This document shows positions 1 to 64,000 of a stretch of DNA of 64,000 bases, in pieces. The first letter of the stretch is position 1. Each line of letters opens with the position of its first letter. A model generated the notes under the pieces. That model was not told the origin of the DNA. It saw only the letters and a program-made list of their open reading frames with translations, and searched no databases. Source of the DNA: Terebella lapidaria (taxonomy: Eukaryota > Annelida > Polychaeta > Terebellida > Terebellidae); the NCBI GenBank assembly GCA_949152475.1, contig OX424560.1, positions 19,903,106-19,967,105 of the forward strand, read 5' to 3'. The translations under genes were made by a program, and so were the position numbers.

Positions 1-290
1 CGCGCGATAACGCCGGTATGTCTAGACGCATGCCCAGTGGCAGCAGGAGCGTGTCACCAGGACCAGGATCTTCACTCCGTGGGAATGGTGGCCCGGCTCC
101 GAACACTTACACATCAACTTTAAAGAGACACTCGCGCTGGAGCCAGCGGTTGCACTCTGGGCTCACACTTGGAGAAACAAGAAAGTGTTCGTGCGCTCGG
201 ATAATCAGGCGGCGGTGGCAATCATCAATAAGGGATCGTGTCGTAATCCCTTTGTTATGCAGTCCCTAAGGAGGGTCTTCTGGTACTCTG
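1..290 (+). mobile_element. DIRS-like (tyrosine-recombinase type) retroelement fragment, RT/RNase H region
   Basis: A plus-strand frame reads into the window from its left edge. It contains, in order, a TPWEWWPG-like segment, HINFKETLALEPAVALWAHT, and VRSDNQAAVAIINKGS followed by an LRRVFW motif. This is the pattern of the RNase H-like region behind the reverse transcriptase in DIRS/PAT-type retroelements, where a TDNxAAVxIINKG block is typical. The frame is clear of stops over most of this stretch. The element is a fragment: it is cut by the window edge and is replaced by an unrelated repeat block at about 290-305. Identification rests on motif recognition only; an Ngaro-type relative is the main alternative. 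Confidence 0.7.
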
Positions 291-299
291 TGGTGTAGA

Positions 300-690
300 C
301 TTAACACCTTAACAACATTAAATGTTCCCCAACTAAAAGATAGCAGACTGTTATATTTACCAAGATTCAAGTGTAATCCCAGTTCTCCACAAGGTAAATT
401 TGAACTCCGCGGAAGTGTGAAAGCTAGGATTCCAGTCTCACTAGGCATGTCATTATGTCAGTAGAGCCACTAGCACTGACACTCCGTTTTATCGGTTGGG
501 TTGGACATCTCGGGGGGAAAAATTCCTACATGTGAACATGGTCTTCGCACTGGACATAATACGTGATGTTTTTCATCACTACAAAATTGCTATAGGGATT
601 GCAAGGTCGAAGTTGCACAGTAAAAGCTTTTAAAAAGATGAAAGTTGGTGAGCGGTACAGACAGGATGTCAATTTACAGTAATAAATAAA
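300..690 (+). repeat. Dispersed repeat block P, copy 1
   Basis: This stretch matches 6868-7270 closely, including a shared run from GCAGACTGTTATATTTACCA through ATGTCATTATGTCAGTAGAG to the TCCGTTTTAT motif. A weaker copy lies at 14480-14760 and inverted copies at 10690-10870 and 16460-16610. No coding sense is evident. It always lies between blocks R and Q where those are present, so it is probably an internal part of one larger repeat. Confidence 0.75.
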
Positions 691-828
691 GCAGTGTTGA
701 CTTAAGGATGCTTATCAGTCAGGATCCATGCCTTATCAGCAGAATTTTGGTATGTTTTGTTTGACCTATAACTCTGCAGTTTGATAATGGATTGCGCTGA
801 AAATTGTTCCGTATGTTCTATCCATGAA

Positions 829-1402
829 TATACTCTGATTTTTCTAACTCGTTTACACAGTTTTTCGCTGATATTTTTGCGATGCTAAATGCTATCGTAC
901 TATAACTTGGCATACGTCACCAGGGAGTCAAACGGCAATTATTTACCGAATGTCAGTCTTCTATCTCGAAAATTGAAAAAGTTGGCAATCTACCCCTATG
1001 TTAAATTTAGTCTTGTCATTTAATTTCTGGGTCCGCACGCAATTTCGTGCATTTGCTCGGTTTTGTAGTAGTGCAATCTTTCAAAATCAACATGATTGTG
1101 TAGAATACACTCCCAATGTGTTATCTGGTCTAAAATTACAACAATACTTCGAATCCTGGTGGGTGTTAACAGGATCAAATCCTTGAATAAGCTCTGATTC
1201 TCGAGATCCCGTTTTTGGCTGAAATTTAACATTGGGGTAGATTGCCAACTTCTTCAATTATTGCGATAGAAATCTGAAATTTGGTAGAAAATTGCCGTTT
1301 GTCTCCGTGGTGAAGTGTGTCAAGTAATGGAACGATACCATTTAGCATGGCGAAGATATCGTCAAAAACCGGTGTAAACAAGTTAGAAAAATCAGAGTAT
1401 AC
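829..1402. repeat. Foldback element with ~180-bp inverted arms
   Basis: The stretch 829-1007 is the reverse complement of 1222-1402 at roughly 75-80% identity by eye, with about 215 bp between. Shared landmarks are TATACTCTGATTTTTCTAAC, GATGCTAAATG, CAAACGGCAATT and GTTGGCAATCTACCCC. Both arms read as a similar peptide toward the centre: YSDFSN, then DIFAMLN, KRQ and VGNLP. The arms may therefore derive from the tail of a coding sequence. It could be a foldback transposon or a local inverted duplication. I see no convincing target duplication. Confidence 0.6.
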
Positions 1403-1409
1403 AAGGCTT

Positions 1410-2285
1410 GTCCAATGGCCAGATTGAAGACTCAGTCGATATACATACAGATCCTGAACGTTATACAGCGCCAATCAAATGTAACTTACATAGAAAACAG
1501 ACAGCGTTTTAGGGTACAGTTTCTTGACTATGGTTAGACTACATATCATAGAACAATAACCTACTGCCTGTTTTCGGATTTACCTCAACACTTGATGGGA
1601 ATTTGATGGTCAAAATAGCATGTTATAAATCATCCGCATTGAAGATACACTGGGCAAAAGAAAATGATTGTCAATCGCATTAACAACGTCTATATCCATT
1701 GGCATTGTAAACTCAACCACAAACTACATCAAGAATTCAGCGATTCTGATATTTTCTAAGTGCAGTATAGAACCAAAATCACAACAACTTCTCACTCCTG
1801 AGTACAACGTTCTCGACAGCTGAGCATTGACGGTATTTGCCATACGAATAATCCGCTGATCTGTACTTAGCGCTTCACTGACCAGGGGCACAAGACATTT
1901 TCAGGGAATCGCAATAGATATACACATTTGCACATCAATTTGACATGACTATCGATGGGATACTTGAAATTTAAGGGTAGGTTATTGATCACGGATAGGT
2001 GCACTCGCTGTAGTTAAGAAATTACACCATGTAATGCTTCGTGTACGCAACGTAAGTTACATTTGTTCAAGCGACATTCAACTCCATTTATATACTAATT
2101 TATCAATGAAATCTTCAATCTCATATTCGCGTCAGCTTCATGGATATATAGAGAATATATATTCAAAATTTCATGTAAGTTTGTTATGAAACGGCCGAGA
2201 TATGAACCAAATTGCACATGGTATGAAACCATTGAGATTACCTGGATCGTACTCGATACGCAATCTTAAATTAGAAATAAATTTC
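1410..2285. other. AT-rich interval with no recognised feature
   Basis: I see no gene, clear repeat match or RNA gene in this stretch. It separates block P from block Q, which are adjacent in the copy at 6868-7858. It is therefore probably inserted sequence, or sequence lost from the other copy. Confidence 0.5.
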
Positions 2286-2289
2286 AAGT

Positions 2290-2985
2290 GATTTTGATTT
2301 TCCTGATAATTACTTTGTGAAAATGAAATTTGATAGACACTAAAACCAGGAGAAGGACGACAATTATTTACATGCCAATATACATTTGTTATAATGTTGT
2401 TGAGTCTAACGCACGCTACATTGTATTGTATGGTTTAACATTTTACATCGGGGAATGCACCAAGCTTCCAGAGGTCACCCTAGAGTGTAGGTCCATTTCT
2501 CCAGTTTCCGGGAACTGCCATGGAACAGCACATATTTACCAAAGCCTGGTTTTGTTGGTCCGCTTTGATTCATTGCACAGTCGTCCTGTTTTTCAAGCTG
2601 TGTTGTCCGTGTGTGTAGTGGAAGTTGTAGAGCCACTACATCACCTAGATCCTACTCGAAACCACTGTCAACAATCATGGAAGATTATGAGTGGACATTA
2701 AGGAATTAATCAAACAATCATCTTGGGAGGGAACGTGGCTCGTCAACAACCATAGACAAACAATTCAATATCTTGTTTGCCTCAATTACCACCCCCCCCC
2801 TCTGCAGAACATATAGTACTGAGTACTACAACTCAGGCATAAGCTATTATTCATTTCGTTATGTAGGAGCAAACACATGAAAAACTCATTTGAACATGAA
2901 CTAGTTTCTGTGGAAAATTTCGAAAATGAAACATAGTGATACTTTGTGTTTCTTTTCCAATCCAATATCAATAACAGTCTTGAAA
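2290..2985 (+). repeat. Dispersed repeat block Q, copy 1
   Basis: This block matches 7285-7858 plus 8757-8960, where it is interrupted by a miniature transposon. It also matches 14870-15420 and 18018-18300. Landmarks are CACCAAGCTTCCAGAGGTCA, ACAGCACATATTTACCAAAG and CACTGTCAACAATCATGG. Inverted copies lie at 3725-4165 and 9745-10250. Short open frames here shift between copies and are not conserved as protein. Positions 2848-2849 mark the intact TA that corresponds to the insertion site of the element at 7859-8756. Confidence 0.75.
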
Positions 2986-3021
2986 TCTACAAAATTATGC
3001 CACAATGTACATTTCTATACC

Positions 3022-3024
<3 letters not shown>

Positions 3025-3085
<61 letters not shown>
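3025..3085. repeat. (AG)n microsatellite, about 30 units
   Basis: An uninterrupted AG run of about 61 bp. The paralogous position at about 9057-9066 has only a handful of AG units in the same flanking context (CACCAGAGAG then AATCGC), so the tract differs strongly in length between the two copies. It creates spurious Arg-Glu open frames. Confidence 0.97.
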
Positions 3086-3087
<2 letters not shown>

Positions 3088-3089
3088 CG

Positions 3090-3480
3090 CTTTATCCTTG
3101 TTGTATACACATAACAACGGTGGTCCTCTGCAACAAATGAGAATATCCAAACATCATCCAGTAAACACGAGGTGTTCTCCGAGACATGGATAGGTGGATA
3201 TTATTCATTACAATGATTTAGGGGAACTTTACGACCAGACGACCTCGGGTTTCTTGCAATGTCATGGTTTCTGATGAAGCATGGGGTTTCGTATGTGGAC
3301 AAGAACACACCATTATAAGAATATAATAATAATACGTTTTTCACGTAAAAAAAGTGTTTTTTTTCTATTGCTAAGTTCACGTGTTGCTGAACACAAGAAC
3401 CACACTGAATGTCCAGATCCAGTATGGCATAGTCGTCGGCCTTTTGAGACAACCGCGAATGATCTAGTGGATTAAGAACA
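3090..3480 (+). repeat. Dispersed repeat block R, copy 1
   Basis: This block aligns with 9080-9450, with shared GGTCTTCTGCAA/GGTCCTCTGCAA, AAACACGAGGT, GATGACCTCGGGTTTCTTGC and a GAAACATGG-type segment. More diverged copies are at 6587-6800 and 14200-14420. Inverted copies are at 4195-4395, 10910-11100 and about 16690-16885. It is non-coding as far as I can see. Confidence 0.7.
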
Positions 3481-3724
3481 TGTCATTCTCGAACAATCAC
3501 AGGCTACTGATGATATAAGTTTGTATTCAACGACACAGAATGTCAATATACATAGTGAGGTATCAGGTCAAGAAGCGATGCACCCACTGTGATGGTAATT
3601 TGATGAGATGAAAAAAGATGTCACTGGTAGTGATATTGTGCCATAATCACGTGACTTGTCAGCCTGGGTGCTTTGTACGCACACTTCCACAGTCTATACT
3701 ATTGTGGTAAGGTATTAATTTCCA

Positions 3725-4165
3725 CATTTTAGCGGTTACTTTGGTGTGGTATTTCTATAAATGTCAATTGACTTGGACTCTGTGCCAACAGTCATTGTTC
3801 CATGAGCCAGGGTTGTTCATTTCTGAATATAACTTACACACAGTCTAGAATGAAACACATGTTCTGCAGAGGGTGGATGGCAGTTGAGATATTGATTTTT
3901 TGGCGATTGTTGTTGACGAGCCAAATTCCTTTCCAATGTGATCGTTTGATTAATGTTTTAATGTCCGCTCGCGTTCTCCTATGACTGTTGACAGTGGTGT
4001 CGAGTCGGATCTAGGTGATAGAGTGGCTCTACAACTTCCACGACGCACTGACAGCATCCCCTAAAATACAGGACGACTTTGTGCAATAAATCAAAGCGGA
4101 CGAACAAAACAGGCTTTGGTAAATATGTGCTATCCTATGGGAGTTGGAAATGGGATCTTGTACAT
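3725..4165 (-). repeat. Block Q, inverted copy
   Basis: This is the reverse complement of block Q. TGTTGACAGTGGTGTCGAGT, GTGATAGAGTGGCTCTACAA and GCTTTGGTAAATATGTGCTA correspond to the forward landmarks of Q. Its best match in the window is the other inverted copy at 9745-10250. With the forward Q at 2290-2985 it forms an inverted pair around the microsatellite and block R. Confidence 0.75.
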
Positions 4166-4194
4166 GTGTACAGATCAGGTCAAGAAGTGATGTG

Positions 4195-4560
4195 TTAACA
4201 TATTAATTATGTTTTATAATAATTTGTTTCCGTCCACATCAGAAACTCCATGTTGTTTTAAACTAATACATTTGTGGAACTTCAAGCTCATTTGGACGTG
4301 AAATCACCCATTAGTTGTAAAAAAATGGTCCTACCAATCTATCCATTTCTCGTAGATAACCACGTGTTCACTGAATGATGTTTGTTTATTTGAGTATTAC
4401 GAGAGGACCAACTAACTACTCTAATTCTACGAGTGACGTTTCAGCACCCTGCAGCCAGTCGCCGAACGCTATCTGACCAGATTCCATTTTGTCGGGGTCA
4501 GGTCATGCTCGAGTTAACGTTCTAATGCCTTCAAAATTCATGTTGTGAACAGGGGAACAA
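4195..4560 (-). repeat. Inverted block R joined to block S terminal sequence
   Basis: 4195-4395 is inverted block R (ACATATTAATTATGTTTTA, then TTTCCGTCCACATCAGAAAC). 4396-4560 carries the terminal sequence of block S (CAGCACCCTGCAG, ATCTGACC, GGGGTCAGGTCATG, TGTTGTGAACAGGGG). The same join occurs at 10910-11280, so R and S terminal sequence travel together. Confidence 0.7.
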
Positions 4561-5480
4561 GAAAATGCAGCTAACTGCGGGAGACAACATTAGAGCTCGA
4601 GCACGTCATCAGCACCACGACAGCTGAATGTATCTTACACAACGTTACCCTCTCTCCTCCCCTCCTCCCCATAAAAAAAAAACAAAAAAAACAAACAAAC
4701 AGAAGCTATCATTTCCTTCCCCTACATGATTCCAATTCATTTTCGTATATTAGGATGAAAAATATGGCCTACTTCATTCATATTCCTAATAAGTAAACAT
4801 TTATTTTAAAATCGATCAATGGAACAGATACGCCTGCTAAAATGATTTGGAACCTCATTAAGATATCCCTAAAACATTGGAAACTATGAGGAATATCTGC
4901 ATCTGTTAGCATCAGATATAGCATAACACATGCCTTTACTGGGCAAATTAAGACCAGTTTAAAATAAAAAGGCTTCGCAACCCAGCACGGAACACCAGCG
5001 TAATTGTCATGTGATGAAATACGTCAAATTACGGTGAATGTAACCGTGGCATTGCAGACGAATCGTTGTGTTTACTTCATAACGCCACATGCATGTATGC
5101 ATGCACGAATTGCTGAACAGAAAATTGTGTTCCAAAATACGCGTGATTGTGGTAAAATTAAATTTTGCTTTGCATTCTGGGAACGTCAATTTCCACTGGC
5201 TCCGCCATTTTGGGACGTTTTTAGATAATTTGAACATTTTACGTAATTTTCTCAAACCTAACACATCGATTTATGCTTAATATATCTGTGGAATAGTCAA
5301 AGTTTCCCATCAATTCGAGAGATGTTATGTCAAGGACGAAGAAAATCCTCATTTGAAGTAGGTGTCTAAACGTTTACATGCCAAAACGAGCGTTGATAGG
5401 TTGGCATGAAACCTCCATAAAAAAGTGAGCACATAGACATGTAGAGGGCTGGGGGGCTTCGCCCCCAACGCTCTAATGTC
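4560..5480. other. AT-rich interval, nothing recognised apart from a small GC hairpin
   Basis: No gene or clear repeat copy is seen. Two A-rich runs lie near 4670-4700. A short GC hairpin occurs at about 5450-5466, where GGGGGC and GCCCCC flank a TTC loop. The short open frames here overlap on both strands and show no protein features. Confidence 0.45.
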
Positions 5481-5700
5481 AAAAATAGCAATTGCCAAGT
5501 TAGTACATTTTTTATAATCTATTCGATTTCATGTCAGAGGATGTTTTTAACACTGAGATTAAGAGTTTGGAGGAAAAGTTAGGGATGGATGTAAACTTCC
5601 CTCAATTTGGAACATAAAAATTAGTATTTACGAGAGAAACATTCAGGTACAAGCGTTGTTCAGCTTGAAGTTTATACACAATACAAATAAACAATACAAA
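5480..5700 (+). repeat. Block S interior, partial copy
   Basis: This stretch aligns with 11285-11525 and with the inverted copy at about 44935-45190. Landmarks are AATAGCAATTGCCAAGTTAG, GGATGTAAACTTCCCTCAAT and GAAGTTTATA. It is a diverged piece of the repeat whose fullest forward copy is at 11285-12000. Confidence 0.65.
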
Positions 5701-5749
5701 AATTGATGCAAAATTGACACCTGCAACATTGCAAAGTCTTCAAGAAATA

Positions 5750-6480
5750 TGGTCGGACTCCTCGGAGGAAATATGAGAAACAAATCAAAGCTAACACGGA
5801 GTGCTCAGTAAATTTGTGATATGTCAGGGCATTGTTGGCTGCTGGACAATGGATGAATATCATTTTCTGTGTGACTTGTTTTTTGGTTGACCTTCAACTG
5901 GAATTTGTACTATTCATAATACCCCTTCTAGACTGGAGCATAAAGTATGTACATTGCGTATGGTGTTCATGGTATGACCTCAACAGACGTGCGTATATGA
6001 TGCTATTGTCCTATTGTACGATTTTGAACTTGATGTACGAAACGTTTTGGAATTACACCAAAGCATACCAGTGTTATGTGCTGACAGATATCATTGTTAT
6101 ATAAATAATCACAATGCTTTTCATGTTTTATTCGAAGCATATTATGCTTCTCAAATAAATTCATTAGTTTAATTTCTCAGGTTGTGAATGCACTGAAGAG
6201 TTACTAAGTAATTGCCCACACGTTAACCGAGTACAACCACATTTTATACAATTTTTTTTATAATATCGTTAGCAGCCTGCATCAAGACCTTCCCAGAAAG
6301 CTTTATACGATATTGACATTGTACACTACTGTTTACATACAAACAAGCCATGGAGAGGTTTATTGCAGCATCCGTGCGGGTTCCAGGCTGTTGGAGCTAG
6401 AGTCAACATCAGTGATGTGTCCAGTGATTCAGTAGCAGCCCAATCGTGGACATATTGTAAAATCATATATACCTGCAATT
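5750..6480 (-). repeat. Block T, inverted copy
   Basis: This is the reverse complement of about 19930-20550. TGACTTGTTTTTTGGTTGACC matches the inverse of the segment near 20400-20440. TGGAGAGGTTTATTGCAGCA matches the inverse of CAATAAACCTCTCCATGG at 17700 and 19970. Block T therefore exists in both orientations in this window. No coding potential is evident. Confidence 0.7.
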
Positions 6481-6586
6481 GAAGGAAATACTGCCATTCC
6501 ATTTATACAACAATATTTCAATGCCTTGAGGGATGTCTTTGTCGCTGAGCAAACTTTGAAACATAACTCATGTGGATTGCTGTGTG

Positions 6587-7858
6587 GAGTCGGTCCTCAG
6601 CAATGAATCAAAGTAGACAAATATCATTCAGTAAACACGAGGTATTCTATGAGAAATAGATGGTCGGGTATAACCCATTAATAACAATCATTTCTGGGAT
6701 TTGAGTCCGGATGACCTTGTGGTTCTTCCCATGTCTCTGTTTATCACAACATGAGGTCACTGATGTGGGCGGGGAACAAAGCATTATTATAACATTTTAT
6801 ATTTTACCAATGTATTGAAAAGGATTTCCATATTCGGAAAAAAACATTAATATTGACCAAATACTGAACATCTTAACAGCATTAAATATTAATCAGCCAA
6901 AAGATTGCAGACTGTTATATTTACCAAGATACAAGTGTAATGCCAGTACTCCATGGGATAAATGTGAGATTACTCCGCGGAAATGTGAAAGCTAGGATTC
7001 CAGTCCCACTAGACATGTCATTATGTCAGTAGAGCCACTAGCACTAACACTCCGTTTTATAGGTTGGGTTAGACATCTCCTATATGTGAACACGGTCTTT
7101 GCATTGGACTACTTAATCATTCGTGATGTTTTTCATCACTACAAAATGGCTATAGGGAATTTGAGATGTTTGGCAGGACGGAGTTGCACAGTAAAAGCAT
7201 TTAAAATATGGATGTTGGTGAGCATTACAGTCAGGATGTCAATTTACATATACAGTGATAAATAGAGCCGTGTTGACTTCAAATTAGAAAAAAATTCAAG
7301 TGATTTTGATTATCCTGATAATTACTGTGTGAAAATGAAATTAGATATACACTAAAACCAAGAAGGACGACAATTTTTACATGTTAATATGTAGTCGTTA
7401 TAATGTTGTTGAGGCTAATGCAGGCTACATTGTGTAGTGTGGTTTAACATTACATGGGGGTATGCACCAAGCTTCCAGAGGTCACCCGACAGTGTGGGTC
7501 CACTTCTCTAGTTTCCTGGAACATCCATGGGACAGCACATATTTACCAAAGCCTGGTTTTGTTGGTCCACTTTGATTCATTGCACAGTCGTCCTGTATTT
7601 CAAGTTGTGTTGTCCGTGTGTGTAGTGGAAGTTGTAGAGATACTACATCGTCTATATCCTACTCGAAACCACTGTCAACAATCATGGAAGAATATGAGTG
7701 GACACTAAGGCATTAATCAAACAATCAGTTCGGGAGGGAACGTGGCTCGTCAACCACCATAGACAAACAATTCAATATTAGTATTTGCTGCCCCGCCGCC
7801 CTCCCCTCTCACTCGGCAGAACATATAGGATCGAGTACCACAAATACATAAACTATTA
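6587..7858 (+). repeat. Composite repeat module R-P-Q, forward copy
   Basis: Blocks R (6587-6800), P (6868-7270) and Q (7285-7858) follow one another without other material. Q continues after the inserted miniature element, at 8757. The same order recurs at 14200-15420. The reverse order Q-P-R, all inverted, lies at 9745-11100. The module is probably one repeat unit of about 1.3 kb. Confidence 0.7.
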
Positions 7859-8756
7859 CAGTGTACTCTGCCGAAACCGGCTCTTGTATATACCGGAATT
7901 TTGTCCATACCGGCGTTCCTCTTAGGTCCCGATTTCTTCCCCTTTGTTTCTACAGTAAGCAACTCTCGATATACCGGATGTTGTCCATTCTGAAAACCGG
8001 CCCTATTCCTGTGACCAAACCGGCCATATCGTATTGTCCAAACCGGCGTTACCCCCAATGATTCCAAACTACGGCGTATAAATTGCAATTAGCCATACTT
8101 CATCGGATCACAGACCGATGTCAGAGGCTGCGCTTTAGTCACACGTCTTTGTAAACACAACAGCATCAGGAACATGGCGCTCACAAATTGTAATTAACAA
8201 CAACCAAACTTCGTCAGTTTGGGGTAGTTTGAAGAATGCATGATTTACCTGACATGATTTCTCGAGTAAATCACTACTAGCCCATCACTGGGGTGACACG
8301 CATTGTTCAAAGTGATTATATCAGCGCATGCTGTAAACGCAGACAACAATTCTATGGCATCATGCAACCTTGTCTCACTATGTATATTCTGCAACTGGTT
8401 TTAATATGTGCTAATAGCACAAGATGATAATGATATCAATAGCAAACCTACAATTGTTAATTGATTGACTCATATTATTTACTTGAATGTTCAGCAATAA
8501 ATCTATAGAGATCCGACATATTACCAATAACATAATATTAACTACGCCGATGTCCATAAAGTTTGTAACTACGTGTATCTAAAATAGCTGGCCGGTATTT
8601 AGTTTAGTTATGTTGTGCAACAATGAAAGACAGAGTCAGTCGGTATCTGCTTATCGGGTGAGATGATCGATGTTCTCTCTCTTTAGACTCTTGATAAACC
8701 GGCGCTCTGTCCATTCCCCCGGTCCCCTGGAGATCCGGTTTATACAGAGTACACTG
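7859..8756. mobile_element. pogo/Tc1-mariner-like non-autonomous DNA transposon, 898 bp
   Basis: The terminal inverted repeats read CAGTGTACTCTG, then three unlike bases, then AAACCGG. They are flanked by TA on both sides (7857-7858 and 8757-8758), the target duplication of the Tc1/mariner superfamily. CAGT...CTC...CCGG ends recall pogo/jerky-type elements. Subterminal copies of an ACCGG...TTGTCCAT motif occur near both ends. No transposase frame is seen, so the element would depend on a partner elsewhere. It lies inside block Q, and the unoccupied TA is preserved in the paralogue at 2848-2849. Confidence 0.85.
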
Positions 8757-9450
8757 TATTTATTTTGTTATATAGGGGCAAACACATGAAGAAAAACATA
8801 ATTTTAACAATAGTTAATTTTTATAGGAAATTTGCGTGAAGAAGTGGTGAAAAATGTACATATACTCTGAATGAAACATAACGTTACTTTGTCTTTAGAT
8901 TCTAATCAATGAGACTTTTGTCTATAGTGTGGATTTCAAACATTCACTCAATACTTTCCTAATATTAGATGCCATCTCCTCGAAAATGATAAATCAACAA
9001 TCAGTAAGAGACTTTAAATATACCTAATTATGCCACAATATACATTTGCATACCACCAGAGAGAGTAAATCGCCTCCGTATTTATGGTTTACATATGGCA
9101 GCGGTGGTCTTCTGCAAAAACTCCAAATGTACATCATTCAGAAAACACGAGGTATTCTCCGAGAAATGGATAAATGGGTGCACCCATTTGTTGCAATCAT
9201 CTAGGGGAAAAGATGACCTCGGGTTTCTTGCAATGTCCTGGTTTCTGATGAAACATGGAGTGTCTGATGTGGGCGGGGACAAACCATGATAGAAATATAA
9301 TAAGTATGTTACCAAAGTTTAGTCTATTGCTAAGATTATGTCTTGCTGAATACAATAACCATATTGAATGCCCACAATCAGTCGGCATGTTCAAGGCCTC
9401 ATGGAACAACCTTAATGTATGTCATTATGGAATCAAAGCCAACAGGCTAC
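8757..9450 (+). repeat. Block Q remainder, short AG tract and block R
   Basis: After the miniature element, Q resumes (TATAGGGGCAAACACATGAA matches 2863-2882). It runs through TGCCACAATATACATTTGCA and a short AG run into block R (9080-9450). The order Q, AG, R is the same as at 2290-3480, so the two stretches are paralogous across their whole length. Confidence 0.7.
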
Positions 9451-9744
9451 TACATTGATCACAGAACTGTAAGAACTATAATAATTACACTTTTTGTAAG
9501 GTTTCTTCATGTATTATGCACCTAATAGTATCTATCATATGCTATTGCAAAGCTGTCAATTGATGGGAATGGTAGTTATTTAGGCAGACCCCCACGATGA
9601 ATCAAACACTCGAAATTACGCAGAATCTGCTATTGGGAGAAGAGGTCCTGGTAATTATATAGTACTTAGACGATGTATAATACATGAATATACTGTAGGT
9701 GGTTTGCCATACAAATCACATCTTAATGTTATTCACCAGGCAAC

Positions 9745-11280
9745 TTAGGTCACTTTGGTAAAGTACCTATAAAAATGTCAATTCATTTAGACTCTGTGTC
9801 CACAATCATGAGCCAGGGATGTTCATTCCTAAATATAACTCACACACAATCTAGAATGAAACACATGTTCTGCAGAGGGTGAATGGAAATTGAGATATTA
9901 ATTTTTTGGCGATTGTTTGGCGAAAGCCAAATTCCTTTCCAATGTGATCGTTTGATTAACATTTAATGTCCACTCGCGTTCTCCGATGTTTGTTGACAGT
10001 GGTGTCGAGTCGGGATCTAGGTGATAGAGTGGCTCTACAACTGCCACGACATACAGACAGCATCCCCTAAAAAACGGGGCGACTTTGTGCAATAAATCAA
10101 ATCGGACCAACAAAACAGGTTTTGGTAAATATGTGCTATCCCATGGCAGTTTCAGGGAAATGGGACCTTGAACATGTGTACAGATCTGATGACCTCTGGA
10201 AGCTCGGTGCACAGAGTCATTTGCGTTAGAATAATTACGATTGAATACTGGACATGAATACTAAAATAAATTCACGGAAATTTAGTTATGGTTGTCACGC
10301 GTCGGCACTGAATGTAATTGTGATGTATTAAAATTTGTTCATTACATTAGGATTGCAAAAGCAAGAAAATCCAATGGGTGTCACGCATTTAGGACAAACA
10401 CTGGTGTATATAATATTATAAAACAATTGTAGTATAAATAAATTGTAAATGTATTGCTAAATTCCTCACTTCAAGTTCAATTTACTGTACGACTTTGATC
10501 CACCGTACCGCATCACCACACTCAATCTGGTATTCCAGGAATCCATTATGTTACGATGAACAAAAGAGAGCATTATTGAATAGCACAATGGCAAGACCAA
10601 GTTTTCACATTGGAATAGTTTTTCCTGAGACACGTAACCCCAAAGGAGAAGAGAAAGTGTCAGCTCTAATGGCATTTATGGCATAATGACATGTCTAGTG
10701 GGACTTGATGCCTCGCCTTCACACTTCTCAGAGTGATCTCGCATTATCCCACGGTGGAACGGGATTACACTCGTATCTTCGTAAATATAACAGTCCGCAA
10801 TCTTTTGGTCGGTTAATATATAATGTGGCCGATGTGTTCAGCGCTTGGTCAATATTGAGTTCTCCCTCATTATAGAAAGACATCGTTTCAATGCATACGG
10901 AAACAGACTCAACTTTGACAACATATTAATTATGTTTTAAAAGCTTTGTTTCCGTCCACATCAGAAACTCCATGTTGTTGTAAACTAATACATTTGTAGA
11001 ACTTCAAGTTCATCTGGACGTGGAATCACTCCAATAATTGCACAAATGGTCCTATCCATCTATCCATTTCTCGAAGATAACCTCGTGTTCCCTGAATTTT
11101 TGCTTTTTTGAGTATTATGAGAGGACTCGCTGACTACTGGATTTCCACGAGTGACGCCTCAGCACCCTGCAGCTAGCCGCAGAACGTTATCTGACCCAAT
11201 TCTATTTTGTCGGGGTCAGGTCATGTTTATGGTAACGTTCTGATGCCTCCAAAATTCCGACACATGTTGTGAACAGGGGA
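9745..11280 (-). repeat. Composite module, inverted: Q (9745-10250), P (10690-10870), R (10910-11100), then S end
   Basis: The three blocks occur in reverse order and reverse orientation relative to 6587-7858, forming a palindrome of about 4.5 kb. Between Q and P, 10250-10690 holds about 440 bp in which I recognise nothing. 11105-11280 is the S terminal sequence (CTGCAGCTAGCCGCAGAACG, GGGGTCAGGTCATGTTTATG). Confidence 0.65.
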
Positions 11281-11284
11281 AAAT

Positions 11285-12000
11285 AGCAATTGCCAAGTTA
11301 GTACAATTTTTATAATCTAATCGATTCCATGTCAGTGGATTTTATTAACACTGAGACTAAAAGTTTGTGTGCATTGCAACGATGTTACACCAAAGTTAGC
11401 GGTGGATGTAAACTTCCCTCAATTTGGAGCATGAAAAATTCACGAGATAAATTTAGTATACATGTACAAGAGTTTTTCAGTTCGAAGTTTATATACAATA
11501 CATTGCCGTATCTATCCGATATTTTGTGTTCTCAATTTATCCGTGACATGATAAGGCTTGGGTTTCGGAGGCTGGGGTTTACGTTATATTGATGCCAGAA
11601 AGGTAATCATTCAATCCTTCTTTCGCCACATGGAAGTAACAATCATGAGGTTGAGATTCTCGAGCTTCCAAGTTCATTGTCCGATACATATGCATGGGAC
11701 AAAAGAGACTGAACAGCACTCACATATTTTAAAAACTGACCATTATTCGATCCACGGAGAGTAAACCACGGTAGCACCTATTGACGCCCTATCGTCACGT
11801 ACTGTCAAATCTGTGCATTCGATACTACATATAACATGTCACAATATTGTTTTATACCTAAAATTAGGTACAGAAATACACTGAATAGTGAACGATGTTC
11901 GAAAAATGAGCAAAGTATCAACATTACATGAAACTTTTCTCAATATAGGGTTATAAAATTAAAACTCAGAGCGATACATGCTTTTTGGGGGGTATTCGGG
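11285..12000 (+). repeat. Block S, fullest forward copy
   Basis: This is the reverse complement of about 44385-45195. Shared landmarks are ACTTCCCTCAATTTGGAGCA, GATCCACGGAGAGTAAACCA (inverse near 44680), GTACAGAAATACACTGAATA, and GGGTATTCGGGACATGGAATCC at the far end. Frames at 11329-11592 and 11558-11764 are not preserved in the inverted copy. Confidence 0.7.
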
Positions 12001-12930
12001 ACATGGAATCCACATGACATAGCCGCGGTCCAACAATATAAGGAAGAAAAATATATAGCTGCAGGGTGTCAGTGTGCGTTTATTGAACAATGCATCTCTT
12101 TCGGGTTTAACAACGGTTAATATGATTTTTAATATGAGTAATCAGTTTCTTTAGTCTGTTCTACTGGTATCGAGGAAATAAATGACCTGGTATATAGCCC
12201 GTTTATAGATCTAATATCGTTTGCAACATAATATCATATTTATTTTAAACGACAAATGGAAAAGACAACTTTTAGTTGGTTGGCCCTAATCTTCGTCCAA
12301 AATTCATACACGGCAATATGTTGGTAATTATCTGAATACAGACATTTTATTTCTTGGCATGTTTGCCTCATCTCATAAAATTAGTTGAAAGATGTACATT
12401 ATGCTATTTAGTAGTCTCTAAGCTATGATAAGAACTGAATCCACATGGTTGTTGCTGTTGAATTCATGCAGTGATGAAACCCTGTCTCCCCTTAGAGCAT
12501 GCATTTCGTCATTGAGTAAACATTACACCAGGGGAATCGTGCCAAGGGTAGTAATTCCATTCACAACAGGAGCAACCCTTCCCAATTTGATATTTATGTT
12601 GGGCCGACGACAACAAAGACATCAATTAGGCAACTCGTTTCATTGAATATTAATAGCTTCAAGACTGGTCTTCATGTTCACCATGGACCATGCAGCCCTC
12701 TTGAAATTACATGTTTTCACATAGTCGGATCTGTGTAGCAAAAAGTTTCGATAAATTTGCAATTGCGATAGATTCGAATGCTAGCACTTACATATTCTGT
12801 TTTTAAACTCAACCAAATGTGTAGCACGTTTATCTAAATCCAGGTTGAAAATACATAGCTGCGATAGTATTGACGGATGCTGACCCCACATATACTGTCG
12901 TTTTATGGCAAAACAATAGAACAATTGCCA
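12000..12930. other. AT-rich interval with no recognised feature
   Basis: No gene, repeat match or RNA structure could be supported in this stretch. Confidence 0.45.
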
Positions 12931-13110
12931 ATTAACTAATAATCAAAATAGTCTATATATCTGAGGTCATGACCTGACAGAATCCAGCTAGCAATGCTAC
13001 ATTTGATGACCACTAATGCCCTGACGAGATACCAGGGTGTTGTATTCGTCTTGCGGACCATTGATGTGACACCAGTGTGCCAAGGCGAGTATATATATTC
13101 TGCGTACGAT
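12930..13110 (+). repeat. Repeat block U, diverged copy
   Basis: TATCTGAGGTCATGACCTG followed by AGAATCCAGCTAGCAATGCT recurs in units A (39440-39500), B (51565-51640) and C (63235-63310). In each case it is followed by a CACTAATG segment. This copy is the only one outside the tandem units. The 13110-14190 stretch after it holds nothing I can name. Confidence 0.6.
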
Positions 13111-14199
13111 TCTACACGCGAGGTACCGAAGACTCGTTTGTGATTCGCACAATGTGAAGCAGTTCGGTATGGATACTGGAAGCTCAATTTGGCTCTTCGG
13201 ATCGGTTTTGGTGAGAACAAATATCACTGAGCATGGAAACTTGTTCACCGGTAGCAAGCCATACATCAACTTTTGAAATGCTATATATAGTTTTCATATT
13301 TACGTATATCAAATTGTATGTGTTCTAAAATCAGAAACATCAGAATAACTGTGTTTTTTTATGTTTGACTCACTATATAATGGTTATGAAATATCGCCTA
13401 GAAATAGATATGAGCACTACGTGGTGTTGATTGACCAATATTAACTCCGAATATGAATTGATGTACGTGAAAGATACATTGAAACCGATGACGCTTCAGA
13501 GTTCTATCTAAATATCGACCACACGCTCAATCACATCAGAAGGGCTATTGAACCAAACGTCATGGTGCAACTGGAAAATGCTCGATGCCATCCGGGTCCT
13601 TTTTTATGAGGAAGAATATCCGTTAGTTCCCCGAAGGCGGCCTGTGAACATGGTGAAACAGTGCAAACAAGCTGGCCAACACCTACTATCACTTGCGCCT
13701 CAATTGTCTTCGAACACGGTTTCCAAATACTGAAACATCAGATATCATGTTGCACGATGAAACCGAAAAGAGTCCTTCTGACCGAACACGTTTATAACCT
13801 AGTAATTTCAATAGCTGCTTCTTAGAAATTTTATGAACGTCATCACGATCTGGTTGATAAGTACACCAAATATGTCACTAGTATGCAGCAAGAGCTTTGC
13901 ATGTTTTGGAAAACTCCATATCTATTAATCATTCCTTAAATAATTTTATATTATTATTAAATTCCTATTCACCATAAAATTATAATGCATTCCGAAAAAA
14001 AAAACTTTTTTCTGTTTGGTAATGTATGAATAGTATGAATAATTCTGTTGGAACAACGGCACTGTATTATTACATTCGGGAGTCTTGTTCAACCTGCATT
14101 GTTCATGCATGCCATAGTTAAACGCAAGGGGGATGTGCTAGTAGTCGAGCACACATTGAGACGTAACTCAAACGTAACTCAAGTGCATGGCGGTGTGGC

Positions 14200-15420
14200 G
14201 TTGTTCCTCTGCAATAAATTGGAGTGGACAATCATCATTCAGTAAACACAATGTACTCTACGAGAAATGGATGGTCGGGTAGAACTCATTAATTAAAAAA
14301 ACTGGGGGGGGGGGGGGGGGGGAGTATGTGGTTACGGCCAGATGTCATCTTGGTTCTACACATGTCTCTGTTTATGACAACATGGGGCTTCTAAGTTGGG
14401 CGGAAAAAAAACATTATAAAACATATTTTAAATGATGCCAAAATTAGTCTGTTGCCGAGTTTGCTCTGAAACGATTTTCGTCCTGTATTGAAAAACAAAC
14501 CTCAGCATTGACCGAGTGCTGAACATATCAACCATACTAAATATTGATCGACCATAAGATTGCAGACTGTCACAAGATACAAGTTTAGTCCCAGAACGCC
14601 GAGGGATGATGTCGGAGCAGTACTGGGATGTATGAGAGCAAGACATCCAGTTCCACTGGGCTTATCGTTGTGGCATAAGTTCCACTAATACAGACAGTCC
14701 CTCTTGTCGTCTGAGATTAGCCATCTCAAAAGAAAAAAAAACCATTCCAATATGTGAACCTGGTTTTGCCATTTTGCTATTCAATGTTTTTTGTCATCAT
14801 GACATAATGGACTACGAAAATGCTTGAGAATGGTGGTACAGTATGGTAGGTCAAGTGAAAGTGAAATCCATAATAATGTATAAAATTTCTGAAATTTTAT
14901 ATTCCCCATGGCCAGTATCCAATCAGTATAATATTATATACACAATGTAAGTGAATTTGTGCACCGAGCTTCCAGAGGTCACGTAAGAGTGTGTTCCCAT
15001 ATATATACATGTATGATTACATGTTCAAGGTCCCATTTCCCTGAAACTCCCATGGGATAGCACATATTTACCAAAGCCTGTGTTGTTGGTCCACTTTGAT
15101 TTATTGCACGAAGTCGTCCTGTATTTTAGGGGATGCTGTCAGTGCGTAGTGACAGTTGTAGAGCCACTCTATCACCTAGATCCGACTCGACACCACTGTC
15201 AACAAACATCGGAGAACGCGAGTGGACATTAAAACACTGTTCAAACAATCGAACTGGAAGAGAGCTTGGCTCGTCAACAACAATCGCCAAAAACCTCCAT
15301 GTTCTCCATTTGCAGAACATATATTTCATGCAAGATTGTGTGAGAGTTATATTTAGCACTAAAAATCCTTGGCTAATGAAACACTGTGTATTGTCAGTGT
15401 CCTAGTGAGTTTGGATATTT
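14200..15420 (+). repeat. Composite repeat module R-P-Q, second forward copy
   Basis: R (14200-14420), P (14480-14760) and Q (14870-15420) lie in the same order as at 6587-7858 but are more diverged. A G homopolymer of about 18 bases interrupts R near 14305-14322. Q here ends with AGAACATATATTTCATGCAAG, closely matched at 18190-18220. Confidence 0.65.
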
Positions 15421-18010
15421 TGAGGTACCTCACTTGAGTAACTACTGAATTGGGGAAATGAATACCTAACCGAAATAATTATAGACTGTGAAATAATGAT
15501 GAGAGTTCTAATTTGCGTATTTAGATACCTCATTGAAATAACTGCCGACAGTGAAATAATAACTGAAGCAGATAATCGGAATCACTGGGCGATAATTATA
15601 GAACACTGGAGGGGAGGGAGGGAGTTATTGCAGGGTTCGAGCCTCACTATTCACGTGATTATGACACAAGTGCCACTACCACTGACAAAATCTCTTTTAA
15701 TCTCATCAAAGTACCACCACATCTCGTCTTGCCCTGATACTTGCTATGTGTATGGACATTCTGAAACCGTCGCAGAATACAGAATTATACACGTATATTC
15801 ACTACGAGCAAAAAAACCGAGCCTCGGGCACATAAAATAATCCAACCTCTCATTATATCCATGCTTAGTTCACCACAGGCTTTCAGTCCAGTGGAAGCAG
15901 GATATCAGGCGCAACTGGGGGTTATTGAATATGACGTCATTTGATTCCGCGGACCTGTATGCGCTCATTAACATTTCCAGCATGACGACTATCAAAGTTG
16001 GATAGTGAACCAAAAAGTAAGAATATAGAAATTCCACATTATATGGTAATGAGCATACTGGAAACGCATACATTATACACATGCTATATGCATCCTCCAA
16101 ATAATAGACATTTACTGAAAAAATATTACATGCCTCGAGTTCAAGGGAAGTTTGATTCATTGTGGGTTGAAATAATCATCTTCAAGCCAGAATGGTTTTT
16201 GATACGACACATTTCAAATGGAAGTTTTTCCTTTTTCAGGATCTAGGTCATTGAATATCCATTGAACCAAATGACCAAAAACATACTGAATCCGCCTGCA
16301 GCCATACAATAGTTTGTCTATAAAAGTAGCCGCCGGTGTTCATGATTCTTATTAGCTTGTTGGAGGATTATCGGTAACAGGGACGATATACTGTATATAC
16401 ATATTCACCTTATGTCCACAGCAGTTGAAAGTTGGTGCTAAAAACGTGGAACTGGATAGCGACAAACATGTCTAGTGGGACAGGATGTCTTGCCCACTCA
16501 CTTGCATGTGTGCTCTTACATTTCTCTGGCGGACATGGATTGAACTTGTGTCTGCTCAGATATCACAGAATGAAACCTTATAGTTGATGATATTTTAGTG
16601 TGGTTAATGTGTGCAGCACATGTGTGCAGTCACTGCTTAGGTGTCTCTTTGCATATGTCAATACTTCATTTCACTTTAATAGCAACAAAATATATATTTT
16701 TTTTACATTGTTCTGCTACCGCCCCCGTCAGAACCCTATGTTGTCATAAACCGGGACTCGGGAATAGACTCAAGGTCATCTAGATGTAAATCTCCCCCAA
16801 TGGTTGGAATTAATGGGTCCTACCCAACCATCAATTCGTTTCCCGTACAATTCCTCGTGTTTACTGAACGATGTTTGTCAATTTTGATGTATTACGAAGG
16901 ACTGATTCCACCAATGTCATTCCCATGAGTTACTTGTTTAACAAGCAATACATCCCTTTTGGGATGGACAAAACTATAATGGATCTAAAACGAGACTCAC
17001 TAATGAAATGATATAATACCGTGCGTGGGGCAGAATTGTCCCTATTTTTAACACATGGCCACACAGCAACGAGTTTTGTTATACTGCATCATTCATGTTT
17101 GTAAACATGATTTCATGACAAACATAACTGACCTTATGTATGAATGGTTTCAATTGAATGTGGAAAGCATTCACATTTCTCTCCCCTTCACTGTTATGGT
17201 TCGACTTGAATGAAGCTGACGGGATCTAAAATCTTCCTTCCTCATCTTGTTGGTGTTGATGTTTAAAACACTGAGGAAATCATATTTTCTCCAAAGTTAT
17301 AACAAAGAGTTTGTTACGCAATTCACAAAAGAAATATGTTTTCGTGTGTAATGTCATTATTTACTTGCCAGCCTATCGAGTTGTGTTTTTATGAACACTG
17401 CACAAAACACCTGTGTCCATTATGGCCAATGTACACTTTTCCGAATACAAATATTACAACAGTATTTCAGAATTCAATTCGTCGTGTGATAGGAAGGGAG
17501 AGAGAGAGGGGGGGGGGGGTGATTGGCTGTATAATACCTGTAAATCTAAAATCATAACATATTATATCGATAACACTTCATTTCATTGAAAGTTTCCTCA
17601 TTTCATTTGACGCAATTCGTCCTTATATTCGACAGGATAGTGACAGAGTCGCTGGACAGGTGACCACTTTTGACACTTGCTACATCAGCCTGGAACCCGC
17701 GGCAATAAACCTCTCCATGGTTTGTTTGTGTGTAAACAGTCGTATCCATTGTCAACACCGTACAAAGCCTTCTGGGAAATCATTGCATATCCCGACCTTG
17801 ATGCAGGCTATAACTCAACCATAGTGTCCAATGAATATAACACCACTTATGGTGAATGAAACATGCATAGATGCAAAAAAGGGAGAATTGAACTGTGTGC
17901 AATTCACCAGCTGCAATGCATGCATTACTCACACTTCATCAAAAACAAGTGGCAATGTTCTATTTTTATGCCATCATTATGATATATCGATAGCAACATA
18001 AGCTCATCTC
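15130..18010 (+). repeat. Small tandem duplication, left member (Q tail, block V, inverted P-R, block T)
   Basis: 15180-16330 aligns with 18060-19310. Shared landmarks are AACATATATT..CATGCAAGATTG, GATTATGACACAAGTGC, AAAGTACCACCACA and CTGATACTT. 17106-18010 aligns with 19450-20280, with CAATAAACCTCTCCATGGTT and CGTACAAAGCCTTCTGGGAA in both. Inverted P (16460-16610) and R (16690-16885) lie between in this member only. The T portion also starts like unit B at 41164. Confidence 0.65.
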
Positions 18011-18017
18011 GTCAAAA

Positions 18018-20280
18018 TTGAATTTTCACTTGTACATTCCTTTTTGTCCTGCAGGCTATCGTGGTAGTCGACCACTGTCAACAATCATGGGAGAATGCGA
18101 GTGGACTTTAAAAAACAATGTTCAAACAATCAAACTGGAAGAGAGCTTGGCTCGTCAACAACAATCGCCAAAAAATCTACATGTTCTCCATTTGCAGAAC
18201 ATATATTACATGCAAGATTGCGAGAGAGTTATATTTAGCAATAAACATCCTTGGGTAATGAAACAATGTGTATTGTCACTGTCCTAGTGAGTTTGGATAC
18301 TTGGCACCTTACCAGAGTAAATACTGAATTGTGAAAATGAATACCTAACCGAAATAACTATAGACTATAGTAACTATGTGAAATAATAATCAAAGTCATG
18401 ATTTTAGTATCTAGACACCTTACTGAAATAACTACGGACAGTGAAGTAATTATTAAAGCAGACTACAATATCTGAATGTGATTCTGCTCGGTGGGCGATA
18501 CTGATAGAACACTTGGTGGAGTGTCAGTGCAGGGCTTCCAGGCTTACCAGGCAAGTGATTATGACACAAGTGCTACCACTACCGATAAAATCTCTTCTAA
18601 TCTCAACAAAGTACCACCACAGTGGGGCATATCGTCTTGCCCTGATACTTTGCTTTGTGTACATGTATGGACATTCTGAAACCGTCACATAATACAGAAG
18701 TATATAATCACTCTCAAAACAGGCCTCGGATAGATACAATTATAACCCAACCTCTAATTTGGCACATATTCAGTTTAGTACATCGGAAGCACGATATCAG
18801 GCGCTCATTACCATTTCTGCATGATAAGTATTAATAAAGTTGGATAGGGTACGAAATATTGAAGTAGAAATTCGACATTATATTGTAATGTGTTTACTGA
18901 GAATGCGTACGTACATTGTAAGCATTAATCTATTATAAGCATCATCTAAATAGTAGATAGTTACTGAGATATATCCCAAGTTCAAGGCAAGTTTTAGTTT
19001 TGGATTTTTTGTGGGTTTCAGTTGAAATAACCTTCTTCATGCCCTTCTATCATCAATGAAATATATAAAAAAGAGATCACACACAAACTGTAATGGTGAC
19101 CTTACAGTTATGTTATCAACTCAGTTGCCTGCAGGATATTGATTTGGTAGTCACAAATACTTATTTTACGAATTTCGCTTCGCGGTTGATGGGTATTGCA
19201 TGCCAATGACGATGCCAGAATGGTTGATGATAACACACGTTTAAAATGGAGTTTCTCGGTATTTCAGAACCTAAATATTCGAATACGCAGTGGACCAAAT
19301 GACCAAGTATAATCATTGGCTTACCTTTCCAAAGTTCCAAATTCATGGATTTTATTGGCTTATTGATAAGACTCTGTAATAGTAGTTGGAACTTGGTGCT
19401 CAGTCTGTTGAAATCAGTTTGGATCACGTGAACCGTTTACGACACCACAAGGACCAGTGCAATCGGGGTTTGGGATCTAAACTTGAAACGCTATCTTTGT
19501 TCCTTATCTTGTTGGTGTTGATGTTTAAAACACCAGGGAAATCAAGTTTTCTGCGGTTATAACAAAGAGTTTGTTAAGCAATTCATAAAACAAATATGTT
19601 TTCGTGTGTAATGTCATAATTCACTTGCCAGCCTATCGAGTTGTGTTTTCATGAACAATGCACAAAACACACAAAACACATTTTGGCCAATATAAACTTT
19701 TCCGAATACAAATATTACAGTATTTCAGAGTTCAATTCGTCATTGGATAGGAGCGGAGGAGGGGGGGGGGGGGGGGCAGTGAGTGGCTCTATAATGTCTG
19801 CAAATCTAAAATCAAAACATAATCTATCCACAACACTTCATTTCATTGAAAGTTTCCTCATTTCATTTGATGCAATTCGTCCATCGATTCCACTGGACAG
19901 TGACTGAATCACTGGACACGTGACCACTATTGACACTTGCGTCATCAGCCTGGATCCGGCGGCAATAAACCTCTCCATGGTTTGTTTGTGTGTAAACAGT
20001 CGTATACATTGTCAACACCGTACAAAGCCTTCTGGGAAATCATTGCTTATCCCGACCTTGATGCAGGCTATAACTCAACGGTATTTCCCAATGAATATGA
20101 CACCACTTATGTTGAATGAAACATGTACAGACGCAGCAAAGGGAGGATTGAACTGTGTCCAATTCAATAACTGCAATGCATGCATTAATCACGCTTCATC
20201 AAATACAAGTGTCAATGTTCAGATTTTTATACTGTCATTATGATAGTAGTTCATCCAGTCAAAATTGAATTTTAACTTGT
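18018..20280 (+). repeat. Small tandem duplication, right member
   Basis: This is the paralogue of 15180-18010 without the inverted P-R insert. The T portion (19450-20280) also aligns with unit B at 41395-41990. A G homopolymer of about 18 bases lies near 19757-19776 and a shorter one near 17509-17519 in the left member, so the tract has changed length since duplication. Confidence 0.65.
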
Positions 20281-21191
20281 ACAACGCCATTATACACGTC
20301 TACCGAGAGACAGTTTAATATGTCACACTACGAGTAATATACTCGAGGCACACTCTTTATGCCCCGGCCGAGAGTGGGCGTTATTGATGTTACAGATTCC
20401 AGTTGAAGGTCAACCAAATAACAAGTCACACAGAGAATGATGATCATCCATTGTCCATCAGCTAACAATGGCTTGCATGTCACAAATTTACTAATGACTC
20501 TGTGTTAGCCTTGATTTATTAGTCATATTTTCTCCTCCGTGTATGTCATAGTCTTTGCAAGGGCAAGGATGTTTGTTATCCATGGTTATACTTCACGGTG
20601 TTGTATCAACAAATGCCGTTCTTGTGGTGTATATTTGCGATGCGCAGTAACTGTAATGTGGACATGCGAATTGCACCGTAAACAAATAGTTGATATGCAT
20701 ACTCTGATTCAAATGTCATAGTAATCATTCAGAGGTAAATACTTTAAAGAATGGGTGACAAAATGAATGTCATTTCACTTTCTGTAAATGTTAATGTGCA
20801 GTCAATTCACACTGTTCGTGCATGTCAATCAACGAAATATATGATGCCACCTGTATTTAGACACCACTCAGCTGTATGTGAACTTCACAAAGCAAACACT
20901 TATCTTATACCATTCCAATACGCAAAACGGATAGGCCAATACGCAATGGATATACCCATTACCTACTTGACGAAATGGATTGCTTAAATTTGAAGGCAAT
21001 AAACAAGTATGCAACTCGTATATTATGATAGGATACTGACAATAATATGTTCCTGTTAAATTGCCATATTCCATGAAAAGGCAACCAACCGCAACGAACA
21101 GTCATTGGTAAAAGACGCGAGGCTAGGAGCAGACATCGGAGATAACTGGAGAGTGGCAGAATATTACTGAGATTTCATGCACTTTTTAATA

Positions 21192-22078
21192 CATTATATG
21201 TAAGTATCAATGTAAGTATCAATCTATTACCACCAATACAGTGAGATTTTATTGATTCAATGATCTATTTTTTTTTTTATAAACGATATTTATTAGGATT
21301 AACCAACAGGACATGCCTATACAAAGGTCTTTCCAGTGAGAGGGATAAAAGTGTGCAAAGTATATGTACAATAAACGACCTATTATATACAAATGAACAA
21401 CAATTAAACACACTGCTGATACAGCCCTCCACCGACGGCTACTGAAACAAAACAACGTATTTACACACAAATAGCAAATGGCAACTGATAAGATTCCAGA
21501 ACCATGTCCTGTATTTACACCACAGATATATACACGGAAATAGATAGACCATACGCAAGATACACAGGACGAAAAGAAAGACACTCATTGATACTCATCT
21601 AGTAAATTAGTGTTAGCATTTCTCGTCTGAGTGAACAAAGCGACGGGAATCTTTGATGTAATCCTGTACTGCTAGTGATATTATAAAATTATCAGATATT
21701 GATAGATGTTCCTCTCCGAAGAGTAATAACTCAACATTTAACGGAATGGAATCATTTAACTTATGGAACAAACTAGATCTAATGACTCGGTATTGGGCAC
21801 ACTCTAACAGATAATGATCTATTACCACCAATACACCCAAAATTTTATGATTCCAATAACAAACATAAAATACAACATTTTGCAAGAGAAACAAAGCCCG
21901 ACCAGCTACTTTATCAAAAGACACACTGGCGTCATCAGGGGCAGACAGTGTGGTTAATGTAGTTGTTTCTACTGTACACCTGATGGAATTAGTATACAAC
22001 TGCCCAACAACCTATGAAAATAATTTAGAAACATTAAAACATTAAACTTGTGAATGAGACACAAGTTTAAACTAAATT
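21192..22078 (-). mobile_element. 5'-truncated LINE (non-LTR retrotransposon) 3' end
   Basis: A minus-strand frame at 21613-21999 encodes the tail of a LINE ORF2. It has DHYLLECAQYRVIRSSLFHK, the HxLxxCxxYxxxR pattern of the C-terminal zinc-knuckle region, then a helical stretch and a stop. On the minus strand it is followed by about 350 bp of 3' untranslated sequence and an A-rich tail (T run at 21269-21279). The interval is absent from unit B at about 42898, where flanking CACTTTT..AAT and GTTGTTCAGTC meet. A 19-bp sequence (ATCTATTACCACCAATACA) occurs both at 21222-21240, outside the tail, and at 21817-21835, inside the frame. The clade is not assigned. Confidence 0.7.
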
Positions 22079-22240
22079 AAGTTGTTCAGTCAGCATGATT
22101 GAACAGATTACATTAGTCAAGATGCATGACTGTCTTTAATCCATGAATGCAATTCATCACCCCATGTTTTATACACATCCTTTTGACCACTCCGGTGAAT
22201 ACAACATTTTCACACGAGATGATAACCTTTATGGATCCTT

Positions 22241-22501
22241 TCACATAGTGATCATCCATTTTTTTGTCCCATAACTCTGGTCGGTTTCTAGGGCCATTCC
22301 TGAAATATTTATGGAGATGAGGTCCCTGACCGTCGAGTGATAATGTAAGAGCACTTCGGGAGGTGTGGCTGCAAGGAATCCGTTCTCACCTGAGACACCA
22401 TTTATAAGTGCCAATACCACCGGTGCATTTTCTTCTCTCCTCGGAACTATGAGAATACAAAAAGAACATTTTCTTATGTGCACATCGTCTCTCACTGACA
22501 C
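22241..22501 (-). other. Weak candidate coding remnant shared with unit B
   Basis: In unit A a minus-strand frame reads 86 codons, including SVRDDVHIRKCSFC, APVVLALINGVSGENGFLA and TPPEVLLHY. The aligned part of unit B (43080-43320) keeps SVRDDVHVRKCSFC but then leaves this frame. I do not recognise the peptide and see no splice sites that fix an exon. It may be chance, or a degenerate exon or transposon ORF. Confidence 0.2.
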
Positions 22502-24159
22502 CGACTATCACAAAATTTATTCTTCAATATCGAATGAGATGAAATGAATATATTGATGCACCCTCTTGAGGCATTTCAGTGCTTAAAAATAGTTTTATCG
22601 TCACTTAAGACATCTTCCTCAAAGCCAAGTTTACATCGTTATTTGTTCATGTCCTTATGATACTATATATATATGTGCTATGTATTTTATCTGACGTTGA
22701 ATAAAGTTTTCCCTTCCTTTATCTTACTGAAGGAGTACAATACCACATATATAAAATGTTGTATGCATACCCAGTGGATATCACAGTGATCGGTCTATCT
22801 TTGTCACCATACGGTTGTTTGAATCCATTCGACCTTGTGCTCCCGATTTCTTAGCACTCAAGACTTTGATCAGCAAAGTAAAAATTGAGCCGAACCAGTG
22901 CAAAATTTCCTCAAGCATTCTACTAATATTTGGATTAGCTCAAACCATGTTTTTTTTCTTCAAATGTGACGAATATGTCATACATTTATTGCCCTTACGA
23001 AAATATGAACTACTGATCTACAACAATTACAGGTAACTTGCATGTGGAAGAGAGAGGATATGTTTGGAGATGATAGCCTTTGTATATTCAATCAGAGAAC
23101 TGCACCCAACTAGTGATGGTCACCCAATTTCAAATAATTGATTCTTTGCATTTTATACGTTATTTTGTTGGTAACAGATCACAAGATAAAAAGCAACAGA
23201 GCCAGTAGCAGATATATGAGAACTCGAGATGCGTTTGGGTGGGGGAGTTAATATTAACAGTAGAGCCATATATATCTTTATCTCGCAATCGATGTCACAG
23301 TAATCAAAGATATACTGCCAATTGATAATTTATTATTTTCATTTATCAGATATCAAAACTTTATAGTTAGAATGGGCCGATTTGCTACTTTTGCTCAGGG
23401 ACAGTTTCAATGAATTATATTATAATGTAGACTCTGCACATTCAGGGAAGTACTGATCAGATGAGTCACGATGTCTCTAATGTGTTACTGGCCATCATGT
23501 CATAGAATGTCAGTATTATTAAGCAAATAAACCACTTGCAATGTAAATTAAATAATATGTATCTGCAGTGATATGTCTATGACTACATAATGGCCGCTAA
23601 CGTGACGTTTTCTTGCAAAACATGTACTCGAGTGGCCCTTTGATATGACTGTTTCAATTAATATTTATTGCCTGTGCAAATAAATTTCACCACTGATTAA
23701 CCATAACACAAATAAAAGGTTGATTGAAAGCAGGCACTCATATCAAGATGATGAGGTTTATCTTGGGATGTAGACATTGATATAACCACAAGCAGTATAA
23801 TTTCTTATTGGACCTCGAATGATTAGCGAACTGCTTGGCACTGCAGCTGGTCGACGTTATTAATTTGTGATAGCTGGTCAATATATTGACAGAATAGTGG
23901 TAAATGGATTCACAGCTTAGAAAGTCACGCTGATAAGCAATAGCTCATTGGGATTGTTTGGTGACTGGCCATTCCAAATTCCCTGACAACATATATTAGA
24001 ATTGTAATCGTTGTTCATTGCTTCAGTTTGTTGAAAAATGTTGGGGTTTTCAATGACCAGTTTCGTCGAATGCAGTACCAATTTTAAACACGGCACATTA
24101 AAAAAACTGCAAGACAAGTATGGTGAACAAACACCTGTCTTGTTTGATAATTTGATTAA

Positions 24160-24164
24160 CGATG
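24160..24164. repeat. Target-site duplication of the LTR element, left copy (CGATG)
   Basis: The five bases CGATG directly precede the left LTR and are repeated directly after the right LTR at 35277-35281. A 5-bp duplication is usual for Ty3/Gypsy integrases. Confidence 0.9.
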
Positions 24165-24900
24165 TGTAAAGTTATTGACTACCGTCCGCTCTTCGGGATC
24201 CTCGAGGATAGTCCTCTCTCATCCGAGTCCTTGCGGACGCGCATCCGCTATTCCAGATCCTTGCGGCAGGGCCGCTCACCGGAGGTCGCGGCGGACACGG
24301 TAACTACTTCAGCATTAACGGTAACCAGGTAACAGCCCACCCGACACTCCCAGGCCTACGGACACCGTTCAGAAACTAGTTCATCCCTACGGTGTTAACT
24401 GGCGGGGCCTGGCGAGCCGCGGTCTGCCTCGGGGACGGAACCCCGTACAGCCCGACATGCTGGCCAGAGCCTCTGTCACACGTCCCGGGAAGGGAGAGAG
24501 CTGGCGATCCACAGGGCCGAAGGCCCCCGAGTCAGCAACTTGTCTCTCCCAGCCCGGGCCTCCCCATGGAAATCGTCCCCAGGGCTCTAGGAGCCCACTA
24601 CTCACAAACAGGGAACACAAAGCTCATGGCGAGCCTCGTGTGCGTCCTGTCTCTCGATCTTGGACAATCTCCTCGAACGAGTCGCTTCCAGTGTATATAT
24701 AATACACCAGAAACTGTAGGGCGCACGCGAGGTCTAATCGATCCATTGTTATAGTTTACTGGAGCGTAAATTACAATACGTCGCCGTGGCAACGCACGCT
24801 CGAACGGAGCATGTCAAAACAAGGCCAAGTACGAAAAGGCCACATAAATGGCATTTATGTTTACAATCACCTGCCGCGTGCTTAGGGCAAAATCGCCACA
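24165..24900 (-). repeat. 3' LTR of the Ty3/Gypsy element
   Basis: 736 bp, nearly identical to 34541-35276. In element orientation it starts TGTGGCG and ends TTTACA. A minus-strand TATA-like stretch (TATATATA) lies at about 24693-24702 and would serve as the LTR promoter core. Small open frames inside the LTR are present in both copies simply because the LTRs are identical. Confidence 0.95.
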
Positions 24901-24914
24901 TTACCCCCTTCTTA
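24901..24914 (-). promoter_or_regulatory. Polypurine tract next to the 3' LTR
   Basis: On the element strand the LTR is preceded by AAGAAGGGGGTAA, a purine run in the position where plus-strand DNA synthesis is primed in LTR retrotransposons. Confidence 0.7.
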
Positions 24915-25303
24915 CAATGTTGGTCCCCAACATGTTCCGCCCGCGCCCAAAACAGCCAAAACCCGACGAAGGCTTCGCATGGCGGGGTCCGGAAGAAGGC
25001 AAGATGGCAACACCCGGAAGTCACGGCGCAAGACTAGGACTTTTGGAAGAATGGGGAACTACCCCCGGACTTACAGAGTAAACTATAATGCGCTTTGCAA
25101 TTTTGAATAAACCCTCATAAACAAGCTAAAATTTTGACCGAGGTGGTCCAAAACCGTGTGATGACCTTGGAAGGTCACCCATTATAAAAGGACGGTGTGC
25201 CGAGTCTTTGGAATATCTTTAAGGTTAAACTTTAAATTTAGAAATTTTGTAAAACGACACACCGAGTGATCAAAAGTGATAGTACCTCTAAAAATGTTGC
25301 CGA

Positions 25304-25356
25304 CCGCCCTGCCGGCCGGCTCCTCAGATCCGCAGAACGGGTCTGAGGCAGGGCGG
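25304..25356. other. Predicted stem-loop in the 3' non-coding part of the LTR element
   Basis: Outer arms CCGCCCTGC (25304-25312) and GCAGGGCGG (25348-25356) are complementary. Inside them CCTCAGATCC (25322-25331) pairs with GGGTCTGAGG (25339-25348) with one mismatch. It lies between the last open frame and the LTR, where an RNA element for export, packaging or 3' processing could sit. The function is inference. Confidence 0.45.
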
Positions 25357-25413
25357 AGCCGCGGAAGCGACTCCGGCACGCCGCCGCACAAGTGCAGCGA
25401 CGAGGCTAGCACC

Positions 25414-27972
25414 CTAGCCTTCCCCCATCGTCATGGGCTCCTCATCCGTGCCGCCTGTCTTGGGGTCTGGCGGCGGTGACGAGTCCCTACGCCGCGGAAG
25501 CAGCGGAGCCGGCAGAGTGAAAGCCGGCTGCACGGGCGGATGAGGCAGGCCCGGTGGAGCTTGCATGGGCTTTTGCGGTGAGCCCTGCAATCCGGGTCCT
25601 GACGGAGCCATCACGACGGAGGCCGGTAGAGAGGTCGCGCCGAGATCTGCAATGGCACGGAACATCTCCACCGTATCGCGAGTGCGCTGTGGACCGGCCG
25701 TCCGTTCTCCCCACACCTGGACTAGGTATGGGTAGATGGCCAGCTCCAAAGCGGCATCCGCGCGCCGGAGAGCCGCCTGGTTCAGGGCGGACGACTCGGG
25801 GTCATCAACGCCCTGGAGTAGGCGAGTCCGAGCGGCCTCGGCTTCGTCGAGACGACGCCGTAGCTGCTCATTCTCAGCCTCCAGGTGCTCCATCCGTGCG
25901 GCTACCTCTGGGGCGGGGGCGGGCGCCCCGGACTGCTCGGCAAGAGCGGCGGCCCGACCCTGGTCGAACGCGCGCCGCTCAATGACGGCCGACAAAGTCC
26001 GGTAGCTCTCTAGGCTCCACCGGGTGCCTTCCATGAGGCCCTGGTCGTATGCGAGATCGCATGCGACACGGGAGGCCTCGGCGCGGCACCGGCTGAACCG
26101 ATCCAGAGAGCTGTCCATCTCCGCCACAAGGTACTCCGCCGCTCGGGTGAGTCGACCACGCTGGGGGTGATCCCAGGGGTGCTCCTCCCGAGCGCGGACC
26201 AACGCGGCTACACCTGCGGACCCCAAGTCACGAATGGCTCGGGGCACCGGCAGGTTCACCAACACTGGGTCACCGGGGATCCGGTCCATACCATCGCGAC
26301 GATGGCCGACCGCCTGGCCTACAGACTCGCGGAAAGTCTCGTAGACGCTGGCGGTCGTGGGACCGAGCCTCCGGCGTACGTCTGCCGTGGCGTCGAGGGG
26401 GTCCAGGTCCAGGGAGGCGGTGCTTTGCCATCCTGCGGACGTCCCCTCAACTACCAACGAGGACGCGGACGTCGACCTCGAGAGAGGTACCGCACGTCCG
26501 CTACTGCTCGCAACCGAGGGAGTCACGCGTGGGGTCCTTGGCGGGACCACCGACGCGGCACTCGAGGAGGCGGAGGTGTCTGCCACCACCCGTCCCTCAG
26601 ACGGACCCGCGGGTACCGTCACCTCGAGCAAGCCCGGGAAATCCTCCTGAGTCAACACACCCGGAGACTGCAGGGGCGTCGTCCCGGCCGGAGTCTTTCC
26701 GGCGGACGAACTCTTCCCCTGAGTCTTTGGCTGGGGGCGCGGCTTAGGAGAAGCCACTCGTGTCTTGGCCGCGATCTGCGGCATCTCTGACACGACCATG
26801 GTCACCCGGTGCCGTTCTTCACCTGCCTGGGTCACCCGCGGTTGACGGACAGCCTCTGCTGCTGTCCGGGCAGCTTCCGACGCCTGAAACTCCACCGGGG
26901 TCTGGCCCATTGTCGCCGTCAGGCGAGCGGTGTAGCTCGAGCCCGCGGACACAACGCCAGACTCCTTCCAGGCATCGTCTATGACGCGCTGTGCAAAGCG
27001 CCATGGACCCCAGTGAAAGAACCGGTTCCTCGTCGTTCCTGACGTGGTCATGAACGACGCCACCCTCGGTGGTATGTATCCAAAATTGAATACAGGCCCC
27101 ACTTCATCACCAACGGTGTGAAGTCCCTCACCGCGGTGTGCACCCGAGCGGTGATTATTCAGGGCCTCCAAACTGGCGAAATATCGTTGCTGAGGTCTAC
27201 TGGAGTAGCACCTCTTGCAAACGAACATTTGCATCCAGGGGTAGTGGTACCCCGCAACATGTCGACTCAAGTGGTCGTAGGAAGGATACCTACGATCCCG
27301 GTTGAGCGCAAGGTGCGGGTCCTCATACCCGTCCAGGGATTTCGGACAGAGTTGGCATATTACACCCTCCTCTGTCTCGGGCGGCAACCCGACACGCTCC
27401 TCGTCCGTGAGTGGACGAGGCCGTGTGAAAGGCGTGTCGGCCGCCGCGCCGGCCGCCGCTGTGCGGCGCCCTTGCGGATCCCTGCCATACCGCGGGAGGA
27501 ACATGTGTCCCTGACGGACTCCAGGGAGTTCGGGGCCCATTTCGGCCCGCAGCCTCTGGATAGAGGGCTGCTCCGAGGACGACCGTTTCTTCTTTTTGGC
27601 CACCCCCGAACGATTCTCCGACCTGGTTTGTCGGGGCACACTCTTCCCGCGCGGGGGCGCGGCCCTCTGTTGCTGCGCAACGAAGGACCGCCGTCCCGCT
27701 TCCAGTGCGGCGTCAGACAGGTGGACCCCGTCTTTCTCCGCGCGCTTCCGGAGGAGTTCTAAACGAAGATCTCCCTCCTTCGGCACGGGACGCCCTCGGT
27801 CCACTGGACTCGACCCCACCTCCGCAGCTCCGGTAGGTTTCTTGGTACCGGAGGGAGAAGAAGAGGAGGTTCTTTTCGGTGCCTGGATAGGCACCCGCTT
27901 ACTGGAACCTCCCGCGCCTGGGCCGGATCCCGCGGAGGCGCCGCCCGCACCAGATCCCGAGGGATTAGGCAT
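25414..27972 (-). CDS. Accessory ORF of the LTR element: zinc-finger and coiled-coil protein, 852 codons
   Basis: This frame lies downstream of integrase, where some LTR elements carry env or other extra genes. The N-terminal 200 residues are rich in Ser, Gly, Lys and Arg, with a KKKKR basic patch near residue 127-130. Two C2H2-like fingers follow: C206-x2-C209 with H238-x4-H243, and C252-x2-C255-x18-H274-x4-H279. A conserved-looking block with FFHWGPWRFAQRVIDDAW lies near 318-335. A low-complexity Ser/Thr/Pro stretch covers about 400-520. A predicted coiled coil at about 688-722 contains HLEAENEQLRRRLDEAEAAR. The C terminus is Pro-rich. I see no signal peptide or transmembrane segment, which argues against env. 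The frame is open over its whole length with GC-rich codon use like gag, suggesting it has been under selection as protein. I do not recognise the family. Its start is the first Met and could be elsewhere. Confidence 0.7.
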   Translation of the reverse strand: MPNPSGSGAGGASAGSGPGAGGSSKRVPIQAPKRTSSSSPSGTKKPTGAAEVGSSPVDRGRPVPKEGDLRLELLRKRAEKDGVHLSDAALEAGRRSFVAQQQRAAPPRGKSVPRQTRSENRSGVAKKKKRSSSEQPSIQRLRAEMGPELPGVRQGHMFLPRYGRDPQGRRTAAAGAAADTPFTRPRPLTDEERVGLPPETEEGVICQLCPKSLDGYEDPHLALNRDRRYPSYDHLSRHVAGYHYPWMQMFVCKRCYSSRPQQRYFASLEALNNHRSGAHRGEGLHTVGDEVGPVFNFGYIPPRVASFMTTSGTTRNRFFHWGPWRFAQRVIDDAWKESGVVSAGSSYTARLTATMGQTPVEFQASEAARTAAEAVRQPRVTQAGEERHRVTMVVSEMPQIAAKTRVASPKPRPQPKTQGKSSSAGKTPAGTTPLQSPGVLTQEDFPGLLEVTVPAGPSEGRVVADTSASSSAASVVPPRTPRVTPSVASSSGRAVPLSRSTSASSLVVEGTSAGWQSTASLDLDPLDATADVRRRLGPTTASVYETFRESVGQAVGHRRDGMDRIPGDPVLVNLPVPRAIRDLGSAGVAALVRAREEHPWDHPQRGRLTRAAEYLVAEMDSSLDRFSRCRAEASRVACDLAYDQGLMEGTRWSLESYRTLSAVIERRAFDQGRAAALAEQSGAPAPAPEVAARMEHLEAENEQLRRRLDEAEAARTRLLQGVDDPESSALNQAALRRADAALELAIYPYLVQVWGERTAGPQRTRDTVEMFRAIADLGATSLPASVVMAPSGPGLQGSPQKPMQAPPGLPHPPVQPAFTLPAPLLPRRRDSSPPPDPKTGGTDEEPMTMGEG

Positions 27973-28862
27973 CTTGGCGTCTCCGGGTTTGGCGGAGGAC
28001 CCTTTCTGGCCACCCGGCTTAGGCGCCAGTGGCTGAGGTCCTCCGGACTTCGATCCGGTTTGAGGCGAGGGGCCGCCGGACTTCTTTTTCCGGTGCGGCC
28101 TCTTCTTCTTCTTCTTCTTCGGAGGCGAGGAGGCCGGGTCCGGGTCGGATCCGGCCTCAGATTGCCCGCGGTCAGAGGCTTCCAGCGCTTGCTGGGCTCT
28201 CCACTGCTTCTGAGCAATCTCAGAACGGGCGATGTAAACCCGTCATCTTGGTTCTCGGTCTCCTTCGAGCCAGACTCCTGTTCCTGAGGCGGCGCTTGGG
28301 ATGCGGCTTCCTCAGCCGCGTCAACCTGCTCCGCCCAAGTCCCAGGGGCCTTCTGGTCGTGCGGACCAGACTCCGCAGGTGCGGACACCGAGGAGTTCTC
28401 GGCGGAACCGGTGTCCGGACGGCTACGGCCATCCGGACGGGTTTCCGCACGAGTACTCTCATCCGGACCCAAAGACGCAAGCATCTCCGGGTGCGGATGC
28501 AACTCAATGTCCACATCCACGAGTCCCGCACCACCGCAGTCCATCACCTCTTCCATACGGGGAAAAGGCGACAGATTCAAGAGCTGCTCGGCGCCTGCCG
28601 TGGCCGAGTCACTCTCTGCGGGGCGGTCCTCCGCGACCTCGCTCTCGGACTCGGTTCCTGTGTAAGAACCAGAGCCGGAGCTGGATTCCGCAGAACCCAC
28701 ATAGGCTCCCCATGGGATGTCCTCGCGGTCATCATCCTCGGGCCTAGACTGGGGTCTCGAGTACGAGTTACCGCGCTCAAGAGACCCCTCTTCCCTCCCT
28801 ACATCACCTTCCCAACCATCGCTGTCTTCAGACATATCAAGCGCTCTAAACGCCGTAAACAC
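27759..28862 (-). CDS. Accessory ORF of the LTR element: acidic then Arg-rich protein, 367 codons
   Basis: A second extra frame, upstream of and overlapping the zinc-finger frame by about 210 bp in a different reading frame. The first 200 residues are acidic and Ser/Glu-rich (SEDSDGWEGDVGREEG, SGSGSYTGTESESE). A basic patch of consecutive Arg residues (RLRRRRRRRG) follows in the C-terminal third. No enzymatic motif, signal peptide or membrane segment is visible. Composition alone suggests a disordered, possibly nucleic-acid-binding protein. The C-terminal part that overlaps the other frame is less certain to be real. No family was recognised. Antisense frames of similar length are shadows of the GC-rich composition. 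Confidence 0.5.
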   Translation of the reverse strand: MFTAFRALDMSEDSDGWEGDVGREEGSLERGNSYSRPQSRPEDDDREDIPWGAYVGSAESSSGSGSYTGTESESEVAEDRPAESDSATAGAEQLLNLSPFPRMEEVMDCGGAGLVDVDIELHPHPEMLASLGPDESTRAETRPDGRSRPDTGSAENSSVSAPAESGPHDQKAPGTWAEQVDAAEEAASQAPPQEQESGSKETENQDDGFTSPVLRLLRSSGEPSKRWKPLTAGNLRPDPTRTRPPRLRRRRRRRGRTGKRSPAAPRLKPDRSPEDLSHWRLSRVARKGPPPNPETPRCLIPRDLVRAAPPRDPAQAREVPVSGCLSRHRKEPPLLLPPVPRNLPELRRWGRVQWTEGVPCRRREIFV

Positions 28863-29139
28863 TGGGAGTCAGATCCGCAGATCTGTCTCCACCAGTGCCG
28901 AGCGCTTGAATGACCAGAAGGTGTCGAGTTACATCGATTATAGGCATCAAGTGTTGGCAGTTATACTGCACACGCATCGTATGACGCGTTCCCGTGGAAA
29001 CGTCTGTTCACTGCATCTACCCGATCGACAGACAAAAGGACGTTTTACACTCCCGCATTCCCATACACGCATCTCCCCCCGGTGACTCCTATCGTGCCAT
29101 GTATACGGGTGGCTTGTGTACACAAGCCATCCCGGGGGA

Positions 29140-29620
29140 ACCCGCTAAAATACTACAGTAATTAACAGCAGTCATTAGCAATAGCTTTCGCACTGGCGAT
29201 CAATGACGTGAAGTTAATCACCCTCGCAGGTTAAAGATTGTATACAATGTATCAAAAAGCCAAACTACTTGTGGGTGTTACGATTATGTCACCCTATCAG
29301 CAGCGATAAATAAAAATTTAACACCGCTCAAGCAGCAATGAAAATAAATCCACCACCGCTTGCATTCTTTTCATAGATCACGGCATACAGCCTTCGATAC
29401 AATGTACACAATCTCCTACACCCCTCTTGCGAAAGCAGAAATCTCCCGATTTCTTACTCTCTATTGCACCAAGGACAAGAGATATATCACTAAACTTTCT
29501 CATATATTTGATAAATGAGTAAGAATAGCATTTCCACGGGAAACACGCACACACTTGTGGCTTATAATCCTCCCATAAATAATAAATGAGATGGAAAATA
29601 AACAAAATCACTCCCCATAG
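29140..29620. other. AT-rich island between integrase and the accessory frames
   Basis: This stretch is markedly poorer in GC than the rest of the LTR element and holds no sizeable frame. It could be a non-coding spacer, a regulatory region for the downstream frames, or foreign sequence acquired by the element. I see no inverted repeats or target duplication that would mark it as a separate insertion. Confidence 0.5.
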
Positions 29621-29829
29621 TCGCTGGCACGCTTACAGGGCGATCGGACATACCCATGACGTCCGGACAGACAATCGGGCGCCCTATGGGCGTTTGCAAA
29701 GCGCCCACTAGCATCCCCGACGTACTGCCCGGCCGCGGAGCGGTGCCCGGTCCAGCCCAGAGCCTCCTCAAACGACTACCGGAGCGCGGAGCCGATAGAT
29801 TAGACGCGGAGCCGGCATGGTCCATAACC

Positions 29830-31311
29830 TCAATGGTTAGGGGGCGAACCCTTCATACAGGGAGCATCATAGTAGCGCACCTTGTCGCCTTCCGCAAAAG
29901 CTGGCCTACCCTTAGCATGGGCGTCATAGCCTCGCTTCTGCCGGATGGCAGACTTGTCCAGGCGCGCGCGCGCGAAATCATGGGCGTTCGCCAGGGCGCG
30001 GCAAATCCACTCCACGTACTCCGGACCGCACTGGGGTACTGCGCCGGTCTCTGCCGCAGTTGGATACATAATATCCACGGGCAAATTTAGCTCCCGGCCG
30101 TACAACATCGCGTGCGGAGTAACTCCGGTCGAAGAGTGGACCGACGACCTGTACGCCATTAAGACATACGGGAGGTGGTCATCCCAATCATTCGCACGAT
30201 CGTTCACAAAGGCCGCCAGCATATTGAGGACCGATCGATTAAAGCGTTCGACCTGGCCATCAGACTGGGGCCTGTAGGGGGTGGTCCGCACCTTGGTACT
30301 GCCTAGCGTCTGTGCTAGGTTTCGGAACAGGTTGCTCTCAAATTGCGTGCCCTGATCCGAATGTACCTGTTTAGGTACCCCATGGTACACCACCCATCTA
30401 TTCACCAATAACGGAGCTACCTCGTCCGCAGTCTGGCGGCGCAGTGGATAGGCGTCGGTATACTTGGTAAAATAGTCGGATATCACCAGGATGTACCGGA
30501 AACCGCGCGGGGTGACCCGGTGGGTATCCAGTATATCCAAAGCTATCCGATCAAACGGCGCGCCCGCCTTAACCGTGGTTAAGGGGTGGCGGCCAGGAGT
30601 CGGAACTCCTTTGCGAGCTTGACACCGAGGGCAGGCTGCGCACCACCGTTGCACGTCCAAGCTGCTACCAGGCCAATGAAAGTGCTGTTGTAGCCTATGG
30701 ACGGTCCTCCGGATTCCCAAGTGACCGGTCACCCGGAGGTCATGCAACTGGTGGAGTACTTCTTTCCGCAGCTCCGCCGGAAGCACCAACTGCCATATTG
30801 GAGGCAGTGGGGTCGGTGGCTCATAGCGCCGGTATAAGAGGCCATCCCTCAAGGAGAGTCGTTCCCACTGAGATACTAGAGACAAAGTCTCCTCCCTGTA
30901 GGTCTTTCGCTCATCCTTCGAGGGCTTCTGGCCGGCCTCAAGGGCTGTAATTACCGGTGCCAGAGCTCTGTCAGCTCTTTGCGTCGCAGCTATCTGCGCC
31001 GGAGAGTAGCCACCCAAGTAATTAGGCTCCTCATCCGTCGCGTCCGGCACCGGGGCCACTACCAAGGCCTGCCGGAGTCCCGAGAAGGCGTTAGCCTGCT
31101 CGGCGGACCAAACAAAATCGGCGCCCTTTTCCGTGAGGATAGTAAGGGGACGCGCGATCTCCGCAAAGCCGCGAATAAACCTGCGGTGGTAGCTCGCGAA
31201 GCCCAAAAAGGACCTCACGTCCGCCACGTTGCAGGGCGGAGGCCATTTCTGTACGGCCGCCACCTTTGCGGGGTCTGGTCTCACTCCGGTGCCCGTTACC
31301 ATGAAGCCCAA
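29830..31311 (-). CDS. Pol part of the LTR element: end of RT region plus integrase
   Basis: Residues 12-85 match the tail of a Ty3/Gypsy reverse transcriptase (KVAAVQKWPPPCNVADVRSF, LGFASYHRRFIRGFA, RPLTILT). The integrase follows. Its HHCC zinc-binding domain uses H190, H197, C224 and C227. The catalytic core has D259, D319 (HSDQGTQFES) and E355 (DGQVERFN), giving D-x59-D-x35-E spacing. The C-terminal part has YDAHAKGR and GDKVRYYD, as in the basic end of Gypsy integrases. The integrase would insert the element DNA into the host genome. This part of pol belongs to a broken element. Family assignment to Ty3/Gypsy rather than BEL/Pao rests on the RT tail and integrase motifs. Confidence 0.9.
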   Translation of the reverse strand: MGFMVTGTGVRPDPAKVAAVQKWPPPCNVADVRSFLGFASYHRRFIRGFAEIARPLTILTEKGADFVWSAEQANAFSGLRQALVVAPVPDATDEEPNYLGGYSPAQIAATQRADRALAPVITALEAGQKPSKDERKTYREETLSLVSQWERLSLRDGLLYRRYEPPTPLPPIWQLVLPAELRKEVLHQLHDLRVTGHLGIRRTVHRLQQHFHWPGSSLDVQRWCAACPRCQARKGVPTPGRHPLTTVKAGAPFDRIALDILDTHRVTPRGFRYILVISDYFTKYTDAYPLRRQTADEVAPLLVNRWVVYHGVPKQVHSDQGTQFESNLFRNLAQTLGSTKVRTTPYRPQSDGQVERFNRSVLNMLAAFVNDRANDWDDHLPYVLMAYRSSVHSSTGVTPHAMLYGRELNLPVDIMYPTAAETGAVPQCGPEYVEWICRALANAHDFARARLDKSAIRQKRGYDAHAKGRPAFAEGDKVRYYDAPCMKGSPPNH

Positions 31312-32422
31312 GTACAGGATTTCCTGCGCGGGAAGACGCGGGAATAGCAGTAGCTGCTATGCATCCGCGCTTCAGTACAATCGGAGCATCCGTAGGATTC
31401 ACCACGAGGATGGGCATCGCGCGGGGGTTGGACATGACCAGGGCCCCACCCAGCACGAGCCCAGTTCTTGCGGCGAAACTGCTCACGGGTTGCACTATAC
31501 ACGGTCGACCATCGAGGGGCATGCGGGGACGACGCGGCCTCGTCTCGATGATCATCTCACTCATCGGTGGCACTACTACAGTGCGCGATGTCCGCATCTG
31601 GAATGAATGCATCGGGCCCGAGCGGAAGAGGAAGTGTGTGTCCTCTCCCATCCGGAACTCGCCAGCACTAAAGTTGGCAATCACCCGGTGGGCCCGTAGA
31701 AAATTCATCCCAATAATCCCGGCCGCTCCGATATCCGCCACGATCGTCTCTGTCAGATACACCTTGTCCCCAAGGGTAATAGGCAGATCGATGATGCCAT
31801 GGATACCGATGCGGTTGTCTCCCGCTCCGTAGAGCTTATACGGTCCGGGATCCCGCAACTCGAGGTTGCGGAGCGCGGGCTCCTTCCTAAACGTTCCGGC
31901 GGCCACGAGGGTCACCTCCGAGCCTGAGTCTACGAGGAACCGGACCGGCTCCCGTCCGAAGGACAGGGGCAGGTACCAGCAAGGGTCCCTCACCAGCGCG
32001 CAGGTAGGGCGATACCTTTCGCACGCGCTGGGCTCATCTACGGAGTCCTCGCCATCCGCCTCAGCCGCGGAGGAGCTGGACTGATCTCCAAGGACTACTT
32101 CCGGAGAAGTCATATCTACTTGGGGTTCGTCCTGCTCATCAGCGGGTGGGGCGGCATCGTTTGCCACCGAACAACTATCCCCGGACGTAGTGTTGGTCGC
32201 CACCACGTCCGGATCTAGTTTCCCTGTCGCGGGTTCCGGTTCTGTTGTCCCGGAGGACCAGACCGGAAGGAATTCCTCCGTTGCGGGCCAGGAAGGTTTC
32301 CCTGGTATCCGCGCGACCGCAGGCGTTCCAACAACTCTGGACACTTCAGCCAAAAGTGTCCCTGCTTTCCGCAGAAGTAGCAGGGACGGTTCTGGGCCGG
32401 TCCGGAGGTGAACGCGCAACAT
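31091..32422 (-). CDS. Protease region of the LTR element
   Basis: The frame holds an aspartic protease fold typical of retroelements. The catalytic motif is FLVDSGSEVTLV with D165-S166-G167, and the second signature IIGMNFL is at 236-242, equivalent to the usual ILG-x-D/N-F-L. An acidic linker precedes it at about 60-135. It overlaps gag by about 200 bp in another frame, the layout in which Ty3/Gypsy elements make Gag-Pol by programmed frameshifting. The protease would cut Gag and Pol polyproteins in the particle. The frame belongs to a broken element. Confidence 0.85.
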   Translation of the reverse strand: MLRVHLRTGPEPSLLLLRKAGTLLAEVSRVVGTPAVARIPGKPSWPATEEFLPVWSSGTTEPEPATGKLDPDVVATNTTSGDSCSVANDAAPPADEQDEPQVDMTSPEVVLGDQSSSSAAEADGEDSVDEPSACERYRPTCALVRDPCWYLPLSFGREPVRFLVDSGSEVTLVAAGTFRKEPALRNLELRDPGPYKLYGAGDNRIGIHGIIDLPITLGDKVYLTETIVADIGAAGIIGMNFLRAHRVIANFSAGEFRMGEDTHFLFRSGPMHSFQMRTSRTVVVPPMSEMIIETRPRRPRMPLDGRPCIVQPVSSFAARTGLVLGGALVMSNPRAMPILVVNPTDAPIVLKRGCIAATAIPASSRAGNPVLGLHGNGHRSETRPRKGGGRTEMASALQRGGREVLFGLRELPPQVYSRLCGDRASPYYPHGKGRRFCLVRRAG

Positions 32423-34428
32423 TCTGCGGGTCCCGGAGCTTCGATCCCGGCGCAGTGCGCAATCATCTGCGCGGCGCCGAGGTCATATTCCTCCATGTCG
32501 TACTCGTCCGAAGGCGAGCACGGCGCGGCGACTGGTGCCGCATGTGCGGGCGCCCCTGTAGAGGGTGCCGGCGCACTAACCCGCTGCGGGGTAGGTTCCC
32601 TGGCGGGTTCCCGGATGACCGGGTCCTGCCACGGGGTTACCTGCGATGCTTTAACCGGAGGAGGAGTCGCCGCCTGCGCGGGTACAGCCGAGGCCGGAGC
32701 CGGGGCTGGAGGCAACTGTCTAGGGCGGACAGCCACCTCAAGCGCAAGCGCGGAGTCTATTGCCTCCTCCATCGATCGCTTTTCATGGGTGGCCAGCCCG
32801 TACGCTAGGTGGTAAGGCTGGCCATCGATGAACTGATCGATCAGCATCGTCTCAAACCGTCTGAAGTCCATGTCCGGAAAAGCTCTCCGGCCGAGTATGC
32901 GTAGGTTGAACGCATAGTCTGTCACGGACTCAGTCGGCTGGCGGATACGCGCCTTGAACTCTCGTTCAGACTGCCGCCGATTGGTCGTCGGCGTGAACAG
33001 CAGGCGAAGTTGACGAGCAACCTCGCCGAACGTCACTGTTCCCACCGGCAGACACGGCATCACGCGGAGAGCTTTTCCTTCCAAGCTCCCCACGAGGACG
33101 TGTCCAGCTTCATGCTGGGACCATCCTTCGTACACGGCGGTACGCCATACCTGGAGCAAGTAGTCCTCCAAGTCGGCGTTATCCCCGTTGAACCGTTTCC
33201 GCCACGAAGAGTGGTCGGGCCCGTCATCGCGTTTGCTACGCGCCCGACGTGCGGTCCCGGCTCCGGGGTCGTCCGTGTACAGCGGCAAGTTCCGCGCGCT
33301 TCCTGCGCCTGCGGCGGAGTCTGCCGGAGCAAACATCGACGTCGCGGACGGAGGAGCAGGGAAGCTCACGTTTGCCGCCGGGGTCATTCCCGCTAAAAAC
33401 CCACTCTGGCTAGGTGCGGGCGGGGCTCCCATCGAACCTACTGGGTAGGCTCCAGAAGGGGCGGCAAAGCTTGGGGCCGAAGCCACCTGTTGCCACTGCC
33501 CGTCCGACACACTGTACGTGCCAGGGTAAGTCGGCCACGCGGCTTGCGCTCCAACCGTCGGAACGGTCGACGCGGTCGCCAACGTGGTGCCTCCGAGCCG
33601 CGGGGCAGGCGCGGGTCCCATTGCGGGGGCCACTGGCGCCTGCGGACTCGGCAGGACTTGGGGAGGGGCTACTGGCCCAGACATCCCCGGACTTGAGATG
33701 GCCGACGGGTCAACGCTCGAAGGCGGCTGATTCCGCTTGAACAGTACAAGCGCCTCGGATATCAGCCACCTCTCCCTCTCCGTCAAAGGCCCCGAGTTGC
33801 CTTGTGACAGCGGAGAGGGGGAACGGTTCCGCCAGTCTGATCGTCCCTGATGGGGCGACCGGGCGCGGTCATAGCGCCCTAGAGGAGCCAGCTCACTCAG
33901 AGTGTGGGTGAGCTGGTCCATCCCGCCTGACGCGGACTGCCTGGATTCACGGCCGGGAGCCCTTGCAGGAGCTCTTCCGGCTGGATGTGGCATCCAGTAC
34001 TGCTGATCCGCTTGCCCGGAGGTACTCGGGCCGGCTACCACTCGATCCCGGACATCCGGAGATGTCCCCTGAAAGAGCGTCGCCTGCCACGACTGCCGTC
34101 CGGACTTAGGCGGGCGCGGGGTAGCGCCGTTGCCAGCTCCACCTACTGCGCCTAACGGATCAGGGCCAGGCCCTGATAGCAATCTCTGTTGCTGCCCCTC
34201 AGGGCGCGACTCTACGTCCGAAGACGGAGCCAGGGACGCCGGAGTCGTCTCCGCGGACGGGGTCTTGTCCACGGAGGTTTCTGCGCGTTCCTTCCGGCCA
34301 CCGGAGTCATCCGGAGACGTCTCACGGTGGCTGTCGCGCGACCGGGTGTGGTCCGCGACATTTCCACCCTTATCCCTCCCCTTGGGTTCATCGGCCTTAT
34401 CTTTGGCCTTGTCTCTTTCTTTTGCCAT
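32215..34428 (-). CDS. gag: Gag of the LTR element, 737 codons
   Basis: This is the first frame after the 5' LTR, starting about 112 bp inside it at MAKERDKAKDK. The N-terminal half is long, Pro/Ser/Gly-rich and low in complexity. A Retrotrans_gag-type capsid region follows at about residues 410-580 (WRKRFNGDNADLEDYLLQVW, LRLLFTPTTNRRQSEREFKA, ESVTDYAFNLRILGRRAF, MLIDQFIDG). A CCHC zinc knuckle sits near the C terminus: C683-x2-C686-x4-H691-x4-C696 (CYFCGKQGHFWLKC). Gag would form the particle and bind the RNA through the knuckle. The reading frame looks open throughout. It is longer than many Gypsy Gags because of the disordered N-terminal half. Confidence 0.9.
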   Translation of the reverse strand: MAKERDKAKDKADEPKGRDKGGNVADHTRSRDSHRETSPDDSGGRKERAETSVDKTPSAETTPASLAPSSDVESRPEGQQQRLLSGPGPDPLGAVGGAGNGATPRPPKSGRQSWQATLFQGTSPDVRDRVVAGPSTSGQADQQYWMPHPAGRAPARAPGRESRQSASGGMDQLTHTLSELAPLGRYDRARSPHQGRSDWRNRSPSPLSQGNSGPLTERERWLISEALVLFKRNQPPSSVDPSAISSPGMSGPVAPPQVLPSPQAPVAPAMGPAPAPRLGGTTLATASTVPTVGAQAAWPTYPGTYSVSDGQWQQVASAPSFAAPSGAYPVGSMGAPPAPSQSGFLAGMTPAANVSFPAPPSATSMFAPADSAAGAGSARNLPLYTDDPGAGTARRARSKRDDGPDHSSWRKRFNGDNADLEDYLLQVWRTAVYEGWSQHEAGHVLVGSLEGKALRVMPCLPVGTVTFGEVARQLRLLFTPTTNRRQSEREFKARIRQPTESVTDYAFNLRILGRRAFPDMDFRRFETMLIDQFIDGQPYHLAYGLATHEKRSMEEAIDSALALEVAVRPRQLPPAPAPASAVPAQAATPPPVKASQVTPWQDPVIREPAREPTPQRVSAPAPSTGAPAHAAPVAAPCSPSDEYDMEEYDLGAAQMIAHCAGIEAPGPAECCAFTSGPAQNRPCYFCGKQGHFWLKCPELLERLRSRGYQGNLPGPQRRNSFRSGPPGQQNRNPRQGN

Positions 34429-34517
34429 TCTTCGAGTTGTCCTTGAGGAGCGGGCGATCCCCAGGGACGAAGGAGGCTACAACGCTGTGACGGTAGGCTG
34501 CGATGGAACACTGTCGG

Positions 34518-34540
34518 ACTGATCCTGGTCACGGCACCAA
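34518..34540 (-). promoter_or_regulatory. Primer-binding site of the LTR element
   Basis: On the element strand, immediately inside the 5' LTR, the sequence reads TTGGTGCCGTGACCAGGAT. TGG is the complement of the universal tRNA CCA end, so this fits a primer-binding site one base from the LTR. I could not assign the tRNA. Confidence 0.65.
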
Positions 34541-35276
34541 TGTAAAGTTATTGACTACCGTCCGCTCTTCGGGATCCTCGAGGATAGTCCTCTCTCATCC
34601 GAGTCCTTGCGGACGCGCATCCGCTATTCCGGATCCTTGCGGCAGGGCCGCTCACCGGAGGTCGCGGCGGACACGGTAACTACTTCAGCATTAACGGTAA
34701 CCAGGTAACAGCCCACCCGACACTCCCAGGCCTACGGACACCATTCAGAAACTAGTTCATCCCTACGGTGTTAACTGGCGGGGCCTGGCGAGCCGCGGTC
34801 TGCCTCGGGGACGGAACCCCGTACAGCCCGACATGCTGGCCAGAGCCTCTGTCACACGTCCCGGGAAGGGAGAGAGCTGGCGATCCACAGGGCCGAAGGC
34901 CCCCGAGTCAGCAACTTGTCTCTCCCAGCCCGGGCCTCCCCATGGAAATCGTCCCCAGGGCTCTAGGAGCCCACTACTCACAAACAGGGAACACAAAGCT
35001 CATGGCGAGCCTTGTGTGGGTCCTGTCTCTCGATCTTGGACAATCTCCTCGAACGAGTCGCTTCCAGTGTATATATAATACACCAGAAACTGTAGGGCGC
35101 ACGCGAGGTCTAATCGATCCATTGTTATAGTTTACTGGAGCATAAATTACAATACGTCGCCGTGGCAACGCACGCTCGAACGGAGCATGTCAAAACAAGG
35201 CCAAGTACGAAAAGGCCACATAAATGGCATTTATGTTTACAATCACCTGCCGCGTGCTTAGGGCAAAATCGCCACA
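34541..35276 (-). repeat. 5' LTR of the Ty3/Gypsy element
   Basis: 736 bp, nearly identical to the 3' LTR. The TATA-like core lies at about 35069-35078 on the minus strand, and transcription would run toward gag. LTR-to-LTR difference is about 0.7%, which points to a recent insertion. Confidence 0.95.
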
Positions 35277-35281
35277 CGATG
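35277..35281. repeat. Target-site duplication of the LTR element, right copy (CGATG)
   Basis: Exact repeat of 24160-24164. After it the sequence continues TAAAGGTTTTT, matching TTAAAGTGTTT at 47384-47394 in unit B, so the flanks join cleanly. Confidence 0.9.
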
Positions 35282-36950
35282 TAAAGGTTTTTTTCCTCCA
35301 TTTATCCACACTCGTGCTAATACTATTAATATCATTTGATGAATAATTTATAAATGCATTGACCAAAACTAAAAATACATTCTGTGCCAACATTGTGACC
35401 ATTGATCGTATCCCTATCTTAATTTAGGTGTTTTACTGCTCTCATTGTTATCGATGTTCGCTACCTCAGGTAAACCTCATAATCTCGGCATAAGGATCAT
35501 CGATAAGGAAATTTGTTTGCACTAGCAGCACATATTAATTGAACAGTCACATCAAAGTACAACTTGAGTGCATGTTGTGCAGGTACTCCTGTGAGAGTGG
35601 CACATTGTCTGACAATTTGTTTGCCGAGCCATTCATGCAGAGTGATAATTAACAAATCAAGCCGTGGTTACTCTTGGAAAGATTTGCTAATTATGAACGT
35701 CATGACGATGACAGGAACAGTTGCACAGGAACAATTTTTCACTACAGTTTCGTTTATGTATCTATATATCAACCATCACCTAGATGAATAACATGTCGTA
35801 CAATTAGGAACACTTGCAATAAAATGTAGTATTTACGGTGAAAGGCCAGTTCATGGAATACGTTTTCATTGGTGAAAAGTGCCTCCTCTGCAGCAGTTCA
35901 TTTGCATACTAACACTATAGAATATCGTGCCATGGTGTACAAAAGAGACAGAGAAGCTATACATATTCGATAAACTACAAATAACTGCAGTTCAATAAAT
36001 TTCCCATCCCAGACGTGACTCACGATGTTTTTAAATATGCACAGACTACATAATAACATATATTGCAAAGTATCTCATTGGCAAAAGGATATATCGGCCT
36101 ATAAAATTCACATTATGGAAACAAACAGACCACAACATGAATATTGTATCTGCAGACACACTTGCGTCTTGACGGTAAACAAGCTGGTCAAATATCAATT
36201 TTTCGTAGCTCGTATTGGACGTTGGTATAAAACGACTTTGCTCCTTGTATCAATCATCATGACTGCCATTCCAACTCGATGTGACTTGCGCACTAGTAGT
36301 TATGTTGATTTTTATCCAGTGGTAGTATATATTAAATAGTTGTGACTTTGATTGCTAACTAATGATGTTTGTTGCTTTCATGCAAACATTCTTCCTCGAT
36401 GGCATCTCGAGCTGTCATAAATTTGTTACTGAATATGTTACTTGTTTGCCCACTGGTCGTATTTCAAGAACAAATGGACTTGTAAAATGCAGAATAATTA
36501 CGGGAATCTGTTGTATCCTAATCACCATTATTACACGGATTTTCAGCATTAACGACTCAAAAGATAGCTCAACCGCATGTATTTTGTGACAAACACAGTC
36601 ACACAATTTGTTTTTCATAATTACTCTTTGCATTCATCATACTCTACATTGCCGCATATGAATATTGACATTACAATAATCCATACCAACTCACGCTGGT
36701 TGAAATAAGAAGAACATCAAAAATAAATAAATAAACACCTAAATAAAGGTATGAATTGTTTAGTCATTGAGATTTTCTGAAGATATCACCAACGCACTAC
36801 CCAAGCCAAATATATGACAATACAGAATACAGACTGAAAATGTGAAGTTGTACCACAACATACTGGTCTTGGAAAATAGACCAAGAAAAACAAGATTGAC
36901 CAAATTTATTTACGTCAGCAATGCAAGCCGCCTACAGCCCACTCACAAAT
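35282..36950. other. Unit A, AT-rich non-coding stretch
   Basis: Collinear with 47385-49030 in unit B. A 104-codon plus-strand frame at 36025-36339 is interrupted at the aligned part of unit B (48110-48430) and has no recognisable domain, so I do not call it a gene. No RNA gene is seen. Confidence 0.5.
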
Positions 36951-37559
36951 TGATCACGCTAACGGAACCTTCAGACGGATGACGACAGGAGTGCTAAATA
37001 AATACCGACTATAAAAGCGATTTACAATGATAAAGTGACGTTTAGGGAAGGAGAAAAGTGGATTTGTACACTTGTTATTTACTCAGTTATATCAGACGCG
37101 CTATTCGAGCTAACTGCATCTTGAACTATTTTGCAGGCGTATGGATGAGTGATCAATAATATGAAAGTTACTATTCTTGTCGTGTAGTAGTAATATATTT
37201 ATGGCATTTCAAATATCAAAAATAAACTGAACATCATAAACTGAAAACCATGTTACTAGTTGTATTGAGCAGAATTACACCGAATGACATTGCAGAAGGG
37301 CTGGAGAAATTGGTTCCTGACATCAGGAACTAGACCGAGCCATGGTTAACGTGCTGAAAGTTTTGTCAACCAGGCAATGGAGCTACACCTGTAGACTGTC
37401 CTTTTTGACACACAAGAAGAATTGGACTAGATATCCATTCAGAAGTCGACCAGGAATGTCCTGTGGTTCTCTTGTTTTTTTTTTGTTCCGTATGAATGAA
37501 TTTCAAGAAGGACACACGACTGTCAGGTTTTTCTTGTGAATGTGTTTTTGTCCTCCAAT

Positions 37560-37770
37560 GAAGCACCAACATTTTCGTTGTCCACGTGACTAAATCTTGA
37601 GGTTGTTTGGATGAGTTACCGCTATCAGTGTCGTCTGGAATGTGTGTACTTAGTTGCTTGGGCGAGGAAAGTGCACTTGCGTCACTTTCGTAGTCATCGG
37701 GAACTGAAATGTATGCTGGGTCCGTTTGTTCATCCCTCGGAGCTGGTATGCGATCCCTATCTTCTGGCAC
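37560..37770 (-). other. Candidate exon (unit A), acidic tail-like peptide; paralogue in unit B
   Basis: On the minus strand the frame contains PAPRDEQTD, AYISVPDDYESDASALSSPK and SGNSSKQPQDLVTWTTK. Unit B at 49665-49928 keeps the same frame with mostly conservative replacements (TYIPVPDDYDSDASAL). The composition and the YIPV/YISV motif resemble a cytoplasmic receptor tail, but this is inference. An alternative frame is also open over the same bases in both copies. I did not find a phase-consistent splice model, so it may be a pseudogene. Confidence 0.3.
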
Positions 37771-37993
37771 ACCCTAGGCTTGGGTTGTCTGAAAATCCGC
37801 GGTGTTGTTTTGTTTGACGTGGAAGCTTGACATATCGTAGAACACATGAAGATGTATTAAATAGCTTATTGATTGAATGTATAACTAGATTTATATTATT
37901 AATATACATTGTATTACTGGTACGATATTCTAGTACACAAGAAACATGATATCCCTTATCCCTTATTATATAACATTATATGATGACACTGAC

Positions 37994-38077
37994 CTGGAAA
38001 GGCTGCAGAACGCTCTGTAAGTTCATCGAGATATGTCTCTGTGACCGCCGTGCTCTCCAGCCCTTCAGTCTCGAGAC
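37994..38077 (-). other. Candidate 84-bp exon (unit A)
   Basis: Bounded on the minus strand by an acceptor-like CCCCGCTAG before GTCTCGAG and a donor CCAG/GTCAGT. The frame reads LETEGLESTAVTETYLDELT. Unit B at 50180-50239 has the same borders but is 60 bp, a 24-bp difference that keeps the frame (LETERLESTAETETYASVI). Conserved borders and an in-frame length change favour a real exon. A second frame is also open, and the phase does not join cleanly to the neighbouring candidate. Confidence 0.3.
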
Positions 38078-38333
38078 CTAGCGGGGTACAATGGAAAGAT
38101 ATATTCAGCAATACTAGAAATCATGGCGACTGCAATAAAATAAATCACCAAATAAATATGGTACGTAGTGACACTTGGCACTGAATTGTCAATGGCCTGT
38201 TACGTTTTTGTGTTATTTTACTGCACACTTCTTTTACTATACTGTCTGTACGAATAGTAGATCCAAGTCTCTTCAAATCGATATAGTAGAATAAAATATA
38301 CTAGATCTAGATTTATTTAGTACTACTAGACAT

Positions 38334-38823
38334 CTAGTCTAGATCCACTCTAATCCTGACTTCCAGGTATGTACATTGACACTGACGTCTGCACTCATCA
38401 GGATCTACCGATAGATCAATTTCAACCGAGTCTGAATATTCATAAATTACCTCTTGATCAGTCTCTTCATACAAAAGACATCTAGAATCGGGTTGGCCTG
38501 GTGATCGGCGCCGGTGGACCGGGTGTTGGGGAGGCCAAGCCCAGGGGGTCGAGGAGGTCGCAGTCTCACTCGTTAGTGACGTCAGGGTGTCCATGCTCAT
38601 CAACACTGGCTCTGTCGCTGGTCCAGGTCTAGGGGTCGGTGGATGAGGGGGTTGGTCCAGACTGGCTGGAATGTTTTCCATTTAAATTTGAAATTCGATG
38701 TACTCGTCCACAGTCATGTCCACCATAAAACTACGTATTCCAATGTCCCAGCCTGGTAAATCACGGTCCACTGAAGATCGAATAGGTACGATGTTTTGCA
38801 TTGCAAAAAATGCCAAGATCACG
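38334..38823 (-). other. Candidate exon or pseudogene segment (unit A), Pro-rich tail-like peptide
   Basis: After an acceptor-like TTTTTTTCACTTTCAG on the minus strand, the frame reads FFAMQNIVPIRSS, DLPGWDIGIRSF, VDMTVDEYIEFQI, then a Pro-rich stretch (DQPPHPPTPRP), and later EETDQEVIYEYSDSVEIDLS. Unit A has a stop after EYIEFQI. Unit B is open there but stops earlier at its 3' side. Loss of frame in different places in the two copies suggests decaying sequence. No known family was recognised. Confidence 0.3.
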
Positions 38824-40265
38824 CTGAAAGTGAAAAAAACATTTTACAGATTTAGTCTGCCATCCATTTTAGAATCTAACATCTATACTACCATCTAGTG
38901 AGTAGAAAATCGACGACGAACGACACCTAGCGAATCGATTAGAGAAACTATTTTCTTTTTGTGCAGTTATGTTCAGTGTGTTATTAGGTTCCACTGCCAC
39001 ACGGTAGATTCACCTTGTTTTGTGAATTTATCTCATTTTACCGAAAACAATACCCCCTAATACAACACATGCCGATGATTTATTGCCATTTCGATATTCT
39101 AAGTTTCAAATCATGTCATGTTACTTTTGAGTGCTAGATCGAAATATCTTGGAACTGCTCTCACCATTGGTCGGAAACGGTGGAGTGCAAGAAACACATT
39201 TCTAGAACCAGGTTGGGAGCCGTAGATGTATTGTGGACCTCGCAAAATATCGTCACATGAGAACAACAGAACAATTAGTGAATAACCTCAAGCAAAACAT
39301 AACTTCCTCTGGTATTTTCCTCCACATTGGTAAACTGCCATTTTGTCCCGAGAAATCACTCACATCCAATATACATTAAATAAATTTGCGGTGTGTAATG
39401 TCATAAACATGTGAGATCCATCTATTGCCATGACAACTGGCTATGTATCTGAGGTCATGACCTGTAAGAATCCAGTTAGCGATGCTACTTTTGATGATCA
39501 CTAATGTATTGGCTGAGATCAGCTTGCTATACATTGTGAGCAATTGGGGAATAACAAAGAGACCATTATGTGTAAACGCTTTCGTATAATGTTGATACAA
39601 CATTTTATAAAGATACATTGTTTTCTAACAGGTTTCTATATAATTTAATTCAATATAATCCAATATAATGCTGGTGCTCACATATTGAACAAAAACCAGT
39701 AATTATTTACGTTAACGAGATTCGTTTCCCAGCAGATCTTCCATCAATCGGGACATTAACTCAGGGATTATACCGCTTGTGTAATTGACAAGGTCCACAA
39801 TACGAGATGAATCTCCTCGTCTGGGTATGGGAGCGTGCTTTCAATTAACCTTCTGTGGCATGTGTTTTTGTTTAGTGACATTTGTTTGCACTAGCAGCAA
39901 ACAGGCTGCAACACGCCTCGGAAAATGGTATAAATTGTGAAACAAAAAACACCATATTCTGGAAAGACGGGAATTGACTCAATAAATTTCAAGATAGCTG
40001 TAGTATCTTAAAATTCAAGTTCATCCAAAAAATCCTCAAGTTTGGAATATTCATCGATATTTCTGTTCAAGTACATGTGCTATTGTTCGTTTATTCCTGT
40101 ATTGTACTCAGGCCATTACCATTTCCTGGAAACTTCCTGACCGAGTATTCAGAACCGATTAGTCATGTATTGATTGGTTTAAATTGGGTATTGAAGCGAA
40201 TATGCATTAATATAATTGGTTTCGGCTGTTTCTTCAAAACTGTTTATGTATTGTCTCCCGTGCAG

Positions 40266-40429
40266 TATGCATATTTGTTATAGTATTCATCATTCTCACA
40301 CTATTTTGTACCTCGACCTGCTCGAGCTGGGCCTTCGAAGAGAACGAAGGATGTGAGTTTCCAACAGAGCGGAAAACACGCAGCTCACGAAAAGAAAAGG
40401 AAGAGTTAATGAATAACTTGCTTAAATAA
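40266..40429 (+). other. Candidate terminal exon (unit A): transmembrane segment plus short basic tail
   Basis: A plus-strand frame begins right after an acceptor-like CCCGTGCAG. It encodes a hydrophobic helix (CIFVIVFIILTLFCTSTCS), then EENEGCEFPTERK and a Lys/Glu-rich tail ending in a stop. Unit B (52387-52592) keeps the same acceptor and frame. Replacements in the helix are hydrophobic for hydrophobic (CIIVLVLIIFILF), and the tail is nearly unchanged until inserted sequence replaces its end. This pattern is expected of a membrane protein exon. Upstream exons were not found. Confidence 0.3.
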
Positions 40430-40754
40430 ATTGCGAAGAAAGCCAAAAAATGATGTGGCAGTGACCTGGATTCAGATGCGGCAGTGACCTGGATTCAGAT
40501 TGAAACTTATACTTACTCAAAAATTGTTCAATGTGTTATGTACCACTATTCTAAAATAACACACTTCCTTTCTTCACAATAGTTACGTACACAAACTGCT
40601 TTGCAAGAATACAACACAGTATGTGCGCACTTTCTCAGTTAGAAAAAAATGCGGAAATATATATGTATTCTGTACAGTGCCTGATAAGTGACATTGTAAA
40701 AAAAACTTATTTATTTCTCGAAGTAATCTTGACTGATACCTAATAAACAAAATT

Positions 40755-41010
40755 TACGCGTAAGTAATGTTATTTCCGCATGAATAATGTTATTTATGCA
40801 TAAAGAAAGTTATTTATGCGAAACGTTTTTTCTGCGTAAATAATTTTGTTTATGCTGAAATAACGTTATTTACGCCGGAAAAAACATTATTCACTCCTGC
40901 CGTGCGTGAGATACTAACCAAAAACTGCCTACACGAGATTTTATCTTTCTATTGGTCGATAGGGTAAATAACGTTATTTCCGAGTTAATGACGTTATTTC
41001 AGCGTAAATC
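40755..41010. repeat. Array of short palindromes around AATAACGTTATT (unit A)
   Basis: A motif of about 20-25 bp, close to GTAAATAACGTTATTTACGC and itself nearly palindromic, is repeated about seven times with variation. The matching stretch in unit B is 53875-54005, where fewer units remain. The array can fold into many alternative hairpins. No known element family was recognised. Confidence 0.7.
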
Positions 41011-44000
41011 AAATCAAATCAAATTTACAGATTAGGAATCAATTGTGCACATGTAGGAAATGATATATACTGAATATTCTCATGACTTTGAACTTGACCT
41101 TGGACCTCATTTTCAAAGTCAAAGCACAAAAGGGGTAATATATTGCTTATTATCGCTTAAACATGATTTCATTATAAGGATAACTGACCTGATGTATGAA
41201 TGGTTTCAATTGAATGTGGAAAGCATTCACATTTCTCTCCACCCCCACTGTTATGGTTTGACACGAATGAAGCTAATGGGATCTAAAGTTGAAATAATAA
41301 TTCGAATTTTTCTTTACAACGTGGGGAACCACCACTCACGTATATTATTATAAGAAGCCAGGGGCTTGTAATTTACAGCTTCACGTTGATCTTTGTTCCT
41401 CATCTTGTTGGTGTTGATGCTTAAAACACTAAGGAAATCATGTTTTCTCCAAAGTTATAACATAGTGGCTGTATAATACCTGTAAATCTAAAATTAAAAC
41501 ATATTGAATCGACAAACACTTCATTACATTGAAAGTTTCCTCAGTTCATTTGGTGCAATCCGTCCTTCGATTCGACTGGACAGTGACTGAATCAGTGGAC
41601 ACGTGACCACTATTGACACTTGCTTCATCAGCCTGGAACCCGTGGCAATAAACCTCTCCATGGTTTGTTTGTGAGTAAACAGTCGTATACATTGTCAACA
41701 CCGTACAAAGCCTTTTGGGAAATCATTGCTTATCCCGACCTTGATGCAGGCTATAACTCAACGATATTGCCCAATGAATATAACACCACTTATGTTGAAT
41801 GAAACTCGTACAGATGTAACAAAGGGAGGATTGAACTGTGTCGAATTCAACAACTGCAATGCTTGCATTATTCACACTTCATCAAAAACAAGATGTTCAG
41901 ATTTGTATACTATCATTGTGATATATCGATAGCAACATAAGTTAATCCAGTCAAAATTGAATTTTCACTTGTACAACGCCATGATACACGTCTACCGAGA
42001 GACATTTGAATATGTCACACTACGAGTACCAGACTCGAGGCACATTCTCTATGTCCCGGCGGAGAATGGGCGTTATTGATGTTACACATTCCAGTTGAAG
42101 GTCAACCAAATAACAAGTCACACAGAGAATGATGGTCATCCATTGTCCATCACCTAACAATGGCTTGCATGTCACAAATTTACTGAAGACTGTGTTAGCC
42201 TTGATTTATTACTCATATTTTCTCATCCGTGTATGTCATAGTCTTTGCAAGGGCAAGGATGTTTGTTATCCACGGGAAAACGTACTTCACGTTGTTGTAT
42301 CAACAAATACTGTTCTTACGATGTGTATTTGTGATGCGCAGTAACTGTAATTTGGTCATGCGAATTGCACGTAAACAAATAGTTGATATGCATACTCTGA
42401 TCCTAAAGGTCATAGGAATCATTCAGAGGGAAACACTTTAAAGAATGGGTGACAAAATGAATGTCATTTCACTTTTTGTAAATGCTATTGTGCAGTCAAT
42501 TCACACTTTTCGTGCATATCAATCAACGAAATATATGATGCCATCTGTATTTAAACACCACTCAGCTGTATGTGAACTTCACAAAGCAACCACTTATCTT
42601 ATACCATTCCAATACGCAAAATGGATAGGCCAATAAGCAATGGATAGACCCATTACCTACTTGACGAAATGGATTGCTTAAATTTGAAGGCAATAAATAA
42701 GTATGCAACGCGTATTATTATGATAGGATACTGACAATAATATGTTCCTGTTAAAGTGCCATATTCCATGAAAAGGCAACCAACCGCAACGAACATTTAT
42801 TGGTGAAGACGCGAGGGAATTACGGCTTTGCTAGGAGGAAACATCGGGGATAACTGGACAGTGGCAGAATACTACTGAGGTCTCATGCACTTTTAATGTA
42901 GAGTTGTTCAGTCATCATGATTGAACGGATTACGCTATTCAAGATGCATGACTGTCTTTAATCCATGAATACATTTCATCACCCCATGTTTTATGCATCC
43001 TTTCGTCCACTCTGGTGAATACAACATTTCGCATAAGATGAAAACCTTTATGGATCCTTTTACATAGTGACCATCCTATTTTTTGTCCCATAACTCTGGT
43101 CGGTTTCTAGGGTCATTCCTGAAATATTTATGGATATGACGTCCCTGACCGTCGAGTGTAATGTAAGAGCACTTCGGGAGGTGTGGTTGCAAGGAATCCG
43201 TTCTCACCCGAGACGTCAGTTATAAGTGACACTAGCACTGGTGCATTTCTTCTCTCCTGGGAATTATGGGAAAACAAAAGGAACATTTTCGTACGTGCAC
43301 ATCGTCTCTCACTGACACCGACCTGTCACATGATTTATTCGTCAATACCGAATCATGGTCATGGGTAAGAAAAATATATGTTCAATTTTAAAAAGGAACA
43401 TCTCAGTGCAGACTGATGAGGTATTCCAGTGTACACATCGTCACCTTAAGAACCTTCCTTAAGGCCAAGTTCATATCTTTATGTGAGTTCTTGTTCTCGT
43501 GGCACTGAGGGGTCACAGACAAGAGAGGAAAACTAAATATATAAATCGTTGTACACATACAATTGATACTAGAGATCGGACTATTTTTGTCACATTACAG
43601 TTGCTTGAATTTCTTCGATTTTAGACTGCAGTTGATTGACACTCGAGACTGCGATCATCAAAGTACGTACAAATGTCAAACCACTGCAAGATTTTTTCAG
43701 GCATTCTACCAATATTTGGATCAACTCATACCCACTTACAAAAATCAACTTCCGATACGAACAAAATCACGGAATATACAAATGTAACAAAAATCGAAAA
43801 ATTAACAATATTTGCATGTATGGTGACGCCTGTTCACGTCTGTGATATTCAGGACAGTATCTGTGATCAATATATCGCTTTGGTTTTGTGTGCCATGCAC
43901 CTCGGAACTCTGTGGCCAGAACTTGTCAAAATCTGTGTCCTCACTTGTATATTATATATTACATGATTACCGCACACATATGGTCACGAGCCACTGTGCC

Positions 44001-44042
44001 CCACCCACCCTCTTGGCCCCATACAAATCCCCTCCCCTCTCC

Positions 44043-44061
44043 TCGCCCCCCCCCCCCCCCC
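44043..44061. repeat. C homopolymer
   Basis: A run of about 14 C bases in a CT-rich stretch inside unit B. Comparable G/C homopolymers occur near 14305, 19757, 53616 and 58840. Confidence 0.9.
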
Positions 44062-44224
44062 TCCGCCGATGCATGTCTGGGTTGCTGCTCCTCTCATGTT
44101 CTCGCTTCAGTTGTTGTTATTTTGCTACACACAAAAACCGGGAACGAATGCACGTGTATTGCATTGCATGCAATCGCTGAGTTCTCCAGCGTACCAGTGT
44201 CAACAATATCACTCCAAGCACTAA

Positions 44225-45321
44225 ACACCCTGCAGCTAGCCGCCGAACGTTATCTGACCCAATTCTATTGTGTTGGAGTCAGGTCATATTTATGTTAACG
44301 TTCTATTGCACCATATACGAAGATACACGGGAACAAAATATATTTTTCCTCATCATATTGTTGGACTTGTGCATCTACTGCATTTGGATTCCATGTCCCG
44401 AATACCCTAGAATTCTATGTATTAATCTGAGTCTTAGTTTTATAGCCCATTATTGAGAAAAGTGTCATGTAATGTTGATATTTTGCTCATTTCCACGAAC
44501 ATCGTTCACTATTCAGTGTATTTTTCTGCCTAATTTTAGTCATAAAACAATATTGCGAAATGTCATATGTAACATTGAATGCACATATTGGACAGTATGG
44601 GACAACATCGCATATATAGGTGCAATACACGAATGATAATTATTTTGTTGTTCAAATGACGTTCTGCTACCGTGGTTAACGTTCTGTGGATCGAATTATA
44701 GTCAGGATTCAATATCTGTGAGTGTTGTTCAGTCTCAGTGAGTGTTGTTCCTCCTACACAATGTACCGAACAATGAACCCAAAAGCTCGAGGATCTTAAC
44801 CCCATGAATGTTGCTTCCACATTGGGAGAGGAGGAATCCATGATTACATTTCAAGCATCCACAGAACGTTAACCCGAGCCTCAGAACGTTATCATGTCAC
44901 GGATAAATTGACAACGTACAATATCGGACAGAAACAACAATGTATTTTATATAAACTTCAAACTGAACAACCTTTGTACATATATGCTAAATTTCTCTCA
45001 AAAATGCTAGTTTTTCATGCTCCAAATTGAGGGAAGTTTACATCCATCCCGGACTTTAGTGTTACATCGTCGCAGAGCAAGACACTCTTCCTCCAAACTG
45101 CTAGTCCCAGTGTGGCAATCTCAATGCACAACTTTACATAACATCCCCGGAAATGGAATCGAATAGATTATAAAAGTGTACTTACTTGGAAATTGTTATT
45201 TTTCACCTGTTTACATCATGTGTCGGACTTTTGAAGACAACAGAACGGTAACATAAACATGACCTGACCCCAACACAATAGAACTGGGTCAGTTAACGTT
45301 CGGCGGCTAGCTGTAGGGTGT
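44225..45321. mobile_element. TIR element carrying block S, 1,097 bp
   Basis: The ends are inverted repeats of about 85 bp. The left end begins ACACCCTGCAGCTAGCCGCC and continues through GAACGTTA and GGAGTCAGGTCAT; the right end is its reverse complement with few differences. The interior is block S in inverted orientation relative to 11285-12000. No transposase frame is present. The target duplication is unclear; the flanks are CTAA and AAATG. Single ends of the same sequence at about 4440 and 11160 suggest older, truncated copies. Confidence 0.65.
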
Positions 45322-45387
45322 AAATGTCAACCCAGTCTACATGCGAGTCATACAACTAAACGTGGTCACACTATAAACAAACCAATA

Positions 45388-45672
45388 TCAATATGTCATG
45401 TCATGTATCACAGTATCGACACCATTTACATATTTGGTATCCTGGCTATGAGAGACGAATTTATAGTGAGTACTAGTACCGTGACACTTTTGGTTAAAGA
45501 CCTGTCTGGGTACTGTCCCTGTACATGAAATATTTGACGTGTTTTGCATACATTCCTCACTGAGTGGAGGACAGATTATTGTGTTATATTCTGGGATCGT
45601 AAATGAGGCAAGCCCTTCTAATGGGACAATCTTGTTGTCAATGCGATCATCCAGTTCAAAATGAATCGCCAC
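45388..45672 (-). other. Unassigned open frame, 94 codons
   Basis: A minus-strand frame with HFELDDRIDNKIVPLEGLAS and YNTIICPPLSEECMQNTSN. It does not look low-complexity, but I recognise no family, no splice sites and no second copy in the window. A chance frame is as likely as a coding remnant. Confidence 0.15.
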
Positions 45673-45893
45673 TACATTTCATTTTCGTGTGCTGCCACCT
45701 GTCACTAAATGTTGGTGTTATTCAATATGAACACCATCAACATTGCATAACCTGGTATCTACATAGTCCGGCACAGCGTGCAGTCTATAACGTCATCCGG
45801 ATTAAATTTCGGCAATGATGAAACGACTCAAGTGAACAAACATGTGTAGTTTTTGGCATACACTGTTTGTACACTCGTAGTCTTTCCTATTTT

Positions 45894-46018
45894 GGCCCAA
45901 GTATCATACACTGCGCCTTAATACTACTCGTTCACTAAATGAATGCCATTTAATCCGTCTGTCACCTTTTTAATCCTTATTGAATATAGAGGAAGGCGCA
46001 GCGTATGATACTTGGGCC
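45894..46018. mobile_element. Miniature inverted-repeat element, 125 bp, with 26-bp arms
   Basis: GGCCCAAGTATCATAC at 45894 and its 10 following bases are the reverse complement of 45993-46018, with one mismatch in 26 bp. The spacer is about 73 bp. The transcript would fold into a long hairpin. CCTAT lies near both ends but not symmetrically, so a target duplication is not established. Confidence 0.65.
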
Positions 46019-46048
46019 CCTATGTTTATATTTCAGGTTCATATCTAG

Positions 46049-46075
46049 ATAGGAACCTCCCTGAGAGGTTCCTAT
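46049..46075. other. Perfect 11-bp inverted repeat
   Basis: ATAGGAACCTC and GAGGTTCCTAT flank a 5-base loop. It lies just beyond the miniature element. No T-run or gene end nearby suggests a terminator role. Confidence 0.6.
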
Positions 46076-46219
46076 TAAAAATAGGGACTTGGCCATGACA
46101 AAAGAATCATGAACTATGATCATGTAGACTGTGCACATTTAAAGAAATACTGATCAGATTAGTAACAATGTCTCGAATTTGTTACTGTCCATCATCTCAC
46201 ATATTTTCAGTATTATTAA

Positions 46220-46770
46220 AGCTACTGCCTTCGAATGTATGCAATATTTTTCAAAACCCGCAAAATCGCCACAATTGTTTTGTGAAACACATCTAATGCA
46301 ATATAACAAAGGTGTCCTCAATGATTTTGACGATTACAGTCCGTCCGAGTTGTATTTTCATCCGTTTTAATACCCATTTTGTACCGGTTTTGTAAATAGA
46401 CAAACGAAGTGTATCCATCAAACCTGAATGTAAACAAATGCCCAAATTGCGCTTAAAAGTCCACATCAAGTACATTTTCCAGTTCATATGTGCATATATA
46501 GTATAGGTATGCCGTAATAATCTGTGGTATACCATGATGTACATGGCATTGTCAGTCTATCTCGCACTTCTATGCTTTGTTTACATCTGCGTGTGATGGA
46601 TACAATTTCTGTATTTACGCGAGAACCGCCTGTCCAAATGAGCAAAATTTCCATGAGGACTGGTTATTTTCATTACATTTGATGTAAGTATGTCTCATTC
46701 AGTTAATTTAGCATGTTTAATATGAAATACAGTTTTCAAAAAATTCTGACTGGTTTCGAAGGCAGTTGCT
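46220..46770. mobile_element. TTAA-flanked non-autonomous DNA transposon, 551 bp
   Basis: The terminal inverted repeats are 16 bp, AGC(T/A)ACTGCCTTCGAA, with one mismatch, between direct copies of TTAA (46216-46219 and 46771-46774). Unit A has a single TTAA at the aligned position (23519-23522) and no insert, which confirms a transposition event. TTAA targets are typical of piggyBac-type transposases, but the ends are not the usual CCC-starting kind. No coding frame for a transposase is seen. Confidence 0.85.
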
Positions 46771-49664
46771 TTAAGCGCATAAAGCACTTGCAATGCATTG
46801 ATAAGACTATGACTACATAATGGCCACTAACCTGACGTTTTCTTGCACAACATGTACTCAAGTCGCCCTTTGATATGACTGTTTCAAATAATATTTATTG
46901 CCTGTGCAAATAAAATTCACCAATGATTAACCATAACACAAAGGTTCATTGAAAGCAGGCAATCATATCAAGATGATAAGGGTGATCCTGGGTTGTAGAC
47001 ATTGATATAACCACAGGCAGTATAATTTCTAATTGGCCTTCGACTGATTAACGACCTGCTTGGCAATGCAGCTGGTCGACGTTATCAGTTTGTGATAGCT
47101 GGTTAATATATTGACAGAATAGTGGTAAATGGATTCACAACTTAGGGAGTCACGCTGATAAACAATTACTCATTGGGACTGTTTATGGACTCACCATTCC
47201 AAATTGTCTGAAAACATATATTAGAATTGTAATCGTTGTTTATCGCTCCAGTTTGTTCATTGGTTTTCAATGAACAGTTTCAATGAACGAATGCAGTACC
47301 AATTTTAAAAACGGCACATTGGCAAAACTGCAAGACAAGTATGGTGGACAAACCCCTGTTTGGTTGACAATTTGATTTACGAGTTAAAGTGTTTCCCATC
47401 ATTTTTTTCCCACACATGTTCATATTATTAATGATAAATGCATTGACCAATAATAAAAATACTTTCTGTGCCAACATAGTGACCAACAGTACGATGACCG
47501 GTTGATCGTTCCTCTATCAAGATCCCAATTTAGGTATTATACTGCTTCCATGTTATCGATGTTCGATACCTCAAATAAACCTCATAATCTTCATATAAGG
47601 ATCATCGATAATGAAAATTGTTTGCACTGGCAGCAAATATTAATTGGAGCAGTCACATCAAAAGACAACTTGAGAACATGTTTACTCCTGTGAAAGGTAC
47701 TCCTGTGACCGTGGCACATTGTCTGACAATCTGTTTGCCCATCCATTCATGGAGAGTGATAATTAACAAATCAAAACGTGGTTATTCTTAGTAATATTTG
47801 CTAATTATGAACAACATGTTACTACAGTGGCATTATGTAGCTATATATTAACCACCACATAGATGAATACCATGCCATACAATTAGGAACACTTGCAATA
47901 AAACGTAGGTTCTAAGGTGAATGGCTAGTTCCTGGAATACATTTTCATTGGTAAAATGTGCCTCGCCCGCAGCAGTTCATTTGCTTACTAAACCAATAGA
48001 ATATCGTGCCATGGTTGACAAAAGAATTTGAGACAAAGAAGCTATACAGATTCGATAAACTACAAATAACTGCAGTTCAATAAATTTCCCATTCCAGACG
48101 TGACCCACGAAGTTTCTAAATATGCACAGACTACATAATAACATATAATGCAAAGTATCTCATTGGCAAAAGGATATATCGGCCTATAAAATTCATAGTA
48201 TGGAGACAAACAGAGCAAAACATAAATATTGTATCTGCAGACACACTGGCGTCATGGCGGTAAACAAGCTGGTCAAATATCAATTTTTCAGAGCGCAAAT
48301 TGGACGTTGGTAAAAAAACAAGTTTGCTTCCTATAACCAGCATGATTACCATTCCAACTTGTGGTGATAAACGTGACCTGCGCACTAGTAGTGATGTTGA
48401 TTTTTATCCAGTGGTAGTATATATTGAATAGTTGTGGCTTTGATTGCCAACTAATAATGTTGGCATGTGGCTTTCATGCAAACATTCTTCCTAGATGGCA
48501 TCTCGAACTGTCATAAATCTGTTACTGAATATGTCGCTCGTTTACCCACTGGTCGTATTTCAAGAACGAATTCACTTGTAGAATGCAAAATAATTACGGG
48601 GCCTGTTGCATCGTAATCACCATCATCACACGGATTTTAGTATTGACGACTCAAAAGATAGCTCAAACATATGTATTTTGTGACATACACAGTCACAAAA
48701 AAAAAATAGTTTTCATATTACTCTTTGCATCAGCCAAATTTTATCATACTACACATTGCCGCATATGAATGTTCACATTGCAATAATCCATACCAACTAA
48801 CGCTGGTTAAAATAAGAAGAACATCAAAAAAAACTATGAATTGTTTAGTCATGGAGATTTTCAGAAGATATCACCAGCGTACCACCCAAGTCGAAAATCT
48901 GACAATACATGATTGTGATTGAAATTGTGAAGTTGTACCACAACATACTGGTCTTGGAAAACAGGCCAAGAAAAACAAGATTGACCAAATATATTTACGT
49001 CAGCAATGCAAGCCGTCTACAGCCCACACACAAATTGATCACACTAACGGGACCTTGAAATGGATGACGACAGGAGTTCTAAATAAATACCGACTATAAA
49101 AGCGATTCGCAATAGTAAAGTGACGTTTAGGGAAGGAGAAAAGTTGATTTGTGCACTTGTCATTTGCTCGGTTATATCAGACGGGCTATTAGAGCTACCT
49201 TCATAGTCAACTGGAGAGTGCTCAGCGTCACCAGTGATAGCCATCGATCGCTTCTTTTACATGCCTAAATTTGGGTTATTTTTGTCAATATTTCAGTATT
49301 TTGCAGGGGTATGGATGAGTGATCAATAATAGGAAAATTACTATTCTTGTCGTGTAGTAGTAATATATTTATGGCATTTTAAATATCAAAAATAAACTGA
49401 ACATCATAAACTGAAAACCATGTTACTAGTTGTATTGAACAGAATTACACCGAATGACATTGCAGAAGGGCTGGAGTAATTGGTTCCTAATATCAGGAAC
49501 TAGGCCGAGCCATGGATAACGTGCTGAAAGTTTTGTCAACCAGGACCAGGATTGTTCTGTGGTTCTCTTGTTTTTTTTTTTGTTCCGAATGATTGATTTC
49601 AAGAAGGACACACGACTGTCGGTTTTTTCTTGTGAATGTGTATTTGTCCTTCAATGAAGCACCA

Positions 49665-49928
49665 ACATTTCGTTGTCCACGTGACTAAATCTTGAGGTTG
49701 TTTGGATGAGTTACCGCTAGCAGTGTCTTCTGGAAAGTGTGTACTTGGTTGCTTGGGCGAGGAGAGTGCACTTGCGTCACTGTCGTAGTCGTCGGGAACT
49801 GGAATGTATGTTGCGTCCGTTTGTTCATCCCTCGGAGCTGGTATGGATTCCTCATCCTCTGACACACCAAAGGCCTTGGTTGTCTGAAAATCCGCAGCAA
49901 ACTCGCTGCGGAGCGCCATGTGTATCAT
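49665..49928 (-). other. Candidate exon (unit B), paralogue of 37560-37770
   Basis: The frame reads AADFQTTKAFGVSEDEESIP, then APRDEQTDATYIPVPDDYDS and SGNSSKQPQDLVTWTTK. It is open further 5' than unit A, which has a stop just upstream of the shared part. The spacing to the other candidates matches unit A. It could encode a cytoplasmic tail with a YIPV sorting-type motif; this is inference. Confidence 0.3.
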
Positions 49929-50179
49929 AAATGTCCAGCGGTGTTGCTTCGTTTGACGTGGAAGCTTGACATATGGTAGTATACATGTATTAAAAGATGT
50001 ATTAAATAGTTTATTGAAAGATAGAATATAACTAGATCTATATTATTAATATACATTGTATTACTGGTACGTATACGATATTCTAGTACACAAGAAACAT
50101 GATATCCCATAGAAGGTCTGTGTCGCTGACATGACACATGTCTATCCCTCATTATATAACATTATATGATGACACTGAC

Positions 50180-50239
50180 CTATGACACTGGCATATGTCT
50201 CTGTTTCCGCTGTGCTCTCCAGCCTTTCAGTCTCGAGAC
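50180..50239 (-). other. Candidate 60-bp exon (unit B), paralogue of 37994-38077
   Basis: Same acceptor-like (CCCGCTAG) and donor (GTCAGT) borders as unit A but 24 bp shorter, keeping the frame LETERLESTAETETYASVI. The YASV end resembles tyrosine motifs of receptor tails. Confidence 0.3.
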
Positions 50240-50704
50240 CTAGCGGGATACAATGGAAAGATACATTCAGCGATTCTGGAAATCATGGCGACTGCAATAA
50301 AATAAATCAGCAAATAAATATGGTACGTAGTGACACTTGGCACTGAATTGGCAATGGCCTGTTACGTTTTTGTGTTATTTTACTACTCACTTCTTTTACT
50401 GTACTGTCTGTATGAATAGTAGATCCAAGATCTAGATTTATTTATTTACTAGCCCAGATTTATAGTACTACTAGACATCTAGTCTAGATCCACTCTAATC
50501 CTGACTTCCAGGAATGTACATTGACTCTGACCTCTGCACTCATCAGGATCTACCGATAGATCAATTTCAGCCGAGTCTGAATGTTCATCAATTACTTGAT
50601 CGGTCTCTCCATACAAAAACATCGTGACATCCAGAATCGGGCTGGCCTGGTGATCCGTGCCAGTGGACCGAGTGTTGGGGAAGCCATCCCAGGGGTCGAG
50701 GAGG

Positions 50705-50989
50705 TCACAGTGACGTCAGGGTGCCCATGCTCATCAACACTGGCTCTGTCGCTGGTCGAGGTCTAGGGGTCGGTGGATGAGGGGGTTGGTCCGGACTGGC
50801 TGGAATGTTTTCCATATCAATTTGAAATTCGATGTACTCGTCCACAGTCATGTCCACCACAAAACTGCGTATTCCAATGTCCCAGCCTGGTAAATCACGG
50901 TCCATGGAAGATCGAATAGGTACGATGTTTTGCATTGCAAAAAATGCCATGATCACGCGGAAAGTGAAAAACATTTCAAAAAAATTAGG
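50705..50989 (-). other. Candidate exon or pseudogene segment (unit B), paralogue of 38334-38823
   Basis: The frame contains FFAMQNIVPIRSSMDRDLPG, VDEYIEFQIDMENIPAS and the Pro-rich PPHPPTPRPRP, then stops. Unit A is open beyond that point but closed within. The acceptor-like AG present in unit A is changed here. Together the copies look like decaying paralogues. Confidence 0.3.
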
Positions 50990-52386
50990 TTTGCTATCCA
51001 GTTTAGAATCTAGCATCTATACTATCATCTAGTGAGTAGAAAATCGACGACGAACGACACCTACCGAATCGACTAGAGAAACTATTTTCTTTTTGTGCAG
51101 TTATGTTCAGTGTGTTATTGGGTTCCAATGCCACACGGTAGATTCGCCTTGTTTTGTGAATTGATCTCATTTTACTGAAAACAATACCCCTAAAACAACA
51201 TATGCCGATGAATTATTGCCATTTCGTTATTCTAAGCTCCAAATCATGTCATGTTACTTTTGAGTGCTAGAACTGCTCTCACCATTGGACGGAAATGGTG
51301 GAGTGCGAGAAACACATATCTAGAACCAGGTTGGAAACCAGAGGTATTGTGGACCTCGCGTACGAAATATTATCATTTCATACGAGAACAACAGAACAAT
51401 TAGTAATCAACCCTAAGCAAAATATAACTTCTATTCCACATTGGTATTTTCCTCCACATTGGTAAACTGCCATTTTTCCCGAGAAATCACTCACATCCAA
51501 TATTCATTAAATAATTTTGCGGTGTGTAATGTCATAAACATGTGAGATCCATCTATTGCCATGACAACTGGCGATGTATCTGAGGTCATGATCTGAAAGA
51601 ATCCAGTTAGCGATGCTGCTTTTGATGAGCACTAATGTATTGACAGAGATCAGCTGGCTATAGATGTGAGCAATTGGTGAATAGCAAAGAGACTATTATG
51701 GGTAAACGTTTCCGTATTAGGATGATACAGCATTTAGAAAGATACTTTGTTTTCCCATAGATTTTTCATATAGTTGAATCCAATAAAATCCAATATATTG
51801 CTTGTACCCACATATTGAACAAATACCAGTAATTATTTACGTTAACAAGATTCGTTTCCCAGCAGATCTTGCATCAATCGGGACATTAACTCAGGGATTA
51901 TACCGCTTGTGTAATTGACAAGGTCCACAGCACGAGATAAAGCTCCTCGTCTGGGTATGGGAGTGTGCTTTCAATTAACCTTCTGTGGCATGTGTTTTTG
52001 TGTAGTGACATGTGTTTGCACTAGCAGCAAACAGGCTGCAGCACGCCTCGGAATATGGTATAAATTGTGAAACAAAAAACACCATATTCTGGAAAGACGG
52101 GAATTGACTAAATACATTTCAAGATAGCTGTAGTATCTTGAAATTCAAGTTCATCCAAAAAATCTTCGAATTTGGATATTCATTGTGCTATTGTTCGTTT
52201 ATTCCTGTATTGTACTCAGGCCATTACCATTTCCTGGAAACTTCCTGACCGAGTATTCAGAACCGTTAGTCATGTATTGGTTTTATGAGAGCATTAAATT
52301 GGGTATTGAAGCGAATATGCTTTTAAATTAATATAATTGGTTTCGGCTGTTTCTCCAAAGCTGTTTATGTGTTGTATCCCGTGCAG

Positions 52387-52592
52387 TATGCATAATTGTT
52401 TTAGTATTGATCATTTTCATACTATTTTGTACCTCGACCTGCTCGAGCTGGACCTTCGAAGAGAACGAAGGATGTGAGTTTCCAACAGAGCGGAAAAAGA
52501 GCAGCTCACGAAAAGGAAAGGAAGAGTTAATGAATAACTTGCCAGGGGCGGGTATAGGATTTTGGGAGGGAGGGGGAGGCAAAACATTTTAA
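52387..52592 (+). other. Candidate terminal exon (unit B), paralogue of 40266-40429
   Basis: The hydrophobic helix CIIVLVLIIFILFCTSTCS and the tail motif EENEGCEFPTERKK are conserved in frame after a GTGCAG acceptor-like site. The last part reads into the GC-rich repeat insertion that begins at about 52545, which replaces the end found in unit A. Confidence 0.3.
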
Positions 52593-53300
52593 CCCACATA
52601 GTGGCGAGCGAAGCGAGCCCATGTCGGCGGGGGGTCTGGGGCCCGCTCAGAAGCTGAAAGGATATGCATATCTAGTGTTTTTTTAGAGGTTTCCTTTGGT
52701 CCATCCCCCATTCCCCTGAGATTTTTTTGCATGGCTAATTCGGAGTAGATCTGGGATTTCAGGGAAGGCCCATTTTGTGAAATGTTACTAAGCCAGGTGA
52801 AGCAAGCCCCTGTTGGCCGGGGGTCTGGGGCCCGCTTAAGGGCCCCAGACGCTGAAGGTTTATGCATCCCCAATGATGTGTTCTAGGGCTCTCCTTGATC
52901 AAATTTCCATGGCCTTGGAGAGTTTATGAATACCTGATCTTGAGTGAATCCAGGGTTCTGAAGGAGTGCCAAGATATGAAATGTCGCGAAGCGAAGTGGT
53001 GAAGACCGAAGATCTGGAACCCGCTTGAGCCACCCAGAAGCTGAAGGGTTGTGCAGTGGTGTGTTTTATAGGTTTCCTTTTGTCTATTTCCCATTCCCCT
53101 AAAGAGTGTTTGCATGGCTGATTCAGCCAAATCTAGGATTTTGAGGGAAGGCTTAGTTGTGAAATGTCGTTAAGCAAGTCGAAGCAAGGCCCTGTCAGCC
53201 GGGGGTCTTGGGCCCGCTCAAGGGCCCCAGAAGCTGGCAGTATACGCGTGCCTAATACAGCATCCCAGAGCTCTCCCGGATCTAAGTATCAAGTATTACT
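52590..53300. repeat. GC-rich tandem repeats, two ~390-bp units each of two diverged halves
   Basis: Segments at 52600, 52790, 52985 and 53165 each carry versions of GGGGTCTGGGGCCCGCT followed by AGAAGCTGAA and a GCATGGCT or ATTCCCCT stretch. Halves one and three, and halves two and four, are most alike. The block is absent from unit A at about 40445-40500, where instead a 25-bp direct repeat (GGCAGTGACCTGGATTCAGAT) is found. Confidence 0.65.
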
Positions 53301-53874
53301 TAACTCCCATGAATGCATGATCACTGCAGTTGAAACAAAATATGACAATATTACTTGGTTTTGGACCCCGTCAAAGGATTAAGTGCATTTGGCCATTTAT
53401 TGCTCTCAAATCATTTATAGAAGGTGAAGGGCATAAAGTGCTTTCACTTAGAATAGGCGGGTTGGCTATAGAGTGGATACACTGCTTGTGACATGGTGCC
53501 CCAGAAGTTAAAGCCACTTCCCGGTGTAATTTATCTTGAAAACACTTCCTCTCCTTTCTTTACCCCTTTTTTCCTTCTTTTTTTTCTTCTCTTTTTCCTT
53601 CTTTTTTTTTTTTTGGGGGGGGGGGGGCATATATATACTTACTCAAAAATCGTTCAATGTGTTATGTACCACTATTCTAAAATAACACACTCTTCCTCTC
53701 TTCACAATAGTTACGTTCACAAACAGCTTTGCAAGAATACAACACAGTATGTGCGCACTTTCTCAATTAGAAAAAAATGCGGAAATATATATGTATTATG
53801 TACAGTGCCTGATAAGTGACATTGTAAAAAAACATTTATTTATCGAAGTAATCATGACTGATACCTAATCAACA

Positions 53875-54005
53875 TAATTTACGTGTAAATAATGTTATTT
53901 CCACATAAATAATGTTATTTACTCATAAACAGTTATTTATGCGAAACTTTTTTTCTGCATAAATAATTTTTTTATGCGGAAATAACGTTATTTACGCCGG
54001 AAAAA
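53875..54005. repeat. Array of short palindromes (unit B)
   Basis: Matches 40755-41010 of unit A, with repeated AATAATGTTATTT and AATAACGTTATTTACGC motifs, but is shorter. Confidence 0.65.
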
Positions 54006-54109
54006 AAACATTATTCATTCCTGCCGTGCGTGAGATACTAACCAGATACTGCCTACACGAGATTTTATCTTTCTATTGGTCGATGGGGTAATGCTTTTTA
54101 TCGACTTTA

Positions 54110-57100
54110 CAGACTAGGAATGAATTTGCACATAATATAGGAAACGATGTATGTTAAATATTCTCATGACCTTGAACTTGACCATTGTCCTTATTTTCAA
54201 GGCCAGAGAACTAAATACCTAATATCTCACTTATTATTGAGTTTATAGCTTAGGAATAAATTGTGTACATATGGGAAATGATGTATGTCGAATGTTTTGA
54301 TACCTTGAAAATGACCGTTGACACTCATTTTCAAGGTCAGAGCATAAAACCGCTAATATCTCACTGATTATCGACTTTGCGGCTTAGGATTATTATTGTG
54401 CATATATAGGAAATGATATATGCTGAATATTGTCATGACCTTGGACTGTGACCTCATTTTCAAGGTCAGGTCACAAATGGCTGATATCCCGTATATCACT
54501 GACTTTGCACCTTAGGATTCAACTGTGGACATATAGGAAATGAGATATTCTGAATATTGTGATGACTGTGAATTTGACCTTCGACCTCATTTTCATGAAC
54601 ACAGAACAAAATTGTTAATATCTCGATTCTTATCAACTTTATAGCTTGGCAGTTGGGAATCAATTTTGGACATAGGAAATAATATACACCGAATATTCTA
54701 ATGACTTTTAAAGATAATTCGGACAGGGCCCACAGGCGCCACCCAGCGAACGATATTACGGCTATATCAAAACGTCATGACGTCAGAAAGTGGCATAAAA
54801 TGATCACGTATAGTAACAAGTAATCTAACGAACTGAGCAAGCCCGGCCTAATGTAGGCTATGCCGTAAAATGAATATACATATTTCTAAGTGAATAATAC
54901 CGCGTGGTGTAGGCCTATTCACGGTGATGTGGAGCACGGTGACGGTAGTCGCCGTAGTCATTTTAGCATGTTTACGGCGTCACCATACTCACTTAAGCAT
55001 AACACAATCCACGTCTGGAGCGAAACCAGAGTAGGTTTTGTCGTGTACATTTTTGATTGCCACTATTATGCTGAGCTGTATGAATCTAAAGTTTGATAAA
55101 AAAAAAATACCCTGAAAAAAAATAATGCGTTCATGAGCAAGTGACTCGGAGTGAACATGTAGGAGCACGGTGACGCTGGTGTGAGAGCACGTGACTTTGT
55201 CTTTGGCCTATCTATGCATGTAACGCTCGCATTCAAACAATATTGTCCTGACAAACTAGGCCCATGAGTATAAACTGTAGGCTTTTACCTATGGGTATGA
55301 ACTGAAGGCTTTTACCGAAACGAAAGTCATCGTGAGAGCACCAGGCGGCATGTCAAGCTATCCGTTTCGAGATGCGTGCCGTGATTATTTGCAGCCCTTG
55401 AAATTGGGTAGTGTGCTTGCCACGGAGTTCAGCTAGTAATATACACTAGCACTGTAATAATATATATAATGGAAGTCCAGCAATAGAGTCACGAATTAAG
55501 TGATAAACAGATATTTAATAATAACCCACATGAAACACTGATAAACTTCCAATAGCAGATGGTGAGCCGATGCTCCGACCCAACACTCTTAACCATATAT
55601 GCCTATTATGTCCTAATTTGGACAAAAAAAAAAGATCTCTGGTGCTGACGTAGGCATAATAGTTCTGATGATCACAAAAGTTCTGACACCCGCATACTAT
55701 CATAACCAGGGGTGTAAAAAGTACACCCACGTGTTCGGACATCTGAGCCTGAAAAAGTGTATGTAGGCTTACATGTACACTCCAGAAATTCAAGTCAATG
55801 ATTGCACTTGTAGATGAAAATCTACCTTGGTTTCTAACTATCACAGAAATTTGCGTTGTTAATTTATATGACACGACACAGAGATTCGTTTGAAATTAAA
55901 ATTAATATTATTTTGTTGTAGTAGTTGACAATGGTGTGCACTGCTGCCATAATATCGTGAAATCAATGCAAATAAGTACTGCTGCCGATATCGTCCTCCT
56001 CCGGGACATCGATTACTCACCATGATTGCGAAAAAACGTAAAGACGTATTCCTGGCGGTCAAAAGAAATTTCCCGCCAAAATGGGGCTAATTGGTTCATT
56101 TTTCACCAATAAATTGTCAATATCTCAGAACTTAATTCGGTGACCTATATTTTTTATTTTCTCTACACGTGTATTTTTCAAAGATGTACATCATATAAAA
56201 AAATCAGTGAAATCTGACGACTGGATTTTTTTCTATTGCATTAATAATGATCAAAATTTGCATTTTCCCATTGACTCCCATTATAAAATTAATACAAAAC
56301 ACATGTTCAAAACGTTATCATAACTCGAAAACTAATTCGGTGACATATATATATTTTTTTACCTACTATCCCAGTACTACTTCATGCATAAACTGACGAA
56401 TTTTAAAAGAATTCTGACGAAATTTTTGTTTTGTCCGAATTATCTTTAATTTGACCTTCGACTTCGTTTGCAAGGTCAGAGCACAAATGGCTAATATCTC
56501 GCTTATTATCAGCTTTACAGGCTGTCCACATATAAGAAATAATGTATGCTGACTATTCTCAAGATCTTGAGTTGACCTTTGAACTTATTTTCAATATCAA
56601 AGCTCAGAATGACTAGTATCTCGCTTATTACCGACTTTACAACTTGGGAATCAATTGTGAACATATAGGAAATGATATGTGCTGCATTTTGTCATGACTG
56701 TGAACTTTACCTTGACCTTATTTCAAGGTCAGAGCACGAAGTGACTAATATCTTACTTATTCTCGACTTTCTCGAGTTTGGGAGTAGATTGTGTACGTAT
56801 AGGATCTGATATATAAGCTGAATATTCTCATGACCTTGAACTTGACCTTTGAATGTAATTTCAAGGTCAGAATACAAAATGGCTAATATCGCACTTATTA
56901 TCGACTTTACATCTTGGGAATCAATTGTGAACATATAGGAAAGGATATAGGCTGAATATTGTCTTGAACTTGACCTATGACCTATTTTTCAAGGTCAGAG
57001 CACAAAATGACTAATATCTTGCTTATTGTCGACTTTACAGTTTGGGAATAGATTGTGTTCATATGAGAAATGATATAAGCTGGATATTCTCATGATCTTG

Positions 57101-57260
57101 CCCTTTGACCTTATTTTCAAAGTCAGAGCACAAAATGGCTATTATTACGTTTGTTATCAACTTGATGGCTTAGAAATCAATTGTGAACATACATGAAATA
57201 ATATATGGTGAATATTGATATGACCTTGAATTTGACCTTTAACCTCATTTTTCATTCATA
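54110..57260. repeat. Satellite of ~128-138-bp monomers, interrupted
   Basis: About ten monomers share GGAAATGATATATGCTGAAT, CTCATGACCTTGAACTTGAC, CATTTTCAAGGTCAGAGCA, AAATGGCTAATATCTC and TTATTATCGACTTTAC. Distances between successive TCAAGGTC motifs on the right side are about 138, 128 and 128 bp. A 1.73-kb element splits the array at 54712-56445. One monomer ends unit A at about 41035-41130, and related TGACCTTGAATTTGACCTT is seen at 63608. Confidence 0.85.
54712..56445. mobile_element. TTAA-flanked TIR element, 1,734 bp, inside the satellite
   Basis: The ends are AGATAATTCGGACA and its exact reverse complement, flanked by TTAA on both sides (54708-54711 and 56446-56449). The satellite sequence resumes on each side as if one monomer had been cut. 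Two short direct repeats around TTCGGTGAC(C/A)TATAT lie near the right end (about 56135 and 56335). Frames up to 119 codons show no transposase motif, so it is probably non-autonomous. The TTAA target fits piggyBac-like mobilisation. Confidence 0.8.
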
Positions 57261-57539
57261 ATGGGAGCTGTATGGAGTAAATTCCTAGAACACTTCATGA
57301 TAGATATCGGCAGTATCAAATGGGAAATTATATTGCAGTTTCAATGGTGACCCTAAATTTGACCTTGAAAGTTATGGTTTGAGACTAAACATTTTTTCCA
57401 ATAACCTTTTTTAGCCCTTGGGCTATTTTGTTTTCAAATACACACGATTGAAGCCTATGAACCCTCATAAGCCATTAAAGATACACCAACTAACAATTAC
57501 AAAAGGACGACTCTAAACGAAGTTAATTGTATATGTCAC

Positions 57540-57775
57540 GTACAACTTACCCAAGCCAAAAATATGAAAGAACAGAACAGAATTTATTCAACCTATGTAG
57601 CAAAAACAACAAATGGAATAACAAAGAACTTTCAACTTAGGTTCGTACATAGGCGGGACGCCAGAGGAGTTATCCACTCATCGAGCTGGCGACCCTTACA
57701 ATACGGCGAACGGAAATTTGACTAGAGAACGTAAATCTGTACCAATATGTAATTTTGGAGCACAAAATACTGGTG

Positions 57776-57809
<34 letters not shown>

Positions 57810-58300
57810 TGGTGCGACACAGGCTCTGGCAGACCGTCGGGCTATCCAGGGTTCTATCCCTGCGGCGAGGCCGGCCAGCAACATGCCCACGTGCGCGAGT
57901 TCTGTGGTGATGCTCCCATGGCATCTCAGGCTCTGCATACGGTTACATTACCATAACTAATGTATATGTTGTATGATGTTGATGTTGATGTGTTATGATG
58001 TGATGTATGCCAGACGAACTGTTACCTGGTTGTAGTTCTAGTAATTACGACGCCCGCCCGTAATAATAATGAGATTGATAAACTAATTTACGTTATCAAT
58101 CCAGGCCATCTAGAATCAACACACGCGATTGATCACACTAAGAGAACCTTGAGTTTGATGACGTACTGGAGTGGTAAATGAATACTATAGTGATTTGGTA
58201 ACGTAGCTTCATCTAAATTGATTCGTACTGGAGTGTTGATGACGTATTGGAGTGGTAAATAAATATCGATGGTGTTGCGGTAATTGACATGGCTTCAGCC
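57540..58300 (+). repeat. Unit C, first piece, with an inserted SINE-like segment and (AAT)n
   Basis: ACCCAAGCCAAAAATATGA at 57549 matches 36793 in unit A. TTGATCACACTAAGAGAACC at 58130 matches about 36950, followed by a GATGACG..GGAGTGGTAAAT stretch present twice. About 500 bp between these has no counterpart in unit A. It contains (AAT)n at about 57776-57808 and a GGGTTCTATCCCTGC stretch resembling a pol III B box, so a tRNA-derived SINE is possible but unproven. Confidence 0.5.
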
Positions 58301-58699
58301 AAATTGATTTGGTATCTGTGACACTAGGATTCGGTAACTGACAATTCATCAGCTTAATGAGATCCAGTCTTAGCCCGTGTTAACTGCATCAGCACGGGTT
58401 AAAGATATGTATTGTTGGTGATAAGAATGTATATCCATTTTGGTTGAAATTTCGTATCCTGCAGTGCCTGTAGCAGACGTGCCAGTGATCGAGATAGGCA
58501 GCTTCACATTTGAATAAATCGTTATTAAGGTGGCTAATTCCTAATCATCCGTACAATAATTTAGACACCAGGTCCGGAGGTCCCTATAACTTATTTTGAC
58601 TTTTTATTTTTGCAAAATAATGGTAGGTAGGAAAATCGGATAAAAGCGGTTGCCATGGCAACGGAAAAAGTGAAAATCACATGATTGCCTAGATAACTC

Positions 58700-59780
58700 C
58701 GGTTCAACTTGATATTAATTTTCAACTATTTTGGCATTTTTCTTTGGCCAATTCCGGATCGTACGGTGTACGACCGATGGTCGAACGAGGAAAACTCTCC
58801 ATTATCACCCGATGTCGAAGAATGGGGCTGGGTTGTAGGGGGGGGGGGGGGGGGGGGTGTTGTGGGGGGTGCGGGTGGATGTTATGATTTTGGTTATATT
58901 TTGTCAGCGACTTTTCAAATGTCTGCGCTCATGACTCGAAGACAAATGGTCCGATCAATATGAAATTCATAACACTGAAGCGTTATGGTAGTGGCTCGAT
59001 CCCCTTCAAATTTTGTCAAAATCGAATAAAACGGTTGCCATGGCAAAAAATGAACATCACCTAATTGGTTATAATCCAGGTTCTATTCAATATTAAATTC
59101 TCCGACTATTTTTGTATTTTTCTTTGGCCAATTCCCAACCGTATCGTGTATGGCCGATGGTCGTACCACGAAAACACTCCATTATCGCCCGATATCGCAA
59201 AATTGGAGGTCACGATTTCGGTTATATTTTGCCAGCGACTCTTTAGTGCAAATTTCTGCACTTATAACTCGAAGAAAACCAGCCAATCAATCTGAAATAT
59301 ATAGTCAATATTATCTTTTCCAACTATTTTGTATTTTTCATTGGCCGATTCCCGATCATATGGTGTACGACCGATCGTCTTACGACTAAAAGTCCTTATT
59401 ATCGCCCAAAGTCGAAAATTTAGGGGTCACGATTTTACGACTTATGGGTGTTGCAAAACCAGTTTTCAATTTAAAAAAAACCGTGTTAGGTCAGGAGATG
59501 TGTCTTGATATAAAAAACAATGTTGTTCGCTGTTAATTCTGTATTTTCCTATGTCAATTCTTCATCATTTGCTTTCAGGTCGTGGTTGAGAATATGGTGA
59601 AGATAGAAAACTCACAAGAACTAATTTTAATAATGATCATTTCTCACCATGATTTTTGTATTTTTTGTGGCCAACCCCCGACCATTTTATACATGTTTAT
59701 AACCAGTGGTCGCACGACCGAAATTCCTGATTATCGGCCAGGTCGAGTATGTAAGGGTCTCTATCTTCAACTCCAGTAAC
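58700..59780 (+). repeat. Degenerate tandem array around TTTGGCCAATTCC...CGACCGATGGTCG
   Basis: Four diverged units start near 58745, 59126, 59341 and 59666. Each has a TTTTTCTTTGGCCAATTCC-like start, a GTGTACGACCGATGGTCG-like palindromic core, CATTATCGCCCGAT-like sequence and a TTTTGCCAGCGACT-like end. A G homopolymer of about 18 bases interrupts the first. No gene is seen. Confidence 0.65.
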
Positions 59781-59869
59781 TGAATCTGAAGAGGCGAGGG
59801 TCTGCAATCTCTGATTGTCTCGTTTCATTATGAAACATCCAGCTTTCAAAGTTCAACATTGGTAACGCA

Positions 59870-60070
59870 CAAGGTATGATCAATTGGGATCATAGAAATG
59901 TGAATGATGAAGAAAGAATGATCAAGGATGAATGAAGAAATGTATAAACGTGCATGAATGACCAATGATGAATGTAAAACTGCGAAAAATGGATGAACAA
60001 TGATTAATGGTAACTAAATAAACATGTAAACGTTCCGAAGAATGATGGATGAAGAAGATCAATAATGCAT
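59870..60070. repeat. Low-complexity ATGAA/GATGAAT-rich stretch
   Basis: Imperfect repeats of GATGAATGA-type words over about 200 bp. No structure beyond simple-sequence enrichment. Confidence 0.6.
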
Positions 60071-60079
60071 GTTGAATTA

Positions 60080-60960
60080 TGAGCCTAAAAACTCTCCATA
60101 TCTCAGGAACTAGACCGAGCCATTGTGGACTGTGGAGCAACATCCGTGGGATTTGCTGTCAGCACAGGAGATACGACGTATTCTCAGATACACTTTTTAA
60201 TTACCGAACCACCACAGATTTGGACACATGCAATAGGCAACTATGTCTTTTGACCCAAACACTCAATAGATAATAAAACATAAAGGGGACAGAATGGCCA
60301 CAGTACGGCCAAGCAATGTGTGTCAGTAGTCCTGAGCAAAGTGATGAAATGTGACATTTGAAATACCACATGAATATCATTTCGGAAACCGTGGCTGTGG
60401 CCGAAAAAACAAGATATCTTGAAGAACATAATCACGAAAATTCACCAATCGAGAAGCCATGTCAGGTCTCTGAACACAAATTTCATCGGAAGTGCAGCGG
60501 AGCTGTCAAATAGTACGGAAGGTAAGGTCAAAACCACGTTATCAGCAAACCTATTCCGAACCCACGCGGGCTATGCTAAAGCGAACTAGTGTCCAGGTTC
60601 GGATTCATCGCTTTATTGCTATAACAATGTATCTGCAGTCAGTAGAAGGGAGTTGTCACCGAATGTGCCTCTGCGCGGCTTGACCACCTAGAACCAGCAA
60701 CCCTTACGATGCACTGATGCACGGACTGGTCTGCATGTGTACTCGATGCAAGAAGGAGTTCTTCGATATCCCTCAAGGTGGCATGTGACACTGTGAGAAG
60801 AAACAACCCAACATGTACTACACCATCCTTTGCAATTCAGGTGTTTCCAAACTTCCTTTGAAAACCTTATTTGTTTTATTCTGAAGTGTTCTGTCTTAGG
60901 TTTATTATTGCCATCATCAAAATATGGTTATTTTACTGGTAATAGGTTGATAGGTTTTAA
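60080..60960. other. Interval with one unit-C landmark and no firm gene
   Basis: CTCAGGAACTAGACCGAGCCA at 60097 matches 37322 and 49494 of units A and B. A short plus-strand peptide with HGLVCMCTRCKKEFFDIPQG near 60718-60770 has a C-x-C-x2-C look but no supporting frame or splice sites. I call no gene here. Confidence 0.35.
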
Positions 60961-61149
60961 TCATTTATTATAGCGCATTCATGCATATAGTACAAATAAC
61001 AGTAAACAATAATGAGGCATTTACAGCCACACAGGGCTTATTAATCAAAACAAATGGAACTCATGTACTTACAAAAATCAACAATGAAAACGCAGATAAC
61101 TCAACAAAGCATTGGACGGATATAAACTCATTCATATACAGCATTTCGA

Positions 61150-61995
61150 CGACTCTCATAAGCTGAATATAAATACTTTGCTACATAGTTGTGACAATGT
61201 TGCAACAATAGAGTAAACGTTTTTTTGATTATCATATAATGCAATACATGATACTATATTTGTTGCCTGCTTGTATAAAGTTAATCGATAGGAGTTATAA
61301 AATGGGCATGTAATTAAGAAGTGGAATTCATCTTCAATTTCATTAGAGTTACACAGCTTACAAATTCTTCCATTCAATGGAGTATTACAAAAACGACCAG
61401 TTTCTATATTCAATGGTAATATACCTAAACGGAATTGAGCTGGAGTAGAGAGCAAATGTTTACTCATGTGATGCACAATGTAATCTTCAGGTACATTTTC
61501 ATTTTTAACTTTAACATGGGTACAGGTACGTAATTTTGTTTTTTGTATTATATCGCTTTTTCATCGATTTCTATTCATTTCCACAATTTTATTTTTACAA
61601 CTATTAAAATCACATATTTGTTTTCTTTCAAAAACATCACCATACCCATTTTTATAAAGATATTTTTGAGATCAGTACACCAAGTTTTGTTAACATTGGA
61701 AATTCTAAAATCATATTCAAAATTTTTTGTACAATTTTGTTTGTAATAGTTGACAATAATCTATTCCAAAAGCGAAATATCGTCTATATCAAGGAGTGAT
61801 CCACCCTGCTTCACCTAACATTCCCGCTACAGGCGCAAATCTGTGAACTCTTAAATAATATCTAAAAGCCCTAGTTTGTATATTATTGTTAAATACAAAT
61901 TATTTATAACCCCATATTTCAGTACCATAATCTTCTACAGGGACTACCGCTGCGTTATACATTTTTACAAAAGTTTGAAAGCCTATATTGATATG
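61150..61995 (-). mobile_element. 5'-truncated LINE, C-terminal ORF2 remnant
   Basis: Reading the minus strand from 61995, the frame gives FQTFVKMYNAAVVPVEDYGT, then EIWGYK followed by an in-frame stop, then IQTRAFRYYLRVHRFAPVAG and MLGEAGW. After a frame change it continues into HMSKHLLSTPAQFRLGILPL, NIETGRF, CKLCNSNEIEDEFHFLITCP and FYNSYR, ending in a stop near 61156. This is the thumb and C-terminal zinc-knuckle region of a non-LTR retrotransposon ORF2. At least one stop and one frameshift mark it as a dead copy. It differs from the LINE fragment at 21192-22078. The clade is not assigned. Confidence 0.85.
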
Positions 61996-61999
61996 AAAT

Positions 62000-62985
62000 C
62001 AAAGATATCACGATAATGGGTCATCTTGACTTGACAAATAAATGTTCGTAACAACTTTGGTGCACATGAAGAATGTTTGCACTGTGCATGAGTAATATGT
62101 TTTACTTGTGAGACTGAAGAATTTTCCGAGTGTTTTCATAACTTAGACAAACAATGTATGTTTGCACTGCACTCAAGAAATGTTTATTAATTACATGTAT
62201 TGAATGAGCTTGTTGAGTTTCGTGGTGGTCTTTCGTACCTTGTCATTCGGCAATTCGTGCGACCATTAAATGTTTCTATTGTTTTAAATGTATCCTAAAT
62301 TTACTTTGTTCACATAGTTTTATCATGCTTGCTTTCGTTGGTCATTCTGGTATATTTACGTCCTCTAATGGTGGAGAGGCCCATGAACATATTATGTTTG
62401 TGTGAAACTATCACATCCAAAGGATAAGTTACGTTCATGGACATAGTTGCCAGAATGTGGATGTATTAAAAATTTCGTCACAAGTTGAGAACTATCCAGA
62501 TACAAATATATGATTTCTTGACACTTTTTCTCTCATTTGACCTAATGACTATCAAAAAAGTTTCATTTGAAAGATGTACAAGCATTTCTTAGGACTTTGG
62601 GAACGTGTCTTTCCTGGGAGCATATATTGATGTGCCATTGAATAAACATTGCATCATGACAATTCATGCCAATTATTATAGAACAAGTTGTGTAACTAAA
62701 ACCAACCAACCATCCTTGATTGATAAATGTGTTGGGCTAACGACAACAAAATATCATTCAGGTGACCCATGTTCACTGCATACTAATTGCGTCAACATTG
62801 GTACACATACAAAACTGATCCCTTGAAATGTGCTTACATAACAAGATGTGAGCACAGATGTGATTACAAATGCGTATCTAAAATAAATCTGAAAGACATA
62901 TTTTGTAGGGATATTACAACATATGTTGTAATGATATTATCCAAACCGGGGCGTGACATTAGACAATATACATGTAGATACACAT
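62000..62985. other. AT-rich interval with no recognised feature
   Basis: No gene, RNA gene or clear repeat copy was found. Short frames at 62605-62826 and 62787-63146 have no recognisable domain. Confidence 0.45.
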
Positions 62986-62989
62986 ATCT

Positions 62990-63480
62990 GAAACCAGGTT
63001 GGAAACAGTGGTGGTATTTGTGGATCTCGCGTGCAAAATCGTTTCATATCAGAACAGCAGAACAATCAGTAATTAAGCACAAGCAACATATGGCTTCCCC
63101 TGGTATTTACCTCTACATCGGTAAAATGTCCTTTTTCTTCTTCTGAGATATCAATCACATTCAATAGAAATAACTATACGTGGGTAAGGGCATAATAAAC
63201 ACGTGATATTCATCTGATGTTCCGATAACTGATTGTGTATGTGAGGTAACGACCTGATAGTATCCAGTTAGCGATGCTGTATGTATTGCGCACTAATGTA
63301 TTAGCGAGATCAAGTTGTACATTACGAGCAATTGATGTAACATTCATGCAGCCATATATATTCTTTATATATGTTTTTGTTTTAAATCTAGGTTTCCATT
63401 GATGTCATTAAAAATCTGTTCTTTTGGTGGTAATAGTGAATATTTTATTATGGGTAAACGTTTTCTGAAATTACGGCCGC
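62990..63480 (+). repeat. Unit C, second piece (includes block U)
   Basis: Collinear with 39195-39700 in unit A and 51300-51780 in unit B. Shared landmarks are CTGAAACCAGGTTGGAAAC, GAACAGCAGAACAATCAGTA, CATCGGTAAAATG, GTATCCAGTTAGCGATGCTG and TTATGGGTAAACG. It is more diverged than A and B are from each other. Confidence 0.65.
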
Positions 63481-64000
63481 TTTGGCGCTTAACTATCGAC
63501 ACATTCAATGGGAATTCATATATTGCAGTTTGAGTCCAACGAGAAGTATATTGCAGTTTGAATCAAATGCACAATCCAATGAGAAGTTATATATGGCGTT
63601 TTTACAGGTGACCTTGAATTTGACCTTGAATGACTTGAAAAGTCAAAACGGTACTTTCGGTGAAAAAGTTTCTCCGTTGACCTTCCTAGCCCTTGGCCTA
63701 ATTTAAATGATTTGATCATCAAAACAGAAAAGTGTACACTGCATAGAAATATAACTTTTCACACTAAATATCTACCAAACTCCTCATTGAATATGAACAG
63801 TTTGTGAGCTGCATAGAAGGTAAATTCCGCGAAATAACTTTCACTGAAGGATAGACTAGTATGGCTTTGTGAATATTGAATTATAAGTGACATAATGTGA
63901 CCTTAAATGTACTCATTCGTGATTCCTCATTTGTACATTACACTGAATCATCACAAGTATTTAAATTTCCTCATAAAATCATATCTGGCATTGTCACACG
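63481..64000. other. Right edge: satellite-like TGACCTTGA sequence, otherwise nothing
   Basis: Two near copies of ATATTGCAGTTTGA..CAATGAGAAGT lie at about 63520-63590. GGTGACCTTGAATTTGACCTTGA at 63607 resembles 57345-57370. No gene is seen. Confidence 0.4.

What the first reader, a model, noticed from the sequence alone, without database searches (positions are those of the whole stretch)
25414..28862. Two extra open frames beyond integrase in a Ty3/Gypsy element, one with two zinc fingers and a coiled coil
Seen: about 3.4 kb of GC-rich, open sequence on the element strand between integrase and the 3' LTR, encoding an acidic/Arg-rich 367-codon frame and an 852-codon frame with two Cys2-His2-like motifs, a defined central block and a coiled coil. 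Known: extra 3' genes in Gypsy elements are most often env; here there is no signal peptide or membrane segment. Inference: this may be a non-env accessory protein (nuclear, RNA- or DNA-binding, silencing suppressor, or captured host gene) of a little-described Gypsy lineage.
Basis: partly seen in the sequence, partly recalled or inferred. Interest (0 to 1): 0.75.

Follow-up and report, generated by a model that had tools for sequence, protein, structure and literature searches.

The report
Extra gene in a jumping element
A young virus-like jumping element carries one extra large gene that selection keeps intact but that resembles nothing in the databases searched, and sister elements without the gene appear to share the same integrase, which makes it a natural test case for what such optional genes do.

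Summary
In this copy of a Ty3/Gypsy element (minus strand, 24165-35276; 736-nt LTRs, 5 differences; duplication CATCG; empty paralogue at ~47.39 kb) one frame between integrase and the 3' LTR is broken near 28,240. Of 148 scored copies in the same genome, 89 have an open frame of at least 1100 codons, mostly 1152-1190. The Arg-rich half is an out-of-frame reading of a lysine run. The protein (~1148 aa) has an acidic N-terminus, lysine runs, two C2H2 fingers (ligands kept in 22-23 of 23 copies), a Pro/Ser-rich linker and a helical C-terminus; no membrane segment and no relative in the libraries searched. dN is below dS in 251 of 253 pairs (ratio about 0.49).

Unexpectedly, 10 of 20 further integrase copies lack the gene, yet over 245 codons their integrases are not separable from those of carriers (0 fixed differences, 12 shared polymorphisms). 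So the gene seems to sit in an exchangeable 3' module. Best reading: a nuclear, nucleic-acid-binding accessory protein, dispensable in cis, perhaps supplied in trans. Coding status is firm; function is inferred. New variant of a known kind.

The parts
24165..35276 (-). Ty3/Gypsy LTR retrotransposon copy (defective)
   Evidence: LTR pair, target duplication and pre-insertion paralogue
34541..35276 (-). 5' LTR, 736 nt, TG...CA
   Evidence: 99.32% identical to the 3' LTR, 5 differences
24165..24900 (-). 3' LTR, 736 nt
35277..35281 (.). target-site duplication copy (CATCG on the element strand)
24160..24164 (.). target-site duplication copy (CATCG on the element strand)
34522..34539 (-). primer binding site next to the 5' LTR; resemblance to a tRNA-His 3' end is recalled, not from a call
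   Evidence: sequence
32215..34428 (-). gag, about 737 aa, CCHC knuckle near its end
   Evidence: (PNMA E 0.01 and Retrotrans_gag E 0.014, both below cut-off)
32181..32224 (-). gag-pol -1 frameshift-like site: GGGAAAC directly before the gag stop, 5 nt, 12-bp perfect stem
   Evidence: pol lies in the -1 frame
31305..32217 (-). protease and linker part of pol
   Evidence: gag-asp_proteas E 0.0018, below cut-off; sequence DSGSE
29830..31311 (-). remnant of the reverse transcriptase end, RNase H lost, integrase zinc domain and core; C-terminus lost
28836..29829 (-). AT-richer interval between integrase and ORF3, 22 upstream ATGs, one 20-bp palindrome
28835..28915 (-). stretch with a strong predicted hairpin that ends next to the ORF3 start codon
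   Evidence: z -5.72 (not unique in this element)
28236..28835 (-). ORF3, first part: acidic N-terminus (first reading frame)
25414..28242 (-). ORF3, second part: lysine runs, two C2H2 fingers, Pro/Ser-rich linker, helical C-terminus (second reading frame; frame change near 28,240 in this copy)
27136..27357 (-). two C2H2 fingers of ORF3
   Evidence: (below Pfam cut-off)
25603..26415 (-). helical C-terminal part of ORF3 with a probable coiled coil
   Evidence: mean pLDDT 48.9 only; also conserved in other copies
25290..25420 (-). row of five predicted GC-rich hairpins from the ORF3 stop; the part from 25382 on is also present in ORF3-less elements
24901..24912 (-). polypurine tract
   Evidence: sequence
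47383..47390 (.). pre-insertion site in a host paralogue (approximate)

Best explanation
SHOWN: ORF3 is one protein-coding gene of about 1148 codons, sense to gag-pol, between integrase and the 3' LTR of a multi-copy Ty3/Gypsy family; this copy is broken by one frame change. Codon evidence shows purifying selection. Of 20 further elements sampled, 10 lack it and carry about 500 nt of other, apparently non-coding sequence there, while over 245 codons their integrase genes cannot be told apart from those of carriers. INFERRED: the protein enters the nucleus (lysine runs), binds nucleic acid through two C2H2 fingers, assembles through its coiled-coil C-terminus and acts through its acidic N-terminus, so that it works like a retroviral regulatory or accessory protein (control of element transcription, RNA fate or host silencing). 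It is not needed in cis. ORF3-less elements may use it in trans from co-expressed carriers, with which they exchange 3' ends by template switching between co-packaged RNAs. It is probably made from a spliced or separately started mRNA.
For: Open frame of at least 1100 codons in 89 of 148 scored copies (counted), complete open frame in 23 of 40 loci read. dN<dS in 251 of 253 pairs, median ratio about 0.49; variants shared by two or more copies pN/pS 0.43 against 0.60 for singletons; without the first 100 residues pN<pS in 252 of 253 pairs, pooled ratio 0.49. Same place in 10 of 10 copies examined with an LTR behind; 28 of 150 listed integrase copies have a listed ORF3 downstream on the same strand, 9 of them 4153-4157 nt on, range 2933-8616. 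Zinc ligands kept in 22-23 of 23; a lysine run of variable length in 23 of 23; 49 D/E to 14 K/R in the first 207 residues. Integrase of 10 carriers and 10 non-carriers: 0 fixed differences, 12 shared polymorphisms in 735 columns, 539 of 2000 permutations separate the groups at least as well; the tree needs 6 label changes (shuffled mean 6.7). 22 ATGs between integrase and ORF3 speak against plain scanning of genomic RNA; a donor-like GTGAGT at 34981 and an acceptor-like CAG at 28864-28862 (one of five acceptor-like sites) exist.
Against: No relative by sequence: Pfam, PDB (best E 0.03, not convincing), protein collection (only candidates sharing most words were scored), viral contigs and prokaryote contigs, each by six short peptide patterns. 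Models are poor (mean pLDDT 34.9 and 48.9), so no fold search was run. The fingers score below Pfam's cut-off (zf-C2H2_4 E 0.029, 15.5 bits against 27). ORF3 evolves faster than integrase in the same 8 copies (pN/pS 0.48 against 0.21, the latter on 184 codons), and no part stands out by ratio (0.37-0.60); the low variation of the helical part is low at silent sites too, so it need not be stronger constraint. The codon model dips to about zero over the fingers, and synonymous codon usage of the second part is neutral (0.3 bits) though its other five frames are negative. Integrase copies were listed by likeness to this copy's integrase, so a separate non-carrier lineage with a diverged integrase would not be seen. 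Nuclear entry, binding, mRNA and trans action are untested.
Confidence: 0.45

Rival explanations
1. ORF3 is a second structural protein: a particle or RNA-packaging factor that uses its fingers as an additional nucleocapsid and its helical part for assembly.
For: The ORF3 frames score mostly positive under a codon model trained on gag and integrase; the helical part is nearly the same in all 148 listed copies (98% or more to this copy, a list ranked by likeness).
Against: No similarity to gag (best E 0.77); gag already has a CCHC knuckle; 10 of 20 sampled elements lack ORF3 while all 20 have long pol frames, 1293-1556 codons.
Confidence: 0.2
2. ORF3 is a counter-silencing protein against host small-RNA or chromatin defence, acting for all co-expressed elements of the family.
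For: Faster evolution than integrase (0.48 against 0.21); optional in cis; integrase pool shared with non-carriers.
Against: No motif known for such activity was found; nothing functional was tested.
Confidence: 0.15
3. A passenger: a captured host or viral gene carried without function.
For: No relatives found; a 13-nt direct repeat brackets ORF3 (15 of 2000 simulations reach that length), as capture by template switching could leave.
Against: Purifying selection, also on variants shared between copies; open frame kept in 89 of 148. The ORF3-less junction does not match a simple loss between the repeats.
Confidence: 0.08
4. A degenerate or unusual envelope or fusion protein.
For: Position and sense match env-like genes.
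Against: No hydrophobic segment (highest 19-residue mean 1.16); finger motifs and lysine runs; no env family in Pfam.
Confidence: 0.02
5. Two separate genes, or one gene read through a programmed frameshift near 28,240.
For: Both frames are open and overlap in the window; the gag-pol junction of the same element has a standard-looking -1 site.
Against: 23 of 40 loci read straight through in one frame; no in-phase slippery heptamer near the switch in the window.
Confidence: 0.02
6. GC-rich chance open frames.
For: High GC lowers stop frequency.
Against: 942 codons against at most 480 in 500 simulations; selection.
Confidence: 0.01

Closest known systems
Sense additional ORFs between pol and 3' LTR of plant LTR retrotransposons (aORF-3S, env-like; review PMC7264820, passages read)
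   Same: Position and orientation; extra gene beyond gag-pol.
   Different: Described there as env-like, some with membrane segments; ORF3 has none and has C2H2 motifs.
Retand/Grande accessory ORFs, TRP28 domain (PMC11963269, passages read)
   Same: Gene between pol and 3' LTR with predicted DNA binding; Grande's product is reported there as nuclear.
   Different: Antisense to gag-pol, plants, TRP28 domain; no such match in ORF3.
sORF1 and sORF2 of Drosophila MDG1-group elements (preprint PMC11952523, abstract and section 7 read)
   Same: Accessory genes of animal Gypsy-type elements without env; sORF1 is reported as subnuclear; two members carry disrupted versions.
   Different: About 110 and 70 aa, upstream of gag; sORF2 is a membrane protein.
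Planarian Burro and other LTR elements with captured ORFs (review PMC6431247, passages read)
   Same: Accessory coding sequence in animal Gypsy-like elements; capture downstream of pol is mentioned.
   Different: Other domains (TRAF-like, apoptosis- and ubiquitin-related, env) and mostly inside a giant polyprotein.
Regulatory proteins of complex retroviruses (Tax, Bel1/Tas type; recalled)
   Same: Late gene near the 3' LTR that acts in trans (only inferred for ORF3).
   Different: No sequence relation found; ORF3 is much larger (recalled sizes).
Troyka elements (PMC12440569, abstract and passages read)
   Same: Animal LTR elements close to Gypsy.
   Different: CG...CG ends and 3-bp duplications; here TG...CA and 5 bp.

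Membership tests
Ty3/Gypsy LTR retrotransposon | Paired LTRs with TG...CA ends and short target duplication | tested here: met
   736-nt LTRs, 5-bp CATCG, empty paralogue
Ty3/Gypsy LTR retrotransposon | Integrase after reverse transcriptase, nearest to Ty3 | tested here: met
   Best PDB match Ty3 Gag-Pol, E 8.3e-29, collinear; reverse transcriptase and RNase H mostly missing in this copy
Ty3/Gypsy LTR retrotransposon | Placement in a named Gypsy lineage by a reverse-transcriptase tree | not tested
   Most of it is deleted in this copy and no reference set was at hand
Errantivirus or other env-bearing Gypsy element | Extra 3' gene encodes a membrane glycoprotein | tested here: not met
   No hydrophobic segment, no env family
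Troyka | CG...CG ends and 3-bp duplications | tested here: not met
   TG...CA and 5 bp
C2H2 zinc-finger protein | C-x2-C ... aromatic-x5-L-x2-H-x4-H with conserved ligands | tested here: met
   Two motifs, ligands kept in 22-23 of 23 copies
C2H2 zinc-finger protein | Profile match above curated cut-off | tested here: not met
   15.5 bits against 27; loops after the cysteine pair are longer than usual (usual length recalled)
C2H2 zinc-finger protein | Binds zinc and nucleic acid | not testable with these tools
   needs protein
Retand-type accessory protein | TRP28 (Transposase_28) domain, antisense orientation | tested here: not met
   Sense; no such Pfam match
Accessory (non-gag-pol) gene of an LTR retrotransposon | Recurs in the same place in many copies and is under selection | tested here: met

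The most novel reading that the evidence does not exclude
ORF3 is a trans-acting regulatory protein shared within one interbreeding element population: carriers and non-carriers draw on a single gag-pol pool, recombine at the 3' end, and the optional gene is kept because it serves the pool (a public good among retrotransposons), or because it is favoured only in some cell types or hosts.
Probability: 0.2. Interest if true: 0.72.

Novelty: new variant of a known kind. Interest (0 to 1): 0.52.

Why it matters
What non-env accessory genes do in LTR retrotransposons is largely open. Here one host genome holds at least 148 listed copies with a large accessory gene and, in a sample of 20 further elements, 10 without it on what looks like the same integrase background. 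That is close to a natural knock-out comparison: transcripts, small RNAs, copy-number growth and insertion sites of carriers and non-carriers can be compared in the same animals. The protein would also be a new family.

Tried and rejected
Chance frame, two genes, env and programmed frameshift in ORF3 were considered and rejected (see rivals). RNA structure next to ORF3 looked striking (z -5.72 and -4.66), but the whole element is unusually structured (mean z -1.25 in 213 windows against -0.13 in 438 flank windows; the window at the ORF3 start ranks 11th of 368), so nothing is built on it. The 13-nt direct repeat bracketing ORF3 was tested as a scar of loss: the ORF3-less copies carry the motif once, as the 3' copy, with the 3' copy's own left neighbour, so no simple excision. 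A nested insertion was sought by inverted repeats around ORF3: only matches of 8-12 nt. Rfam gave nothing, ARAGORN no tRNA. Single-sequence models were too poor for fold searches. Searches of viral contigs with integrase, gag and the primer site and of prokaryote contigs with integrase found no relative. An integrase ratio of 0.03-0.04 was not used as the yardstick because those copies were ranked by protein likeness; the copies were picked by ORF3 instead. A first integrase tree (12 carriers, 3 non-carriers) had weak support and was replaced. The first 100 columns of the ORF3 codon alignment are unreliable (pS 0.62); one search gives figures without them. One carrier (L087's integrase) was left out to save letters. 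Nine answered literature searches (titles and abstract starts seen, 109 empty) listed no animal Gypsy element with such a gene; Repbase reports and subscription journals are not in that library.
Full report
What is there. The window holds one GC-rich insertion in a ~38% GC host region. It lies on the minus strand, 35276 to 24165, with 736-nt LTRs that differ at 5 places and a 5-bp duplication CATCG. A duplicated host segment in the same window (85-87% identical beside the site) lacks it; joining the two flanks gives a continuous alignment across ~47.39 kb. No second copy of the element was found in the window.

The copy. From 5' to 3': gag of about 737 aa with a CCHC knuckle, then pol in the -1 frame. 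The junction looks like a standard frameshift site: GGGAAAC directly before the gag stop, five bases, a 12-bp perfect stem. A protease signature follows; then pol is damaged. The end of the reverse transcriptase and the integrase zinc and core domains match Ty3 in order, but the rest of the reverse transcriptase gives no match, about 120 residues that lie between these parts in Ty3 are missing, and about 1.3 kb after the integrase core is absent compared with copy L045. This copy is therefore not autonomous.

ORF3 is one gene. A codon model trained on gag and integrase favours the first frame from the start codon at 28835 to ~28,240 and the second frame beyond it, though it falls to about zero over the finger region; best switch points are 28,241-28,211. 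No in-phase slippery heptamer lies there. The host genome decides it. Of 40 loci read (L001 is this window), 23 carry a complete single frame ending in the same residues, 22 of the 23 starting MSESSDGW. Of 148 copies scored with the C-terminal domain, 89 have at least 1100 open codons, the commonest lengths being 1159 (30), 1189 (20), 1190 (13) and 1152 (10). Copy numbers are lower bounds: 108 of 2181 first-look candidates were scored and 148 of 2001.

It is under selection. Among the 23 complete copies, 253 pairs, dN is below dS in 251, median ratio about 0.49; summed differences at codon positions 1, 2, 3 are 7377, 4741, 9535. The first 100 columns align poorly; without the first 100 residues pN is below pS in 252 of 253 pairs, the pooled ratio is 0.49 and the positions are 5928, 3458, 6929. 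Variants shared by two or more copies have pN/pS 0.43, singletons 0.60, as expected if selection acts before insertion and decay follows. In the same 8 copies a 184-codon part of integrase gives 0.21 and ORF3 0.48: constrained, but less than integrase. The 17 of 40 loci without a complete frame, this copy among them, were left out of these tests. Pairs are not independent.

What the protein looks like. Acidic N-terminus (49 D/E, 14 K/R in 207 residues), a lysine run in 23 of 23, two C2H2 motifs whose eight ligands are kept in 22-23 of 23, an aromatic block, a Pro/Ser-rich linker and a helical C-terminus with a probable coiled coil (the helical model has a mean pLDDT of 48.9 only). No membrane segment. 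No convincing relative in any library searched. The collections that could be scanned for DNA are viral or prokaryotic, so this does not show absence from other animals. The fingers fall below Pfam's cut-off.

Place. In 10 of 10 copies examined for this, ORF3 is followed after 524-527 nt by an LTR 98.4-99.6% identical to this copy's 3' LTR (513 nt in the window), and the ~960-nt interval before it is conserved at 98-99%. Integrase lies within the 3.1-kb piece upstream in 8 of the 10; in the other two the listed integrase is 5.3 and 8.6 kb upstream. Of 150 listed integrase copies, 28 have a listed ORF3 within 9 kb on the same strand, 9 of them at 4153-4157 nt, range 2933-8616.

An optional module. 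I took 20 of the 122 integrase copies without a listed ORF3, chosen by hand, all with pol frames of 1293-1556 codons, and read 1.5 kb where ORF3 should lie: 9 carry ORF3, 10 have the end of the element there instead, 1 (L080) shows the interval at a shifted place. In the 10 ORF3-less copies the interval is shared to window position 29409 (85-92%), then weakly (73-78%) to 29129 or 29070, then 500-560 nt show no similarity, then the element resumes at 25382, about 30 nt after the ORF3 stop, at 92-96% into the LTR. In 6 of the 10 the LTR match stops about 450 nt into the LTR, so LTR parts vary as well. Yet the integrase genes of 10 carriers (this copy among them) and 10 non-carriers show 0 fixed differences and 12 shared polymorphisms in 735 columns, similar distances within and between groups (medians 0.0136, 0.0095 and 0.0109), 539 of 2000 permutations at least as separated, and a tree that needs 6 label changes, of which well-supported branches force 2. 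The simplest account is one integrase pool with 3' ends exchanged by recombination during reverse transcription. Only 245 integrase codons were compared, and the copies were ranked by likeness to this copy's integrase, so this says nothing yet about gag or reverse transcriptase, nor about lineages with a diverged integrase.

Mechanism. The architecture (acidic, basic, fingers, coiled coil) fits a nuclear nucleic-acid-binding regulator; this is inference. Between integrase and ORF3 lie 22 ATGs, so a separate mRNA is likely; a donor-like site (34981) and five acceptor-like sites exist, one of them 27 nt before the start codon. Because 10 of 20 sampled elements lack ORF3 and have long pol frames, ORF3 does not seem to be needed in cis. 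Whether it acts in trans is open.

Comparison. Extra genes between pol and the 3' LTR are known in plants (PMC7264820, PMC11963269; passages), and MDG1-group elements of Drosophila have two small accessory genes, one subnuclear and one a membrane protein (PMC11952523; abstract and one section). LTR elements are also reported to capture ORFs downstream of pol (PMC6431247; passages). ORF3 shares the role of an extra gene, not the sequence or architecture. Nine answered literature searches listed no animal Gypsy element with a gene like this; many reports are not in that library. I therefore rate it a new variant of a known kind.

Noticed in passing
32181-32224: Standard-looking -1 frameshift signal at the gag-pol junction: GGGAAAC directly before the gag stop, 5-nt spacer, 12-bp perfect stem.
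   Followed up: partly
24901-34540: The element's sense strand is predicted to be more structured than the flanking host DNA (mean z -1.25 in 213 windows against -0.13 in 438; antisense -0.97).
   Followed up: partly
29110-29129 and L089-L098: A 20-bp perfect palindrome in the interval (4 of 200 simulations reach it) lies in a conserved block; ORF3-less copies show a shorter hairpin there with a different stem sequence between the same flanks (rows compared by eye; the computed fold did not choose this pairing).
   Followed up: partly
28869-28881 and 25324-25336: A 13-nt direct repeat brackets ORF3; the 10 ORF3-less pieces have the motif once, as the 3' copy.
   Followed up: partly
L073, L074, L078, L081, L082, L088: In 6 of 10 ORF3-less copies the LTR stops matching about 450 nt in: LTR parts also seem to be exchanged.
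   Followed up: no
24901-34540: The palindrome TCCGGA occurs 17 times against 3.2 expected from base composition.
   Followed up: no
35729-40421 with 47809-52542; 19782-21190 with 41464-42897: Host segmental duplications, 85-90% identical in these parts, one of which gives the empty site.
   Followed up: partly
61159-61560: Weak zf-RVT match (E 0.054): possible remnant of a non-LTR retrotransposon.
   Followed up: no
L002/L003, L016/L017, L047: ORF3 or interval stretches occur twice within 1-3 kb in some copies: tandem duplication inside elements, or an assembly effect.
   Followed up: no
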